Positions 1-64,000 of a stretch of DNA of 64,000 bases are shown here, piece after piece. Source of the DNA: Leptolyngbya sp. BL0902 (GTDB lineage: Bacteria; Cyanobacteriota; Cyanobacteriia; Phormidesmidales; Phormidesmidaceae); the NCBI RefSeq assembly GCF_016403105.1, contig NZ_CP046155.1, forward strand, positions 3,067,906 through 3,131,905. Reading direction: 5' to 3'. Within the stretch, counting starts at the first letter, position 1. Each line of letters starts with the position of its first letter. A program made the position numbers and the translations under genes. The notes under the pieces were generated by a model, which was not told the origin of the DNA, searched no databases, and saw nothing but the letters and a program-made list of their open reading frames with translations.

Positions 1-2
1 GG

Positions 3-734
3 GTTGGGCGAATTTGGGTCGGCAGTGCCCTGGGTTTGGTACGGGTGGATCCACGCACCAACGAGATAACCGCCCAAAACTTTACGCTGCCCTCCAACCG
101 AGTGCTAGCCCTGCAACTCGATCACCGAGGCTTTTTGTGGGCGGGCACCGACCGGGGCCTTGCCATGATCAGCCCCGACCAGGGCCTGCTGATGACCACC
201 CTGCAAGACCTCCAGGGCGTTAGCGCCAATGCCCTCAGCCTAGATGGCAACAACCATCTATGGGTGGGCACCCTAGATGGCCTAGTGCAAATTAACACAG
301 CCAATGCCTTTCCTATCGGTCGGGTAGGCAACCTGCCGGGGGGAGCCGTTCAAGCCCTGGCACTGGGGCCTAGGGGGAACCTCTGGGTTGGTACTCCATC
401 AGGGGTGTTTGTGGTGGATCCAGTGCGGGCGGAACTGGTGCGTTCTGTGTCGGCTATGCGCGATAGAAACGTTCGCACCATTGGCTTTGACGCCAACCGC
501 AATGTTTGGGTCGGCACCAGCGAAGGGCTGTTTCACCTCAAGGCCGACAGCGGCGAACTGCTGGGTCGGGTGCCGCTGCTGCCCTCGGGCCAGATTCTCT
601 CCGTTGCTCCGGGCGTTGGCAACAAAGTTTGGGTTGGCACTAGCGAGGGCCTCGGCTGGGTTAGCCAGATGACGGGGCAGGGCAACCCCCATCGCGGCCT
701 GGTCAACCCTCAACTGTTGGAGGCCCAGCGTTAG
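3..734 (+). CDS. Two-component-regulator-propeller repeat protein, C-terminal part
   Basis: The frame is open from the left edge, so the true start lies outside the window; a TTG at 36 is an internal codon in the repeat series. The visible 243 residues hold six repeats of about 35-40 residues, each with a W-[VA]-G-[TS]-x2-G-[LV] core (for example LWVGTLDGL and VWVGTSEGL). This is the Reg_prop blade signature, found in beta-propeller sensor or scaffold proteins, often periplasmic. The chain ends about 25 residues after the last blade, so no kinase or output domain follows the propeller. What lies upstream cannot be seen. The family assignment is firm; the role is unknown. Confidence 0.85.
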   Translation, partial: VGRIWVGSALGLVRVDPRTNEITAQNFTLPSNRVLALQLDHRGFLWAGTDRGLAMISPDQGLLMTTLQDLQGVSANALSLDGNNHLWVGTLDGLVQINTANAFPIGRVGNLPGGAVQALALGPRGNLWVGTPSGVFVVDPVRAELVRSVSAMRDRNVRTIGFDANRNVWVGTSEGLFHLKADSGELLGRVPLLPSGQILSVAPGVGNKVWVGTSEGLGWVSQMTGQGNPHRGLVNPQLLEAQR

Positions 735-738
735 CACC

Positions 739-1332
739 ATGGCCCGTGACCTCCCAACTTCGATGCCGTCTCAGCGCTATCAACTTCGCATTGATCTTCT
801 AGATAGCGATCCGCCCATCTGGCGCAGTCTATGGGTGAGGGCCAACACGCCCCTAGCCGATCTTCCCGCTCTGTTGGCAGCGGCGATGGGGTGGTCGGGG
901 CGGGCTGAAACCCAACTCAAGGCTCCACCCACCCTAGATAACCCCACGATGGCCGAGGAGAATGGCGACCTATCCACCGACCTATCCACCATGCTGCGCC
1001 AGCCAGGAGATAGCCTGCGCTACCTCTATGCACCCACCCTGGGTTGGCTGCACCGAGTCACCCTGGAAGCGGTGGCTCCGGTGGACAATGCCCAGCCTTT
1101 GCCCTGTTGCATTGCCGGAGAGCGTCACTGTCCGCCAGAGTTTTGTGCGGGAGTCTGGGGTTATGAAGACCTTCTAGATCGCCTAAACGATCCAGAAGAT
1201 CCTGACTATGCCGATCTATGGGAACAGACTGGCTACGACTTCGACCCTGAGAAATTTGATCTTGTCGCGGCTAACCAGCGGCTCCAAGTCCTCTTTCTCC
1301 CAAGCCCGCCACCCCCTGAAGGCGATGAATAA
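739..1332 (+). CDS. Plasmid pRiA4b ORF-3-like family protein
   Basis: This 197-residue protein begins 4 nt after the propeller gene, so the two are probably co-transcribed. The N-terminal pattern YQLRIDLLDSDPPIWRSLWV, the following LADL...AAMGW segment and the late CPPEFCAGVWGYEDLL segment are typical of the pRiA4b ORF-3 family (PF07929). Members are small alpha/beta proteins, often linked to plasmids or mobile DNA, with no established biochemical activity. Residues around 60-85 are a low-complexity polar insertion. Function and any link to the propeller protein are unknown. Confidence 0.8.
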   Translation: MARDLPTSMPSQRYQLRIDLLDSDPPIWRSLWVRANTPLADLPALLAAAMGWSGRAETQLKAPPTLDNPTMAEENGDLSTDLSTMLRQPGDSLRYLYAPTLGWLHRVTLEAVAPVDNAQPLPCCIAGERHCPPEFCAGVWGYEDLLDRLNDPEDPDYADLWEQTGYDFDPEKFDLVAANQRLQVLFLPSPPPPEGDE

Positions 1333-1385
1333 CCTTCCGCTATCCCATCGGCCCATGTAGGGGGTAAACGGCGAATCTGCACCTG

Positions 1386-2324
1386 CTAACCGTCGGTTGT
1401 GATGCGGCTAATCAGTTGCTGGAGAACAGGATCAGCTTGATCATTGGCAACTTGACAGGTGCCCGCATTGACATGACCACCGCCGCCATACTCCAGCATC
1501 AGCTCGCCAATGTTTGTTTGAGAAGTCCGATTAAAGATGGATTTTCCCGTCGCAAAAACCGTATTTTGCTGCTTTAGCCCCCACATGACATGGATGGAAA
1601 TGTTGCAGTCGGGAAAAATGGCGTAGATCATAAATCGATTACCCGCATGAATCACCGCTTCCTGCCGCAGATCGAGCACGACTAGATTGTTGTAAACAGT
1701 GGCGCAGCGCTGAATCTGCTGCTTAAATTTAGGCTCCTGCTCAAAGTATAAATCTACTCGTTCCTTGACATCGGGCAGAGCCAAAATGTCATCAATTGTG
1801 TGGGCTTTACAGTAATCAATTAGCTCCATCATCAGGGTGTAGTTTGAGACCCGAAACTCCCGAAATCGCCCTAACCCTGTGCGGGCATCCATCAAAAAGT
1901 TCAGCAGCGTCCAACCCTGGGGATTGAGCACATCCGCCAGGTCAAACTGGGCAGAATCAGCCTTGTCCACCGCCTCCATCATGGCCTGGGAAATGGCGGG
2001 AAATCGATCAGCCCCGCCATAGTAGTCGTAGACCACACGGGCCGCAGAGGGAGCTTTAGGGTCGATGATGTGGTTGTCGCGCTGGCCTTGGTTGCGCACC
2101 ATTTCGCTGGCATGGTGATCAAAGGCGAGGTGAACCCCTTCCACATAGGGTAGGTTGGTAGTAATGTCGTTCGCCGTTACATCCACCTTGCCATCCTGCA
2201 TGTCCTTGGGATGGACGAATAAAATATCGTCGATTAGCCCCATATCCTTCATCAACACGGCACACACTAAGCCGTCAAAATCGCTGCGGGTGACTAAACG
2301 ATGCCGAGCACTGGTCACAACCAT
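1386..2324 (-). CDS. DHH-family phosphoesterase (exopolyphosphatase-related)
   Basis: The frame is open to 2417, but the ATG at 2324 gives MVVTSARHRLVTRSDFDGL, which places the first DHH motif close to the start as usual; this makes 312 residues. Visible motifs are SDFDGL near residue 14, the metal-binding FDHHASEM near residue 70 and the C-terminal DHHA1-type GGGGHVNAGT. Family members are Mn/Mg-dependent phosphodiesterases or phosphatases (nanoRNase, exopolyphosphatase and cyclic-dinucleotide hydrolase relatives). Which substrate this one uses cannot be told from sequence. It converges with the upstream gene pair and stands alone on the minus strand. Confidence 0.85.
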   Translation of the reverse strand: MVVTSARHRLVTRSDFDGLVCAVLMKDMGLIDDILFVHPKDMQDGKVDVTANDITTNLPYVEGVHLAFDHHASEMVRNQGQRDNHIIDPKAPSAARVVYDYYGGADRFPAISQAMMEAVDKADSAQFDLADVLNPQGWTLLNFLMDARTGLGRFREFRVSNYTLMMELIDYCKAHTIDDILALPDVKERVDLYFEQEPKFKQQIQRCATVYNNLVVLDLRQEAVIHAGNRFMIYAIFPDCNISIHVMWGLKQQNTVFATGKSIFNRTSQTNIGELMLEYGGGGHVNAGTCQVANDQADPVLQQLISRITTDG

Positions 2325-3045
2325 AGCCTTGGTCTCCAAATACAAATCGGGAAGCCCAGCCGAAGCGCAAGCTAACCCTAGGATTCCCAAATTGTACTCG
2401 CTGGTAACGGGAGACAACGCAGGTGCATGGCCGGAAGACTCAGGGCGGGGCGTTCCTTCAGCTCACGCAGCTTGGGGGGCGAGTTGACATCCCCCTTTAG
2501 CCGAAAAGCGATGCCCAAAGTCTGGTTGCCCTGGCCCCAGGACGCTGCTAACGGGGAGGAGAGTAAGGGATGACCCACTGGGGACGACAGGGAAACCTGA
2601 TTGACGGGCAAAAGAGCCCAGATGGACCCCCGAAAGCCTTTACTCCGGCCCTCTGCTGAGGGGGTGAGGGTAAGGACGTACATCATTGGTCAGGCAACCA
2701 GCAGAAGAACAGGCCCTAGGTCAAAAAATAAGTTCCGCAGATCCACGTAGATTTTACAGAAACTTTACAGACTTGCGAAGGCATCTGAACTTTAAGTAAC
2801 TACCGACTTAGCCTCACAACTTCCGTTCTTCGACTAGATATCCTAATAGCGATGGTTAGATCTGACTCACCTGCGCTACCCTGATTCACATACAGATCCA
2901 CCCTACCCCAACCCTTAGCGCGGTCAGAATCCATCGTTTTTCATGTGGTATTCTGCTTTCCACAGCCATATTGCTCTCCCCCAGGCGTGCGTTTCCCTCT
3001 TTACGATCACCAGTAGAAACGACTAGGAGACCTCCTAGGACTATC
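2325..3045. other. Intergenic region before the polysaccharide locus
   Basis: About 720 bp separate the divergent DHH gene and the wzz-like gene. A minus-strand frame (2378-2686) has no recognisable domain and is not called. The right half becomes AT-rich and carries the period-11 direct repeat listed separately; it probably contains the promoter of the polysaccharide cluster. Confidence 0.5.
2753..2771 (+). promoter_or_regulatory. Direct repeat TTTACAGA with 3-bp spacer
   Basis: Two exact copies of TTTACAGA (2753-2760 and 2764-2771) are spaced 11 bp start to start, about 275 bp before the chain-length gene. An 8+3 bp head-to-tail arrangement is the usual geometry for OmpR/PhoB-type response-regulator dimers. 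The half-site does not match the published cyanobacterial Pho-box consensus or the RpaB HLR1 spacing, so the binding protein is unknown. Confidence 0.35.
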
Positions 3046-4458
3046 ATGAATCATGCAGAACGAGAGACAATTGACCTAGATTTAAGTTCCTTGGGGTCTT
3101 CGGTACGAGAATCAGGAGTCTTTGCAGCAGGAGCCTTCGCCATTTGTGTGGCTGTAGCTGCCTTTGCGACCACTCGCATCACGCCTCAGTATACCGCTGA
3201 CGCCAAACTACTCTTTACCAAGGTAGACCGAACCGCTGCCCTGACGGGGTTAGGGGGCGGAGAAACCGGACAGCTCCAATCGCTTTTGATCGACCAAACT
3301 CCCCTCAGCACAGAAATTGAAGTGCTGCGTTCGCGGCCTCTCCTTCAGGCCACCATTGAAGCTTTAGATCTAAGGGATGAAGAGGGTGATCCCCTCAGCG
3401 CCGATAATTTAAGTCAACGGCTAGACATCAGTATTATTGGCGGCACTGACGTACTATCCATTCTGTTTACCGATACCGATCCTGAAACTTCCGCTAACGT
3501 CGTTAATACCTTAATTAATCAGTATCGAGAACAATCTATTAATACTAATCGAGCTGAAACACGAGAAGCCAAAGAGTTTTTGATAGCGCAGCTTCCTCAA
3601 ACTGAAGCTGTGTTGCGTCAAGCTGAAGTAGATCTACAAAATTTCCTAGAGCAAAATCAAATCGGTGTATTAGAAGCCGAGGCTAGATCCCTCGTCACTA
3701 AAATCGAAACGATTTCTAATCAGATCGCTACCGTTCAGGCCAGCATGGAAGGAGCTGCCACAGAATCTAATACACTGCAAGGTCGCCTCAATTTAAACCC
3801 TCAAGATGCCTTGATTGTAGGAATACTGAGTCAAAACCCTGGTGTACAAGAAGCCATTGTCGCTCTGCAAGCTGTAGAGCGAGATCTTGCTACTCAACAG
3901 GCTCGGTTTAGCAACGATAGTCCCGTTGTTCGCCAGTTGCTCTCTCAACAGCAGTCTTTGCAAACTTTCCTTCAACAACAAATTCAACTTGCTGGAGGAG
4001 CACCCAATGCACCCAATGCACTTATCCAAGGCACTCCTAACCAACAGAATATTACTCAGGCTCTCATACAACGATACCTAGATACTGAGATTGAGTATAT
4101 TGGTCTGAGGCAACAACTCAGTGTCCTCCAGAATTATCAGGCTCAGTATCAATCTCGCCTCATCAGTGTTCCTTCTCTTAGTGCTGAACAGCGTGCCCTA
4201 GAACGTCAAGTGGCGGTTGCTGAAGAAACCTACAGCAACGTCCTATCTCGTCTCCAGGAGTTACAAGTGCGAGAAAATGAGACAACCTACAATACCCGCA
4301 TTGTTCAGCTTGCAACACCTCCAGAGGAGCCTGATTCTGGAATGAAGCTGAAGCTTTTAGCCTTCGGTGTTGTGGGTGGGGCGTTACTAGCGATTGCAAT
4401 TATTCTAGTGTCGGAAGCTTTGAAATTTAGTAAATCCTTCAATAAACGTTCAGCCTAG
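3046..4458 (+). CDS. Wzz/GumC-type polysaccharide chain-length and export protein
   Basis: The ATG at 3046 is chosen over the upstream frame start at 2971 because the protein then opens with a short cytoplasmic segment before TM1 (about residues 24-43), as in Wzz proteins. The 470 residues hold a periplasmic Wzz domain, a long coiled-coil stretch (about 170-400) and a second TM (about 435-457). A tyrosine-kinase domain (BY-kinase, Walker A) is absent, so this is the membrane half only. It heads an AT-richer run of polysaccharide genes and probably sets chain length or links the inner-membrane polymerase to an outer-membrane exporter. Confidence 0.85.
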   Translation: MNHAERETIDLDLSSLGSSVRESGVFAAGAFAICVAVAAFATTRITPQYTADAKLLFTKVDRTAALTGLGGGETGQLQSLLIDQTPLSTEIEVLRSRPLLQATIEALDLRDEEGDPLSADNLSQRLDISIIGGTDVLSILFTDTDPETSANVVNTLINQYREQSINTNRAETREAKEFLIAQLPQTEAVLRQAEVDLQNFLEQNQIGVLEAEARSLVTKIETISNQIATVQASMEGAATESNTLQGRLNLNPQDALIVGILSQNPGVQEAIVALQAVERDLATQQARFSNDSPVVRQLLSQQQSLQTFLQQQIQLAGGAPNAPNALIQGTPNQQNITQALIQRYLDTEIEYIGLRQQLSVLQNYQAQYQSRLISVPSLSAEQRALERQVAVAEETYSNVLSRLQELQVRENETTYNTRIVQLATPPEEPDSGMKLKLLAFGVVGGALLAIAIILVSEALKFSKSFNKRSA

Positions 4459-4578
4459 GATAAAGAGCTGACCATTCATGGAAATCGTTAAAGTCGCCAG
4501 ATTCCGATAAGCCTCAAAATTTCAGGCAATCATATCTAGCAATACGGCCAGAGTCTACCTCCAAACCGAATAATAACA

Positions 4579-5913
4579 ATGGCAAAAATTAAAATTAACG
4601 TAATGAATACGCTTGACAAGTTCGAGCGAGTATTTAGCGTTATTTCCCTCATCCTCTACATGAATGCGGTTGTTCCTTTATTTATTATTCAAGGAGCCAG
4701 CGAAGGGGATGGGGTTGATCTTTTTGCCTTCAATTACACTCCATTAAACTTGCTTTTTATCACTAACTACCTAATAACGCTGACTTTGCTTATTTTGCGG
4801 TGGAACAAAACGCTAGTCTTTGCTATTAATAACGTTTTGTTCATCACCTTAATCTTAATGGCACCCCTGTCCTATGTCTGGTCAGCCCTGCCTGATCGAA
4901 CTATGTCCGCTTCTATCGGCATCATGGGCAGCACCATGTTTGGATTCTATGTCGCAACCAGATTTAGTTTCCGCGAACAAGTTCGGCTTCTGGCCTGGGC
5001 TTTTGGCGTAACTATTGCCCTTAGCTTTGTTTTTATTGTCGCACTGCCCAAATATGGAATTATGGCTGCCGTACACGCCGGATCGCTGAGGGGAGTATGG
5101 ACGCACAAAAACGGCATGGGAAAATTTATGGTGTTAAGCAATGCCGTATTCCTCATGCTCCTACAATCCAATGCTAAGCCTAAGTGGTATCTGTGGATAG
5201 GTTTATTGTCGAGTCTCATGTTAACTGTGGGATCTAACTCTACTAATGCTCTGGTTAATTCGATCTTGGCTATCACCATCATTCTTTTTCTCAATCAGGT
5301 ATTTAAACTAGAGAATGATAAATTTTCAATCGTAGCTGTTCTTCTCGTTATGTTTCTTTCTGGCCTAGTCATTACCTTCAATGATATCGCTGGAGCATTA
5401 CTAGGCTTAGTAGGAAAAGATCCCACCTTAACTGGACGTACAGACATTTGGGCTTTGGTCATAGAAAAGATCCAGCAGCGGCCCATTCTGGGTTATGGAT
5501 TTGCTGGATTTTGGCAAGGTCTTCGTGGCGAGTCTGCCTCTATTATCAGGGCATTAAGATGGCCCGTTCCTAACTCTCACAACGGCTATCTAGACTTTAT
5601 CCTTCAGCTTGGGTTAGCTGGCTTTTCACTGTTCTTAGTCATCTACTGGTCTACCTTAGTCAGAGTTTATCTCCTGCTGCGCCAATGCTTCTGTCTAGAC
5701 TATCTCTGGCCGCTCATTGTTCTGATATATCTCATCCAGATCAATATTGCTGAGCCATCTCTTCTCGCGCAGAACGACTTTTTCTGGATTCTTTTTACAA
5801 CTATTGTTGTTTCTGCATCTGCAGAGTTCAAGAGTGTTTTTCAGCGAAGAAGTATTACTCAGGTATATCAGAGCAAAGATATTTCCAAAAAAGCAGCTAC
5901 CATTTCCTCTTGA
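4579..5913 (+). CDS. O-antigen ligase / Wzy-type polymerase family membrane protein
   Basis: This 444-residue polytopic membrane protein has roughly ten or more hydrophobic segments. The conserved Wzy_C-like loop reads GKDPTLTGRTDIW, followed by RPILGYGFAGFW and then PVPNSHNGYLDFILQLG. This G-R-x2-[IL]-W ... [GS]-x-G ... HNxxL pattern is characteristic of the family (PF04932), whose members join or polymerise lipid-linked glycans at the periplasmic face. With a flippase and a Wzz protein beside it, a Wzy polymerase role fits better than lipid A ligation, but sequence alone does not decide. Confidence 0.85.
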   Translation: MAKIKINVMNTLDKFERVFSVISLILYMNAVVPLFIIQGASEGDGVDLFAFNYTPLNLLFITNYLITLTLLILRWNKTLVFAINNVLFITLILMAPLSYVWSALPDRTMSASIGIMGSTMFGFYVATRFSFREQVRLLAWAFGVTIALSFVFIVALPKYGIMAAVHAGSLRGVWTHKNGMGKFMVLSNAVFLMLLQSNAKPKWYLWIGLLSSLMLTVGSNSTNALVNSILAITIILFLNQVFKLENDKFSIVAVLLVMFLSGLVITFNDIAGALLGLVGKDPTLTGRTDIWALVIEKIQQRPILGYGFAGFWQGLRGESASIIRALRWPVPNSHNGYLDFILQLGLAGFSLFLVIYWSTLVRVYLLLRQCFCLDYLWPLIVLIYLIQINIAEPSLLAQNDFFWILFTTIVVSASAEFKSVFQRRSITQVYQSKDISKKAATISS

Positions 5914-5961
5914 TTTCGCGAACCCCCAGCTTTCCTAGAGAAACATCATGAGCCCTATCCT

Positions 5962-7902
5962 ATGAACCATTTGACCAGCAAGATAGCAATCAAGGGCAAC
6001 CTAAAGGGTCTTCTTCGCTGGACAAAGTGGTTTTTGATTGCTCTATGTGCTGGCCTTCTCGCGTTTACCCTTACCGTTAGCTGTAGGGCGACATCAGCAA
6101 CTAATGGGATTCAGGAAAACTCAATTCCACCTCGATATATCCTAGTCGATCAGTTTGGTTACCGCCCCAACGACCGTAAGATGGCCGTTATTTCGCAGCC
6201 ATGCTTTCTTCACACCGATCTAGAAGAGGCAGAGCGGTTAACTGATGCCTACAGCCTAATTGAGATCAGCGGGAATACAGAAAAGATAGTGTATGAAGCT
6301 ATTCCAACGCTGTGGAACAATGGGGAAATTCACAACCAATCTGGTGATTGTGCTGCCTGGTTTGACTTTTCCGAAACTCAGGACGTTGGCCGCTATATCA
6401 TCCAAAATAATCGCACTAAGGAAACCTCGTGGCCCTTTTACATTAGACCCGACATTTATCGAGAAATCTTAGTTGCTGCTACACGCATGTTTTTCTATCA
6501 GCGTAGCGGCTTTCCCAAACATGCACCCTATGCAGATCCTCGTTGGACAGATGATGCCGCCTTCATTGGGCCAAGGCAGGATACGGAGGCTCGCTTTGTC
6601 GAAGACCGACAGAATACTGCCCTGACTAGGGACATGCAAGGGGGATGGTTTGATGCTGGAGATACAAATAAGTATGTCACCTTTGCATCAACAGCCGTCC
6701 ACCAATTACTCGATGCTTATCAACAAAATCCCACCCTATGGACTGATGATTTCAACATTCCTGAATCAGGAAATGGAATCCCTGATCTCCTGGACGAAGT
6801 CCGCTATGAGATAGAGTGGCTAAAGCGTATGCAGGCCGATGATGGCGGTGCATTTATCAAGATTGGGACAGTAGACTTTAGAACATTCGAGCGACCAAGC
6901 CTAGACCCACGACCACGCTTTTATGCTCCCCAATGTTCCTCTGCCACGATTGATATCGCCAGTATGTTTTCCCATGCAGCGCTGGTTTTTAAGTCGGTTC
7001 AACCTCTATCTGGAGATGTAGAGGATCTTCAAAATCGATCTATCAAAGCTTGGCACTGGTACCATAGTCACCCTCACCAAACGGATTGTGATACCCAAGT
7101 TGTTAAGTCAGGCGATGCCGATAGAACCCTTGAGCAGCAGGCTGACAGCGCCATTGCTGCTGCCATTTATCTATCGCGAATCACCTCTGATCCTAGCTAC
7201 GAAAACTATTTAACAGAAAACCTTCGACATTATTGCTTTTACTGCCATCAAACCTGGTATCCCTACAAGCCAATTTTAGGCGATGCCCTTCTTTATTATG
7301 TGCAGCAACCTGATGTTTCTCAAACCCTGAAGTCTCGTGTGATAAAGGCTCTTGAAAATCTCACTAGACATTCCAAAACCTATGGCCTACACCCTGAAGT
7401 CACTCCTTACCCAGCTCACATGCCAGATGATCAGTATCACTGGGGCAGTAATTTTGTTCAGGCGGTCTATGGGATTACTAATTTCGATGCCTATCGCATT
7501 CTAGAGCCTTCTACACTGCGTTCACAATATTATGATAGGGCTCTGGAGGCTATCCACTATTTCCATGGAGTTAACCCATTGGGCCTTGTTTACCTATCTA
7601 ATATGTATGCTTACGGCGCTAGTCACTCTGCCAATGAAATGTATCATGAGTGGTTTGGTCACGGTATTTACGATAATGCCCTTACTTCCGAAAGTGGCCC
7701 TGCCTCTGGCTATTTGACAGGCGGCCCTAACAAAAACTACACTGGCGATGCTCCTATCAACTTAGACTATCCCATGAGAGCCTATCTAGACAGCAATAAC
7801 AAACGCCATTCAATGTATATATGGGAACTGACTGAACCTGGAATCTACTATCAAAGCGCTTATCTAAAGCTCCTGTCTCGTTTTGTAAGTCTTGCCCAAT
7901 AA
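5962..7902 (+). CDS. Glycoside hydrolase family 9 (cellulase-like) with N-terminal Ig-like domain
   Basis: The 646-residue protein starts with a basic region and one hydrophobic segment (about 22-40) ending near Cys41, so it is exported or membrane-anchored; the lipobox is imperfect. Residues 58-160 look like a CelD_N immunoglobulin-like domain (ILVDQFGYRPNDRK). The GH9 catalytic module follows: GGWFDAGDTNKYV (D231 and D234, base and nucleophile-water positions), WGSNFVQAVYG, HYFHGVNPLGL and the C-terminal WELTEPGIYY with the probable acid Glu near 625. GH9 enzymes are inverting beta-1,4-glucanases. Its place inside a Wzy-type cluster suggests trimming or release of the exported polymer. The true substrate is unknown. 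Confidence 0.88.
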   Translation: MNHLTSKIAIKGNLKGLLRWTKWFLIALCAGLLAFTLTVSCRATSATNGIQENSIPPRYILVDQFGYRPNDRKMAVISQPCFLHTDLEEAERLTDAYSLIEISGNTEKIVYEAIPTLWNNGEIHNQSGDCAAWFDFSETQDVGRYIIQNNRTKETSWPFYIRPDIYREILVAATRMFFYQRSGFPKHAPYADPRWTDDAAFIGPRQDTEARFVEDRQNTALTRDMQGGWFDAGDTNKYVTFASTAVHQLLDAYQQNPTLWTDDFNIPESGNGIPDLLDEVRYEIEWLKRMQADDGGAFIKIGTVDFRTFERPSLDPRPRFYAPQCSSATIDIASMFSHAALVFKSVQPLSGDVEDLQNRSIKAWHWYHSHPHQTDCDTQVVKSGDADRTLEQQADSAIAAAIYLSRITSDPSYENYLTENLRHYCFYCHQTWYPYKPILGDALLYYVQQPDVSQTLKSRVIKALENLTRHSKTYGLHPEVTPYPAHMPDDQYHWGSNFVQAVYGITNFDAYRILEPSTLRSQYYDRALEAIHYFHGVNPLGLVYLSNMYAYGASHSANEMYHEWFGHGIYDNALTSESGPASGYLTGGPNKNYTGDAPINLDYPMRAYLDSNNKRHSMYIWELTEPGIYYQSAYLKLLSRFVSLAQ

Positions 7903-8162
7903 ACCTTTTTTTGATATTCGACTATTCGACAACGAGTTGCAAGGGCAAAATACAGCGATGCTTTTCCTGGTGAGGTGCGCTTCAAGTTCTGAAGGTCATG
8001 TATGACAAGGATATCGAGTTTTGCGCTGTACCTCAGGTGATCCTAAAGCGCTGTATCCTCTAGATCAACTGATTAAAAATTCCGAGTAATTAAGAATCAT
8101 GCTTTGAGAAGCCGCAATCTTTGCCTGATCTAAACCCAACATCATATCTGTTAATCGCGACT

Positions 8163-9056
8163 ATGGCTACTAGCCTTGGCTTTATTTTAGTTACCCACAA
8201 TCAACCCAATCAACTGCGACGCCTTGTGGATACAATCAACATTATGTTTGATTATCCCAGAATCGTCTGCCATCATAACTTCTCAATCACGCCTCTCAAT
8301 CAGGAAAGCTTTCCTAAAAATGTGAAATTTGTCATGCCCCATGTCAAAACCAAGTGGGGAAAGTTTTCTACGATAGAAGCTGAAATGAGGGCACTGCGCC
8401 TACTGTACCAATGCCCTGATCCGCCTGATTGGTTTACCATCTTGAGCGGTTCAGATTACCCGATTAAACCTGCTGCTAAAATCATTCAAGATCTATCGTC
8501 ATCGCCCTACGATGCCTTTATCCACCATGAGATAGTTCAGTACAACCGCCTAGAAAGCCCATGGCAACGACTAGGCTATCAACGTTACTGCACGGTCAAA
8601 ACATGGGTGCCAGCCATTGAAAAAAATGGACGGCTAAAGAAAAAATTTATTACGCTCTTGGAAAAACCATCTTTGACAAAATTTTTTACCCCCTTTTCAG
8701 ATTCTTTTCCTTGCTTTGTGGGCGATCATTTTTTCTGCGGCAATCATCGAGTCGCAAAATATTTACTTGATCAGCATGAAACTGCTGTGTCGCTACAAAA
8801 ATACTATCAAAAACATACTATATTCCCTACCGAATCTTATTACCAAACTCTTCTTTGCAATGCTCGAGGCTTCAATTTATGTAACAACAACATGCGCTAT
8901 GTTGACTGGAGCTCTGAAAATGCCCATCCTAAAACTCTTGGGATGGAAGATCTCCCGTCATTGCTATCGTCATCGGCACACTTCGCTAGAAAATTTGATT
9001 CATGTAAAGATATAGAAATTCTTAATGAGTTGGACAAACAAATCCGAGAATACTGA
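8163..9056 (+). CDS. Core-2/I-branching-type glycosyltransferase (GT14-like)
   Basis: The ATG at 8163 is preferred to a TTG at 8121 because the protein then starts at the first strand of the fold (LGFILVTHNQPNQLRRLVD), giving 297 residues. Typical PF02485 elements are seen in order: FTILSGSDYPIKP around 90, FVGDHFFCG around 180, FPTESYYQTLL around 225, and a YVDWS...HPKTL segment near the C-terminus. Bacterial members transfer a sugar, probably from a UDP donor, to make branches or extensions in surface glycans. Donor and acceptor are unknown. It lies between the GH9 gene and the flippase. Confidence 0.85.
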   Translation: MATSLGFILVTHNQPNQLRRLVDTINIMFDYPRIVCHHNFSITPLNQESFPKNVKFVMPHVKTKWGKFSTIEAEMRALRLLYQCPDPPDWFTILSGSDYPIKPAAKIIQDLSSSPYDAFIHHEIVQYNRLESPWQRLGYQRYCTVKTWVPAIEKNGRLKKKFITLLEKPSLTKFFTPFSDSFPCFVGDHFFCGNHRVAKYLLDQHETAVSLQKYYQKHTIFPTESYYQTLLCNARGFNLCNNNMRYVDWSSENAHPKTLGMEDLPSLLSSSAHFARKFDSCKDIEILNELDKQIREY

Positions 9057-9128
9057 GATAAATTAACGTAACAGTTGCCCTTTCTTGGTCGCCCAAAATA
9101 CCATTCATGGGCCGCAATCTAAATCATT

Positions 9129-10418
9129 ATGAAGCAAGTGATTTCTAAAGTAAGATCAAAGATTAGAGATCTCACCCAAACTGCCTTCTTTAAGGACAGC
9201 TTTTGGATGTTGATCACTCGCGCTTTAAGCATGGTGATTCAAGTAGCCTACTTCATCATCCTGGCTCGATACCTTGGCTCTGAATACTACGGCATTTTTG
9301 AGGGAAGTAAAGCTATTTGGGCCATTATATTTCCCTTTGTTGGCATGGGTGCTAGTGATCTTTTAGTTCAAGATGTCTCTAGAGAAAATCGAGTTTTTTC
9401 CCAACGGTGGGGAGATGCGTTGTCCTTAGTTTTATTGTCTGCTGGAGTGGTTGCACTAGCTATCTTCCCAGTAGTAGCCTTCTTTTTCTCATCTGTGCCA
9501 CCTTTATTTATATTTTTGACTCTAGTTGCAGATCTGGTTGGCTTAAAGCTATGTGGTTTTTCTGAAAGAGCTTTTATCGCAAGTCATCGCATAAAGGAGG
9601 CTGCCCAGTACGGCATGATATATACGGTCTCAAAGTTGGTCGGGGTGATGTTTCTGCCGATCATACCAGGAGATGATCGGCTGATGATCTGGGGATTTGT
9701 CTATTGTTTAAGTTCTTTAGTGCCTGCCTTTATTCTTTTATACTTAGTGCATAGAAAAGTTGGAAAGCCTATTTTTCGATTTAATTTCTTAGACCTAAAT
9801 AAATTAAGTCAAGGTTTTTTCTTCTCCCTTTCGGAGTCAGCATCAAGCGTCAATGCCCAAATGGATAGGGCGATGCTGGTAGGGCTTTCCAGTCCGGTAG
9901 CGGCTGGTATCTACAGTGCTGGATATCGGTTCATTGATATGGGATACCTGCCCATTATTGCTGTGCAAGGTGCGAGTTATCCGCGCTTCTTCAAGGCGGG
10001 GGAAGGTGGTCTTCGCGGAACATTGACGCTGGCAAAGAAGCTTCTCTTGCCTGGAATCCTGTACGGATTAGCAACGATTATTATCTTAGTTCTGTTTTCT
10101 CCGTTCGTTTCTCAAATCTTGGGGCCTGAATTTGAACAATCCTCGCTAGTCTTGGTTTGGCTAGCACCTGTTCACCTGCTCTTTATCCTACAGTTTCTAG
10201 CGGCTGACTCTTTGACTGGGGCTGGATATCAAAGAGCCAGAAGCTTTATTCAAGTTAGCGCAGCTGTAATTAATATTTCCCTTAATTTCTATCTCATTCC
10301 AATCTATTCCTGGCAAGGGGCTATTTGGGCAACGTTATTCTCTGAGGTATTCAAGTCAGTTCTACTTTGGATGATCGTGTGGTTCTCCTATCAAAAGGAA
10401 CGGCAAGCTCAGACCTAG
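9129..10418 (+). CDS. Polysaccharide flippase (Wzx / MOP superfamily)
   Basis: A 429-residue protein with about twelve hydrophobic segments. The first helices read FWMLITRALSMVIQVAYFIILARYLGSEYYGIFEGS, the usual N-terminus of oligosaccharide flippases (PF01943/PF13440), with an R...YLG motif in TM1-loop. Such proteins flip undecaprenyl-linked repeat units across the plasma membrane. Together with the Wzz-like and Wzy-like proteins it completes the core of a Wzx/Wzy pathway; the initiating phosphoglycosyltransferase and the outer-membrane exporter are not in the window. Confidence 0.88.
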   Translation: MKQVISKVRSKIRDLTQTAFFKDSFWMLITRALSMVIQVAYFIILARYLGSEYYGIFEGSKAIWAIIFPFVGMGASDLLVQDVSRENRVFSQRWGDALSLVLLSAGVVALAIFPVVAFFFSSVPPLFIFLTLVADLVGLKLCGFSERAFIASHRIKEAAQYGMIYTVSKLVGVMFLPIIPGDDRLMIWGFVYCLSSLVPAFILLYLVHRKVGKPIFRFNFLDLNKLSQGFFFSLSESASSVNAQMDRAMLVGLSSPVAAGIYSAGYRFIDMGYLPIIAVQGASYPRFFKAGEGGLRGTLTLAKKLLLPGILYGLATIIILVLFSPFVSQILGPEFEQSSLVLVWLAPVHLLFILQFLAADSLTGAGYQRARSFIQVSAAVINISLNFYLIPIYSWQGAIWATLFSEVFKSVLLWMIVWFSYQKERQAQT

Positions 10419-10462
10419 AAAGCAAGATAAGCCTGGCCCCTAACTCTGAGCTTCACCTGAGT

Positions 10463-11488
10463 CTAGAAACTAAATCGGTCTAAAACTTGCCCCAGTTGCC
10501 TGCCAGAGGCTGAAAACGAAAAATGCTCTAGAGCATAGGCCCGAGCATTATGGCTGATACGTCTGCGTAGATCGTGATCATGCCACAGCGTATCGATGGC
10601 TTCAGTCATGCTGTCCACACAGTTTGGCTTGACAAGCCATCCCGTTTCTCCATGAATAACATAATCATCGGCCCCGTAGAGATTAGTTAAAATGAGAGGC
10701 CGACCCATCATCATGGCATCAATGATGGTTACTTGACCCGCAGCGGTAACGTCTTTTTTAGGAAGCAATGGAAGTACACTGAGACGTGCCTGCTGGGCAA
10801 GTCGGAGGCAATCGTCGCGACTGATGCCAAAGGGCAATTCAACCTGTTCTGGAACTGCAACGCCCTGAACGGCTGATTCGCTAGTGGCCACAACAGTTTT
10901 TAGGTTTAATCTCTTGACGGCTTCAAAGAAAGTTGGAAAATCCCGATGAGCAGATCCAAGCGATGTGATAAAGGGGTTCTCAGTGTCTTCATGGTATTCA
11001 ATGGGAATTTCTGAGCCAGTGTAGGGGACAAACTCAAAACGACTTTTGGGCAAGCCTAGCCATTGGCTATAGATATTCACCTCGCGACGAGTATGGACGA
11101 TAAAATAATTGACATCTTTTAAGCTAAACTGAGCCAATTTGCGACGGAGCCCAGTGCTGCAAGTTCCCACATTGAAGATCCACGCGATTACAGGTTTTTT
11201 ACGAAATCGTAGTGCTTGTTGGAGCCCTATGGCGGCAGGCAATTGAGGATAGGCAGTTATGATGCCCTCTGTCGAGGCGTTCAAGGCGCTAGAGGCGTGT
11301 CTCATGTAGACTGACCATTCCCGTACTGAGGTGTACTTTGACTTGCGTGTGTGCCATTTTGGCAGTGGCTCTGGGCGGGGAATAATAGTTAATTCATGAT
11401 TATTTCCAGGCACATAGGGAACCAGCCATGGATCGGTAGTAGTTATATTTTCAACATCGATGAAGGGTGCAGCTACAGACCATTTCAT
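10463..11488 (-). CDS. GT-B-fold glycosyltransferase (GT4-like)
   Basis: Encoded opposite to the rest of the locus and convergent with the flippase, 341 residues. The C-terminal half has the GT4-type donor-site pattern: ARLSVLPLLPKKDVTAAGQVTIIDAMMMGRPLILTN, then GADDYVIHGETGWLVKPN and a closing helix with ISHNARAYALEHFS. The E of the usual E-x7-E motif is replaced: the region reads TIIDAM, so an Asp stands where Glu is common. The N-terminal acceptor half is divergent. Likely adds a sugar to the polymer or a lipid-linked unit; specificity is unknown. Confidence 0.78.
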   Translation of the reverse strand: MKWSVAAPFIDVENITTTDPWLVPYVPGNNHELTIIPRPEPLPKWHTRKSKYTSVREWSVYMRHASSALNASTEGIITAYPQLPAAIGLQQALRFRKKPVIAWIFNVGTCSTGLRRKLAQFSLKDVNYFIVHTRREVNIYSQWLGLPKSRFEFVPYTGSEIPIEYHEDTENPFITSLGSAHRDFPTFFEAVKRLNLKTVVATSESAVQGVAVPEQVELPFGISRDDCLRLAQQARLSVLPLLPKKDVTAAGQVTIIDAMMMGRPLILTNLYGADDYVIHGETGWLVKPNCVDSMTEAIDTLWHDHDLRRRISHNARAYALEHFSFSASGRQLGQVLDRFSF

Positions 11489-12295
11489 ATGAACTCCTCA
11501 CATCTAAGCGCAGGATTTAGGATGAATTTTAACTCAAGTGGCGATAAAAGGGTGAGCTTCTGCGCCATGGCAGTTTTTGTTGAAGCTGGACGCATTCATG
11601 AAGCCATACTTCCCTTGCCTTACAGAGACTCGCTTAATTGTAAATGATCCTACTGCTATAAATCCCTTTAAATATCTATAAAATGTCTTTATAAACTTAT
11701 ATCAAATGAGGACAATAAAAATTTGAGTTGAGCCAAAAGTGACATTAATTTAGCATCAAGGTAAGTAAAGGTCATGGGGCAGCGGCCCTTGCTAGCAAGG
11801 TTTTCAGCCAAATATGATTTAATGGGCACAGGCTATCACCATGGAAAAGGCAGCTATACTGTTAACCCTCAACTCATTAGCCCTCTACTGAAGAAGATTG
11901 AACTTTAGTTACAGAGAACAGCAATTTGAGGACGAACTCTGCATGGCTTAGCGTCCAATGCAGCACACAGATCTGAGATAAAGTTGCCCAGCATGGGATA
12001 CTCTTGGCTACTTTAAGGGCTTATGGCCATGGCATTGACGGATATCATAGCCCATCAGCCTAGAGCATCCTAGCTAATATCCATGATAGTTGTGACCATC
12101 CATAGTTGTGACCATCCATAGTTGTGACCATCCATAAAAGTAGCGTTTGCCACTATGGGATGGGATATGGGAATAGAACTCCCACCTTATATCATGCGGT
12201 CAATTACCTCTATCTATCTTTAATAAACCTAGGGGCTACAAGATGATCTATCGTTGAGGCATCCCCATTATGTCTTTTCGTTTTTTCATTTTCCC
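11489..12295. other. AT-rich intergenic region with a tandem repeat
   Basis: About 800 bp between the divergent glycosyltransferase and aroK. It is AT-richer than the genome around it and marks the right border of the polysaccharide locus. No convincing gene was seen. It holds the three-copy 16-bp repeat at 12086-12133. Confidence 0.5.
12086..12133 (+). repeat. Three perfect copies of a 16-bp tandem repeat
   Basis: The unit ATAGTTGTGACCATCC occurs three times without mismatch at 12086-12101, 12102-12117 and 12118-12133, followed by a partial ATA. It lies about 160 bp before the aroK start. There are no spacers, so it is not a CRISPR array. Such arrays vary by slippage. Confidence 0.9.
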
Positions 12296-12859
12296 ATGAC
12301 CCTCACTGCACGACTTCAAGGCACCAACCTCTACCTCATCGGCATGATGGGGGCGGGCAAAAGCAGCACTGGAACGGCCCTAGCCCAGGCGTTGGGCTAT
12401 CAGTTCTTTGATACCGATGTAGTGCTAGAAACGGTGGCAGGACGGACGATTGCTGAGATTTTCGCTCAGGAGGGAGAGGATGGGTTTCGGCAGCAGGAAA
12501 CGGAGGTGTTGGCGCAACTGGCGGCCTATCGGCGACTGGTGATTGCTACGGGGGGTGGCATTGTGACCCAGCGGCGCAACTGGGGCCACCTACACCACGG
12601 TATTGTGGTGTGGCTAGATGTGCCCCTGGCAGTGTTAGAGCAGCGTCTGGCTGGAGAAACGGGACGCCCCCTCTTGCAGCGGCCCGACTGGCGGCAAACC
12701 CTGGCAGATTTGGTGGATCAGCGCCAGCCCCTCTATGCCCAGGCGGATGTGCGGGTACCCATCGCGGCAGGGGATACAGTGGAGGTCATCACCGCGCAAA
12801 TTTTAAGCCTTGTTGACGAAAGACTGCGGGCGGATGCTCCGGCCAACCAACTCAATTGA
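12296..12859 (+). CDS. aroK: Shikimate kinase
   Basis: AroK phosphorylates shikimate with ATP in the chorismate pathway. The ATG at 12296 is used; an upstream TTG frame start at 12254 would add 14 unsupported residues. The 187-residue product has the P-loop GMMGAGKSSTG (Lys22), the FFDTDVVLE shikimate-site Asp pair, the GGG segment (IATGGGIV) and the LID RPLLQ arginine. Length and motif order are normal for the family. It is followed by argB 38 nt after its stop, on the same strand. Confidence 0.95.
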   Translation: MTLTARLQGTNLYLIGMMGAGKSSTGTALAQALGYQFFDTDVVLETVAGRTIAEIFAQEGEDGFRQQETEVLAQLAAYRRLVIATGGGIVTQRRNWGHLHHGIVVWLDVPLAVLEQRLAGETGRPLLQRPDWRQTLADLVDQRQPLYAQADVRVPIAAGDTVEVITAQILSLVDERLRADAPANQLN

Positions 12860-12897
12860 TACACTAACGGGAGCCTATCATTTCTACCGCTAGCCCT

Positions 12898-13800
12898 ATG
12901 GTTCAGTCTCCTGCCACTGCCGACACCATCCACGCCGCCGAGGCCACACGGGTTCAGATTCTCAGCGAAGCCCTGCCCTACATTCAGCAGTTTCGGGGCC
13001 GCACGGTGGTCGTCAAGTACGGCGGCGCGGCGATGAAGGACAGCAGCCTCAAGGCCGACGTCATCCGCGATATTGTGTTCATGGCCTGCGTGGGGTTGCG
13101 TCCGGTGATGGTGCATGGCGGTGGGCCAGAAATCAACACCTGGCTGGGCAAGCTGAACATCGAACCCCAGTTTAAGGACGGCCTGCGCGTCACCGATGCC
13201 CCCACCATGGATGTGGTGGAAATGGTGCTGGTGGGCCGGGTCAACAAAGAACTGGTGGGCCTAATTAACCAGGCCGGAGGCAAGGCCGTGGGCCTGTGCG
13301 GCGTGGATGGCAACCTAATCACCGCCCGTCCCCAAGGGGCCGAAGGGGTTGGCTTTGTGGGCGAAGTCAGCGGTGTCGATTCCCGCGTGATCAAGACCCT
13401 GGTGGAGGCGGGCTACATCCCCATCGTCTCCAGCGTGGCCAGGGACGACAACGGCCAAGCCTACAACATCAATGCCGACACCGTGGCTGGGGAAATTGCT
13501 GCTGCCCTAGGGGCCGAAAAGCTGATCCTACTTACCGACACCAAAGGCATTTTGGAGGACTACACCGATCCCAGCACTCTGCTGCCAAAACTGGACATCC
13601 AAAAGGCGCGGGAACTGATTGAGGTGGGCATTGTTTCCGGCGGCATGATTCCCAAGGTGAACTGCTGCGTTCGCTCCCTAGCCCAGGGCGTTGGCGCGGC
13701 GCACATTCTGGATGGCCGCATTCCCCATGCCCTGCTGCTAGAAATTTTCAGCGACCTCGGTATCGGCTCCATGATTGTGGCCTCGGAATTTCGGGGCTAA
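12898..13800 (+). CDS. argB: Acetylglutamate kinase
   Basis: ArgB phosphorylates N-acetylglutamate, the controlled step of arginine synthesis; in cyanobacteria it is the target of the PII signalling protein. The 300-residue protein shows VVKYGGAAM (phosphate-binding Lys and Gly-rich loop), VHGGGPEIN, the [13 protein letters not shown] nucleotide-site segment and LLTDTKGI. The N-terminal helix and C-terminal [16 protein letters not shown] segment are those of arginine-sensitive, PII-regulated hexameric enzymes. Start codon ATG at 12898. Neighbours aroK and gatB are unrelated housekeeping genes. Confidence 0.96.
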
Positions 13801-14361
13801 CCTTTGCCAGATGTCGTTACGTTAGACCAACCCGCCTCGTATTCATTGGGACTATTATCCGGGCCAGCCAGGTTGAGGGACAGGGACAATTGCGACATCC
13901 TGCTATCCGTTAGCGATTAACTCATGAGCTTTTGCCTCAGCCTTGGCCAAGGGAACACGACTCAAGACTTCCATGGGGCTTGGTTTTGTGATGCCAATAA
14001 CAACGGCATAGCGCTTCTGCATATCAAACCTTGTCAACAGTGAAATTAGCTTTCCCCGATACGGTGGAAGTCACGTGTTTTGCCTTACCCAAAGCACCAG
14101 TACCGGACGTGCTTAGAGAAGTCATAAACCGTGGATTGGAATCCCACTGGGGATAGCATAACCTGAGTGCAGGATGGAAAGAACGTGCCCCCAGGGGGTG
14201 CTGCCCCTAGGGGCGAGGCTGGAGCCTTGAAGATGGCACCCAGGCAAAGTCTAGATGCGAGGGCAGTCCTTTCCCAGAATCGGCTGTGGGGTTTGGGCCG
14301 AGGGCAGGGCCAAGGCTACAATGGTGAAGCTATTGCCCTTCGTCGTTTGTTGGAGCGGTCT
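13801..14361. other. Intergenic region argB-gatB
   Basis: A 560-bp gap. The frame open from 14167 into gatB is rejected as coding before 14362 because it is Gly/Arg-rich and unlike GatB. A short minus-strand reading frame (13903-14022) is listed separately. GC-rich short inverted repeats occur around 14190-14215, and a promoter for gatB should lie here. Confidence 0.45.
13903..14022 (-). CDS. Possible 39-residue small protein
   Basis: An ATG at 14022 opens 39 codons ending in TAG. The predicted product begins MQKRYAVVIG and ends AKAEAKAHELIANG; the second half is a plausible amphipathic helix. A GACAAGG sequence lies about 7 nt before the ATG and could serve as ribosome binding site. No family is recognised. 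It could be a true small protein, or the residue of a longer gene. Confidence 0.35.
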   Translation of the reverse strand: MQKRYAVVIGITKPSPMEVLSRVPLAKAEAKAHELIANG

Positions 14362-15864
14362 ATGACCTCTGCGGCCCCCGCCAAAACCCAGTCTGCCAAA
14401 ACCCAGTACGAGGCCATCATTGGGCTAGAGACCCATTGCCAGTTGTGTACGGAAACCAAGATTTTCTCTCCGGCCTCCACCGCCTTTGGGGCCGATCCCA
14501 ACACCTACATCGACCCGATTGTGCTGGGAATGCCGGGGGTGCTGCCCGTGCTCAACCAAAAGGTGCTGGAGTATGCCGTCAAGGCGGGGCTGGCACTGAA
14601 CTGCCAGATTGCCCCCTACTCGAAGTTTGACCGCAAGCAGTATTTCTACCCCGACCTGCCCAAGAATTACCAGATCTCCCAGTACGACCTGCCCATCGCC
14701 GAGCACGGCTGGCTAGAGATTGAGCTGATCGACAAGAAAACCAAGGCAGCCACCCGCAAGCGCATCGGCATCACCCGGTTGCACATGGAAGAGGATGCAG
14801 GCAAGCTCGTCCACGCCGGAAGCGACCGTCTGGCGGGTTCCACCTACTCTTTGGTGGACTACAACCGGGCTGGGGTGCCCCTGGTGGAAATCGTCTCGGA
14901 ACCGGACATTCGCACCGGACAAGAAGCCGCCGAATATGCCCAAGAACTGCGCCGTATCGTCCGCTACCTGGGCATCAGCGACGGCAACATGCAGGAGGGT
15001 TCCCTGCGCTGCGACGTGAACATTTCCGTGCGTCCGGTGGGCCAAGAGGAATTTGGCACCAAGGTGGAGATCAAAAACATGAACTCCTTCAGCGCCATCC
15101 AAAAGGCCATTGAGTACGAAATTGAGCGGCAGATCAAGGCCAACGAAGCAGGCGAAAAAATCCTCCAAGAAACCCGCCTGTGGGACGAAAGCACCCAGCG
15201 CACCAAGAGTATGCGCTCCAAGGAAGGCTCCAGCGACTACCGCTACTTCCCCGAACCCGACCTGCCGCCCATTGTCGTTTCCGTTGCCCAAAAAGAAGCG
15301 TGGCAAGGGGAACTGCCGGAACTGCCCGCCCAAAAGCGCAGCCGCTACGAGGAAGACTTTGGCCTCTCTGCCTACGATGCCCGGGTGCTCTGCGACGAGC
15401 GCCCCATTGCCGAGTTTTTTGAAGCCACCGTGGCCACCGGGGCCGACCCCAAACTCACCGCCAACTGGCTCACCCAGGATATTGCAGCCTACCTCAACTC
15501 TGAAAAACTCACGATTGACGAACTGCCCCTGAAGCCGGAGATGCTGGCGGAACTGGTGCAGCTGATCGAAGCGGGCACCATCAGCAACAAAATCGGCAAA
15601 GACCTATTGCCCGAACTGCTGACCCAAGGCGGTTCCCCCAAGGCGATGGTGGAAGAACGCGGCCTCAGCCAAATTTCCGACCCCGCCCAAATTGAGGCGA
15701 TGATCGATGAAGTTCTCGCCGCCCACCCCGAAGAACTGGAAGCCTACCGAGGCGGTAAGAAAAAACTGCAAGGTTTCTTTGTGGGCCAGTTGATGAAGGC
15801 CAGCGGCGGACGGGTGGATCCCAAGCTCAGCAACCAGCTCCTGAGTAAAAAGCTCAATGGCTAG
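14362..15864 (+). CDS. gatB: Aspartyl/glutamyl-tRNA amidotransferase subunit B
   Basis: GatB is the tRNA-binding kinase subunit of GatCAB, which converts Glu-tRNA(Gln) (and Asp-tRNA(Asn)) to the amidated form using ATP. The ATG at 14362 (MTSAAPAKTQ...YEAIIGLETHCQL) is right; the open frame upstream is not GatB-like. The 500-residue product has the family signature LPKNYQISQYD...PI, the HMEEDAGK segment, the DYNRAGVPLVEIVSEPD motif and RYFPEPDLPP. The C-terminal YqeY-like helical domain with GKDLLPELL is intact. gatA and gatC are elsewhere, as is common in cyanobacteria. Confidence 0.97.
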   Translation: MTSAAPAKTQSAKTQYEAIIGLETHCQLCTETKIFSPASTAFGADPNTYIDPIVLGMPGVLPVLNQKVLEYAVKAGLALNCQIAPYSKFDRKQYFYPDLPKNYQISQYDLPIAEHGWLEIELIDKKTKAATRKRIGITRLHMEEDAGKLVHAGSDRLAGSTYSLVDYNRAGVPLVEIVSEPDIRTGQEAAEYAQELRRIVRYLGISDGNMQEGSLRCDVNISVRPVGQEEFGTKVEIKNMNSFSAIQKAIEYEIERQIKANEAGEKILQETRLWDESTQRTKSMRSKEGSSDYRYFPEPDLPPIVVSVAQKEAWQGELPELPAQKRSRYEEDFGLSAYDARVLCDERPIAEFFEATVATGADPKLTANWLTQDIAAYLNSEKLTIDELPLKPEMLAELVQLIEAGTISNKIGKDLLPELLTQGGSPKAMVEERGLSQISDPAQIEAMIDEVLAAHPEELEAYRGGKKKLQGFFVGQLMKASGGRVDPKLSNQLLSKKLNG

Positions 15865-15962
15865 GGGATGAGGTTAGGGAGTTGTCAAGGGAGCACTGGT
15901 CATATCGTGGATCTCTGACCAGTGCTATCAACCGTTGTCTCTGACTATGGGGGAGAACAAAG

Positions 15963-16181
15963 ATGCAAATCATGATCAATTTGCCACCGGATCTTGAACA
16001 GGATTTGACCCGCCAAGCCGCGCAATCCAATATTCCTTTGCAAACTTTGATTCTCAATGCCTTACGTCAAACAACAGAAAATTACCCTAAGCCCCTATCT
16101 CAGTGGACAGAGGTCATTCTGACCTATGAGGGAGTGCCTGATTTCCCCGCGTTTGAATCCTACCGTGATGAACTTCTGTGA
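15963..16181 (+). CDS. VapB-like antitoxin
   Basis: A 72-residue protein. The N-terminal MQIMINLPPDLEQDLTRQAAQSN resembles the strand-helix opening of ribbon-helix-helix-like antitoxins in cyanobacterial vapBC pairs; the acidic tail (TYEGVPDFPAFESYRDELL) would be the toxin-neutralising part. Its stop overlaps the next ATG by one base, the usual coupling in toxin-antitoxin operons. The partner, however, is reduced to a C-terminal stub (next feature), so this is an antitoxin left without a working toxin here. It may still act on homologous toxins elsewhere. Confidence 0.65.
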   Translation: MQIMINLPPDLEQDLTRQAAQSNIPLQTLILNALRQTTENYPKPLSQWTEVILTYEGVPDFPAFESYRDELL

Positions 16182-16267
16182 TGCATAACCTACTGATGAT
16201 TACAGCCAATCAACGGGAATTTGATCGAGTTCCTGGATTAACCACCGAGAATTGGCGACAGTCCTAA
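16181..16267 (+). pseudogene. Remnant of a VapC-type PIN toxin (C-terminal end only)
   Basis: A 28-codon frame starts at the ATG overlapping the antitoxin stop. Its product contains ITANQREFDRVPGLTTENW, which matches the C-terminal pattern of PIN-domain VapC toxins (a T-x-N-x-x-[DE]-F-x-R-[VI]-x-G-[LV] segment followed by an ExW). The acidic N-terminal residues and about 100 residues of the domain are missing. An internal deletion fused the start to the tail. It cannot be an active ribonuclease. Confidence 0.65.
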
Positions 16268-16301
16268 AACGTCCCTTTCACCCGCGCAGGTGCCGCCTAA
16301 G

Positions 16302-17030
16302 ATGCCATCCCCTCTGATTGAGTTTCGCAATTTGCAAAAAATCTACGGCGAGGGCAATACCGAGGTGCGCGCCCTGTGGAAAGTCAACCTGGCGATTTTT
16401 CCGGGGGAATATTGTGCCATCATGGGGCCGTCTGGCTCGGGCAAGTCCACCGCCATGAATATGATTGGCTGTCTGGATCGGCCCACCGCCGGAGACTATT
16501 ACTTTGATCAGCAAAATGTGGCGACGCTGGCGGATAGCGATCTCGCCCACATTCGCAACCGCAAAATTGGCTTTGTGTTCCAGCAGTTTCATCTGTTGTC
16601 CCAGCTAACGGCGCGGGAAAATGTGGAATTGCCCATGGTCTATGCCGGGGTGGCCAAGGCGGAACGGCGACAGCGATCCCTTGCCGCCCTAGAGCAAGTC
16701 GGCTTGGGCAACCGCATCAACAATCGCCCCACCCAGCTCTCTGGAGGGCAGCAGCAGCGGGTCGCCATTGCCCGCGCCATCGTTAACCGTCCCCTGTTGC
16801 TACTGGCCGATGAACCCACGGGAGCCCTCGACACCCACACTACTGAAGAGGTGCTCAAGATTTTTGCCGACCTCCACGCCAGCGGCATCACCGTGGTGAT
16901 GGTGACGCACGAACCCGACGTGGCCCGCGCCAGCCAGCGTATCATTTGGTTTAAGGACGGAGAAGTGATGAACGATCACCTCCATCCCGCCGACCTCACC
17001 TCGTTGACCACCCTGGGCACTGCTCCATGA
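16302..17030 (+). CDS. MacB/LolD/DevA-type ABC transporter ATPase
   Basis: The 242-residue ATPase has Walker [10 protein letters not shown], the Q-loop VFQQF, signature [15 protein letters not shown], Walker [13 protein letters not shown] and the switch His (VTHEPD). The insertion pattern [20 protein letters not shown] is that of the MacB/LolD/DevA group that drives lipoprotein, peptide or glycolipid transfer at the envelope. The ATG at 16302 is chosen; a GTG at 16290 is in frame. No permease or membrane-fusion gene is next to it. Its stop overlaps the following gene by 4 nt (ATGA), so the two are translationally coupled. Confidence 0.9.
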
Positions 17031-17485
17031 CCGCTGATGCTTTTCCCCCTGTGGCCCTGCAACCGGGCCAACTGCGTCGGATCCATCACCTGGCGCTGAA
17101 TGTGAAGGATATGACGGCCTCACGCCAGTTCTATGGTGGGCTGCTGGGGCTACGCGAACTCACCGGAGACGAGGTAGATGATACCCTCAAAGCCTTGGTG
17201 GCGGCAGGTAAGGTGGCCAACTTCCTCCTGCCCGATGGCCTGATCCTCGACCTGTTCTACGCGCCAGAGCTCGATCCCCCCGACCCCGACCCCGAACGCA
17301 CCTTCACCCGCGCCTATCACCTAGCTTTTGACATCCCTGCGGATCAGTTTGATCAAGCTCTGGCGGTGCTGCGCCATCACCAGATTGCCATCGCCCACGG
17401 CCCCGTCCGTCGGCCCACCGGGCGCGGCGTGTATTTCTATGATCCCGATGGCTTTATGGTAGAAATCCGCTGCGACCCCGATTAG
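17027..17485 (+). CDS. VOC-family (glyoxalase/dioxygenase fold) protein
   Basis: A 152-residue protein with two beta-alpha-beta-beta-beta modules. It starts RRIHHLALNVKDMTASRQFYGGLLGL, continues with AYHLAFDIPADQFDQAL at the start of the second half, and ends GVYFYDPDGFMVEIRC. The His in the first strand, the His of YHLAF and the Glu of VEIRC are at the metal-ligand positions of the family. Substrates range from methylglyoxal-glutathione to antibiotics, so a lactoylglutathione-lyase name would go too far. It is coupled to the ABC ATPase before it. Confidence 0.85.
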   Translation: MTADAFPPVALQPGQLRRIHHLALNVKDMTASRQFYGGLLGLRELTGDEVDDTLKALVAAGKVANFLLPDGLILDLFYAPELDPPDPDPERTFTRAYHLAFDIPADQFDQALAVLRHHQIAIAHGPVRRPTGRGVYFYDPDGFMVEIRCDPD

Positions 17486-17701
17486 GGCTAGCCCAGCTCA
17501 GCTAGTGCGGTGCCCTCGGCGGTGGTTGCGCTGCCGTCAGGCCCGCGATTGGAAAAGTCCAGACAAAAATGGCCTCCGGGTTTTACCCCAGAAGGCCAAT
17601 GAATGGGCGTTATCGAGAAAGCCCTGACTAGAATGGGTTATCCCTGAAGCGAGGTTCTAGCTAAGGGCTCAACACCGTCCTGCGGACTGTTCTGGCGAAA
17701 A

Positions 17702-18004
17702 CTACCAGCTCGACTTCACCACGCCGGGGAGCAAGCCTTGGTGGGCCATTTCCCGCAGTTTGTTGCGGCAAAGGCCGAAATCGCGGTAGTAGCCACGGGG
17801 ACGGCCCGTCATCCAGCAGCGGTTGTGCAGGCGAGTGGGGGCACTGTTGCGGGGCAGTTGCTGAATTTTGCGGTGGATTTCAACCCGCTCTTGCTGAGAT
17901 TGGGCATTGTTAAATTCCTCAAGCAGGGCTTCCCGCTTTTTGGCGTACTTGGCCACCAGTTGTTCCCGCTTGTTCTCGCGGGCAATCATGCTTTTCTTCG
18001 CCAT
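17702..18004 (-). CDS. rpsN: 30S ribosomal protein S14
   Basis: A 100-residue S14 (uS14) of the longer, zinc-free type. It begins [13 protein letters not shown] and has the conserved C-terminal [34 protein letters not shown]. Only single cysteines remain where the zinc-binding type has CxxC pairs. The gene stands alone, outside the main ribosomal-protein operon, as in other cyanobacteria. Confidence 0.97.
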
Positions 18005-18165
18005 GGAGTTTCCTAGCCGTAGAACCTTGGATTACAGACACAGTCTTCTAGTTTAAGGGATAGAGAGGCTTTGTGTAAACTCCCCCCTGCCCCTGAACAG
18101 ACAGAGGTTAGGGGTTGGGGCTCCTAGCGGTGCCATTAGGGGGGCAACGCTGAAGTGCAGGCCCA

Positions 18166-19629
18166 CTAACCCGCTTTACCAGGGCTGGAGGGCAGGGGCG
18201 GCGGTATGAGATCTGTGTCTAGCCGGGGCGGGCTACTGCGGAGGGCAGGCAAGGCAATGACCAGACGATATCCGGCCTCATCACTGCCCTGAAGACGGAG
18301 GTGGCCACCGTGATGCTGGGCAAGGTGATGGCACAGAAGCAGCCCCAGCCAGTGCTTAGACAAGTCCGCTGGGGTGAGGCCATTCCCCAACAGACCCTGA
18401 TTGTAGAGATCGTTTTCTAGGCGCTGGCAGCCGTCGCCCTGTTCGAGGGACTGACAAAGACTAATCATGCTGTTCGGTAGCCCCTCCCCTAACCAGGGAT
18501 TAGACACCCAAAGGGCCAGGGTGAGGGATTGGCCTTTGCGGGAGCTATGAATCCGCAGGATGCTGTTTTCGCTGGCCATGTGCATGAGGCTAAACACGGC
18601 GTGATAGAGGATTTGCTTGACCGTGTGCTGGTCGAGAATCCAGAGTCCTTGGTTGGGCTCTACGGTGAGATCTAGGGTTTGGGAGAGGGTTTCGGCTAGG
18701 GGCGCTAGGGTGTCGAGCACCTGATGGCCGAGGCGGTGAATATCAACGGGGGCGGCGACGAGTTTGTTGGTTTCTGGGCTAATCAGCCCCAGATCGAGCA
18801 TTTCATCGACTTGGTGCATCAGGGTTTGGCTGCTGGTGCGCACAATTTCCACATACTCCCGCTGTTTTTCGGTGAGGGGGCCGTAGATTTCGCGGCCCAA
18901 CATGCTGGTCATGCCGAGAACAGCGGTGAGAGGATTGCGCATATCCTGAATCAGTTGGCCAATCAGGTGTAGCCGCACGGCATCTACCGCCGCCTGCTCG
19001 GCTTGCGTGGTCTGGGCCGCAGACATCGGTCGGGTGGTGGCCTGTTGCCGTTCGTATTCTCCCATGCCCCAACGGGCTGCCATCGCCAAAAAGCTGACAT
19101 CCTGAGCGCTGAACTGCCGAGGCTGGCGATCCATCACCGCGAGGACACCAATGCACTGATGTTGGCTGGTGATGAGGGGCACGGCACAGTAGGCCGCCAG
19201 ACCATAGGTGGCCATCATCGCCGTTGGGCTGTGGTGGGGGAGTTGGGTGGCATCGGCCACGGCCCAGGGCTGTTGGCAGTCGAGGACGTAGGGGCTGAGG
19301 CTGTCGGCCAGCGGTAGCTGTCGATGTTCGGCCAGGGGATTTCCCAGGCCCAGGCTGGAGAGGCCGTAGGTGGCCTTCAGAACTTCGGTATCCGCTAAGA
19401 CCACGCTTACCCAGCCGATGGCAATCCCTAAATGATCTCGCACGAGTTGAATCGCTTCCTCGAAGGCAGGAATACTGCGATTGTCCTCAAGGTGGAGGGC
19501 GGCAATAGCGTCTAAGCGCTCTTGGGTTGAATGGGGACTCGTCACCGCAAGCGGGCGATGGGCAGACCAACTGTCCACCGTTACATCATTGGGAGCAAGT
19601 CCATGGGCTGGGGAAACTAGGAAACTCAT
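18166..19629 (-). CDS. GAF-domain histidine-kinase-like protein, degenerate catalytic core
   Basis: About 487 residues, read from the ATG at 19629 (a GTG two codons earlier is possible). A GAF domain covers about 50-190 (ends IGVLAVMDRQPRQFSAQDVSFLA). A HisKA-like helical hairpin follows, reading LIGQLIQDMRNPLTAVLGM. The usual SHELRTPL H-box has Gln where the phospho-acceptor His should be. The ATPase-like C-terminal part lacks the usual N-box Asn (ILYHAVFSLMHMA) and shows no DxGxG box. It looks like a pseudokinase of cyanobacterial type, perhaps a regulator of another kinase. The fold assignment is good; lack of activity is inferred. Confidence 0.8.
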   Translation of the reverse strand: MSFLVSPAHGLAPNDVTVDSWSAHRPLAVTSPHSTQERLDAIAALHLEDNRSIPAFEEAIQLVRDHLGIAIGWVSVVLADTEVLKATYGLSSLGLGNPLAEHRQLPLADSLSPYVLDCQQPWAVADATQLPHHSPTAMMATYGLAAYCAVPLITSQHQCIGVLAVMDRQPRQFSAQDVSFLAMAARWGMGEYERQQATTRPMSAAQTTQAEQAAVDAVRLHLIGQLIQDMRNPLTAVLGMTSMLGREIYGPLTEKQREYVEIVRTSSQTLMHQVDEMLDLGLISPETNKLVAAPVDIHRLGHQVLDTLAPLAETLSQTLDLTVEPNQGLWILDQHTVKQILYHAVFSLMHMASENSILRIHSSRKGQSLTLALWVSNPWLGEGLPNSMISLCQSLEQGDGCQRLENDLYNQGLLGNGLTPADLSKHWLGLLLCHHLAQHHGGHLRLQGSDEAGYRLVIALPALRSSPPRLDTDLIPPPLPSSPGKAG

Positions 19630-19949
19630 GGCCACAGATGGAGGAAGTTAGGAAGACATCCTTAGCATTCCCGAATCGCGGCCTGAATGCGCAGTTTTTT
19701 TGAAAAAAACGTAAATTTTTATACGCCATTTCATATTGACTCCTGACACTCGGTTTCCTCGGTGGAGCAGAGGAAGCGGGCCTAGAAGGGAATGGCGCTG
19801 GGCGGGCGGCTGATTAGAAGCGCGCAGGACGCTGGGGAACAAGATGGGCACAACCCAGTACGGAGACAGGCGATCAGGTGTTACCCCCACCGACGGCCCT
19901 ACGTAGTGGCTATTGTTGACTACGCTGCGGCTTTGTGTCCCAGCACCCG
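19630..19949. other. Intergenic region upstream of the GAF pseudokinase
   Basis: About 320 bp. It holds an AT-rich patch near 19690-19735, with a run of seven T then G then seven A, and a likely minus-strand promoter for the pseudokinase gene. An 80-codon minus frame (19648-19890) shows no domain. Confidence 0.4.
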
Positions 19950-20570
19950 CTAGGTTGTCCAGGGCGGTAGGGGATCGCGGTGCCCTTGGCCCTGGCCGTT
20001 CTGGCTAAAGTGTTTCGCGGCGCAGATACTACAGCGAGACCAGCGCTTCAGTTCGCCCGGTGGGGTGGGGCAACGACAATCTGGGCAGAGCATCCGTTGG
20101 GCCGCCATAGTCTGGGCCACCCTGGCCCAGCGCTGGAAACTTTCCTGGGCTGTAGGACGGTGATCGATAGGAGGTGGGGTGGAAATCACGTCGGGCTCGA
20201 AGCTGGGGTGCTGCCGTAGCCAGTCGGGCAGGTTATTGATGGGGGCTGAACTGGGCAAGGTTTTGGGGTGGGGGCGGCGAAACCAGTCGCCACTGGAAAA
20301 CCGTAGGTCTTGGAGGTCGATCTGAAGCTGTTGGTTGAGCTTGGTGAGAATGCCGATTCGCTCTAGGGTGAGGGTCTGCGCCCACATTGGATTTATGACG
20401 GTAACGTAAAGAATCGATTGCTCTAGCCGCACAGGCCGGGATTGGCGGGCGACAGCAGGCCCTACCACGGCAGACCAGTTTTCTAGAATGCGCCGAAACT
20501 GCCCTTGCCTACGCCATGCAGGCTGTTTCTCAACCTGGTTTAACAGGTGGCCAAGGGCATCGAGGGACAT
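19950..20570 (-). CDS. DUF721 / DciA-like protein with C-terminal zinc ribbon
   Basis: The ATG at 20570 gives 206 residues beginning MSLDALGHLLNQVEKQPAWR, which matches the DUF721 start; 26 extra in-frame upstream codons are Pro-rich and unsupported. The DUF721 domain (about 1-100) contains ILENWSAVVGPAVARQSRPVRLEQSILYVTV, the KH-like core of DciA, the ancestral loader of the DnaB helicase. After a Pro-rich linker comes a four-Cys cluster, CPDC (162-165) and CSIC (180-183). The zinc ribbon suggests added nucleic-acid or protein binding. A replication role is inferred from the family only. Confidence 0.8.
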   Translation of the reverse strand: MSLDALGHLLNQVEKQPAWRRQGQFRRILENWSAVVGPAVARQSRPVRLEQSILYVTVINPMWAQTLTLERIGILTKLNQQLQIDLQDLRFSSGDWFRRPHPKTLPSSAPINNLPDWLRQHPSFEPDVISTPPPIDHRPTAQESFQRWARVAQTMAAQRMLCPDCRCPTPPGELKRWSRCSICAAKHFSQNGQGQGHRDPLPPWTT

Positions 20571-20875
20571 GGGTATGCCTAGGGAGGTGGACGGTAGCTC
20601 GGCCCTTGGGGTGGGCGGTGGGGCGGTGGGCAAGCCTCGATGGCGCAAGACTCAGACTAGCGAGAGGCACCCTGGGGGCTAACGTTAAGTCTGCCCGATC
20701 TCCGTGGTGGGCGAGGACATAGCTTCGATGCCCATCTCCATCTGGCTTTAACCCAACCTTCTCACAGATTAACTGGATCCTAGCGGGTAACTAGACTGTA
20801 ACGAACGTTGTCAATGGGGAAGAAATCAGTAGTATTAGGGGTGTTCCGTTGATCGGTCGTCTAGGACGTTACGCC
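20571..20875. other. Divergent intergenic region
   Basis: About 305 bp between the divergent DUF721 and SPOR genes. It should contain both promoters. Nothing else is recognised. Confidence 0.4.
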
Positions 20876-22384
20876 ATGGTTCATCCGTCGGTTGGTTCCA
20901 CACCCTATCCTAATGCTTCCCAGCCAGGGGTAGCCAGCCCACCCAGCCCCGACCTCCACCGCGCCCTGGGGAGTCTCATGGTGAACCTGGATGATGAGAT
21001 CCTACGCTATCGCCATAGCCGCACCGGACAGGGGCCTCGTCCCGATACTCAGCGCAAACTTGCCTTTCGGCCCAAGGGTCGCCCCGCCCCCAGTTTGATG
21101 CCCCTCCAGGCGTCTGGCTCTAAGCCCAGCCAGGGCCAACCCACCCGCAGGCTGACGGATCCGCCCGTGCCCCAGAAACGCCGCACGGCGTCGGCCACCC
21201 CCAGTCTTCCGGCCTACGCACCAGGGGCTATTCCTGGTGTACCGCCCACCGCTGCGACTGATCTGGGCAGTACCCTAGCCCCCTATGCCCCGGCACCAGA
21301 TGCCTACCTGGAGAGCACAGCGGCTTTGCTGGGCAGTGCGCCCGCCGCTGCGCCCATCTATCGTCCAGAGGAGCCCTATTATCCAGAGCCCTACTTCCCC
21401 CAAGACGAGGCCGACTATGAACCGTCCCTGGCCCAACGGCTTTCTACGCCGTTAGGGGTGGGGGCATTGCTGCTGTTGCTGGTGGGCAGTGCGGGCTTAG
21501 GCTATTTGGCCACCTCCCCCGCCGCCCTCGACCATTTACGGGATCGAGTTGGCCTGGGGCATTCCTCCTCTCCGGCTCCTGATGCTGAGGATGGGGCACC
21601 TCCGGCCCTAGGGGAAGTGCCCACTGGGCTCCAAGGCATCGGCCCAGATTTGTCAGGCCAGACCTTTGACGCCCTGGATCTTGACCGGGTGAGTCGGCTA
21701 CCCGTAGAGCCTTCGCGAAGTGGGGCCAGTCTAGAACCAGCGGACAGGGCACTGAATTCTGCCCCCGGTGCCGATTCAGCGCCTGCCCCCACCGAGGCTT
21801 CCCCCACCGAAGCTGGGACAGCATCAAGCAGCCCTCCCCAACCCACGGAGCCCATTCGGCCTACGGGCACCCTCCGAACAGAACCTGTGACTCCCAGTGC
21901 GCCCAGCCGCCCCACTCCGGTGACGGTATCGCCGAGTGCCGTTTCGCCCGGTGCGGCTCGACCCGCTGCGTCTGCGCCCCCTGCGCCCATGCCTCCCATT
22001 GCCGCCCCCCCGGCACGTCCGGCTCCACCACCGTCAGCTCCAGCGGCTCCTCCTGCGGCCCAACCTCCCCAACCCCTCGGCACCGTGACCACCGCCCCTA
22101 CACCGCCGCCCTCACTCTCCGCCGCGCCCCCGCCGCCCTTAACCCCGTCGGCCTCAACTCCGCCTCCGGCCACCAGTCAGCCTAACTTCTATGTGGTGAC
22201 AGACTACACGGGCAACCAATCCCTAGAGTCTGCCCGCCGGGTGGTGGGCAATGCCTATGTGCGCGATTTTCAGGGCGGTACCAAGATTCAAATGGGGGCA
22301 TTTTCCCAGGAGTCCTCTGCCCGCACCTTGGTGGAGCAACTTCAGCAGCAAGGTATCCCAGCTCAGGTTTACAATACGCCCTAG
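20876..22384 (+). CDS. SPOR-domain membrane protein with long Pro/Ala-rich region
   Basis: The ATG at 20876 gives 502 residues; a TTG at 20849 is an alternative. The layout is an N-terminal cytoplasmic part, one TM (about 193-213, PLGVGALLLLLVGSAGLGYL), a Pro/Ala/Ser-rich periplasmic stalk of about 200 residues, and a C-terminal SPOR-like domain (FYVVTDYTG...KIQMGAFSQESSARTLVEQLQQQGIPAQVY). SPOR domains bind denuded peptidoglycan at division sites. The protein probably acts in cell division or wall remodelling. The pspA gene follows on the same strand 158 nt later. Confidence 0.82.
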   Translation: MVHPSVGSTPYPNASQPGVASPPSPDLHRALGSLMVNLDDEILRYRHSRTGQGPRPDTQRKLAFRPKGRPAPSLMPLQASGSKPSQGQPTRRLTDPPVPQKRRTASATPSLPAYAPGAIPGVPPTAATDLGSTLAPYAPAPDAYLESTAALLGSAPAAAPIYRPEEPYYPEPYFPQDEADYEPSLAQRLSTPLGVGALLLLLVGSAGLGYLATSPAALDHLRDRVGLGHSSSPAPDAEDGAPPALGEVPTGLQGIGPDLSGQTFDALDLDRVSRLPVEPSRSGASLEPADRALNSAPGADSAPAPTEASPTEAGTASSSPPQPTEPIRPTGTLRTEPVTPSAPSRPTPVTVSPSAVSPGAARPAASAPPAPMPPIAAPPARPAPPPSAPAAPPAAQPPQPLGTVTTAPTPPPSLSAAPPPPLTPSASTPPPATSQPNFYVVTDYTGNQSLESARRVVGNAYVRDFQGGTKIQMGAFSQESSARTLVEQLQQQGIPAQVYNTP

Positions 22385-22542
22385 CCAGGGCCTCAATCGC
22401 CGCCTGTGGGGCTGTTTTGGGGAAAACCAAGGACGCTCTGCTGGGGACTCAGGCCTGCGGTTCACCCCTAGGCCAAAGAACGGCTGTTATGCTGAATCAG
22501 GGGGCCAACCTGCCCTCTTATTTTGGAGACTGGGAGAACGCT

Positions 22543-23238
22543 ATGGGGTTGTTTGATCGCGCCTTTCGTACCCTGCGGGCCAACCTCAACGGCATGGTCA
22601 ACCAGGCTGAAGACCCCGCCAAAGTCCTGGAGCAAACCCTGTTGGAGATGGAGTCGAATCTGCTGCAACTGAGGCAGGCCGTCGCCCAGGCCATTGCCAC
22701 CCAAAAGCGCACCGAACGCCAAAGCGCCCAGGCCCAAACCACCGCCCAAGAATGGTACAACCGCGCTGAACTCGCCCTGCAAAAAGGAGACGAGGCCACC
22801 GCCCGACAGGCTCTCACCCGCCGCCAAACCTCCCTAGAAGCAGCCCAAGCCATGGATAGTCAACTGGTGCAGCAGCGGCAGGTGGTTGCCACCATGAAGG
22901 AAAACATGCACCGCCTAGAAACTAAAATTGCCGAGGCTAAAACCAAAAAAGATTTGTACATTGCCCGCGCCCGTTCCGCCGAAGCCTCCCAGCGCTTGCA
23001 GGAGATGATCGGTGGCTTTAGCAGCGGTGGAGCCAAGACGGCATTCGACCAAATGGAACAGCGCGTGCTGGATTTAGAGGCTCGTTCTGAGGCCATGCAA
23101 GACCTCAGTGGCGACCCCCTAGAGCGCCAGTTCACTGCCCTAGAAAGGGGTGGCCCCGTTGAGCAAGAACTCGATGCTATGAAAGCTCGACTCGGTCAAT
23201 CTGCCCCAGCCCCAGAGAGCCTACCCCCAGCAAGTTAA
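22543..23238 (+). CDS. pspA: PspA/IM30 (Vipp1) family membrane-remodelling protein
   Basis: The ATG at 22543 (MGLFDRAFRTLRANLNGMV) is the conserved start of the family and has GGAG just before it; 42 in-frame upstream codons are not coding. The 231-residue protein is almost entirely helical: the amphipathic H1 that binds membranes, then the long hairpin (AEDPAKVLEQTLLEMESNL...). Family proteins form ESCRT-III-like assemblies that protect or build membranes, including thylakoids. The short tail after the last core helix favours PspA over Vipp1, whose extra C-terminal helix is expected to be longer. The choice is not certain. Confidence 0.9.
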   Translation: MGLFDRAFRTLRANLNGMVNQAEDPAKVLEQTLLEMESNLLQLRQAVAQAIATQKRTERQSAQAQTTAQEWYNRAELALQKGDEATARQALTRRQTSLEAAQAMDSQLVQQRQVVATMKENMHRLETKIAEAKTKKDLYIARARSAEASQRLQEMIGGFSSGGAKTAFDQMEQRVLDLEARSEAMQDLSGDPLERQFTALERGGPVEQELDAMKARLGQSAPAPESLPPAS

Positions 23239-23452
23239 GGCTTGACAGCCACGGTGATAAAAACTACGTGATAAAGCCACACTCTGCAAGATTATTGCAT
23301 TGCCGAATCATGGGAAACGGGTGAGGTTCGGGGAACTGGGTACGGTAGGTTCGGTGGGGAAATACCCCATGGGATTAGGGTTTCTCGCCCTAGAACCGCC
23401 TAAAAAAATAGCACACTATAGAGTCATAGCCTAGGTGGTTTAACCACTCATT

Positions 23453-23472
23453 CAACAACTAGGAGGTTGCTG
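23453..23472 (+). promoter_or_regulatory. Hairpin with the hsp20 ribosome binding site in the loop and stem
   Basis: CAACAAC (23453-23459) can pair with GTTGCTG (23466-23472) at six of seven positions. The loop and the edge of the stem contain the strong AGGAGG (23461-23466), 8 nt before the hsp20 ATG. Small heat-shock genes in cyanobacteria are known to use short 5'-UTR hairpins as RNA thermometers; whether this weak stem does so is inference. Confidence 0.4.
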
Positions 23473-23474
23473 TA

Positions 23475-23957
23475 ATGATCGTTCGTCGCTATCTCGATCC
23501 CATCTCTGAAATTAATGCCATTCGCCGTCAAATTAACGACGTCTTTGGTGACTTTGCTGCTGAAGTTTTGCCCAGGGCTGATTGGGCTCCGGCGGTACGT
23601 TTATTGGATCAAGGCGATCACTTTTTGCTGACGGCCCATGTGGTTGGTATTGAGCCTGAAGCCTTGAATGTGCAGGTGACGGCTGACACCATTTCCCTAG
23701 AAGGTCAGCGCCCTGAACCGACCTTGCCAGAGGATACCAAGCTGCTCTATGACGATGTGCGCTATGGGCAGTTCCAGCGGGTCATTAACCTGCCGGAACC
23801 CATTCAAAATAGCCTGGTAACTGCCGAATTTAACCATGGCATCCTGACGCTGACCCTGCCTAAAGTAGTGGAATCCCAAACCAAGGTTGTGAAAATTACC
23901 TTGGGTGCTCCTACCCTAGAGGCCCGTCAGCCAGAAGGTGAGGGAACCAAAGCCTAG
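23475..23957 (+). CDS. Small heat-shock protein, Hsp20/alpha-crystallin family
   Basis: A 160-residue chaperone with the start MIVRRYLDPISEINAIRRQINDVF. The alpha-crystallin domain spans about 38-140; it contains YGQFQRVINLP and the closing AEFNHGILTLTLPK, the G-x-L motif of the family. ATP-independent holdases of this kind bind unfolding proteins and thylakoid membranes under heat. The C-terminal tail is short and has no clear I-x-I motif. An excellent Shine-Dalgarno lies in a possible hairpin upstream, and an intrinsic terminator follows at 24076. The gene is monocistronic. Confidence 0.93.
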   Translation: MIVRRYLDPISEINAIRRQINDVFGDFAAEVLPRADWAPAVRLLDQGDHFLLTAHVVGIEPEALNVQVTADTISLEGQRPEPTLPEDTKLLYDDVRYGQFQRVINLPEPIQNSLVTAEFNHGILTLTLPKVVESQTKVVKITLGAPTLEARQPEGEGTKA

Positions 23958-24075
23958 GAACTCCGTTGGTATGATGTCGATCCAGCGGTAAAGCCTTCGG
24001 AAATCGTGGACAATAGGCTGCTGCCATAAAGCCTAATTCGATCCCAACATCCAACCTGTTTCTAGGTCTAAATTC

Positions 24076-24099
24076 AGGGGAACTGAGGTTCCCCTTTTT
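24076..24099 (+). terminator. Intrinsic terminator after hsp20
   Basis: AGGGGAAC (24076-24083) pairs with GTTCCCCT (24088-24095) around a TGAG loop. A five-T run follows directly (24095-24099). Confidence 0.85.
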
Positions 24100-24110
24100 G
24101 GTGGGTTGAG

Positions 24111-24410
24111 CTACAGGCCGTCCCAAAATGTGCCCGTACCAATTAAAGCCTCGTAGGGTTCGAGTTGGTCAAAGGAAAAGTCCACCATGGTGGGGACGAG
24201 AAGGGCATGGGCTGGGTGCTGGTGGCTGACAAAGAGCTTGCCGTCGCGGTCGTACAAAAAAAGGGAAACGTGCTCGTCGTTCTCAAGTTCGGCAACTAGG
24301 CCATACTCAAACCCTGGCCAGTCCTTGGGCTGCTGGGTAGCCCAATCCTTAGGACGGTAGGGTTCGGCTAGCTTAACCACATCTCCGGCGGCAATGGCGT
24401 ACTCAGACAC
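24111..24410 (-). CDS. Hypothetical protein, 99 residues
   Basis: An acidic, soluble-looking protein starting MSEYAIAAGDVVKLAEPYRPKDW. The opening (AGDVVKL, then EYGLVAELENDEHVSLFLYD) looks like a small beta-barrel of SH3 or KOW-like kind. It then has a conserved-looking FDQLEPYEALIGTGTFWDGL ending. No family is recognised. It converges with hsp20, sharing the terminator region, and has no close partner upstream. Confidence 0.65.
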   Translation of the reverse strand: MSEYAIAAGDVVKLAEPYRPKDWATQQPKDWPGFEYGLVAELENDEHVSLFLYDRDGKLFVSHQHPAHALLVPTMVDFSFDQLEPYEALIGTGTFWDGL

Positions 24411-24969
24411 AGTGGATCTCCGCTGAACGTCAGGTTGAAAAACAGGGCAGAGAGCACAACCTTGGGGCTAATGGCCAAGGGGCACGATGAATACCGGGTC
24501 TGCTAAGGCCCTTCTGCCGTTTAGCTAGATTACCGTAGCCTTGGGGGAAAGAGGAACTTTGTGTATTCAAAGACACAGTTTTTAAGAAAATGATCCGGCC
24601 CGTACAGAGGATAGTGCCTCTGGCGAGACAGCCTATCCATCTGGGACTGGGAAATAGCCCTAAATCCGCATAGAAAAACTCCTATATCAATTAGGGTTTT
24701 TACCAGCCTTGAGACTTTGACAAACACCACGAATTTCAGTATGGAGGAGGCTACGCCAACGACCAGATCCACAGGGGCAAGATCAAGGGTTAAATTGGGG
24801 GTAAATACTAGGATTTAGGATAGCTGGGGCTGGAGATCCCGCAGGTAGGGCCACCTGCCAGGGCAGAATCTTGTGGGGGCTTGCGCCAGATTGGGCATTC
24901 GATCCTAATATTCATAACGAAAGGGACGGGGGCATCCCGGCGCAATACGCTGTTTCATGAGGATCAATC
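24411..24969. other. Intergenic region
   Basis: About 560 bp between two divergent genes. A minus-strand frame of 80 codons (24530-24772) has no Shine-Dalgarno or domain that could be recognised and is not called. No repeat or RNA was recognised. Confidence 0.4.
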
Positions 24970-26520
24970 ATGGGTACCTGGGTTAAGGAAACCGACGAAG
25001 CCATCTATCTCATGCAGGGCAATCAATGGATTTCCCGCATTCAGAAAAAGCCCTCCTCCAGCAACCCCAGGGAACAAGTCCTCAATGTTGAGGGGATGCG
25101 GCAGTGGTTTCTGCGGGCCGATGCCCCTTTGGCAATGACAGTTTCGGTCGGATCTGGGGGATCGGAGCCAGATCGGATGGGCGCAGCTACGCCGGACAAG
25201 AACCCCCAAGGGGAGGAGAGCCTAGGGGAGGCCGATGGTGAGGGATTGGCCCCCCTGGGGGAAGATCGTCCTAGCCTGGGGGCCAAACTGCGGGTAAAAA
25301 AAACCACCTACTTTAGGCGACAGCCTCTCCCCGCTGATCGCTTGGCGGAAGTCGATAAAATTTTGCTCACCCAGGGGAGCGTTCTTGATCTTCAGTACTA
25401 CGTTGATCTCGGGGATCATCAATGGCAGGTAGAACTGCGAGAGCCTACCCTGGGGAACCAGCCGCAAAAAACCTGGTGGGTCGATGCCCGTGATGTGGAA
25501 ATGATCACCCACATTACCCTCACGGCAATCCGCAAGACCGTCTTTAAACGAGAGGCCAAGGACTCCTCTCAGCTTCCGGCAACCAGCCTGTTGACCATCG
25601 CCCAGGGTGCCCGATTTCATCTGATCAACAACACACCCGCCGCTGGCGACCACGCGGAAATAGAGCTGGCGGAGGTGCCCTCCAGCCAAGAGACGAGGCG
25701 ACAGTGGTTTGTCTATAAACCCGACGTCAACATTGAAGGCAGGCGGGAACTGCTGCGGGTGAAGGGGGACACGGTCTTCAAAACCCAGCCGATTCAGTCC
25801 AGCCAGCTCACCAGCGAGGAAAAGGTGCTGGTCAAAAAAGGGACGGTGTTTTTGCTCAACTCCTACGCTCAGCCCGCCCAAAACCATGTGCGGGTCGCCC
25901 TCCAGGGTGCTTTTCTGGGGCCCAAAAACCTCACAACCTGGTACGCCTACATTCCCGATATTGAGATGGAGGGCACCAGCCTGGGCAACAATCCCAAGGA
26001 TCAAGGGGTGGCCCCGGTGGCCCCTACCAGAACGGCCCCCGCCCCGGTAGATCGCGGCATTCGGCTGACCCTCCCTGGCCTCAGCGGCACCTACTACTCC
26101 AACGATCCGATCTATCCCGTCAATCAGTACGGACAGCCCGGCAACTTTACCTGGGCTGAGGCCCTGCACGTTAATCGAGCGACGGGCTACTATCGCAAAC
26201 CCGCCAATGCCGCTGTGGTGCAGGGCATCTTTCGGATAGCTCGCGCCCTAGAGGAAATTCGTCGTATGTACGGAGATCGCCCCATGCGCATCAACTCCTG
26301 GTATCGTGACCCTGCCACCAATGCCGCCGTCGGGGGGGCTCGGTTTTCACGCCACCTGTCGGGGGACGCGGTAGATTTTGTCATTCCGGGGGTCAGTTGC
26401 TTCAATGTCTACGCCCGCCTCAGTCCTTGGTGGGGCCAACGGGGTGGTCTCGCCAGCTCCTCGGTCTTCACCCATATTGACGCTCGGGGCTACCGGGCTC
26501 GGTGGGATTACGGGTATTAA
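24970..26520 (+). CDS. M15A-type peptidase with three internal repeats
   Basis: A 516-residue protein with no evident signal peptide. After a low-complexity linker (about 55-100) come three related units of about 75 residues (about 106-180, 181-258 and 259-335). Each has a [KR]-x-T-x-F-[KR] opening, a ...L-x-QG/KG-x-[VF]-x-[LF] middle and a W-[WFY]-[VA] closing. The C-terminal domain (about 370-516) is peptidase M15A: MRINSWYRDPATNAAVGG, then SRHLSGDAVDF (zinc ligands His and Asp) and VFTHIDARG (third His). M15A enzymes are D,D-carboxypeptidases or endolysin-like peptidases. The repeats may be cell-wall-binding modules. Confidence 0.85.
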   Translation: MGTWVKETDEAIYLMQGNQWISRIQKKPSSSNPREQVLNVEGMRQWFLRADAPLAMTVSVGSGGSEPDRMGAATPDKNPQGEESLGEADGEGLAPLGEDRPSLGAKLRVKKTTYFRRQPLPADRLAEVDKILLTQGSVLDLQYYVDLGDHQWQVELREPTLGNQPQKTWWVDARDVEMITHITLTAIRKTVFKREAKDSSQLPATSLLTIAQGARFHLINNTPAAGDHAEIELAEVPSSQETRRQWFVYKPDVNIEGRRELLRVKGDTVFKTQPIQSSQLTSEEKVLVKKGTVFLLNSYAQPAQNHVRVALQGAFLGPKNLTTWYAYIPDIEMEGTSLGNNPKDQGVAPVAPTRTAPAPVDRGIRLTLPGLSGTYYSNDPIYPVNQYGQPGNFTWAEALHVNRATGYYRKPANAAVVQGIFRIARALEEIRRMYGDRPMRINSWYRDPATNAAVGGARFSRHLSGDAVDFVIPGVSCFNVYARLSPWWGQRGGLASSSVFTHIDARGYRARWDYGY

Positions 26521-26641
26521 CCGATCAGCCTGGGGAAATTAAATACAAAGTCAAGATAATTTGTTCGGAAGAACCCTGCCGAAGCCCTAGGGAAAAGGTT
26601 AAAATTTACCTTGATTTTTAAGCGTTAGAACAATTTCTACC

Positions 26642-26923
26642 ATGGCGGATTCCGGTACTTCCCCGACCAGCGACAATTTTGAACTATTGCCCCGTCAAGA
26701 AAGGGTAGAAACGCTGCGTAATGCCCTAGAGACCCTGCAAATTGCCGACGAAATCGCTAAGCAAGGCTATCTTATCACCAGTTCCGAACTGGCTGATTTA
26801 ATGGACGTGAATGCCAGCGCTGTCACCAGTCGGGGCGAACTTTGGCACTGGCGCAACTGGTCTGTTTCCCGGGTGCGGCGCGAAGGCAATCAAATTCTCT
26901 GGCAAATCGAGCGCATCGACTAA
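26642..26923 (+). CDS. Small HTH-like protein, 93 residues
   Basis: The central part ITSSELADLMDVNASAVTSRGELWHWRNWSVSRVRREGNQILWQI reads like a winged helix-turn-helix: a LADLMDVNASAV turn, then a recognition helix rich in W and R, then a wing. The N-terminal 45 residues are acidic and helical. No named family is recognised, though the look is of a conserved cyanobacterial protein. It may bind DNA. It is monocistronic, with its own terminator. Confidence 0.7.
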   Translation: MADSGTSPTSDNFELLPRQERVETLRNALETLQIADEIAKQGYLITSSELADLMDVNASAVTSRGELWHWRNWSVSRVRREGNQILWQIERID

Positions 26924-26945
26924 CGGTTTGCGAGCGCTTTCCACG

Positions 26946-26977
26946 AAATGGGCATAGGATTTCTCTGCCCATTTTTT
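26946..26977 (+). terminator. Intrinsic terminator after the 93-residue HTH gene
   Basis: AAATGGGCA (26946-26954) pairs with TGCCCATTT (26966-26974) around an 11-nt loop, and the T run continues to 26977. Confidence 0.85.
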
Positions 26978-27085
26978 AGCGCATCTAGCCAGAGCGAAGG
27001 TGTCCCCAGGATGAGGGTGTCCCAAGATAGGCCCCCAGGGAGGTCTTCGGGTGGTGGCGACCTTCTGTCCGCCCAACCTGTGCGC

Positions 27086-28402
27086 TTACAGCCCTCCCAC
27101 AAAGCGGCCAGGGCTGAGTCGGTGCTGGGGGTCAAACTGGGCTTTAACAGCCTCCATGAGGGCCAGGGCAGGGCCAACATCGCCCCAAACCCCTAGGGCT
27201 TGTTTAAGATCGGGGGATGCCTCCAGCAGCACTAGATAGCCTTGGGAGGCCCCACAGATAGACCGCAGTTTTGTCAGGAGATCAGGGGTGGCGGTGGTGG
27301 CCTCCAGGCACACCGTACCGATGCCGCTACTGGCGTGGATGCGGGCAAGGTGGCCGGGGGCAAGCTGCTGAAGCTGGGTCAACAGGTCGCAGGCGGTGGT
27401 GGGCAGCAGGCCAACTTTAGCTTTTACGGTCGTGGTTGCCGTTGTTTCAGCGGGAAAGAGGTAATCATTCGCCCGATGCCAAAAGGCTTGATCCTCGGCT
27501 TCTGCCAATTCCTGAACGGCTAGTCCGGCGGGGAGAAGCTGGCGCAGAACAGCCAACTGTTCTTCTACCCCAGGAGCGATGGACTGGAACCGGGCGGCGA
27601 GGGTGAAGGACTCTGGGCTACCCAAGGCCGCGGCGAGGGTGGGCGAAAGCAGGTCTAGGGCCACGGGGGTCAGCGAGGAACGGCGCACGGCGGCGGTGAG
27701 AGTCTGGATTTCGGCAATGTTCCCAGAAATGACCAGGGTTTTCGAGGTTTCCTGCACCGGGAACAGGCGGAAGGTGAGTTGGGAAATCATGCCCAAGCTG
27801 CCGTAGGATCCGGTGAACAGCTTCATCAGGTCGTATCCGGCCACGTTTTTCACGACGCGGCCCCCAGCCTTGGCAATCTGACCGTCGTAGCGCACCAGGG
27901 AAAGGCCAATCAGCATATCCCGCACGCCACCGTAGCGCTGCCGCAGGGAACCTGCATCCCCGGTTGCCACCATGCCGCCGAGGGTGGCCCGATGGGGATA
28001 GGCCGGATCCAGAGGCAGAAATTGGTTCACAGCGGCGAGCTTGGGGGCCAATTCCGCCAGAGTCAACCCTGCCTGGGCGGTGAGGGTCATATCCCCCACG
28101 GCATGGTCGATGATCTGGTTCAGGCGGGCGGTGCTAACCACCAGATCAACCCCCTGAGCCAAACTGCCCCAGGTGAGCTTGCTGCCCGCACCGCAGGGCA
28201 ACACCCGCCACTGGTTTTGGTGGGCGCAGGCCATCACCGCTGCCAGTTGGGCTTCGCTGGTGGGATAAACCACGGCCTGGGGCAGGGTGTGATCCACCGT
28301 GACCTGGGCTAGGGATGTCCCTAGCTCAGCGGCGATTTGGCCTTGGGAAGTGACAGATTCGGCCCCAAGCAGGGCGGTGAGGGTGCTAACGAGGTCAGCC
28401 AT
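27086..28402 (-). CDS. glcE: FAD-binding oxidoreductase, glycolate oxidase subunit GlcE-like
   Basis: A 438-residue protein with an FAD_binding_4 (PCMH-type) domain: VYPTSEAQLAAVMACAHQ, LPCGAGSKLTWG, then the pyrophosphate-binding HRATLGGMVATGDAGSLRQRYGGVRDMLIG. This short form, without the full catalytic cap of GlcD, matches GlcE, the second FAD subunit of glycolate dehydrogenase, which oxidises photorespiratory glycolate to glyoxylate. glcD and glcF are not adjacent, so the name depends on similarity only. The GST gene lies 5 nt upstream, so the two probably share an operon. Confidence 0.85.
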   Translation of the reverse strand: MADLVSTLTALLGAESVTSQGQIAAELGTSLAQVTVDHTLPQAVVYPTSEAQLAAVMACAHQNQWRVLPCGAGSKLTWGSLAQGVDLVVSTARLNQIIDHAVGDMTLTAQAGLTLAELAPKLAAVNQFLPLDPAYPHRATLGGMVATGDAGSLRQRYGGVRDMLIGLSLVRYDGQIAKAGGRVVKNVAGYDLMKLFTGSYGSLGMISQLTFRLFPVQETSKTLVISGNIAEIQTLTAAVRRSSLTPVALDLLSPTLAAALGSPESFTLAARFQSIAPGVEEQLAVLRQLLPAGLAVQELAEAEDQAFWHRANDYLFPAETTATTTVKAKVGLLPTTACDLLTQLQQLAPGHLARIHASSGIGTVCLEATTATPDLLTKLRSICGASQGYLVLLEASPDLKQALGVWGDVGPALALMEAVKAQFDPQHRLSPGRFVGGL

Positions 28403-28407
28403 GGGCG

Positions 28408-29211
28408 CTAGTCGATGCTGATGGGGGTGGGGCCGCTGGCGCTGGAGGCCGAGGGGGGAGGAACGTCGGTGCGGGGGGTGCGAAACTCACCGTAGAGCCG
28501 ATCCCGCCAGTCGAAGACGGCCTGGTACTCTGGCACGTCGGCCAAGCCAGGGACGCCCTTGCCGCAAATGCCCTCCGGCAGATCCACATACTGACGGTCG
28601 GGGAACTTGAGGTACATGGTGGCAGCAGCCACGGCAAAATCCGCCAGGGTAGGCTGGTTGCCCAGCAGGTAGGGGCTATTTTCCAGCATTAAACAGAGGG
28701 CGTCTAAATCTTGCTTCAGGGCGGTGGCGGCGACCTTGATATCGTCAGGGCCAAAGCCAACCCCGGTGCCGACGAGGTTCAGAATATCCCCCGGCAGGGC
28801 ACCCACCAGATTCCGCAGCAGGTCGGGGGTGGCCGTTGGCAGCAAGGCCGTGCGGAAATTGGGATGCTGCTTGAAGGCCCCGATCATCACCTTGCGGGCA
28901 TTGGGCACAATGGCTTCATCGGCCCAGCTTTCTAGGGCAAGGCACAGCCCCCGCTGTTTGGGGTCGGTGGGCAGAATGGGGCGGTCGGGGTAGGTGCGCT
29001 CTAGGTGCAGGGCAATAGCGGTGGAATCGGGGATGATTTGGTCGCCATCCTTGAGCACAGGCACTTGGCGCTGGCCCGACATTTGGAAAACTTCAACCTG
29101 ACCCACGCCGGGGGTGACGTCCACCTTTTGGTAGGGCAGTTGCTTGTAATCGAGGATGAGACGAACTTTCTCCGCGTAGGTGGAGGCTTCAAACTGGTAC
29201 AGCGCTAGCAT
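28408..29211 (-). CDS. Glutathione S-transferase family protein
   Basis: A 267-residue protein with a thioredoxin-like N-terminal domain (MLALYQFEASTYAEKVRLILDYK, then the cis-Pro RQVPVLKDGD and the glutathione-site DST segment near residue 63). An all-helical C-terminal domain includes ENSPYLLGNQPTLADFAVAA, the N-capping-box region of GSTs. The catalytic residue is most likely Ser10 or Tyr12. The last 20 residues are Pro/Ser-rich and disordered. Likely a detoxification or redox role. It is the first gene of a GST-glcE pair. Confidence 0.85.
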   Translation of the reverse strand: MLALYQFEASTYAEKVRLILDYKQLPYQKVDVTPGVGQVEVFQMSGQRQVPVLKDGDQIIPDSTAIALHLERTYPDRPILPTDPKQRGLCLALESWADEAIVPNARKVMIGAFKQHPNFRTALLPTATPDLLRNLVGALPGDILNLVGTGVGFGPDDIKVAATALKQDLDALCLMLENSPYLLGNQPTLADFAVAAATMYLKFPDRQYVDLPEGICGKGVPGLADVPEYQAVFDWRDRLYGEFRTPRTDVPPPSASSASGPTPISID

Positions 29212-29244
29212 GATCGTCCTCTTAGCAGCCTGGGATATCGAGGA

Positions 29245-30222
29245 TCAAGTCTGACCCGGTAACACTGTATCGCTATTTGTCGAGATTTGTTGGGGTGACG
29301 GGCTGGCACAGGCCGAAGCATGGGGCGGCTGGGTAATCACCTCCACCGACGCAAACCCGGCGGTGGCCAACAGTTGGCCCACGGCCAGTTCGGCCCGCTG
29401 ATTGGCCTCGGCGAGTAGATCGGAGGTGCAGGCGGCGGCGTTGATTTTGGCCAGGGCTTCTTGCTGAGCACGGCTTTGCAGCAGGGGAGCATTGTCGGGG
29501 CCGAGGCCCAGCCAGCCCCGATCATAGGCGTAGACCGTGGATTGACTCACGTCTAGCTTGCTGTCTAGGATTCGCGGCGGCGGTAGGGTAATCCGCAGGG
29601 TCGAGTCGCCCGCCACCTCCACGTCTGTTGCGGCAATTTGGGACAGATCAACCCCCGCCCGCACTTGGCCGTGGGCAAGGTAGAGCAGGTGGGTGGAGCC
29701 AATGACATAGCCCGCTAGGGTGCGATCACTCTGGGCGGGTACCACGGCCTCCATGGTGAAAATGGCTGTGGTCAGTTCGCTGGCTCCCTGCAACTGCCGT
29801 ACCACCACCGTCCGCACATCCACCTCCGGCTCCGTCACCACCGGGATAAACAGCGCGGGCAAGGTGGTCAAAACCTGCTGCCCCGTCCGCAAAAGCCCTA
29901 CGCCCATGACTAGGCCCGCTGCCACGGTGCCGCCGATCACCATTTGCCCCAAGGCCCACCGCCAGGGGCGCGTTCTCCGTCTGGGCATAGGATCGGCCCA
30001 GCCATAGCGGCAATCTGCATCTGAATCAGCCCTGGGGGGGGAGAGCCAGGGCTGGCCTGCGCGGGGAATGGCCTCCGCTCCTTGCCGATGATTCCCTTGC
30101 CGATGGTTAGAAGAATCTTTAGTTCTGGAGCAATCATCTGTCGCTGCGGGCATAATGGCAGCGGTTGAGTTGCTCGGTTCGGGGCGATCAACGGTGTCAG
30201 ACTCGGCAGGAACGTGGCCCAT
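29245..30222 (-). CDS. DUF4230-family membrane-anchored protein
   Basis: A 325-residue protein with a disordered cytoplasmic N-terminus, one TM near residues 85-110 (LGQMVIGGTVAAGLVMGVGLL), and a soluble domain. That domain carries the DUF4230 features: VVVRQLQGASELTTAIFTMEAVVPA, then a LLYLAHGQVRAGVDLSQI segment, followed by DSTLRITLPPPRIL and a C-terminal helix with AQQEALAKINAAA. DUF4230 proteins resemble SPFH-like membrane proteins and have no known function. Several starts are possible within the first 30 codons. Confidence 0.8.
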   Translation of the reverse strand: MGHVPAESDTVDRPEPSNSTAAIMPAATDDCSRTKDSSNHRQGNHRQGAEAIPRAGQPWLSPPRADSDADCRYGWADPMPRRRTRPWRWALGQMVIGGTVAAGLVMGVGLLRTGQQVLTTLPALFIPVVTEPEVDVRTVVVRQLQGASELTTAIFTMEAVVPAQSDRTLAGYVIGSTHLLYLAHGQVRAGVDLSQIAATDVEVAGDSTLRITLPPPRILDSKLDVSQSTVYAYDRGWLGLGPDNAPLLQSRAQQEALAKINAAACTSDLLAEANQRAELAVGQLLATAGFASVEVITQPPHASACASPSPQQISTNSDTVLPGQT

Positions 30223-30411
30223 AGGAATAGGGATCTACACAGTGAGATTGTCCCTCTGAGGCTAACAAATTCCTCGCTAATTCGGGGGGCTTGCCCCAAA
30301 AATGTGTGCCCTAGAATACGCAAATTGGGTTGACCTAGACTTAACCTTTGGGGTAAGCTGGGGCGCTAATTACGGCCTCAATATTGGCCAAACCCATCAA
30401 AAGTAGCCTGG

Positions 30412-30420
30412 TTTTCCACA
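30412..30420 (+). promoter_or_regulatory. DnaA-box-like 9-mer TTTTCCACA
   Basis: TTTTCCACA is the DnaA-box form reported for cyanobacterial origins. It lies about 100 bp from the inverted pair at 30522-30553. Confidence 0.4.
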
Positions 30421-30520
30421 GGCTGCGCTTTTGCCGCCATAAGTTAACGGTGCTCGAAAGTCGTTATGGCCCTGCGGTTACAGCGGGCTTGGTGGGTGAT
30501 TAGGCCGATGCGTTTCCTAG

Positions 30521-30554
30521 CTTATCCACAGACCTCGGTAAGGCTGTGGATAAG
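30521..30554. promoter_or_regulatory. Inverted pair of perfect TTATCCACA DnaA boxes
   Basis: CTTATCCACAG (30521-30531) and CTGTGGATAAG (30544-30554) are exact reverse complements separated by 12 bp. Each contains a perfect consensus DnaA box (30522-30530 and 30545-30553). The 11-bp dyad could also form a hairpin in RNA, but no T tract follows. DnaA binding is inferred from the consensus match. Confidence 0.5.
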
Positions 30555-30665
30555 ATCTTAGTACTAGCCAAACATTCTGAAGAACCTAAGCTTGGATTAA
30601 GGACTGAGGGTAGCCTCTAGCCTGAAGTTTGACCATAACCTCGATTCTGGCAGGGCTGCTTGCCC

Positions 30666-32093
30666 TCAGATCCAGCTCGGAATCCACCAGCGACGATGGA
30701 GATCCCTCGGCGACAGGGGCCAACCCAGGAATAGGGGGAGCCAGAAAAGAAAGCCAAGGGCAACTAAACTCAGCAAGAGCCAAGCCATGGCCCGATGGGA
30801 TCGGCGGCGATGCCCCAGCCAGCCGGACAGCAACCAGGCTAACGCCAGGGCGCTAAAGACCACCATCCCCAGGGCGTGGTACAGAAAGGTACAGCGGCTC
30901 ACCAGCAGCCACGGCAGCCACTGGGTTAGATAGTTGACGACTAAAAAAGCCTCGACGGTGAGGGCACTGGCCGAGGAGGACGACGGGCCGCCACCATCCG
31001 CCGCTGTACTGGGGGCCGAGGAATTGCCCGGGGCCGAGATGGCCCTGGGGGCAGGGGAATCGCTGGTTACGGGGGAAATCATCGGCTGAGATCGGCCCCA
31101 CCATGCCCCTGGGCTGCGACAAACCTTTACCCCCAGGGCGAAGATAGCGGCGGTTGACCACCACCAGAGCATGGGGTTGCCCATGGCCTGAATGGTGACG
31201 ACTTGCTCCGGCGGGTAAGCCTGGTAAAAGTAGGCGACCGGGCGCAGCATCAAGGGCCAGGTAAACCAAGGGGAGCAGTAGGGATGGGGGATGGCCTGCG
31301 CCCCGATGGTCTGGTGAGCCCCCCATAGCTGCTGGTGCAGTTTCCAGAGGGATTCCCCGGTCATGGCGAGGTGGGGTAGCCACAGTAGCCCGTAGGTCAG
31401 GGTAGGCAGGATGCCAACGTACAGCAGTTCCCTGCGCCAGGAGATGGGCTGATCACAACCCTGGCGTCTCCACCGCCTCAAGAGCAGCCCCAGCCCAAAG
31501 GCTGCTCCGTTCCACTTGCCATTGATGGCGGCCCCTAGGCTGATCCCAGTCGCCAGCCGCCCCAAGGAACCCCTAGCCCAAACCCAGCAGACCTGCCCCA
31601 AGACCCCAAACCACAGCCAGTAGAGGTTAATCAGCGCCAGCCGCGACTCTACCAGCGTCAGGCCCTCCAGGGTCATCAGCGTTGCGGCCATGAGGCTAAA
31701 GCGGACGCGACGAGGGCGAGGCTGCCCCTGGCTCAGGCCGTAGGCGAGGGCCGCGACGAGGGCGGGGAGGGTTGATCCCACCAGGGCATTGAGCCATCGC
31801 CCGCTCAGCAGGCTAACGGACTGACCAGCCACGACCACCGTGGGCCACTGCCCCTGGGTCGCAGGCCCCTGACTGAGCCAAAGCCCCAGGGCAATCAAAT
31901 ACTTGCCGAGGGGAGGATGGGCATCGAAAACAGGGCTGCGGTTGAGGTAGCCCAGGGCAAAGGGGATATAGTAGATTTCATCAAAAATGAGCTGATTGAA
32001 TCGCCCCAGGCCCCAAAATCGCAGGCCTAGGGAGAGGCTACTCAGGCCGAGAATTCCCAGCCACAGGGACGTTGGGCGCAGGGTCTTCGGCAT
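30666..32093 (-). CDS. PMT-family dolichyl/polyprenyl-phosphate-mannose protein mannosyltransferase
   Basis: The ATG at 32093 starts MPKTLRPTSLWLGILGLSSL and gives 475 residues; the frame is open for 70 more codons upstream, but these are unlike the family. The key early motif is GRFNQLIFDEIYYIPFALGY (the catalytic Asp-Glu of the GT-C fold in the first luminal loop), followed by VFDAHPPLGKYLIALG. About nine to eleven TM segments follow, with a low-complexity Ser/Ala loop near 350-390 and a terminal WWIPSWI. Members transfer mannose from a polyprenyl-phosphate carrier to Ser/Thr of exported proteins. Confidence 0.88.
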   Translation of the reverse strand: MPKTLRPTSLWLGILGLSSLSLGLRFWGLGRFNQLIFDEIYYIPFALGYLNRSPVFDAHPPLGKYLIALGLWLSQGPATQGQWPTVVVAGQSVSLLSGRWLNALVGSTLPALVAALAYGLSQGQPRPRRVRFSLMAATLMTLEGLTLVESRLALINLYWLWFGVLGQVCWVWARGSLGRLATGISLGAAINGKWNGAAFGLGLLLRRWRRQGCDQPISWRRELLYVGILPTLTYGLLWLPHLAMTGESLWKLHQQLWGAHQTIGAQAIPHPYCSPWFTWPLMLRPVAYFYQAYPPEQVVTIQAMGNPMLWWWSTAAIFALGVKVCRSPGAWWGRSQPMISPVTSDSPAPRAISAPGNSSAPSTAADGGGPSSSSASALTVEAFLVVNYLTQWLPWLLVSRCTFLYHALGMVVFSALALAWLLSGWLGHRRRSHRAMAWLLLSLVALGFLFWLPLFLGWPLSPRDLHRRWWIPSWI

Positions 32094-32176
32094 TACCGTT
32101 CTGGGGCCGTGAGGGAAACGGCTATTATTAAGAATTGCGACACATGATCGATCATGACGATCAAGGAGAATGGCCT

Positions 32177-33352
32177 GTGAAACGGAATCACGTTTTGGCT
32201 GGGATGATGGTGGGCTGGCTGGGTGGCTGGGGCGTTGCCGCCGAGGCTGCCATGCCGAGGGTCGAAATAGCGCCTCCCCAGCCGTCCATGGAGCTTTGGG
32301 CAACCCAAGCCCCTCTGCAACTGGCCCAAGCGACCTCCTCCAGTAACCTTACCGCAGCCCAGCAAGCTCAACTGGATGAATTGCTGCGTCAAGGGCAGGC
32401 GCGAGTCGCCGCTGGCGATCCAGCCGGAGCCCTCACGGCCTATCGGCAGGCGGCCCAGATCGATCCCCAGAACGCCCGCATTTTCTCTGGCATGGGCTAC
32501 CTCTACATCCAGCAGGGCAACTATACGGAAGCCGTCACCGCCTACCGTCGTGCCCTAGACCTAGACCGCAACAACCTAGCTTTCCGCTATGGCCTTGCCC
32601 ACAGCCTTTTCCACAGCGATCAACTCACCGAAGCCCTAGCGGTCTACCGCGAAATCCTCTCCCGACACCCCCGTGAGGCCAATGCCCACCTGGGTATCGG
32701 CAGCATCCAGCTTCAGCAGGGTGATGAAGTCGCCGCCCTAGCCACCTACCGTGAACTGGTGCGTATTGCCCCCGGCAACGCCCAAGCCTACGAAGCCCTA
32801 GGCAATCTCTACATCCGCCAGGGCAACTACGATGAAGCGCTCACCTACCTCAATCAGGGGGTGCGGGCCAGCAGCAACAAAGACAGCCTCTATGCCAGCA
32901 TTGCCAGTATTCACCTGCTGCAAGGTAACGTTTCCGCCGCCCGATCCGCCCTCACCCAGGCCCTGGCGCTCAACAGCACCAATGCCCAAGCCCAGCACCA
33001 AATGGGCTACATCCTATTTCAGGAAGGCAACCGCGAAGCTGCCTTTGAGCACCTCATGCGGGCGGTACGGATCAACCCTGATTTGGTGTCTGCCCACGCC
33101 TTGCTAGGGGGCATTCTGCTAGAGCGAGAGCAGTATCTCCAGGCAGTGCTGTCCTATCGTCGCGTGGCGGAGGCCCGTCCTGATGACCCGGCGGCCTTTT
33201 ATAACCTAGGGCTTGCCCTGTGGGGGCAGGGGCTCCAGGCTCAGGCTGTGTCGAATATCGAACTGGCCCGCTCTATGTACTTGCGCCAGGGCGACCCCGA
33301 AGGGGCTGAACGCGCCGCCGCCCTGATGAGTTTTTGGGGCGTTGCACCCTAG
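32177..33352 (+). CDS. Exported TPR protein, nine repeats
   Basis: The GTG at 32177 is preferred because AAGGAGA lies 7 nt before it and the product then begins with a clean signal peptide (MKRNHVLAGMMVGWLGGWGVAAEA). The 391-residue protein has nine consecutive 34-residue tetratricopeptide repeats (about 65-375), with the usual G-Y/L-A-F-P pattern (NARIFSGMGYLYIQQGNYTEAVTAYRRALDLD). TPR solenoids hold protein complexes together; exported ones often serve outer-membrane secretion or assembly machines. The partner is unknown. Divergent from the mannosyltransferase gene, which may share its control region. Confidence 0.88.
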   Translation: MKRNHVLAGMMVGWLGGWGVAAEAAMPRVEIAPPQPSMELWATQAPLQLAQATSSSNLTAAQQAQLDELLRQGQARVAAGDPAGALTAYRQAAQIDPQNARIFSGMGYLYIQQGNYTEAVTAYRRALDLDRNNLAFRYGLAHSLFHSDQLTEALAVYREILSRHPREANAHLGIGSIQLQQGDEVAALATYRELVRIAPGNAQAYEALGNLYIRQGNYDEALTYLNQGVRASSNKDSLYASIASIHLLQGNVSAARSALTQALALNSTNAQAQHQMGYILFQEGNREAAFEHLMRAVRINPDLVSAHALLGGILLEREQYLQAVLSYRRVAEARPDDPAAFYNLGLALWGQGLQAQAVSNIELARSMYLRQGDPEGAERAAALMSFWGVAP

Positions 33353-33531
33353 GCACGACCCAGGTATTTCCCTATGGATGCCCCCTAAACGCTCTAACGG
33401 ACGCCGCTAAAATAGCCCAGTCCATTAGAGCGTAGCTGTAGGGGCGCTACACCTTGCCTAGGAAACCAGGGTGATCGTGGTTAGATAACTGCCTGACTGA
33501 TCACCCCTGGAATGCCTAGGGCAGAGGTGGG

Positions 33532-34233
33532 TTAGGCGAGGACAGGGGTTTTCGCCTGCAACAGGCTTTGGAACATGGCCAAGCCATCGGTACTGCCCAA
33601 CAGAGAGTCAGCGGCCCGTTCGGGGTGGGGCATTAGGCCCAGCACATTACCCTGGCGGTTGCAGATTCCGGCGATGTTATTCAGCGATCCGTTGGGGTTG
33701 GCGGCATCGGTAACGTTGCCCTGGGTATCGCAGTAGCGCAACACCACCTGCTGATGTTCCTCTAGCTCCGCCAGGGTAGCGGCATCGGCGTAGTAGCTGC
33801 CTTCCCCGTGGGCAATGGGTAGGGTGATGACCTGGCCCTGGCGGTAGCCTGCGGTAAACGGTAGCGTAGTGCGTTCGATGCGGAGGGGCACTCGGTCGCA
33901 AATGAACTGCATATCCCGATTCCGCACCAGGGCACCGGGCAGTAGGCCCACTTCAGTCAAAATTTGGAACCCGTTGCAGATGCCCAGCACCCATTTGCCT
34001 TGGTTGGCGTGGGCCACCGTGGCCTGCATGGCGGGGGAGAATCGAGCAATGGCCCCACAGCGCAGATAGTCGCCGTAGCTAAAGCCCCCCGGCACCACCA
34101 CCACATCGAGGTCGCTGAGGTCGCTGTCTTCGTGCCAGACCATGCGGGTGGGTTGCCCCAACAAATCGCGGGTGACGTAGGCCACATCGCGGTCACAATT
34201 GGCTCCAGGAAAGACGATTACGCCAAATTTCAT
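33532..34233 (-). CDS. purQ: Phosphoribosylformylglycinamidine synthase subunit PurQ
   Basis: PurQ is the class I glutaminase that supplies ammonia to PurL in purine synthesis. The 233-residue protein has the catalytic Cys in [10 protein letters not shown] and the His/Glu pair in [10 protein letters not shown], and it begins [18 protein letters not shown]. It lies downstream of purS (87 bp), the third subunit, so PurS and PurQ are made together; purL is not in the window. Confidence 0.96.
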
Positions 34234-34272
34234 CGGGGTGAAGGGGTAAGGTGTGGTGTCCTAGGGACATTG

Positions 34273-34310
34273 AATTTTGAACTTTGAATTCTGAACTTTG
34301 AATTCTGAAC
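34273..34310. repeat. Short tandem repeat between purS and purQ
   Basis: The sequence is built from a TTTGAATTCTGAAC-like 14-mer: two perfect copies (34283-34296 and 34297-34310) are preceded by a degenerate copy (GAATTTTGAAC, 34272-34282). Heptamer-type repeats of this kind are common in cyanobacterial intergenic DNA. Confidence 0.75.
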
Positions 34311-34320
34311 GCTAGCCGCC

Positions 34321-34587
34321 CTAAACTGGCACCGCTAGAGCCTCCAGCTCAAAACGATAATTCTCAATAACGGGGTTAGCCAAAAGCTGATCACACATGC
34401 GGTCGATCTGCTGGCTGGCGGCGGCCTCGTCAGCGGCTTCTAGGGAAAGTTCAATATACTTGCCGATGCGGATGGAATCGACATTGGTGTAGCCCATGTG
34501 GGCTAATCCAGACTGCACCGCCGTCCCCGCCGGGTCTAGCACCGACGGACGCAGGGTGACATAAATACGAGCGCTGTACTGAGGCAT
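34321..34587 (-). CDS. purS: Phosphoribosylformylglycinamidine synthase subunit PurS
   Basis: The ATG at 34587 (MPQYSARIYVTLRPSVLDPAG) is the conserved PurS start, giving 88 residues, the normal length; an open frame extends 53 codons further but would overlap the divergent regulator. The GYTNVDSIRIGKYIEL strand and the DEAAASQQIDRMCDQLLANPVIENY helix are typical. PurS bridges PurQ and PurL. Confidence 0.95.
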   Translation of the reverse strand: MPQYSARIYVTLRPSVLDPAGTAVQSGLAHMGYTNVDSIRIGKYIELSLEAADEAAASQQIDRMCDQLLANPVIENYRFELEALAVPV

Positions 34588-34732
34588 GGCCGACTCCGCC
34601 ACGGACTGAACTAAAACGGTCTCCACCGAATACATTATCGTTGAACCAACGGCAACTGCATCGATTACGAACCAGCCCCATCCTACCCCATCCCGTGGGT
34701 TGGTAGAATAGAGCCAGCACGAACGAGCAAGC

Positions 34733-35128
34733 ATGGCCCGACGCACCCGCAGTCAAGAGAAGATTCTATCCACCCTCAAGGGCGTAAGCCAACCGATCTC
34801 TGCCCAGTCCCTCTACATCGAAATGCGACAGGAGGGATCGACCCTAGGTTTGGCCACAATTTATCGCGCCCTCGATGCCCTCAAGCTGGAAGGGGCTGTG
34901 CAGATGCGGACGCTGCCCTCCGGGGAAGCCCTCTACAGCCTGCCCCAGGAAGATCGCCACCACCTCACCTGCTTACAGTGCGGCAACTCCATCGCCATTG
35001 ATGAATGCCCCGTCCACGAGCTAGAGAAACAGCTCCATACCGCCCATCAGTTCAAAATTTTCTACCACACCCTAGAATTTTTCGGCCTCTGTCCCCAGTG
35101 CCAGGGCCTTCTCTCCGCCACCTCCTAA
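34733..35128 (+). CDS. Fur-family metalloregulator (Zur/FurB-like)
   Basis: A 131-residue regulator. The winged helix (RTRSQEKILSTLKGV...GLATIYRALDALKLEGAV) is followed by the dimerisation domain with two CxxC motifs, CLQC near 83 and CPQC near 122, which hold the structural zinc. The sensing-site His residues sit in DRHHLTC and in HTAHQFKIFYH. The short N-terminus and the lack of the canonical HHHDH string suggest the FurB/Zur class more than Fur, which is at 55757. It is divergent from purS with about 145 bp between. Confidence 0.82.
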   Translation: MARRTRSQEKILSTLKGVSQPISAQSLYIEMRQEGSTLGLATIYRALDALKLEGAVQMRTLPSGEALYSLPQEDRHHLTCLQCGNSIAIDECPVHELEKQLHTAHQFKIFYHTLEFFGLCPQCQGLLSATS

Positions 35129-36759
<1,631 letters not shown>

Positions 36760-37166
36760 GCCCAGCCTACCCATCGCCCTAGCGCCACCAACACCAAAGG
36801 GTCGCACCGCTCGGCGCAGCCCAGCCGCAGAACCCAACGCCTTTCAGGGGTGTTGGGTTCTGACCATTCTCAGCCTGCCCTGGGACAATGCCTGCTTTCC
36901 CGCCCCCTGGTTGGCCCGCTAAGATCGGGATTGAGCCAAGTTTTCCTTCGGTGGCCCCGGATGATCCCGACGGGTGGAAAGGTTAATGTAGAAATATTGT
37001 TATTTAGGAGGCGAGGCGAACTCCGTCCTAGCCTAGGGGTATTCTCAGTGTCATCCCCCGCCCCGCCGATGGTGCAGGATCATCTTTGCTGACCACCCCA
37101 AAGCATGACACCCTGCCTAGGGTTGTGATCCCTTTTCTCCGCAGCTAGCCGCCGGATTCGGAATTC
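36760..37166. other. Intergenic region downstream of eno
   Basis: About 400 bp holding the eno stem-loop at 36830-36860 and the presumed promoter of the next gene. No other feature recognised. Confidence 0.4.
36830..36860 (+). terminator. Stem-loop downstream of eno
   Basis: GAACCCAACGCC (36830-36841) pairs with GGTGTTGGGTTC (36849-36860), a 12-bp stem with one G-U pair and a 7-nt loop. The T tract is poor, so termination may be weak or factor-aided. Confidence 0.6.
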
Positions 37167-37958
37167 ATGGCGTTTCAACGATATCCCCTTCCAACCGTTC
37201 AAAAAGTGAGTCAGTTGATTCGCGGAACGTTGGTGCTGCCCATGGCCGAAGCTCAGCCCAAGGAGACGGCCTCGGAGGACGACGAAAACATCCCAGACTC
37301 CCTCGATGCCCTCGGAGACCTCTTTCGAGTGGGGGACGATCTGGACGAAAACCTGCCTGCTCCCAATACCGACGGGCGCTGGTATGTCAGCACGCTGGAT
37401 CCTTCAGAGGTGTTGACCAAGCTTCCCGGCCTGTGGCTGGCCCCTGGCATTCGGCTCGTCACCTATCTGCGCCAAGACAAGGAGGGCGGCATGGGGATGA
37501 CCGTGGCCCTGCCGAGTTTGCTCAGCACCACCGAGCGCCTAGAATCGGCCATTGAAGCCCTAGCTCCCGATCAAATGCCCAATCCCATGGGGTCGCTGCC
37601 TAATTTAATGGGCGGCATTGAGGGGGATGGATCCCTAGCATCTTTTTTGTCGGCGTCTATTTTCATGCGAGAAATTCGAGAATTTGGCCGCTTTGGCCGC
37701 TATACCCGCTGGACTTACCATCGTTTTGTGGATGCTGTGCCTGCCAAGCTTCCCTGGCAGTGGCGGGCCAAAATGCCGGAGGACTTTTTGCCCAAGGTGG
37801 TGCTGCGGCCCGACTCGGAGGTCATCGTGGAGTTCTATACCTGTCGGGTGCAAAAGCCCATCGCCCTCTTCCGCCACCTGGATCGCTATCCTCCCAATAG
37901 CTACGCGGCGACCCACCAAGACCAAGTTATTGCGGTTGCAGGGGCTCCCGGAGCTTAG
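37167..37958 (+). CDS. Hypothetical protein, 263 residues
   Basis: A soluble protein with an acidic low-complexity section (about 30-65, rich in E/D/S), then a hydrophobic GMGMTVALPSLLSTTERLESAIEAL segment, a Met/Pro/Gly-rich linker, and a basic aromatic C-terminal region (REFGRFGRYTRWTYHRFVDAVPAKLPWQWRAKMPEDF). No known domain is recognised. It has no signal peptide. The following gene is on the same strand 177 nt later. Confidence 0.65.
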   Translation: MAFQRYPLPTVQKVSQLIRGTLVLPMAEAQPKETASEDDENIPDSLDALGDLFRVGDDLDENLPAPNTDGRWYVSTLDPSEVLTKLPGLWLAPGIRLVTYLRQDKEGGMGMTVALPSLLSTTERLESAIEALAPDQMPNPMGSLPNLMGGIEGDGSLASFLSASIFMREIREFGRFGRYTRWTYHRFVDAVPAKLPWQWRAKMPEDFLPKVVLRPDSEVIVEFYTCRVQKPIALFRHLDRYPPNSYAATHQDQVIAVAGAPGA

Positions 37959-38135
37959 CAGAGAACTGGGGAGAGCCGCGGGTGACGTTTCTCTGACGGT
38001 TTCTAAAGATCCTCCCAAGGATAGCGGCGGAAACTCAGCCCCAACCAGTAGACTTAGACATAGTTGGAATCATAATTCCGCATTTTCCCTGTTTTCAAGG
38101 AGCCCCTCCAGCCGATTTGTGCCGCCGCGATTGCC

Positions 38136-38660
38136 ATGCAGAACCGCCCTCCCTATCCCCTCCAACCCCTCGCCACCCTCACCCAGACCGAGACCGAGCG
38201 AGTGGAAGAAGTGCTGCGACTGCTAGAGAATCTGTTTCAGCGGGAGAAGGCCACGGCCCAATCGGTTCTGGACTGTCTCTATGACGTGGGGGCGGTGCGA
38301 TTGATTGATCAAAAAGTGCCCATTAGCGCCCTGCGCTGGCCCCTTAAGGGGGTTGCCCGCCTCAGCAAACCAATCTTTCGCATCTTTGCCCTGCGCTGGA
38401 TGATGCAGAATTGCCCCTGGCTGATTACTCGCTGGATGTTTAACCTACTGCGCTTTGACGGGCCTCCTCTCATTGAAACTGAGGAAGTGGCTCCGGTCAT
38501 TGATGTCGCCCCCACCCCTGCGGCCCTGCCCCCGCGCCTGGAAGCACCCTTGCTAGAACGGCAGGCTGCGGAAATCAATGCCCTGCGTGGCCGGGTCAGT
38601 TGGCTAACGGCAACGGTAGTGGTGTTGCTCATTCTGGGCGGCATGAACTGGATGAGCTAG
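38136..38660 (+). CDS. Hypothetical tail-anchored membrane protein, 174 residues
   Basis: The N-terminal two thirds are helical (ETERVEEVLRLLENLFQREKATAQSVLDCLYDVGAVRLIDQ). A Trp/Arg-rich segment LRWMMQNCPWLITRWMFNLLRFDG follows, then a Pro-rich linker, a short helix (LLERQAAEINALRGRVSWL) and a C-terminal TM (about 155-172). The topology is that of a tail-anchored protein with a cytoplasmic domain. No family is recognised; the pattern looks cyanobacterial. It converges with exbD. Confidence 0.65.
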   Translation: MQNRPPYPLQPLATLTQTETERVEEVLRLLENLFQREKATAQSVLDCLYDVGAVRLIDQKVPISALRWPLKGVARLSKPIFRIFALRWMMQNCPWLITRWMFNLLRFDGPPLIETEEVAPVIDVAPTPAALPPRLEAPLLERQAAEINALRGRVSWLTATVVVLLILGGMNWMS

Positions 38661-38670
38661 AGCCCCCAGA

Positions 38671-39363
38671 CTAGTCGGCAATGGGGCCATCGGAGGGTAA
38701 GGGTTGCGACGGCGACGGACTCCCTGATCCTGGGGCTAGGGGGAAGCGTTCCGATGGGCTGAGGGGGGCTGACAGAGAAGGATTCGACGGGTTAAGGGGC
38801 ATGGCGGGATTGGTGAGCCCGTCTGGATCTCCCAGCGGATTAGCGCCGGGATCGCCTAAACTGGGCGCACCAGGCACACCTTGGGGAAGGGCATCGGGGA
38901 AGGGGAAGGTATTGGCATTGGGGTCGCTGAGGTCAATGTCGCGGGGTAGGGTCGCTAGGGCCACCCGCTCGCCGCCGACGGAACGCAGAATATCCAGCAC
39001 CCCCACCACATCTTCGTAGCGGGCATCGCGGGCGGCATAGAGCACCATCAGCCCGTTGGGGTTGACCTGGCTAAACTGAAGCAGCACATCGTAGAGCAGG
39101 TCAATGCTGACGGGCTGCTGATCTAAATACACCTGGCCTAGGTCATCGACACTAACGTAGAGCCGATCTCCCATGGAACCCATCTGACCGGGCAGAGGCT
39201 GTCCGGTTTGGGCCGAGGGCAAATCTAGACTAATGGCCTGCTGCCGGGTGAGGCCCACCGCCGCCAGAATAAAAAAGGTGAGGATACAGAAGATCACGTC
39301 GATCATTGGAATGATCTCTAGCCGTACGTCTTCCTTGGGGCTGTCGAGCAAGTCAACCTTCAT
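38671..39363 (-). CDS. exbD: ExbD/TolR-type energy-coupling protein with long C-terminal tail
   Basis: The N-terminal part ([36 protein letters not shown]) is the ExbD/TolR TM helix, with the functional Asp in [10 protein letters not shown]. The periplasmic domain runs to about residue 145. The remaining 85 residues are Pro/Ser/Gly/Asn/Asp-rich and probably disordered, an unusual extension. With ExbB it uses the proton gradient to drive TonB- or Tol-type processes. Its start overlaps the exbB stop by 4 nt. Confidence 0.9.
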
Positions 39364-40064
39364 AGGGGGCTAACCTCCGGGGTAGGGTCGGTTGAAGGGG
39401 ACAGGGAGGCCGAGGCTTCCGAGGGAGCAAGGATTTTCCCCTGGGCCCAGCTTTGGCGGTAGAACAGTTCGAGTTCGCTGCCCGCCTGCCGAAACATTTT
39501 TGCCTGTCCGAAGATAAAACCCTGGAACAAGCGGTAAAAAGCCAAGCTGATGATGGCCACAATCAACCCCGTAGCAGTGCTAATCAGGGCTTCGCTAATG
39601 CCCAGGGAGGTGCCAGCGGTGGCATCGCCGCTGCCCAGGTCGCTAATTTGAATGGAGCCCAGGGAGTTAATCAACCCCAGCACCGTACCCAACAGCCCCA
39701 GCAGCGGGGAGAGGGCAATGACGGCCTCTAGAACTTTGTCGCCCTTGCCCATGATCGCCAGTTCTTCGTTGGCGGCGGTCTCTAGGGCAAGGCGAAACAC
39801 TTCAGGATCGGGGGCTTGCAGATTTAACGCCGAGGACAAAAACCGCCCCATGGGCAGGGCACTGGATCGCTGGGCAATGTCTGCCGCTGCGCCCCAGTCT
39901 CGCCGTGCCGCCTCCAGCACCCGCCCCGACACCTCCCGTTCGCGGGTGAGGATGCGCGACCAAAACCAGATCCGTTCTAGAATCGTCCCCACTGCCAAAA
40001 TGGACAACAGCAGCAGGGGCCACATGGCGATGCCGCCCCGTTCAAATAATTCCGGTATACTCAC
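39360..40064 (-). CDS. exbB: MotA/TolQ/ExbB proton channel family protein
   Basis: A 234-residue protein with three TM helices: [20 protein letters not shown] near the N-terminus, and the pair in [20 protein letters not shown] and [26 protein letters not shown]. The last two hold the small-residue and Thr pattern of the proton path. It forms a pentamer around an ExbD dimer. Translationally coupled to exbD. A TonB-like gene lies 19 kb away; whether it works with this pair is unknown. Confidence 0.92.
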
Positions 40065-40101
40065 ACCACTCTCCTCATTGCCACAGCATCTAGGGCATTC
40101 T

Positions 40102-40143
40102 CACGGATACTTCGCCACGGATATCTCGTAACGGATATTTCGC
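40102..40143. repeat. Three degenerate 14-bp tandem repeats upstream of exbB
   Basis: CACGGATACTTCGC, CACGGATATCTCGT and AACGGATATTTCGC follow each other without gaps at 40102-40115, 40116-40129 and 40130-40143, about 40 bp before the exbB start. The consensus is [CA]ACGGATA-[CT]-[TC]-TCG[CT]. Confidence 0.75.
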
Positions 40144-40269
40144 GAAAGCATAACAATTGTAGTGAAGATAGGCCCCTTTCAACAGGACTGCCGAGCAACG
40201 GCCCTTCAGATAGTCCTAGTCCTTCAGCTATCTTTGAGGGATCTCCTCCCTAGGTCTGCGGTGAGCACG

Positions 40270-41478
40270 TCATTGGCCCAAAATCTGATCCAAAATCTTT
40301 GCCGCCGCCCGCCGACAGGCTCCCGGTTCTCCTAGGGTTTGGCGCAGGGTTGCATAGCCTGCCAGCATAGCTTGGCGATGGTCGGAGTTTTGCAGCAGAT
40401 CCAGCGCCGCCGTTGCCAGGGCTGCGGGGGTGGCTTCCCACTGCAAAAATTCTGGCACGATGGCCTGGTTCACGGCCAGGTTCACGGGCGACACGTAGGC
40501 CACCTTGAAGTTGAGCAGGTAGTAGGCAATGCGGGCGCTGAGGGGGTTGAGGCGGTAGGCCACCACCTGGGGCACGTTCATCAGGGCAATTTCGAGGTTG
40601 GCGGTGCCGGATTTGGTAATCGCCACATCGGCGGCAGCAATGGCATCGGTGGGTTGATACTCGGCGGTGGGTGTGACCAATCGCCCCGGTAGCTGGGCCT
40701 GGGCGAGGGCTTGGTCAAAGGCGGGTTGCAGTTCCGCCGATGAGACGGGCAGCAGAAAGAGAACGTCGGGACACTGTTTCTGGATAATCTGCGCCGCCTG
40801 GATTATCGTGGGCAGCAGGTATTTGACTTCCTGGCGACGGGAGGCGGGCAACAGGGTAACGATGGGTTGATCTGCCTTTAGGCCCAACCGTTGACGGGCT
40901 TCCTGGCGGTCTGGCGGCACCGGGTAGCGGTCTAGTAGGGGATGGCCCACCCAAGACACCTTGGCCCCAAAGCGCTGGTAGTAGTCGGCTTCGGCGGGAA
41001 AAATAGCCAGCATTTGATCGCTGTAGCGCACCAGTTTTTGGCTGTCCTTTTCGGAAAAGGCCCACACCCACTGCTGGGGGGCAATGTAGTAGGTGATGGG
41101 CACCTGGGGCAGGGATTGCCGCAGAAATTGGCCCATGGCCAGGTTGGGGTTCATGTAGTCGATCAGCACCACCGCATCGGGAGGCTGGGCCAGCAGGGCA
41201 CGTTTGGCCTGCCGTTGCAGCCGCAGGGTGGGCAGCAGGTAGGGCAGGGCTTCAAAAATGCCGACGGAGCCGATGGTGGTGGTATCGCCCACCAAGTCTG
41301 CCCCGGCCTGGGCCATGCGGGGGCCACCCAGCCCCGCAATCGTGATATCCAGACCCCGATCAGCGGCTTCCTGGCGCAGAGCCGTCACCAAAAACGCCCC
41401 CTGAAGGTCGCCCGATACCTCTCCGGTGCTGATAAAAATCCGCCGGGTGGAGCCGGATGTTGCCGTCGGTGCCGCCAT
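40270..41478 (-). CDS. lpxB: Lipid-A-disaccharide synthase
   Basis: LpxB joins UDP-diacylglucosamine and lipid X to make the lipid A disaccharide. The 402-residue GT-B protein starts with RRIFISTGEVSGDLQGAFLVTAL, followed by IDYMNPNLAMGQFLR, YYIAPQQWVWAFSE and the donor-site SGTANLEIALMNVPQVVAY. Length is close to normal. It is the last gene of the bamA-lpxC-fabZ-lpxA-lpxB run and lies 2 nt after lpxA. Confidence 0.95.
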   Translation of the reverse strand: MAAPTATSGSTRRIFISTGEVSGDLQGAFLVTALRQEAADRGLDITIAGLGGPRMAQAGADLVGDTTTIGSVGIFEALPYLLPTLRLQRQAKRALLAQPPDAVVLIDYMNPNLAMGQFLRQSLPQVPITYYIAPQQWVWAFSEKDSQKLVRYSDQMLAIFPAEADYYQRFGAKVSWVGHPLLDRYPVPPDRQEARQRLGLKADQPIVTLLPASRRQEVKYLLPTIIQAAQIIQKQCPDVLFLLPVSSAELQPAFDQALAQAQLPGRLVTPTAEYQPTDAIAAADVAITKSGTANLEIALMNVPQVVAYRLNPLSARIAYYLLNFKVAYVSPVNLAVNQAIVPEFLQWEATPAALATAALDLLQNSDHRQAMLAGYATLRQTLGEPGACRRAAAKILDQILGQ

Positions 41479-41480
41479 CC

Positions 41481-42320
41481 CTAGTCTGCCTCGGTGGAAC
41501 GGCTGGAACGCTTGCGGCTGGGGGTGGCCCCTCGACGGTCGGGCTGCTGGGAGGACGCCTTCAGGAATTGGCTAAAGTGGCGCACCAACTCGTTATCCGA
41601 CCAAGGTTCTAGCTTGTCTAGGGCGCTGGCTAGGGATGCGCCAGAGCGATAAACCAGACGATAGGCTTGCTTCAGTTGGCGGTAGTCTTGGCCCTCGTTT
41701 TGGTCGGCCAGTCCAGCCCGCTGCAAGCCTACTTGGTTCAGCCCCCGCACCAGGGCCGGGTTGCCGTTCACCATGGTAAAGGGGGGCACATCCCGGTCGA
41801 TACGGCTGAGGCCACCGATGTAGGCATAGCGGCCAATGTGGACAAATTGGTGTACTCCCACCAGGCCACTAATCCGCGCCCAGGATTCTACATGGACGTG
41901 CCCTGCTAGGGCCACGGAGTTGGCCAACACAATCTGATCTTCGAGGATGCAGTTGTGGGCCACATGGGCGTAGGCCATCAGCAAATTGTGATTGCCCAGC
42001 CGTGTCACCACATCGGGGGTGGTGGGGCGGTTGATGGTGACATATTCGCGAATCAAGTTGTGATCGCCAATCTCCACCTGGGTGATGGCCCCGTCGTACT
42101 TGAGGTCTTGGGGTTCTAGGCCAATGGCGGCACCGGGGTAAACGCGGTTGTGGGCACCTAGGGTAGTGTGGCCGTCAATCACCACATGGGCTCCAATGTC
42201 GGTGTTGGGGCCAATGGTAACGTGTTCGCCAATCACCGCATAGGGGCCAACTTTCACACTGGGATGGAGACTGGCCCCGCTGTGGATCACGGCGGTGGGG
42301 TGAATCAGCGTAGTAGTCAA
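41481..42320 (-). CDS. lpxA: UDP-N-acetylglucosamine acyltransferase
   Basis: LpxA transfers a hydroxyacyl chain to UDP-GlcNAc, the first step of lipid A synthesis. The best start is the TTG at 42320: a GGAGG lies 8 nt before it and the protein then begins LTTTLIHPTAVIHSGASL, as usual; the frame is open 30 codons further. The 279 residues form a left-handed beta-helix of hexapeptide repeats, with the catalytic His in the YAHVAHNC segment and the PALVRGLNQVGLQRAG C-terminal motif. The last 25 residues are Ser/Arg-rich. Confidence 0.92.
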   Translation of the reverse strand: MTTTLIHPTAVIHSGASLHPSVKVGPYAVIGEHVTIGPNTDIGAHVVIDGHTTLGAHNRVYPGAAIGLEPQDLKYDGAITQVEIGDHNLIREYVTINRPTTPDVVTRLGNHNLLMAYAHVAHNCILEDQIVLANSVALAGHVHVESWARISGLVGVHQFVHIGRYAYIGGLSRIDRDVPPFTMVNGNPALVRGLNQVGLQRAGLADQNEGQDYRQLKQAYRLVYRSGASLASALDKLEPWSDNELVRHFSQFLKASSQQPDRRGATPSRKRSSRSTEAD

Positions 42321-42443
42321 CGACTTGCCTCCAGAAGCCAGCACTTGAAAGACACAAACGGGAATAGGGAAATGCCGCCACGGGCTAAAACAGGGCTCAG
42401 GGCTGACCATCTTCCCTGTTCTAGGGAAGTGCCCCTCACCCGC

Positions 42444-42953
42444 CTAATCAACAACCGAGAACATCAGTTCTCCTTCGCAGGCCAGTTGGCCATCCACCTC
42501 GGCTCGACCAAACATTTTGCCAAACCGCATCCGTTTAATGGCCAACAGTTCCACGGTCATGATCAGCTGATCACCGGGGACTACCGGACGCCGAAACCGC
42601 ACCTTATCAATCCCAGCAAACACACACAGGCCGCTGACCCCGTCAATTTGGGTGAGCACAATGCCGCCCACCTGGGCCATGGCCTCCACAATCAGCACCC
42701 CCGGCATGATGGGCCGACCGGGAAAGTGCCCCTGAAAGTGGGGCTCGTTGAAGGTGACGTTTTTAATCCCCGTGGCCTGCTTCCCCGGCACATAGTCAAT
42801 GATCCGATCCACCAGGGCAAAGGGGTAGCGGTGGGGCAAAAGGGCCTGGATTTCCTCGGTGGTGTAGGTGGTTTTTACCACGGGCTGGGTGTCTGCCGCT
42901 GTGTCGAGGCTGGCAACCGCCGTTTGGGGGCTGGGGGAAGTGGCTTCAATCAC
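42444..42953 (-). CDS. fabZ: 3-hydroxyacyl-ACP dehydratase FabZ
   Basis: A hot-dog-fold dehydratase of fatty-acid elongation. The motifs [31 protein letters not shown] (catalytic His) and [11 protein letters not shown] (catalytic Glu) are present. The 169-residue length includes a 30-residue N-terminal extension that is poorly conserved-looking, so an internal start is possible. Between lpxC and lpxA, it balances acyl chains for lipid A and phospholipids. Confidence 0.95.
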
Positions 42954-43091
42954 GGTGATGTCGATACGCTCCTAGGTCTGCAATGGAAAGGGCAGGATTT
43001 CGGTTTGATCTACCCAGGGTTAGCCCTGGGCTGGTTCCGGCCCACGCGCTGGGGACGATGCCAACTGGCCTACGGCTTTCCAGTTCTGTCA

Positions 43092-44042
43092 CTATACCGC
43101 CCCTGGGGGACATTCCAGGGCCGAACGCTGGATCGCCTGGGCGAGGGCGGCATGGAGGCGGTGGCTAGCCTTGTAGGCCACCACATGGGCCAAGGGCAAG
43201 CGCCCCAGCAGGCCCAAATCGCCGATTAAATCGAGCAGCTTGTGGCGCACGGGTTCTTGGTCAAACCGCAGGGGCGGGTTTACCCAGCCCTCATGGCTGC
43301 ACACCAGAGCATTGTCTAGGCTGCCGCCCTTGATCAGTCCCTGCTGCTGAAGGGCGTCGATCTGGTGGGCGAGACCAAAGGTACGGGCCGGGGCAATGGC
43401 GGCGGCAAAGCTATCGGGGGCAAAGGGATCCGCTGTGGGTTGCCAGCTAAACCACTGATGCCCAATGGCCGCAACGTCAAAATCAATGCCGTAGGTGAGG
43501 CGGGGGGCCTCCGCTGGAAAAGCGGCGATCCAGGCATCGCCCTGCTGGAGGGTGATGGGTTGGGCCAAGGTCAGCGCTGGGGCGGGTTCTGGTTGGGCCA
43601 CCGTTCCGGCCTCCCGAATCGCCTCTACCCAGCCCAGGGCCGATCCATCAAGCAGGGGCAGTTCCGGGCCGTCGATGTCGATGTACAGATTATCCACCCC
43701 CAGCCCCACCAGGGCCGCCAGCAAATGTTCGACGGTGCGTACCGTGGCCTCGCCTTGGCGCAGTTCGGTGGACAGCAGGGTTTGATCCACCGCCGCCACC
43801 TGGGCTGGAACCTGGGGCTGGTTGGGCAAATCCGTTCGCACAAAGACGCGCCCGGTGTGGGCCGGGGCCGGACGCAGGGTGACGGTAGTGACAATACCAG
43901 AATGCAGCCCGATGCCCTGGCGCTGCACCGCCGCCGCTAGGGTCGCCTGCCCGGAATCATGGCCAGATGCGACCCTAGCCACGGTTAGAGCGAGATTCGG
44001 AACTGTCTCGGAACCAGGGATCGGGGAATCAGTGCCCACCAT
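43092..44042 (-). CDS. lpxC: UDP-3-O-acyl-N-acetylglucosamine deacetylase
   Basis: A zinc deacetylase and the committed step of lipid A synthesis. The 316-residue protein shows RQGIGLHSG near residue 40, the zinc-ligand His in [17 protein letters not shown], the [15 protein letters not shown] segment and [15 protein letters not shown] (zinc Asp) with later His in AYKASHRLH. The first 35 residues are extra. The ATG overlaps the end of bamA, so the two are coupled. Confidence 0.95.
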
Positions 44043-46519
44043 TAGAATCGCTCCCCAATGCCAAAGTGTAGGCGGCCCTCGCCTTCATTGCTGAAGCCGT
44101 AGTCAATCCGCAGGGGGCCAAGGGGGGTTTGCACCCGTGCACCCAGACCATAGCCAAAGCCGCTGCCCGGTTTGCCCCGCGACGGCCCTGGTGCCCCCGG
44201 CACAGCATTGCCGCTGCCTAGGGATGACCCAGCATCAAAGAACAATGCCCCACCCAGGAAAGAGAACAGCGGGAAGCGGTACTCCGCTGTGAACTGGGCA
44301 TAGCTGCGACCACTGCCCACTTCGCCTTCTTCATAGCCGCGAATGGAGTTGGTGCCTCCCAGGGCAAAGGCTTCGTAGGGGGGCACATCCCCCACAATGG
44401 TGCCCAGTTGGATGTTGAAGGCGAGAGCTTGGGGGCCGTCGCTGAAGTTGATCCACCGCACGGGGAGATACTGGCTGTAGCTGCCCCGCAGGCGGTTCAT
44501 GAAAATACTGCCCTGACCCAGGGGAATTGACTGTTCAGAATTGAGGCGCAGTACGCTACCGCTGGTGGGGTTAAAGACGTCATTGCGGCGATCTAGGGTG
44601 GCCGATACCGGAACCGTCCACAGCAGATCCGTCCCCGTACCGCTGAGGGTGAGGGGGTTTCCCGCCGCATCCACCGGGCTGATGGTGCCATCGGCATCGC
44701 GGGCCGAGATATTTTGAGCCGTGGTGCCCACCGCGACGACCCAGCCATTGTTTAACGGACGACTGAACGTGACGCCGCCGCCCAGTCGCCGAATCCGCAC
44801 GCGGTCGCCGTTCGGGAGGTCGATAGGGTTGGGGCCACCGTCAAAGTTTAGGTTGATGGCACGACGGGCAAAGGCATTGGCGGTATAGGAGGTGCGGAAG
44901 GGATCCCCGGCAATCCAGGGATCGGTGAAGGATACGTCAAAGAGGAGATCCCGCGTACTGACCTGGGCCTCCGCCGAGAGCTTTTGGTTGTTGCCGCCAA
45001 AGTTGTCCTGGCGATAGCTGACCGTACCAAAAATATCTCCAGTGAAGTTAAAGCCCAGACCCGCCGCCACCGATCCCGTGCTGCGTTCGGTAACGTTGAC
45101 AATTAACTTCACCTGGCGGGGGTCGTTTGCTGCGGGTTCTAGCCCAGGCCGCACATCTTCAAAGATCTGTAGCCCAAACACCCGCTGGAAGTCCCGCTCG
45201 ATCTGAGCCTGGTTGAATACATCCCCTGGCTGGGTCTGAAATTCGCGGGTGATGATGTGGTCGTGGGTGCGGCCCCGCAGGGGGTTGCCTTCCTCGTCCA
45301 CGCTCTCCCCTTGGTCGTTGAAGAACCGCACTTCAATGGTTTCTACCACGCCCTCGGCCACTTCTAGGGTCACAACTCCAGCTTCGGTGACGCGGGGAGC
45401 CGCCACCACCTGGGCCAGCACAAAACCATTGTCTTGGTACCACTGGTTCAGTTCCAGGATGCCGTCCTGGAAGTCGAGCAGGTTGATGATTTCACCCCGT
45501 TGATCGTCAAAAATCTCATCCACCACCGCCTGGGGCAACACCTGATTCCCCGTTACCCGTACTTCGGTCAAGACCGGGTTGGGCTGGGCCAAAAAGGTAA
45601 CGCGCACCCCTAGGTTGGTATCTTCGGGGCGGGCGTCCACATCGGCAAAAAAGCCCGTAGCAAAAATACTGTTGATGTCCCGCTGGAGTTGGGTGCGGGT
45701 GGTGGTGCGTCCGGCGCGGGTTTCGATCACGCTATAAACCAGATTGATCAAGTCTGGAGACAGATCACCATCGGGGGCCGTCACCAACACCTCCGACACC
45801 AGCACCCTGGGTTCTTCGGGTTCTGTGGCGGCCGGGGGCGGAGTTGCAGGAGTTGGGGGGGCTGCGGGTTCCGTGGCTTCCCCTGGTGCAGGGCTGGCCT
45901 CCTCCGGGCTGGGTTGAGGCACCCCCTGGGGTTGGTTGCGTCGCTCTACCGCGCCATCCAAAATGCGCTGGGCATCGTCGGGGCTAATCTCACGCGGGCC
46001 AGTTTGGCTGAGGGCAGTGCCTTCCGAAACAGGTGCCCCCAACCCCTGCAAGCTAGGGCTTTGGCTCAGGTCTAGGGTGGGCTGGGGCGGCTCGGCCATC
46101 CACTCCACCACTGCACTGGGCCGATACTCATCGACCACCGCCTGCAAATCTTCGGGCACGGTGCTGACCGGAATCAAGGTTGTGACCTCCGGGAGACCGA
46201 TGGGCAGGGTTTGATCCCCAGATGCCGATGCAGTCGGCAAGGTCTCCATCGGGCCAGACTCTTCCGGCAACCCAGCCTCGTCAGCGCTTGGGGTCGCCGC
46301 TAGGGGGTCTGCCCCCGCAGAAGCCGAGTTCTGCGGGGGTGGGGTCGGCACCGCAGGACGCAGGGCGTCTGCCGATAGGGCAGCGGGGGGCAGATCCTGG
46401 AGCGTACTTGTTGCCTCAGTGGCCTCCGTCAGCGTCGGATCGGCCTGCGCCGCCGTTGGGGACAGCCCTACCAGCCCAGCAGCCGTCAGAAGCACTAACC
46501 ATTTAGGAGATACCTGCAT
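44042..46519 (-). CDS. bamA: Outer-membrane assembly protein of the BamA/Omp85 family
   Basis: The ATG at 46519 begins with [26 protein letters not shown], a clear signal peptide (two or three near-upstream starts are possible); about 825 residues. A Pro/Ser/Glu-rich disordered stretch (about 30-235) comes before three POTRA domains (about 240-490; for example [22 protein letters not shown]). The 16-stranded barrel follows with the conserved loop motif [12 protein letters not shown] and ends in the Phe signal (GIGERF). It inserts beta-barrel proteins into the outer membrane. It is the first gene of the lipid A operon. Confidence 0.93.
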
Positions 46520-46645
46520 CCACACACCTATGAACGACATCCACACACCACGCGGCCTAATCCGTTACTGGGCCTAGGGCACCCTACATTAGCCCTGAAC
46601 CAAGCCGCCCCCAGGGTCGGACAAATTCTACCGCATTGACGGATT

Positions 46646-47377
46646 TCAACGCTGATGGGACTGTGCCATTACACGCTCTAGCACACGCTGATAAGCCTGC
46701 TCGACCTGGCCCAGATCCTGGCGAAACCGATCCTTATCCATCACCCGCTGGGTTTCATCCTCCGTGGCTTGATCCCACAGACGACAGGTGTCGGGGCTGA
46801 TTTCATCCCCCAGCAGCACATTCTGCTGGCGATCTAGGCCAAACTCCAATTTGAAGTCCACTAGGGTGATGGCGCAACTGGCAAAGAACTCGGTCAGAAT
46901 TTGGTTGATGCGTTCAGCTTGACGGCGCAGCTCGGCGATCTGTTCCTCGGTGGCCACCTGCATAACTCGCATCCGGTCGGGCGTCAGCAGTGGATCCCCT
47001 AGGTTGTCGTCCTTATAATAAAACTCCACCAGCGGCGGATTGAGGATCTGGCCCAGGGGCAACCCCGTTTGGCGACACAGGCTCCCCGCCGCCACATTCC
47101 GCACCACCACCTCCAGGGGAATAATGGTCAGCGCCTTCACCCGCATCTCCCGCTCGCCCGTGGTTTCCAGCCAGTGGGTGGGCACCCCCGCCGCCTCTAG
47201 TCGCTGGAAGAGATAGGTGGAAATAGCGCAGTTAATCTTGCCCTTATCGACGATTTGACCCCGCTTTTGGGCATTGAATGCCGTGGCATCGTCTTTAAAG
47301 TAGGTCAGCAGCACCGCCGGATCATCGGTGGTGTAGATGATTTTGGCTTTGCCTTCGTAGAGTTTTTTGCCAGCCAT
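46646..47377 (-). CDS. purC: SAICAR synthetase
   Basis: PurC joins aspartate to CAIR with ATP in purine synthesis. The 243-residue protein has KKLYEGKAKIIYTTDDPAVLLTYFKDDATAFN at the start, the PLEVVVRNVAAGSL signature and LVDFKLEFG with LLGDEISPDTCRLWD near the end. Length and motifs are normal. It ends upstream of bamA on the same strand. Confidence 0.97.
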   Translation of the reverse strand: MAGKKLYEGKAKIIYTTDDPAVLLTYFKDDATAFNAQKRGQIVDKGKINCAISTYLFQRLEAAGVPTHWLETTGEREMRVKALTIIPLEVVVRNVAAGSLCRQTGLPLGQILNPPLVEFYYKDDNLGDPLLTPDRMRVMQVATEEQIAELRRQAERINQILTEFFASCAITLVDFKLEFGLDRQQNVLLGDEISPDTCRLWDQATEDETQRVMDKDRFRQDLGQVEQAYQRVLERVMAQSHQR

Positions 47378-47564
47378 GGTGCAAGAGACATAGAGGGGCG
47401 TCCCTATATTAGCGGTTTATTGGGCGCTGTTTTTTGTGGTTTCGCGCCCATTATCTTCCAGCCATTCCGCTGCATTCATATTTTGAACCAGCTTAGGCAT
47501 TCCCTCGGTCTTAGCACTGAGCCCCTAACGAACTCATCTAAAACCTAGCTCAAGGATGCAGCCT

Positions 47565-48017
47565 TCAACGATGCAGCGTTTTTAACAATTCCCTAGGTCG
47601 TGCCAATACGACATCAGGATAACGGTCGCGGTGATGAACAAACATATAGTGCTCATACTGATACCAGTGCATTTCACCCTTTTCTTTGTTGCAGGGATAG
47701 CAAATCACCCAGAAGTTTCTAAAATCTAGCGACAACCAGGGATATTGAGATCTGGGCAACTTGTGATCGATGCTACGAACTTTGAATTGGCTAAAGTAGT
47801 CACCACAAACAGGGCACTGCTGATCAGAGTTTTCCCACACCCACTGACGACTTTCCTCTGTGGTGCCACAGTCATGATCGCCGTTGACATAGCGCCATCG
47901 GTCAAATTCATGATATTTCTCTAAATCCTGCTCTGTCAGGCGATGGTAGCGATAGCCACCCACCTTGTCGGCCAGCTTAAATAGCTCTTCTAGGGAATAA
48001 TCCTTTTGAAAGTCCAT
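47565..48017 (-). CDS. HNH-family nuclease-like protein
   Basis: A 150-residue protein. Residues 68-110 form an HNH zinc-finger nuclease core: CPVC (68-71), then IDHKLPRSQYP with the D84-H85 metal-ion pair, FRNFWVICYPCNKEKG with N101, C106, C109 and N110. The aromatic, charged C-terminal tail (YQYEHYMFVHHRDRYPDVV) is unusual. The N-terminal SLEELFKLADKVG motif (8-20) is also found in the 142-residue neighbour. Base composition is AT-richer than around. It is probably a nuclease of a defence or mobile set, or a nickase; the target is unknown. Confidence 0.8.
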   Translation of the reverse strand: MDFQKDYSLEELFKLADKVGGYRYHRLTEQDLEKYHEFDRWRYVNGDHDCGTTEESRQWVWENSDQQCPVCGDYFSQFKVRSIDHKLPRSQYPWLSLDFRNFWVICYPCNKEKGEMHWYQYEHYMFVHHRDRYPDVVLARPRELLKTLHR

Positions 48018-48075
48018 AGGAATCAGTTAAGGGAATAAGTAGAATGGCTAAATTAACATTAATGTTGGCTCTGGG

Positions 48076-48133
48076 TTTCGACTATGCTCAACCCTCTGGC
48101 TACTTGGCGGGTGGGCGTTGAGCGAAGTCGAAA
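48076..48133. repeat. REP-like inverted repeat
   Basis: TTTCGACTATGCTCAAC (48076-48092) and GTTGAGCGAAGTCGAAA (48117-48133) pair over 17 positions with two mismatches around a 24-nt loop. The arm is of the type common as dispersed palindromic repeats in cyanobacteria and other bacteria. It lies in the gap between the HNH gene and the 142-residue gene. Confidence 0.8.
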
Positions 48134-48206
48134 TGCATCTTACAAACAATTGTGACCATGGACTTAAAACTCAGTTCAAATATTAGGCGATAAGCATTGA
48201 GTGGTT

Positions 48207-48635
48207 TTATCGCTTTCGTTTCTTAGACTTGATGACATTCGATGAGCGCGACTGGCGAGGACGAAAGTCAATCATCTCAGGTTCTTCATCTGGAAAGAAC
48301 TGATCGATCTTCTGGGCGATACTTTCCATGGTTTCACTCAGCGTTTGGTGAAACCCATTGATCTCTTCTGAGGTCTGATATCGACTACCAATTCTATCGG
48401 CCTCTAAAAATAAATCTTCTAGGGATACATCGTCTTCTTGATAGGTTGCCAAAAAGGCATTGATTTTGCGATGAAGCTGGATGACATTCTCCCAGCCCAC
48501 ATTTTTATAATGCTTTTGCCTTAGCCAATCTTGATCGATTTTAGACAACAGCTTTCTCCGCTGGGTATTCGAGCTTTGCAGCTCTCGATATCCCATGCCA
48601 TCAAACAAGCGCTTCTTCGCTGATTTATTTGCCAT
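48207..48635 (-). CDS. Unknown 142-residue protein of the HNH cassette
   Basis: A mostly helical protein with basic ends (MANKSAKKRLF at the start; RQSRSSNVIKSKKRKR at the end). The central segment SLEDLFLEADRIGSRYQ (71-87) resembles SLEELFKLADKVGG of the HNH protein: about nine of fifteen positions are identical. No domain is recognised. It begins 4 nt after the coiled-coil gene and is surely co-translated with it. The lysine-rich tail may bind nucleic acid. Confidence 0.7.
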   Translation of the reverse strand: MANKSAKKRLFDGMGYRELQSSNTQRRKLLSKIDQDWLRQKHYKNVGWENVIQLHRKINAFLATYQEDDVSLEDLFLEADRIGSRYQTSEEINGFHQTLSETMESIAQKIDQFFPDEEPEMIDFRPRQSRSSNVIKSKKRKR

Positions 48636-48639
48636 TATG

Positions 48640-49224
48640 CTATCCTAATGTCCATCTCAAGACGCGAATCATGGCCTTGCGTAGCTCGCTGTCTTCATAG
48701 CGCAATAGCTCGTCAATGTCGCGGGCCAAGCGTAGCCGAATTTGGTCAAGGATATTTTTGAGAGCCTTGTTGTCCTTTTGTAGGCGCTCATTGGCGTCTA
48801 TCAGTTCATCATTGCGGGTTGTCAAGGTTTGAACCTTTGATGCTAAGGCTTGATTCTGCTGATTGAGCGCTTCAATTTTGCGTTGAAGTTCACTCTCTTC
48901 CTGAGCTAGTTCCTCTTTGTAATGGGCCAAATTCTGATTGCGTTCTTCCTGCTTGGCCACCGCTGCTTCCAGGCGCTGACAGTCTTGGGTGAGGCGTTCT
49001 AGCCGCTTCTCAGCCTGACTGCGCCGTTGACCGAGGGCACGGTTATTGTTGGATAGCTCGTTATTTTTTTGAATGAACGCTGCGACTAGCCCCCTAGCCG
49101 CAGGTCTATCCCTCAGAAGCGACAATAGCTGTTCGCAGTCCTCTGGGCTGAGGGCTTGGCTCACGTTTTTGTTAATGCCATAGCGATCTTTGAGGAGGGC
49201 TTGTAGGTCAGATTTCGATGGCAT
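48640..49224 (-). CDS. Coiled-coil protein, 194 residues
   Basis: After a short helical domain (about 1-48, with SPEDCEQLLSLLRDRPAARGLV) comes one continuous coiled coil (about 50-165), with heptad-rich QEERNQNLAHYKEELAQEES. A short basic end follows (LRKAMIRVLRWTLG). No signal peptide or TM is seen. It is first in the three-gene set with the 142-residue protein and the HNH nuclease, and is likely the structural or oligomerising member. Family not recognised. Confidence 0.7.
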   Translation of the reverse strand: MPSKSDLQALLKDRYGINKNVSQALSPEDCEQLLSLLRDRPAARGLVAAFIQKNNELSNNNRALGQRRSQAEKRLERLTQDCQRLEAAVAKQEERNQNLAHYKEELAQEESELQRKIEALNQQNQALASKVQTLTTRNDELIDANERLQKDNKALKNILDQIRLRLARDIDELLRYEDSELRKAMIRVLRWTLG

Positions 49225-49345
49225 GGGTGGACAAACAGGCTGTGGGGCACGAGCATCTGAGATCAGTGTACCCAGACTGTTGCCCAGATCAGACCCACAG
49301 ATTTACGGCGATTGAGTTTTGTTTTGTGACGCCTCACCGATGGAT

Positions 49346-50686
49346 CTAAATCCCCAAAATTATACGGGCGATGTTGAGGTAAATCAGCACCCCCAGCACG
49401 TCTACGGCGGTGGTGATGAAGGGGGCGGACATCAGGGCGGGGTCAAATTTGAGGGATTTGAACAAAAAGGGCAGGGCCGATCCAGCGAAGGAGGCAATGA
49501 CGGAAATGGCGAACAGGCTGCTGCCCACCGCCAGGGCCACGCCCCAATCGCCCTGGAGTAGGTAGGCCCAGAGGGTGACGGCTAGCCCCAGCAACAGCCC
49601 CAGCAGGCTTCCGGCCAGGGTTTCTCGGCGGATGATGCGAACCATGGCGGAGGGTTGCAGGTCTTCGGTGTTGAGGCCGCGAATCACCACGGTGGAGGAC
49701 TGGGCACCGACGTTGCCCCCGGCGTCGATCAGCAGCGGGATAAACGCCGCCAGCACCACCACCTGGGTTAGCACCTCCTCCTGGCCTTTGATCACCGCAC
49801 TGGTGGCGGTGTTGGTGACCAGCAGCACCAGCAGCCACACCACCCGTCGCCGCACCACCGTCCACAGGTTGACCTGGAAATAGTCGTCCTTGGCGGGCTG
49901 CACCCCCCCAGCGGTGTAGATGTCTTCGGTCACTTCCGCCTCAATTACGTCCATCAGGTCATCCACGGTGACGATGCCCACCAGCCGCCGTTCGCTATCC
50001 ACCACGGGCAGGGCGATGAAGTCGTAGCGCTGGATCAGGCGGGCGGCTTCCTCCTGGTCGGTTTCGGTGTAGACGTAGATCACGTCTGGGTTCATGATCT
50101 CCCGCAGGGGTTGTTCCAATGGAGCCACCACCAAATCCCGCAGCGAGAACGCCCCCAACAAGCGGCGCGAGTCGTCGGTGACGTAGAGGGTGTAGATGGT
50201 TTCGGAACGGCGGGCCACCTGGCGAATGTGCTCGATGGCCTGCTGAGCCGTCCAGCCCTGCCGCAGGGTGACGAACTCCGAGGTCATGATTCGTCCGGCA
50301 CTGTCGGCGGGGTAGCCCAACAGCAGGGCGGTGGCCTCCCGTTCGGCGGGGCTGAGGGCGGGCAGCAGGCGGTTCACCACCTTGGCGGGCAGTTCCTCAA
50401 ACAGTTGCGCCCGGTCGTCGGGAGACATCCGGTCGATAATTTCCAGCACCTCCGGCTGCCGAAATTCCGCCAGCAGCGCTTCCTGTACCCGCCGAGGCAG
50501 GTGTTCATAGACCTCAATAGCCTCATCCTTGGGCAACAGCCGAAAGGCGACGGCCTGGTAGGTGTCGGGCAATTCGTCAATAATTTCCGCCACGTCGGCG
50601 GGCTGCATAGGGGCCAACTGGGCACGCACGGCCTCGTATTGGTTAGCCTCTAGCTGGGTTTGGATATCTTGGGTGGTGTCTAGCAT
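49346..50686 (-). CDS. mgtE: Magnesium transporter MgtE (copy 1)
   Basis: The ATG at 50686 (MLDTTQDIQTQLEANQYEAV) gives 446 residues; 26 in-frame upstream codons are unlike the family. The order is MgtE_N superhelix (PADVAEIIDELPDTYQAVAFRLLPK), tandem CBS pair (about 135-255; EFVTLRQGWTAQQAIEHIRQVAR) and a five-helix TM domain with the Mg-selectivity region (GGNVGAQSSTVVIRGL). In solved MgtE proteins the CBS-N module closes the pore at high Mg. A close paralogue lies upstream on the same strand. Confidence 0.93.
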   Translation of the reverse strand: MLDTTQDIQTQLEANQYEAVRAQLAPMQPADVAEIIDELPDTYQAVAFRLLPKDEAIEVYEHLPRRVQEALLAEFRQPEVLEIIDRMSPDDRAQLFEELPAKVVNRLLPALSPAEREATALLLGYPADSAGRIMTSEFVTLRQGWTAQQAIEHIRQVARRSETIYTLYVTDDSRRLLGAFSLRDLVVAPLEQPLREIMNPDVIYVYTETDQEEAARLIQRYDFIALPVVDSERRLVGIVTVDDLMDVIEAEVTEDIYTAGGVQPAKDDYFQVNLWTVVRRRVVWLLVLLVTNTATSAVIKGQEEVLTQVVVLAAFIPLLIDAGGNVGAQSSTVVIRGLNTEDLQPSAMVRIIRRETLAGSLLGLLLGLAVTLWAYLLQGDWGVALAVGSSLFAISVIASFAGSALPFLFKSLKFDPALMSAPFITTAVDVLGVLIYLNIARIILGI

Positions 50687-50783
50687 GGGGGATGGTTTTC
50701 TTTGGCGGTGGACAGCCCTTGATCTAGGACGATTTAACGAATAACAAATAAGGTTGAGCGACAATTTCTAATGATTCTCGTGT

Positions 50784-51002
50784 CTAGCTTTTCCCTCGTT
50801 CCCCAATCCCTGATTGACGTTTTGAAGGAGAGAAATAATTCTTTTCATCCGTTTTTATCTGAAGGTCAGATATACGACGCAGAGAGACAATAGTAAACTT
50901 CATATTCTGTTGAAAGTTCCTTTTTAGGGGTTGCCCAACGAGGTGGTACATTGCTTCGCGAATGCATCCTACGTATTGAAATAGGCGCTTTAAGCTGGTC
51001 AT
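50784..51002 (-). CDS. Possible small protein between the mgtE copies
   Basis: A 72-codon frame with ATG at 51002, 12 nt after the stop of mgtE copy 2. The product is basic and partly helical (MTSLKRLFQYVGCIREAMYH). No good Shine-Dalgarno is seen and no family is recognised. The DNA is AT-richer than both flanks, so it may be a spacer or relic rather than a gene. Confidence 0.3.
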   Translation of the reverse strand: MTSLKRLFQYVGCIREAMYHLVGQPLKRNFQQNMKFTIVSLRRISDLQIKTDEKNYFSPSKRQSGIGERGKS

Positions 51003-51014
51003 TTCATGACGGTT

Positions 51015-52361
51015 TTAGATGCCCAAAATCAGGCGGGCGATGTTGAGGTAAATCAGCACCCCCAGCACGTCTACGGCGGTGGTGATGAAGGGGGCGGACA
51101 TCAGGGCTGGGTCAAATTTGAGGGCTTTGAAGAGGAAGGGGAGGGCAGCTCCGGCGAAGGTAGCAATCAGGGAAATAGCGATCAAACTGAGGCCCACCGA
51201 GACCGCAACGCCCAGATCCCCCTCTAGGACAAAGGCCCAGAGGGTGACGGCACTGCCCAGCAGCAGGCCCAGCAACAGCCCCGCTAGGGTTTCGCGCCCG
51301 ACGATGTAGACCATATCCGAGGGTTGCACATCTTCGGTGTTGAGGCCGCGAATCACCACGGTGGAGGACTGGGCACCGACGTTGCCCCCGGCCCCAATCA
51401 GCAGCGGAATAAAGGCGGTGAGGATGACCACCTGCTGAAGCAAGTCTTCCTGGCCTTTGATCACCGCACTGGTGGCGGTATTCGTCACCAGCAGCACCAG
51501 CAGCCACACCACCCGCTTGCGGGCCACGGTCAGCAGGTTAGTCTCGAAATAGTCATCGCCGACGGATTGCACCCCCCCGGCGGTGTAGATGTCCTCGGTG
51601 ACTTCCGCCTCAATCACGTCCATCAGGTCATCCACCGTGACGATGCCCACTAGGCGCTGCTCTCGATCCACCACGGGCAGGGCCAAAAAGTCGTAGTGCT
51701 GGATCAGCAGGGCCGCTTCTTCCTGGTCGGTGTCGGTCTGCACATACACCACCTCCTGGGTCATGAGTTCTTCGACCCGTTGATCGGGCTGCGCCACCAC
51801 CAAATCCCGCAGGGACAGGGTGCCCAGCAAGCGACGGGAATTGTCGGTGACGTAGAGGGTGTAGATGGTTTCGGAACTGCGGGCCAAACGCCGGATGCGA
51901 TCCAGCGCTTGGGCAGCGGTGAGACTCCCCCGCAGGGTGACAAACTCGGAGGTCATGATCCGTCCGGCGCTTTCGTCCGGGTAGCCCAGCAGCAGGGCCG
52001 TAGCCGAGCGCTCCGCCGGACTCATATCCACCAACAGCCGCCGCACCACCTTGGCCGGAAGCTCATCAAACAACCGCGCCCGGTCATCCGGCGACATGCG
52101 ATCTACAATGTCCAACACCTCCGGGTGCCGAAACTCCGTCAGCAAATTTTGCTGTACTCGGCTGGGCAGATATTCGTAAACCTCAATCGCCTCATCCTTG
52201 GGCAACAGCCGAAAGGCCACCGCCTGAAAGGTATCAGGCAGTTCGTCAATCATCTCGGCCACATCGGCGGGCTGCATGGGAATCAGCATGGCCCTCACAT
52301 CGTCAAAACGCCCGCTTTCGAGCAACCCCTGTAGTGACGCCTGGGCTGTGTCTTGAACCAT
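51015..52361 (-). CDS. mgtE: Magnesium transporter MgtE (copy 2)
   Basis: The ATG at 52361 is favoured because GGAG lies 6 nt before it; a TTG six codons earlier (52379) is possible. The 448 residues repeat the copy-1 architecture: MgtE_N (PADVAEMIDELPDTFQAVAFRLLPK), CBS pair (about 135-255) and TM domain with GGNVGAQSSTVVIRGLNTEDVQPSDM. It has high identity to copy 1, and the last 74 nt of shared coding sequence are identical between 51034-51107 and 49365-49438. The duplication is therefore recent, or the ends are being homogenised. Confidence 0.93.
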   Translation of the reverse strand: MVQDTAQASLQGLLESGRFDDVRAMLIPMQPADVAEMIDELPDTFQAVAFRLLPKDEAIEVYEYLPSRVQQNLLTEFRHPEVLDIVDRMSPDDRARLFDELPAKVVRRLLVDMSPAERSATALLLGYPDESAGRIMTSEFVTLRGSLTAAQALDRIRRLARSSETIYTLYVTDNSRRLLGTLSLRDLVVAQPDQRVEELMTQEVVYVQTDTDQEEAALLIQHYDFLALPVVDREQRLVGIVTVDDLMDVIEAEVTEDIYTAGGVQSVGDDYFETNLLTVARKRVVWLLVLLVTNTATSAVIKGQEDLLQQVVILTAFIPLLIGAGGNVGAQSSTVVIRGLNTEDVQPSDMVYIVGRETLAGLLLGLLLGSAVTLWAFVLEGDLGVAVSVGLSLIAISLIATFAGAALPFLFKALKFDPALMSAPFITTAVDVLGVLIYLNIARLILGI

Positions 52362-52554
52362 AGCCATCTCCTGCCCCAACGATTGTTAAGATAGCCTACA
52401 TCGGTGCCCAAACCCCTTAACCTGCTGTAAACCTTAGCTCTGCCCGACTCCATTCTGGCCTCGTGTTCTCCGGTGAAACGGCCTAGGTGGGTTCCTCAAG
52501 CTCGTGGAGTGAGCCTAGGCGGGGGAGAGGGGGTTGAGGCCAACCAACGGCGAT

Positions 52555-55365
52555 CTAGTTCTGGGGGTTGAGACGGTTGGCAATCAGCGCCACAACGATC
52601 ATCGGCAGCGACACACCCATGCAGATAAGCCAGTGTTCTAGGTTGAGGGGCGCGGTGCGGAAGAGAAAGTTCATCACTCCCACCTGGCTAAAGCAGATTT
52701 GCAACACCACCGCCACCAAAATGCCGTAGCCGATGGCCGAGGCATCTCCTAGGGGCACCTTCATGCCTTGCAGCCGCGCTGATACGGAAGCCCAGAACTG
52801 GGTCATGCTGAGTAGGTAGATAATGCGTCCGGCTACGAGGGCTTGGATGGCCATGGTGCGGGCGAGGGCCAGGAGTTGCTGATTGGCCTCGTCACCGCTG
52901 AGGTCGGCGGGGATCCAGCCCAAGTCCACCCCATTGCGGCGCACCCACTCGAACATACCGAAGATCAAAATCCAGTTGAAGACGGAAATCAGGGCGATGC
53001 GGTGCAGCAGCGGTTTTGACAATAGCGGCTGGTTGGGGGTGCGAGGGGGGCGGTTCATTAGATTAAAGGATTTTGGCTCGAAGGCGAGGGGCACGGTCAT
53101 GGCGATGGAATTGACCATGTTTAGCCACAGCACTTGTAGGGAGAGGATGGGCAGTACGTCCCCCCGGCCAATCAGCACGCTGAGCAGAATGGTCATGGAT
53201 TCGCCGCCGTTGACGGGCAGGATGAAGGCGATGGCTTTCATCAGGTTGCGGAACACGTTGCGCCCTTCCTCCACCGCCGCTTTGATGGAGGCAAAATTGT
53301 CGTCCGTGAGGATCATATCGGCGGCTTCCTTGGCCACTTCGGTGCCCGCCTTGCCCATGGCGATGCCGATGTCCGCTTGCTTGAGGGCGGGGGCGTCGTT
53401 CACCCCATCCCCTGTCATGGCGACGATGTGACCCTTACTTTGCAGGGCTTCCACCAGGCGGAGTTTTTGCTCTGGGGCCACCCGCGCAAACACGGAGCCG
53501 TTTTGGACAGCGTTGGTCAATTCGGTGGCATCAAAGGTGGCCAGTTCCTTTCCGGTGTAGGCGATTACCTCCTCGGTGGGGCTCAGGCCCATGCGGTCGG
53601 CAATGGCGGCGGCGGTGACTTTGTGATCTCCGGTGATCATCTTCACTTCGATGCCAGCGGTTTGGCAGGCTTCCACGGCGCGGATGGCCTCGGAACGGGG
53701 CGGGTCGATCATGCCCTGCAACCCCAGGAACACCATCTCGGCCTTCAGGTCGTCGTGGTCAAAATGGTGGCCGTGGAAGGCTTTTCCTGCAAAGGCCAAC
53801 ACCCGCAGCCCCCGTGAGGCCATGCGTTCGGCCTGAAGGACAAGATGATCCCGATTGATCGGCTGGGCGGTGCCGTCGCCCATCAGCACCGCATTGCAAC
53901 AGGCCACAATGGCTTCCACGGAACCCTTCATCAACAGCCACTGCCCCGGCCCATCCTGCTGGTGCAGGGTGGCCATGTACTGAAATTCCGACTCGAAGGG
54001 GATGCTGTCGATGCGGGGATAGCTGGCGTTGAGTTCCTGGCGGTCAAACCCGGCCTTCCGCGCCGCCACCAGCAAGGCTCCCTCGGTGGGGTCGCCCACC
54101 ACGCTCCAGTCGTGATCCTTATGTTCCAGTTCCGAATCGTTGCAGAGCATTCCTGCTTGCAAACACTGGGCTAGGGGCAGGGGCAGAGCCTCCGAGGGCA
54201 CGGGGTTATCTTCCCCGTCGCGCAGTTCGCCGTGGGGGGCATAGCCCACACCCGTTATGTCGTAGTGATGACCTCCGGCGTAGAGGGTTTGGACGGTCAT
54301 CTGGTTTTCGGTCAGGGTTCCGGTTTTGTCGGAGCAGATCACCGTGGCGCTGCCCAGGGTTTCCACGGCGGGCAACTTGCGAACAATGGCGTTGCGGCTG
54401 GCCATGCGCGACACCCCAATGGCCAGGGTAATCGTCACCACGGCGGGCAAGCCTTCGGGGATGGCACTCACCGCTAGGGCCACCGCCGCCTCAAACATCT
54501 CCAGGGGAGAATTGCCCCAACCCAGCCCCACGGCAAAGGTGACTGCCGCCACGGAGAGGATGGCATAGAGCAGGGTTTTGCTGAAGCGGTCAAACTTGCG
54601 CGTCAGGGGCGTCACCAAACTGCCCCCCGCCTCCATCAGTTTGGAAATGCGCCCGGTTTCCGTATTCAACCCGGTGGCGACGACGATGCCTTCCCCCTGG
54701 CCAAAGGTGACGAAACTACCCGCATAGGCCATGTTGTGACGGTCGGCCAAACTCGTATCAGCGGGAAGGGTCTCCAAATCCGGCTGCTTTTCCACCGCCA
54801 CGGATTCCCCCGTTAGGGCAGATTCATTAATTTGCAGCGTCCGCCCCCGCAGCAATCGCAAATCAGCGGGCACCTTATCGCCAGAGTTCAGCAGCACAAT
54901 ATCCCCCGGAACCAGGTCGCGGGAGGACACTTGCTTGGTCTGGCCATCCCGCCGTACCATGGCCTCGGTTTCCACCGCCGCCGCCAGGGCTGCAATGGCG
55001 CTTTCCGCCTTCGATTCCTGAACAAAGCCGATAATGGCGTTGATCACCGTGACGCCCCAAATCACCCCGGCATTCGTCCACGACCCCAGCAGCGCCTTGA
55101 TTAACCCCGCCACCAGCAGAATGTAGAGCAACGGCTGATTGAACTGGAGCAGGAACAAAATAATCGGGTGCTTGCCCTTTTTGCCTTTAATTTCGTTGGG
55201 GCCGTAGCGATCTAATCGGGCATGGCTCTCCTTCTTCGAGAGCCCCTGATCGGGATCGACCCCCAACTGCTGAATCACCACCTGGGCCGACACATGGTGC
55301 CACGCCAACTCCTCTGCACCGGGCTGAGGGGACGTGGGCTGGGATGGGGAAAGGGACTGCGCCAT
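52555..55365 (-). CDS. P-type cation-transporting ATPase (PEGL type, PMA1/PacL-like)
   Basis: The ATG at 55365 has a strong AAGGAGG 9 nt before it; 936 residues. It has the Cation_ATPase_N domain, the TGES actuator motif (185-188), the PEGL membrane motif (303-306, [13 protein letters not shown]), the phosphorylation site DKTGTLT (D346) and the hinge [11 protein letters not shown], with ten TM helices and no heavy-metal domain. PEGL-type pumps move Ca2+, Na+/K+ or related cations. The substrate is not decided here. It lies between mgtE copy 2 and fur. Confidence 0.92.
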
Positions 55366-55756
55366 GGCACATCCTCCTTGAACTAACAAACCATTGGGGA
55401 AGGGATTTACGGGAGCATGACCTTGCGATAGGGGCTATATCAACGCGCACCTTTGCCCTTCCCGGCACTGGTTCCATACTACACGGCACCCTGAAGCAAG
55501 CGGCTTTGGCACGGACGTTTGAGAGGGGCACCGTCGGAATCATCTCCGTTCTCACCCATCCTGCCCAACACCCCGAGGCTGATCCACTGACCGTCGCGAG
55601 GGTGTCTTGGGTTGAGGCTGGTTTTCTCATACTGAATCCGGCTTGCTTCCCCCAGGGTGGGCTGACCGGGCCTCAGGCCACGGAGCTTAACCCGCACTGA
55701 GGTTCCCCTAAGGTTTATCGAAGTGGAAATCGGGGTTTTCGAGATCTGATTTGGTA
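55366..55756. other. Intergenic region fur-ATPase
   Basis: About 390 bp between the end of fur and the start of the ATPase. It should hold the ATPase promoter; open frames in it have no recognisable domain. Confidence 0.4.
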
Positions 55757-56266
55757 TCAGACCTCCATGCGTCCCTGGCAGCGGGGACAAAGGCCGTAGA
55801 CGGTAAACTGTCCATCTAGCAGCGCAAAACCACGATTTCGGGTTTCTCGAGCAGTGACTTCGGTGATAGCGTCGTCTTCAAATTCCTGCACATCGCCGCA
55901 CTGCACACAAACCAGGTGGTGATGCTGTTCCCAAATGGGGCTTTTGAGTTCGTAGTATTTGCGCCCTTCTGCCAGTTCTAGCTCTTGCAAAAGGCCTAAT
56001 TTCACCATCACATGTAGTGCGCGATACACGGTAGACACGCTAATTTTTTCGCCCTGCTCCCCAAGGTACTGATAAATTTCTTCGGCACTAAGATGATGGC
56101 AGTTAGCCTTTTCTTTGAACAGGGTGAGAATTTTTTGTCGCTGCACCGTCAGCCGAAAGCCTTCCCGATTTAGGGTTTCTTTCAACAGTCCAGGGCTAAT
56201 CATCGCCTGGGAGTCTGGGGTGTCTGGTAGTGGTGTGTCGTGCTCACCCATTCTGACCTCTAGCAT
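55757..56266 (-). CDS. fur: Ferric uptake regulator Fur (FurA)
   Basis: A 169-residue Fur. The DNA-binding winged helix spans GFRLTVQRQKILTLFKEK...KISVSTVYRALHVMVKLGLLQ. The dimerisation domain includes the HHHLVCVQCGDVQEF region with CxxC, the late CPRC pair, and the YYELKSPIWEQHHHL histidine group. Those are the sensing and zinc sites. An N-terminal extension of about 20 residues may be dispensable (an ATG at residue 22 exists). Two Fur-box dyads lie upstream between it and dps, so autoregulation is likely. Confidence 0.93.
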   Translation of the reverse strand: MLEVRMGEHDTPLPDTPDSQAMISPGLLKETLNREGFRLTVQRQKILTLFKEKANCHHLSAEEIYQYLGEQGEKISVSTVYRALHVMVKLGLLQELELAEGRKYYELKSPIWEQHHHLVCVQCGDVQEFEDDAITEVTARETRNRGFALLDGQFTVYGLCPRCQGRMEV

Positions 56267-56343
56267 GGATACCCTGCGCTACGTTTGTAAAAGCTTGTCC
56301 TTTAGAACAATTTGGGAAGGACATAGAGTTGAAGATGGAATCG

Positions 56344-56362
56344 TTATTGAAAATGATTTTCG
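56344..56362. promoter_or_regulatory. Fur-box-like dyad 1
   Basis: TTATTGAAAATGATTTTCG contains the 13-bp palindrome GAAAATGATTTTC, apart from its central base, in the fur-dps divergent region. It resembles the 19-bp Fur box (GATAATGATAATCATTATC) in spacing and AT-rich dyad form. Confidence 0.7.
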
Positions 56363-56409
56363 ATATTTAGATAACGATATTTTAAGTTTGCTTTCCGCGA
56401 GTGAAGTGG

Positions 56410-56428
56410 TTATTGAAAATCATTTTCG
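56410..56428. promoter_or_regulatory. Fur-box-like dyad 2
   Basis: TTATTGAAAATCATTTTCG is identical to dyad 1 except at one central base, 66 bp away. The pair suggests cooperative binding and control of fur and/or dps. Confidence 0.7.
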
Positions 56429-56597
56429 CTAGGCAAAAATATCGCTTTCATGGCATCGTTCTCCTTGTGTTTAATCAGTAAAGAAACTATCATCAAAGGC
56501 CATGGACGATGGTTCAACCGTCATCATGACCTGATGCCACGGTTGACAACATGACCGCTGGAATGGGCCAAAAACGCCAATTTTGAAGGAGAGTGCT

Positions 56598-57134
56598 ATG
56601 CCTATCACCGAAACCTTGCTGCAATCCTACGGAGAGGTTGTGGATAACTGCATTGGGCTGGAAAAATCGGTGACGGAGCCGATTATTGAGGGACTGGGCA
56701 CCGTCTACGCCAGCTTTATGGCGCTGTATATGCAGTACCAAAAACACCATTTTGTGGTGGAAGGTTCGGAGTATTACATGCTCCACGACTTTTTCTCGGA
56801 GAGCTACGAGGCCGTCCAAGATCATGCCCATGAGGTGGGTGAGCGGCTGCACGGGCTGGGTGGCGTTCCTGCCGGACGGCTGACCACCCTGGCCAACCTC
56901 TGCGCCTTCGAGCCGGAGGGGGATGATGTCTACCGCTGCCGGGTGATGATTGCCAACGACATGAAGGCCGAACAGGCCATGATTGAGCTGATTCGTCGGC
57001 TGGCGTCCCAGGCTGAAAGTATGGGCGACCGCGCCACCCGCCACCTCTACGAGCAAATTTTGCTGAAAACCGAGGAACGGGCCTATCACCTGGAGCACTT
57101 CCTCACCCCCGACAGCCTGAAGCTGGCTTGGTAA
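56598..57134 (+). CDS. dps: Dps-family ferritin-like protein
   Basis: The ATG at 56598 has AAGGAGA 5 nt before it; 178 residues. The ferroxidase ligands of Dps are in place: H51 in HFVVEG, H63 in LHDFF and D75/E79 in DHAHE. A four-helix bundle pattern runs throughout. Dps 12-mers store iron as mineral and remove peroxide, and some bind DNA; the N-terminus here is short with few Lys/Arg, which argues against strong DNA binding. The Fur-box pair and the divergent fur gene suggest iron control. Confidence 0.93.
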   Translation: MPITETLLQSYGEVVDNCIGLEKSVTEPIIEGLGTVYASFMALYMQYQKHHFVVEGSEYYMLHDFFSESYEAVQDHAHEVGERLHGLGGVPAGRLTTLANLCAFEPEGDDVYRCRVMIANDMKAEQAMIELIRRLASQAESMGDRATRHLYEQILLKTEERAYHLEHFLTPDSLKLAW

Positions 57135-57265
57135 GGCAAGTTCGCTCGATAAGACCATTGGTCTACGCCGTTTTGTCGTCAGCTTAGACGCTACGGCTCT
57201 GAGATCCATAGCGATGGGATCCCTAGCACTGAACGGCTTTGGGTGAAATGAATCCATCCGGCCCA

Positions 57266-57934
57266 TCATTGAACGTGGGCCAAAAGTGCGATTGCACGGT
57301 CGGGGGTGACTCGGCTGTGCATTTTTTTCTGGGGCATCACCCGCAGGTTTGGCCCCTGTTTACAGGCTCCCATGCAGCCCGTGCCTTCTACGGTGATGTG
57401 CCGCAAATCGGGGTTGCCCTCCACTTCACCCTGAAGCGCTTGCAGGATGTGCTGTCCGCCCTGCCGAAAACATTTGCCCTTGCGGCACACCTGAATGCAG
57501 GCAGGTTTGGTGGCAGCGGGTTTTGGACAAGTCTTTCCATTGGTCTCGACCGCTTTTCTGGCCACCGTAGCAGCCTCAGCCAGGGCGTCTTTCAGGGCTT
57601 GGGGCACCTCGGTTTCGGGCCAGGGGATGAGGTTTAAGCCCCGCCAGCGGTCGTCGTCGCGGTAGGCCCACACCTGCACCCAGGCACCGGGTTGCAGTTC
57701 GCGCACCAGCATCGGACGCAGATACTTGGGCAGCTTAACCGCTACCTCTCCCTCGGCGGCGTGGAGGATCAGCCCCTTAAGTTTGCCCTTGGCCGACCGC
57801 ATTGGCCCAGTGTATTGCCCCCGTAGCACCTGACCCTGGGGACTAGAGCTAGGTTGGGAAAGACCTGGTTGAGGCGCAGGGGCCACCACCATAGCCGAAG
57901 CAGACCGAGAAAATCGAGAGGATTCGTCACGCAT
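57266..57934 (-). CDS. Thioredoxin-like [2Fe-2S] ferredoxin-domain protein with N-terminal extension
   Basis: A 222-residue protein. The C-terminal half (about 140-222) has the thioredoxin-like ferredoxin Cys pattern: CIQVCRKGKCF, then GTGCMGACKQGPNLRVMP. The N-terminal half (about 35-120; GQYTGPMRSAKGKLKGLILHAAEGEVAVKLPKYLRPML, then GAWVQVWAYRD) looks like a separate small beta-domain. Overlap by one base with the gene before it (TAATG) indicates coupling. It could serve in iron-sulfur electron transfer or sensing near the iron genes. Confidence 0.82.
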   Translation of the reverse strand: MRDESSRFSRSASAMVVAPAPQPGLSQPSSSPQGQVLRGQYTGPMRSAKGKLKGLILHAAEGEVAVKLPKYLRPMLVRELQPGAWVQVWAYRDDDRWRGLNLIPWPETEVPQALKDALAEAATVARKAVETNGKTCPKPAATKPACIQVCRKGKCFRQGGQHILQALQGEVEGNPDLRHITVEGTGCMGACKQGPNLRVMPQKKMHSRVTPDRAIALLAHVQ

Positions 57935-58206
57935 TATTTAGCAATCCTTTGCTGCCAGCAGCGATTGAGGTGGGCGGCGAGATCGGCCTTGGGGGCGGTT
58001 TGGGTTTTGACGACGCTCCAAATTTGAGCCAGGGCCAGGGGCGTTTCGGCGGAGACCCGCAGGGGTTGATGCACCCCGCACTGGCAGGGAATGGCGAGGG
58101 TTTGCAAACGGCGGTAGACCTCCCAAGTGGCGACCCGGTCGAGGTCGAGGGGAAGGGTTAGCGCGGAGGATGGGCCAATGAGGACAGGGGAAGAAGAGAG
58201 CGGCAT
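57934..58206 (-). CDS. Hypothetical protein, 90 residues
   Basis: The ATG at 58206 (MPLSSSPVLIGPSSALTLPLDLDRVATWEVYRRLQTL) is preferred to the open frame reaching 58341, which is Pro/Gly-rich upstream. It has a CQCG dipair near residue 56 and a helical end (LAQIWSVVKTQTAPKADLAAHLNRCWQQRIAK). The short size suggests an accessory subunit of the coupled 2Fe-2S protein. Family not recognised. Confidence 0.65.
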   Translation of the reverse strand: MPLSSSPVLIGPSSALTLPLDLDRVATWEVYRRLQTLAIPCQCGVHQPLRVSAETPLALAQIWSVVKTQTAPKADLAAHLNRCWQQRIAK

Positions 58207-58618
58207 AGCCAGGGGAATGAGAGACCTTTGGTATGGGGGACGACCAGGGCAAAACCCACCGCTGGCCCACGATCCTCTTGCCATTGGTTCTGAATAAAGG
58301 ATGCCTGGGTGCCTCAACCAAAGGGCTGGCGTGACTCCCAAAGAGGGCTCAAGTTCTCTGCTAGCAAACGCTTGAGAGGTCTACAGCGCTGTGCTAGAGC
58401 ATTTGAGGAACCATCCTTAATGAAGATCGTTTCCACTAAGATAACCAACCCCTGAGTTTAATGCAATAGACTTTCAATAAGGAGATTCTGTGAAAGCTGG
58501 AAAACCCTTGTATATGAATCAATTCAAGCTTTAACCTGAAATTAACTCTCAATGAAAAAATGCAGCAGCTTAGACTAACTTTCGATAAGCCCAGTTCTTA
58601 GCCCCCCTACTCCGACTC
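58207..58618. other. Intergenic region with a micro-ORF
   Basis: About 410 bp. At 58479-58485 stands a strong AAGGAGA, 4 nt before a GTG (58490) that opens only 14 codons (MKAGKPLYMNQFKL) ending at 58534 on the plus strand. This may be a leader peptide, a small protein or chance. No larger feature was recognised. Confidence 0.4.
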
Positions 58619-59443
58619 CTACAACGTCTGAAGTGTGACCAGTCTGTCCTCGGTGAGCGGCGTGGGGGTGAGGCTGTAGAGAATGCCATCGGCCACGGAT
58701 ACCAGGTTGAGGTAGTAGGGATCCTCCCCTGCCTTAGCTACTCGATAAATCCGCACGCCCGTTTCGGTAGAGAGCACTTCCCCCGTGATGTTGCTGAGGG
58801 TGTAGCCCTGGGCTTCCAAATTGTCTTGAAGGGATCGTGCTGCGCCGCGCCAGCCGCCTTCTACGGGGCTAGTCCAGCAGGCTTCACCACCGCAGTCGGC
58901 CTGTTGCGCCCCCTGGAAGTGGGGAAAATTAGCAAAGGGCTGGGGTTCAGGAGCGGTGGTGTCTGCTGCGATGGTTTCCGCGATGGGTTCCGGTGCTGGA
59001 TCCGCCGCAATCGGTTCTGGGACAGGTGACTCAGGGGCAGCGGTTACGGGAGGTTCAACAGCCGCAGGGGCCACCTCCGAAATGGCTTCCGGGACAGGTT
59101 GTGGACTGGGGGGAATGACCCTCGGTGCTGGATCCACCGCTACCGCAGCGGGCATTGTTTCGGGAGGAGAAACAACCGGAAGGGGTAGCTCTGGTTCCGC
59201 TTGGTCTGGACGGGTTGGCAGTACGGCCACATCCATCGTCACCGTGGGCGGTTCTTCGAGGGCTGCGAGATCTTCGGTTTCGGGGGTGCTAGACGACCAG
59301 GGTAAACCCAGTAATACCCCATGGGCACCCAAGGATGCCGCCAAACACAGCCCTCCTAGCCAAGGCTTGAGCTTGGCCAGCCCCAATGGTCGGCCTGAGG
59401 TGCGTGGAATGGGGGTGGAATGGGTGGAAACCTGTAGAGTCAT
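58619..59443 (-). CDS. TonB-like periplasmic-spanning protein
   Basis: A 274-residue protein with a basic N-terminus, one TM (about 29-50; WLGGLCLAASLGAHGVLLGLPW), a long Pro/Glu/Ala-rich stretch (about 55-165) and a C-terminal domain of about 90 residues (WRGAARSLQDNLEAQGYTLSNITGEVLSTETGVRIYRV...). The plan is TonB-like, with a His in the TM helix as in TonB, but the C-terminal domain is not a recognisable TonB fold. It is divergent from futA and lies in the iron island, so a role in outer-membrane iron uptake is plausible but not shown. Confidence 0.6.
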   Translation of the reverse strand: MTLQVSTHSTPIPRTSGRPLGLAKLKPWLGGLCLAASLGAHGVLLGLPWSSSTPETEDLAALEEPPTVTMDVAVLPTRPDQAEPELPLPVVSPPETMPAAVAVDPAPRVIPPSPQPVPEAISEVAPAAVEPPVTAAPESPVPEPIAADPAPEPIAETIAADTTAPEPQPFANFPHFQGAQQADCGGEACWTSPVEGGWRGAARSLQDNLEAQGYTLSNITGEVLSTETGVRIYRVAKAGEDPYYLNLVSVADGILYSLTPTPLTEDRLVTLQTL

Positions 59444-59632
59444 TATCGCAAGACTTTGGCAGTAGTTTTGGCTAGATAACGGGATCAGTTCACCATTAGC
59501 TTACGCCAAATCACCTGATCAATCTATGAGTTTACAGGGAAATTAAGGATTTCCAAGCCCGTCAGGCGGCGATATTGCGCCTATGCCAGTTGCCACTCGC
59601 CGCCACCTATACGGGGATGATTTTTTAATTTG

Positions 59633-59662
59633 TTGGGAAACTATGTCAATAAGCGCTACAAT
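59633..59662 (+). promoter_or_regulatory. Candidate promoter of futA
   Basis: TTGGGA (59633-59638) and TACAAT (59657-59662) are separated by 18 bp, about 65 bp before the futA GTG start. This fits a sigma-70-type promoter; only the -10 is near consensus. Confidence 0.4.
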
Positions 59663-59726
59663 GCAGTCGAAGTTGACGCCCGGAGACATTCCTCTGAGGG
59701 CGCTTTGAAGGTTTGAGGTATTCGAC

Positions 59727-60800
59727 GTGTCAAGCAAATTAGGACGACGTGCATTTTTAGGGGCCGGAGCCGCCGCTACCGCCATCGCAGTGGGAGGCTT
59801 AAAATCACAATCTGCCCAGGCTCAGTTTCCGTGGTTCCGCAATCGAGGTCAGGTTGTTAATCTCTACTCGTCGCGCCACTACGACACCGACGAACAGCTC
59901 TACGACGGCTTTCGACAGGCCACTGGAATCCGAGTCAACGTGGTGGAAGCTGAGGCTGATCAGCTCATTGAGCGCATTAGAAGCGAAGGCCAAAATAGCC
60001 CTGCCGACCTCTTGATGACTGTCGATGCAGGTCGTCTATGGCGGGCAGAACAGGAAGGTCTATTCCAGGCGGTCAACTCCTCGGTGCTGACGGGGGCCAT
60101 TCCTGACCACCTGCGCCACCCCGATGGGCAATGGTTTGGCCTGACCCAACGGGCTAGAGTGCTGATGTACCACAAAGATCGGGTTAACCCCTCAGAACTG
60201 TCTTCCTACGAAGATCTCGTTGATCCCAAGTGGCGGGGACGCATCCTCACCCGGAGTTCCACCAACATTTACAGCCAGTCTTTGGTCGGGTCTCTGATTG
60301 CCGCCCATGGCTCCGAGGAAACCGAAACTTGGGCGCGGGGCTTGGTGGCCAACCTAGCCCGCGATCCCCAGGGGGGCGACACCGACCAAATCAGAGCCGT
60401 GGCGGCTGGTTTGGGGGATGTGGCTATCTCCAACACCTACTACCTGGCTCGGCTGATTAAGTCGGATAACGCCGCAGATCGGGCCGTGGCCGAAGCGATT
60501 GGCGTGTTCTTCCCCAACCAAAATGACCGGGGCACCCACGTCAATATCAGTGGAGCTGGAGTGCTACGCAGCGCCCCCAACGCCGCCGCCGCCATTCAGT
60601 TTCTAGAGTACTTGGTGAGCCCAGAGGCTCAGCGCATCTTCGCTGAAAGCAACAACGAGTACCCCGTGGTAGAAGGCGTCGCCATCGACTCCGTAGTGGC
60701 CAGCTTTGGCGAGTTCAGGGCCGATCCCCTCAATGCCGCCGTCTTTGGCCGCAATAATCCCGAAGCTCTTCGCATTACCGACCGCGCTGGCTGGAAGTAA
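59727..60800 (+). CDS. futA: Iron(III)-binding periplasmic protein, FutA/IdiA type
   Basis: A 357-residue substrate-binding protein read from GTG 59727. The N-terminus has a Tat signal (LGRRAFLGAGAAATAIAVGG, then a QAQ cleavage site). The mature part follows the class of Fe3+-binding proteins: VVNLYSSRHYDTDEQLYDGF with the conserved His/Tyr, DLLMTVDAGRLWRAEQEGLF, and the paired Tyr ligands in ISNTYYLARLI. It delivers ferric iron to an ABC importer whose membrane and ATPase genes are not in the window. In cyanobacteria FutA also has a thylakoid-protective form. Confidence 0.93.
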   Translation: MSSKLGRRAFLGAGAAATAIAVGGLKSQSAQAQFPWFRNRGQVVNLYSSRHYDTDEQLYDGFRQATGIRVNVVEAEADQLIERIRSEGQNSPADLLMTVDAGRLWRAEQEGLFQAVNSSVLTGAIPDHLRHPDGQWFGLTQRARVLMYHKDRVNPSELSSYEDLVDPKWRGRILTRSSTNIYSQSLVGSLIAAHGSEETETWARGLVANLARDPQGGDTDQIRAVAAGLGDVAISNTYYLARLIKSDNAADRAVAEAIGVFFPNQNDRGTHVNISGAGVLRSAPNAAAAIQFLEYLVSPEAQRIFAESNNEYPVVEGVAIDSVVASFGEFRADPLNAAVFGRNNPEALRITDRAGWK

Positions 60801-60954
60801 TTCCACGCCCGCCACAGACGGCCCGCTCCCCACCCGTCAAACCGTAGGGGCGAGGAAACCTCGCCCTGCCAGATGTCTACCTGTGGGCAGCATCAGGGTT
60901 GCGTCCTGTCTTAAATCAGCGAAGATGGGAAGCGACGCATCTTGTATTAACCCC

Positions 60955-61347
60955 ATGGCCGAGGCTCTGAAACTAGCGGTAAACGGCACCCTCATGCGGG
61001 GGCTAGAACTCAACCCCAACCTGATCCAGGCTGGGGCTGAGTTTTTGTATGAAGCTACAACCACGCCCAACTATCGCCTATGGTCGATTCAAGATCGGCA
61101 TCCGGCCATGGTGCGCGTGGCTGAAGACGGTGTAGCCGTAGCCCTAGAGGTCTGGCAAATGTCCGCTGGGGGGTTGGTGCAGGTGCTCTTGCAAGAACCG
61201 CCCGGATTGTCTATCGGCAAAGTTACCCTCAGCACAGGGGAAACGGTGTTGGGGGTGCTGGGGGAACCGATCCTCTGCGAAGGCCAGCGGGAAATTTCCG
61301 AATTCGGCGGCTGGCGGGCCTATAGGGCGCAGTCTGCCCACCCATAA
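60955..61347 (+). CDS. AtzF/allophanate-hydrolase C-domain-like small protein
   Basis: The ATG at 60955 (MAEALKLAVNGTLMRGLELNPNLIQAGAEFLYEATTTPNYRLWSI) gives 130 residues. The opening and the spacing of VNGTLMRG...GAxFLxEATTxPxYRL, then a GxEPGLxIGKVxL-like segment (PPGLSIGKVTLSTGETVLGVL), match the gamma-glutamylcyclotransferase-like domain at the end of allophanate hydrolases. Cyanobacteria carry it as a free protein of unknown role. The frame is open to 60706 but the first 83 codons are not part of it. Confidence 0.75.
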   Translation: MAEALKLAVNGTLMRGLELNPNLIQAGAEFLYEATTTPNYRLWSIQDRHPAMVRVAEDGVAVALEVWQMSAGGLVQVLLQEPPGLSIGKVTLSTGETVLGVLGEPILCEGQREISEFGGWRAYRAQSAHP

Positions 61348-61565
61348 TAGGGGGCTCTCCGGCAGAGTATCCTGCCAGCGGCGGAAATGTTAGGGCCACC
61401 GTCAGATTGTGAGGGGGGATACGGCCAGGTCACAGTGCCTCTGCTAGGGTAGGGTAAATCCGTAAATTCCACATTTCACATTTCACTTTATTACGTTCCC
61501 TCCCAGAGATAGAAAAAACAAAAAAGAGGGCACTATAACAATGGTTGACCTTATCACTCCAGGAA

Positions 61566-61832
61566 ATGCAGGTCATGGAAATTCCCCAAGCTATCATTGA
61601 CGATCTGATTTTGACCCTCCACCAGTCCCAGCGATCTACGGTATTGATCGGCGGCACCAGCGGTCAAGCAGCCAATGACGTCAACCTCCACAATCAGAGC
61701 CGTCGCCATCGTCAGCAGCAACAGGCCATTGCCTCGGTCATTGGCACCGTGATGGAGTTTGCCAGCGACGATGTCAAAGCCCGGTTGGCCTCCAGCTACC
61801 AGCAATCGCCCAGCTTGCCCAAACCCCAATAG
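61566..61832 (+). CDS. Hypothetical protein, 88-95 residues
   Basis: Read from ATG 61566; a TTG at 61545 would add seven residues. The sequence starts MQVMEIPQAIIDDLILTLHQSQRSTVLIGGTSGQAANDVNLHNQ. It is helical, followed by a Gln/Arg-rich part (SRRHRQQQQAIASVIGTVMEF) and a C-terminal helix. The Q-rich centre suggests protein interaction. No family recognised. It is convergent with the lyase-like gene. Confidence 0.55.
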   Translation: MQVMEIPQAIIDDLILTLHQSQRSTVLIGGTSGQAANDVNLHNQSRRHRQQQQAIASVIGTVMEFASDDVKARLASSYQQSPSLPKPQ

Positions 61833-61838
61833 GCCCAA

Positions 61839-62399
61839 TCAATCCGTTTTTTGCTCGACCCCAAACCCCACCAGCACCAGGGTATCGAGGGGTTGTCCAG
61901 GCTCAGGATGCTGATAGTTGAGAATGCGACGAATCCGCATCTTGGGATTAACCAACACAATGGAATCCACGGAAACTACGCGGGTGTAGGGCGTAGTCAT
62001 CAAGAGTTCGCGGTTGCTGGGGTCGTAGCGAAAGCTCGACACAATGGGACGGGCTTCCTCGTAGGCTCGATCTCGCAGGTAGTCTCCGGTGATGATGCCA
62101 TGGGTCTGTTGTTTGGGCACAAACAGCGCCCGCAGCTCCTGGGAAACCTTTTCGCCCTTATCAGAAACCGTGTGAAAGACCAGGTTGAACCCCGGTAGGC
62201 CATCGAGGTTGTCTGGAACGGCGTAGGCGTTGTCGGCCAAGACTTGGCGCTTTAGATCAGGGGAGATGGCCTCTACCTGAAAATCGGTGTGGGAACGCTC
62301 AACCTCCTGGTGGGTGAGGTAGTGGTAGGTGCGCTCAATCGACCAATGGCCAATGCAGCACTCAAAAAAATAGTGAATGTCCGAAAGATTCATTGCCAT
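61839..62399 (-). CDS. CpeS/CpcS-type phycobiliprotein lyase-like protein
   Basis: A 186-residue protein with the N-terminal helix and hydrophobic start DIHYFFECCIGHWSIERTYHYL, as in the lipocalin-like chromophore lyases that attach phycocyanobilin to phycobiliprotein cysteines. Beta strands follow (LRALFVPKQQTHGIITGDYLRDRAYEEARPIVSSFRYDPS, RVVSVDSIVLVNPKMRIRRIL). The assignment to this family is moderate; the phycobiliprotein target is unknown. No phycobiliprotein structural gene is in the window. Confidence 0.65.
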   Translation of the reverse strand: MAMNLSDIHYFFECCIGHWSIERTYHYLTHQEVERSHTDFQVEAISPDLKRQVLADNAYAVPDNLDGLPGFNLVFHTVSDKGEKVSQELRALFVPKQQTHGIITGDYLRDRAYEEARPIVSSFRYDPSNRELLMTTPYTRVVSVDSIVLVNPKMRIRRILNYQHPEPGQPLDTLVLVGFGVEQKTD

Positions 62400-62876
62400 T
62401 GGCGACCTAAAAACCTCAGTATTCAGCCTCCCTTATCGTAACCCTAGCGCGAAACAGCCACGATTCAGCCATCGGTGCATAGCGCCTAGATCCGGGTTGA
62501 CCAGGAAAACTGGCTAGATCCCATAGCGGTCGAAGGGGCCAGAGACCTAACCCCTAGGTGAATCCAATGCTGTAGAGGCGCAGTTTTCGCGCCCGCCACA
62601 GAATCCTGGGTTAGTCAGGCAGGTCTAGTCCCCATTGTTAGGAATTGCAGGTAGCCATGGCCATTGAGTAAAAATGCTTACAGATTATCCTAGCCAGGGG
62701 CGTACAATCAGCCCCAACACTGGGTGTACCGGATCGCGCTCCACCTTGCCGACCCGCATCACCATGGCTATAGTGAAGAGAGAAAAATATTAAGAAACGT
62801 AAATTAAAGTCTCATTTTTTGTCGATTGCTTGACCTCAGCTTTTCCTAGCCCTGCTCCCATTGTGGATGTTGCCCT
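62400..62876. other. Intergenic region between two lyase-like genes
   Basis: About 480 bp between divergent genes. Its last 120 bp are AT-rich and hold the likely promoter of the next gene. No RNA gene or repeat was recognised. Confidence 0.4.
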
Positions 62877-63413
62877 ATGCCCTTCTCCGCTGAAACTGCC
62901 CGCATTCTTGCTGAGCCCCTCGTCACAGCATTCTTTCAGGAAACGGCGGGGGAGTGGCGGTCAGAGCGCCGTTACTACACCCTCAGCAGCGGCGAAACCC
63001 AGGAGGTAATCAGCCAAATCACCATTGATTTTTTGGAGCCGGGGCATCCCCAACTGCTGCACCTCGCCGATCTGCACCAGATCGGCCCCAACACGCCGCT
63101 CATTTGTGGCACCGCCGTATCCTGGGAAAGTAACTATGTGGGCACAGGCAAAAAGCCTGTCAAGGGCAGCACCCTGTTTGGTGTGCGCGGCACCACACTG
63201 TATCGAGATCGGGGCTTTGCCACTAGCAAACCCGTCACCGCCCAATACACCTTCCGCGATAACCGCACCCTGCAACTCAAAACCCAGTACAACGGATCCT
63301 CCTTTGAAGAAGAAATTCGGCTGATTGGCCAACGCTACCGCACTCGGCAAACGGTGATCTCCCGCGCCGGAGAAGAACTGATGATTGGCCAATACCTCGA
63401 AACCCGCTGTTAG
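62877..63413 (+). CDS. CpeS/CpcS-type phycobiliprotein lyase
   Basis: A 178-residue protein with the opening typical of the family: FFQETAGEWRSERRYYTLSSGETQEVISQITIDFLE, followed by an all-beta lipocalin-like barrel and a closing TVISRAGEELMIGQYLETRC. CpcS/CpcU and CpeS/CpeU are bilin lyases for Cys-82-type sites on phycobiliproteins. The W in GEWRSER and the ExxxSxITI pattern make this the surer of the two lyase-like genes. Subtype (CpcS, CpcU or CpeS) cannot be assigned. Confidence 0.78.
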   Translation: MPFSAETARILAEPLVTAFFQETAGEWRSERRYYTLSSGETQEVISQITIDFLEPGHPQLLHLADLHQIGPNTPLICGTAVSWESNYVGTGKKPVKGSTLFGVRGTTLYRDRGFATSKPVTAQYTFRDNRTLQLKTQYNGSSFEEEIRLIGQRYRTRQTVISRAGEELMIGQYLETRC

Positions 63414-63432
63414 GGATTCTGCACTAATTCTG

Positions 63433-64000
63433 CTACCCACGGGAGGAGGGAGGAACTGTAGCGCGGCGGGAACGTTGGGTGAGCAATCCGTGGCGGGGGC
63501 TGAGGAAAAATGCTAGGACAAAGAACCCAGAGGCCACCAGCACAATGGCGGGGCCAGAGGGTAGGTTGAAATAGTAGCTGAGGTACATGCCGCTAAGGCT
63601 GGAAATGACGCCAATGCCTGCCCCCAGCGCCATGACCTGATGCATCCGGGGCACCAGCAGGTAGGCCGTTGCGCCAGGGGTAATCAACAGCGCTAGGACG
63701 AGGATTACCCCCACCACTTTCATGCTGGCCACCACGGTGAGGGCAATCAGCACCATGAGGCCAAGGTTGAGCCGCCCCACGGGCAAGCCACTGGCCTGGG
63801 CACCGAGGGGGTCGAAGCTATAGAACAGTAATTCTTTATAGAACAAAGCCACCGCCAACAGCACTAAGGCGGCAATGATGGCGGTATCTCGCACATCGCC
63901 GGGGGTAACGCCGAGAATGTTGCCAAAGAGAAAGTGATTCAGGTCGATTTTGTTGTCTTTTTGAATCGTCGTAATTAACGTAATGCCGAGGGCAAAAAAG
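63433..64000 (-). CDS. ABC-3 family metal permease (ZnuB/MntB-type), 5' part beyond window
   Basis: The frame is open from 63433 to the right edge, so the start is outside the window. The visible 188 residues include FFALGITLITTIQKDNKIDL, then HFLFGNILGVTPGDV, and several TM helices (IIAALVLLAVALFYKELLFY; LMVLIALTVVASMKVVGVILVLALLITPGATAYLLV). The LLITPGATA motif of the ABC-3 family is clear. Substrates are Zn2+ or Mn2+. The ATPase and binding-protein genes are not in view. Confidence 0.9.
   Translation of the reverse strand, partial: FFALGITLITTIQKDNKIDLNHFLFGNILGVTPGDVRDTAIIAALVLLAVALFYKELLFYSFDPLGAQASGLPVGRLNLGLMVLIALTVVASMKVVGVILVLALLITPGATAYLLVPRMHQVMALGAGIGVISSLSGMYLSYYFNLPSGPAIVLVASGFFVLAFFLSPRHGLLTQRSRRATVPPSSRG

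Follow-up and report, generated by a model that had tools for sequence, protein, structure and literature searches.

Do three adjacent genes of Leptolyngbya sp. BL0902 form one functional unit, and what is the meaning of a short segment present in two of their products? The window (the whole stretch of DNA that was analysed, 64,000 nucleotides) carries on its minus strand the genes of a coiled-coil protein (CC), a middle protein (M) and an HNH nuclease (HNH), with the order and coordinates that the initial annotation gave for the three open reading frames.

The three genes of the window

The elements of the cassette are the following:

48640..49224, minus strand: CC, gene 1, coiled-coil protein of 194 aa; ORF, conserved in 20 loci
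48207..48635, minus strand: M, gene 2, middle protein of 142 aa; ORF
48378..48434, minus strand: M copy of the motif (SLEDLFLEADRIGSRY, approximately residues 68-86); aligned to the HNH N-terminus by hhalign at E=5.2e-6; motif-profile match at genome positions 3116277-3116336
48040..48166, no strand assigned: dispersed repeat of about 130 bp that separates M from HNH and has inverted GTTGAGCGAAGTCGAAA ends inside
47565..48017, minus strand: HNH nuclease, gene 3, 150 aa; ORF, PF01844 match
47940..48002, minus strand: HNH copy of the motif (SLEELFKLADKVGGYRY, approximately residues 6-26); motif-profile match E=5.3e-12 at genome positions 3115845-3115907

CC comprises an N-terminal helical segment, a coiled coil of about 120 aa and an invariant C-terminal segment ending in YEDSELRKAMIRVLRWTLG. 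M is formed by a basic helical core (residues 11-67), the motif helix (72-85), another helix (92-113) and a disordered basic tail. In the relative G002 (L048, 9127-9510) an in-frame TAG cuts the basic tail of M, giving 127 aa versus about 142; the rest of the gene is open.

The cassette is flanked by purC (46646-47377) and two mgtE genes (49346-50764 and 51015-52379). The gap between CC and M is 4 nt and the one between M and HNH is 189 nt, practically the size initially annotated (190). This second gap is not ancestral but an insertion of a genomic repeat, with inverted GTTGAGCGAAGTCGAAA copies at 48076-48092 and 48117-48133; the repeat was identified in 17 genomic places including this one, the best other copy being 97% identical. 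The spacing from M to HNH at other loci is mostly about 5-50 bp, or the genes overlap, hence the ancestral cassette was a tight operon. The two mgtE-like genes are in tandem; G002 has only one, directly adjoining its cassette and 95% identical to the second window copy.

The GC content of the cassette is 46.2% versus 56.2% for the window, in agreement with the AT-richness relative to the flanks that had been annotated, and 0.6% of equal-sized segments are as low in GC, leaving aside the low-GC stretch at 3-12 kb. That stretch (3000-12000, GC 41-47%) contains genes read as exopolysaccharide export, O-antigen ligase, flippase and glycosyltransferases, and was probably acquired.

Distribution, linkage and selection

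All three near-full-length genes were identified adjacent and in order in nine genomes out of 59 relatives, the window included. Ten further complete cassettes came from 386 searched genomes of the phylum, and another is located on plasmid pMB01 of Acaryochloris sp. 'Moss Beach'; together these are the 20 loci of clade A. A match to the M family was present in 18 of the 386 sampled genomes (about 5%). Incomplete cassettes were identified in G029, with CC and a shortened M but without HNH, and in G021, which keeps just a 78-aa HNH remnant. In G201 two M-like proteins, with neither CC nor HNH beside them, bear long C-terminal extensions of unrelated sequence (L132, 9077-9652; L133, 3838-4377).

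Protein distances were correlated for M-HNH (r=0.88), CC-M (0.55) and CC-HNH (0.59), with a Mantel p=0.0002 and r ranging from 0.55 to 0.94 over the tests. Co-occurrence with kept gene order, as the initial annotation suspected, was found in the 20 loci and the homologues are not scattered independently, supporting joint inheritance of the three genes as a unit of constant order. In the comparisons that allowed an estimate of dS, dN/dS was 0.03-0.18, indicating purifying selection on all three genes. The three genes of the window copy are intact, and the suggestion that this copy is a mobile-element relic is not supported; the relative G021 does retain no more than a remnant of HNH.

The segment shared by M and HNH

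Residues 8-20 of HNH (SLEELFKLADKVG) and 71-83 of M (SLEDLFLEADRIG) agree in 8 of their 13 residues. This likeness, already pointed out from the window alone, is beyond chance: the sole match between the family profiles (profile-profile comparison) joins HNH 3-22 with M 66-85 at E=5.2e-6, and its score of 40.0 compares with a maximum of 30.7 over 200 column shuffles, none of which reached it. The motif is present in both M and HNH at all 20 clade A cassettes. It is also specific to the cassette: the core patterns, searched as regular expressions, matched none of 1387 background ORFs (306,520 aa), and in 18 genomes the motif profile gave exactly two strong matches per genome (M and HNH, E<=2.4e-7) in the 12 of 12 with an intact cassette, one in the shortened M of G029 (E=3e-4) and no other below E=0.25.

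The spacing of the motif is L-x2-L-F-x2-A-x2-[IV]-G-x2-Y, with one residue more before Y in HNH; six positions (L, L, F, A, G and Y) are invariant within a plug of about 20 residues. The spaced hydrophobic positions are kept over 20 loci, which implies selection on the motif, and their heptad-like spacing fits a putative docking on a coiled coil. Within clade A the motifs of M and HNH from one locus matched each other no better than those from different loci (p=0.67). Beta-clamp binding sites are QLxLF-like, and such a role for the LxELF start of the motif was dropped because the glutamine is missing.

Insertion sites and mobility

The sites of the clade A cassettes vary: beside mgtE in G000 and G002, in a cobQ/permease gene interval shared by the close relatives G008, G015 and G024, by fur in G010 and G017, and many others, with several unrelated sites even within one genus. 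The HNH remnant of G021 is also located at the fur site; the fur-SDR synteny is found in about 20 genomes of the genus, with the cassette in two and a remnant in one. The purC gene was identified in 27 of 28 genomes, with a cassette beside it in the window only. The neighbours of most clade A copies are housekeeping genes, and defence genes are absent from their vicinity.

At fourfold-degenerate sites G000 and G002 differ in 70 of 120 positions of the cassette versus 126 of 409 in purC, fur and mgtE together. This higher divergence fits a possible exchange of the cassette, to which codon bias could contribute. The patchy presence, the different sites, the plasmid copies and the base composition support the acquisition first proposed from composition, and suggest a cassette mobile between cyanobacterial chromosomes and plasmids.

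Divergent subtypes

Clade B was found through weak matches and presents the same order (CC-M-HNH) with a divergent CC. The M proteins of clades A and B are related (E=2.7e-13 over 52 residues), as are the HNH cores (E=2.6e-12); the CC proteins are marginally similar, with an invariant SE[IL] C-terminal segment in both. The net charge of the M core is +5 to +16 in clade A and +3 to +9 in clade B. In clade B the sole match between the M and HNH profiles involves both C-termini (E=1.2e-4; 0 of 200 shuffles), with tails of the types LADEALxKYxxL and LADEALxRYxxL in M and HNH; examples are LADKALSKYQLL with LAREALNRYKNL and LAETTLNKYQLQ with LAQETLNRYPSQ. Each tail fits its own partner more closely (30.3) than the partners at other loci (25.2; permutation p=0.0002), a comparison confounded by common descent. 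A search of genome contigs with the M-B profile, of limited reach, gave 12 loci, all from cyanobacteria.

Clade C is a further divergent trio (L137, 9007-10295; L140, 9018-10281) whose HNH-like protein lacks the zinc cysteines. Subtype D has an unrelated middle protein with a possible N-terminal helix-turn-helix (DUF3173 match below the cut-off). Its M C-terminus resembles the HNH N-terminus, most clearly in L219 (KTDASLxALKxDxxEIKxxYD, 0 of 2000 shuffles), and the two segments are neighbours in the DNA. The profile of seven loci gave a weak M/HNH similarity (score 28.7, reached by 1 of 200 shuffles; 22.8 and 0 of 200 without L219), a weaker case of a shared segment than those of A and B. Neither L118 nor clade C gave a significant similarity between single sequences of HNH and M.

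The presence of a common segment on the nuclease and its neighbour, as initially annotated, is supported because it recurs, with another sequence and position, in two further subtypes. Homology between the segments of different subtypes could not be demonstrated; motif A compared with the clade B tails had its best local match on the tail in both B proteins, at non-significant values (P=0.3 and 0.07).

The surroundings of these subtypes were diverse. In L058/L145 a clade B trio lies within a CRISPR-cas operon of type I (ORFs read by eye); in L058 (3359-4825, Cyanothece sp. SIO2G6 MAG) the trio is flanked by a Uma2-like gene on one side and a cas4-cas1 fusion on the other. On the Euhalothece plasmid pEu2 a clade B copy directly follows hsdM, hsdS, hsdR and a SprT-like protease gene, and on Geminocystis pGM3709_01 another is near type I M/S, helicase and toxin-antitoxin genes; further copies are carried by a conjugative Acaryochloris plasmid and by a mobilizable plasmid. 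Subtype D adjoins repressor-like genes in prophage-like stretches in L220 and L233 (Gloeothece plasmid Cy782201), and the neighbours of L118 look by eye like an MNT-HEPN pair. A phage origin of the HNH proteins was rejected, the searches being all but empty: viral-contig scans with HNH-A, M-B and HNH-D gave no match, those with HNH-B three weak HNH matches only, and phage records had no match for M-B, M-D or CC-D.

Relation to known families and systems

HNH matched PF01844 at 22.5 bits (cut-off 21.4), and the nine aligned clade A sequences have invariant C68, C71, C106 and C109 (two CxxC pairs), D84-H85, N101 and N110. The protein is a PF01844 member and a zinc-type HNH nuclease with predicted activity. 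In Pfam, NCBIfam, PADLOC and PHROGs, CC had generic coiled-coil matches only and M belonged to no family; CC and M of clades B and C had none in Pfam or PADLOC, and subtype D none in Pfam or PHROGs. The AF2 model of M has a core (about 11-60) with pLDDT about 90 and the motif on a separate helix (72-85) with pLDDT about 58; the model of HNH was poor (pLDDT 55). Foldseek gave nothing at E<0.001 for the fold of M against PDB and BFVD, VIA-align a Z of at most 4.2, and no convincing solved structure was related by sequence.

The HNH domain matches PADLOC PDC-M01B (E=2.4e-11) and Septu PtuB (E=6.8e-8 over 63 residues), with coverage of the HNH core only. In contrast to Septu, the cassette lacks an adjacent PtuA ATPase and has two extra small genes, and the motif is absent from these profiles as matched. 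No ATPase common to the loci was found, the neighbours in the window being purC and mgtE, and filing under PtuB/Septu was dropped for lack of the ATPase. The zinc HNH proteins of the McrA and Endonuclease VII type (PF01844, PF02945) share with the cassette HNH the two CxxC pairs that surround a D-H...N...CN core; the cassette HNH differs in its docking-type segment at the N-terminus and in having obligatory partner genes. Type I restriction-modification or CRISPR-cas loci enclose some of the clade B copies; however, most copies are free-standing and the unit has no methylase, specificity, Cas or RNA component. As for a type I CRISPR HNH variant, the divergent L058 lies in a cas operon and the window and the other loci examined lie outside one. 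Cohesin-dockerin and coiled-coil docking peptides, where one peptide type is found on several proteins of a complex, offer a working analogy only. No published description of the cassette was found in the literature searched, subscription papers being mostly outside its reach.

Proposed role and alternative explanations

The reading that we tentatively prefer, and to which we give a substantial though not a predominant probability, is a mobile three-component HNH nuclease cassette with an anti-invader role, where the adaptor and the nuclease dock by a common plug. CC would act as an oligomeric coiled-coil scaffold and M as a basic adaptor, probably binding nucleic acid. As M and HNH carry the same amphipathic helix, they could fit into sockets of one kind, for which the CC oligomer is the most plausible site: the spacing of the segment is that of a coiled coil, and the third gene, always present, is CC. 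DNA recognition and cleavage would thereby be brought into one complex, which would most likely degrade foreign DNA (phage or plasmid) or trigger cell arrest upon invasion. Defence is the likeliest role of the cassette, judging from circumstantial neighbourhood and mobility; against it, most clade A copies have ordinary neighbours, the cassette has no motor, ATPase or obvious sensor, and no PADLOC family fits CC or M.

A direct pairing of the M and HNH helices, like with like, would make M an inhibitor or antitoxin and CC a sensor or separate scaffold in a module of toxin-antitoxin type. The motif is confined to these two proteins of the genome, each clade B M tail resembles that of its own HNH, and such modules typically consist of small overlapping genes carried on plasmids. 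CC, however, is always present and conserved and would be superfluous for a simple pair, the motif copies change end or position from one subtype to another, and no toxin-antitoxin family was matched; we regard this pairing as unlikely, if worth keeping in view. The shared segment could also have no part in docking and have arisen when one gene was partly duplicated into, or converted by, its neighbour. The adjacency of the M and HNH genes and the side-by-side segments of subtype D would suit such an origin, which is nevertheless very improbable given that the copies of A and B have other sequence between them and occupy different protein ends, and that the hydrophobic spacing conserved over 20 loci implies selection.

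The role of the cassette as a whole could instead be that of a host nuclease for DNA processing (repair, recombination or uptake), often lost and unconnected with defence. Purifying selection, the housekeeping surroundings of clade A and the retention of one site by G008, G015 and G024 are in its favour; we hold it improbable in view of the M family being in so few sampled genomes of the phylum (18/386), the several unrelated sites even in one genus, a fur site occupied in just 2 of about 20 syntenic genomes plus one remnant, and the plasmid and prophage-like copies. The least probable explanation is a selfish element, homing or mobile, which would owe its spread to the HNH gene, the other two helping to target or insert it. 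HNH genes are common in homing elements, and the scattered sites and AT-rich composition agree with one, but the unit has no intron, intein, recombinase or transposase, no Rfam match was found in 46000-51100, the unrelated sites have no common target and all three genes are under purifying selection.

Returning to the docking cassette, a wider form of it is possible, although we hold it with less confidence: a modular nuclease system of at least three subtypes (A, B and D), where the CC sockets would take an interchangeable DNA-recognition adaptor and HNH through the same peptide. The peptide would be subtype-specific and evolve in concert on both proteins, with no cross-talk, and two unrelated adaptor types would exist in cyanobacteria. 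The predicted plug, with about 20 residues and six invariant positions, makes the proposal directly testable. The literature searched contained little on cyanobacteria. If the proposal is true, these organisms would possess a three-part, plasmid-borne nuclease system as yet undescribed, which came to light through its architecture rather than homology, and the concerted change of the docking segment on two proteins would illustrate cleanly, in nature, how interaction specificity is maintained across subtypes.
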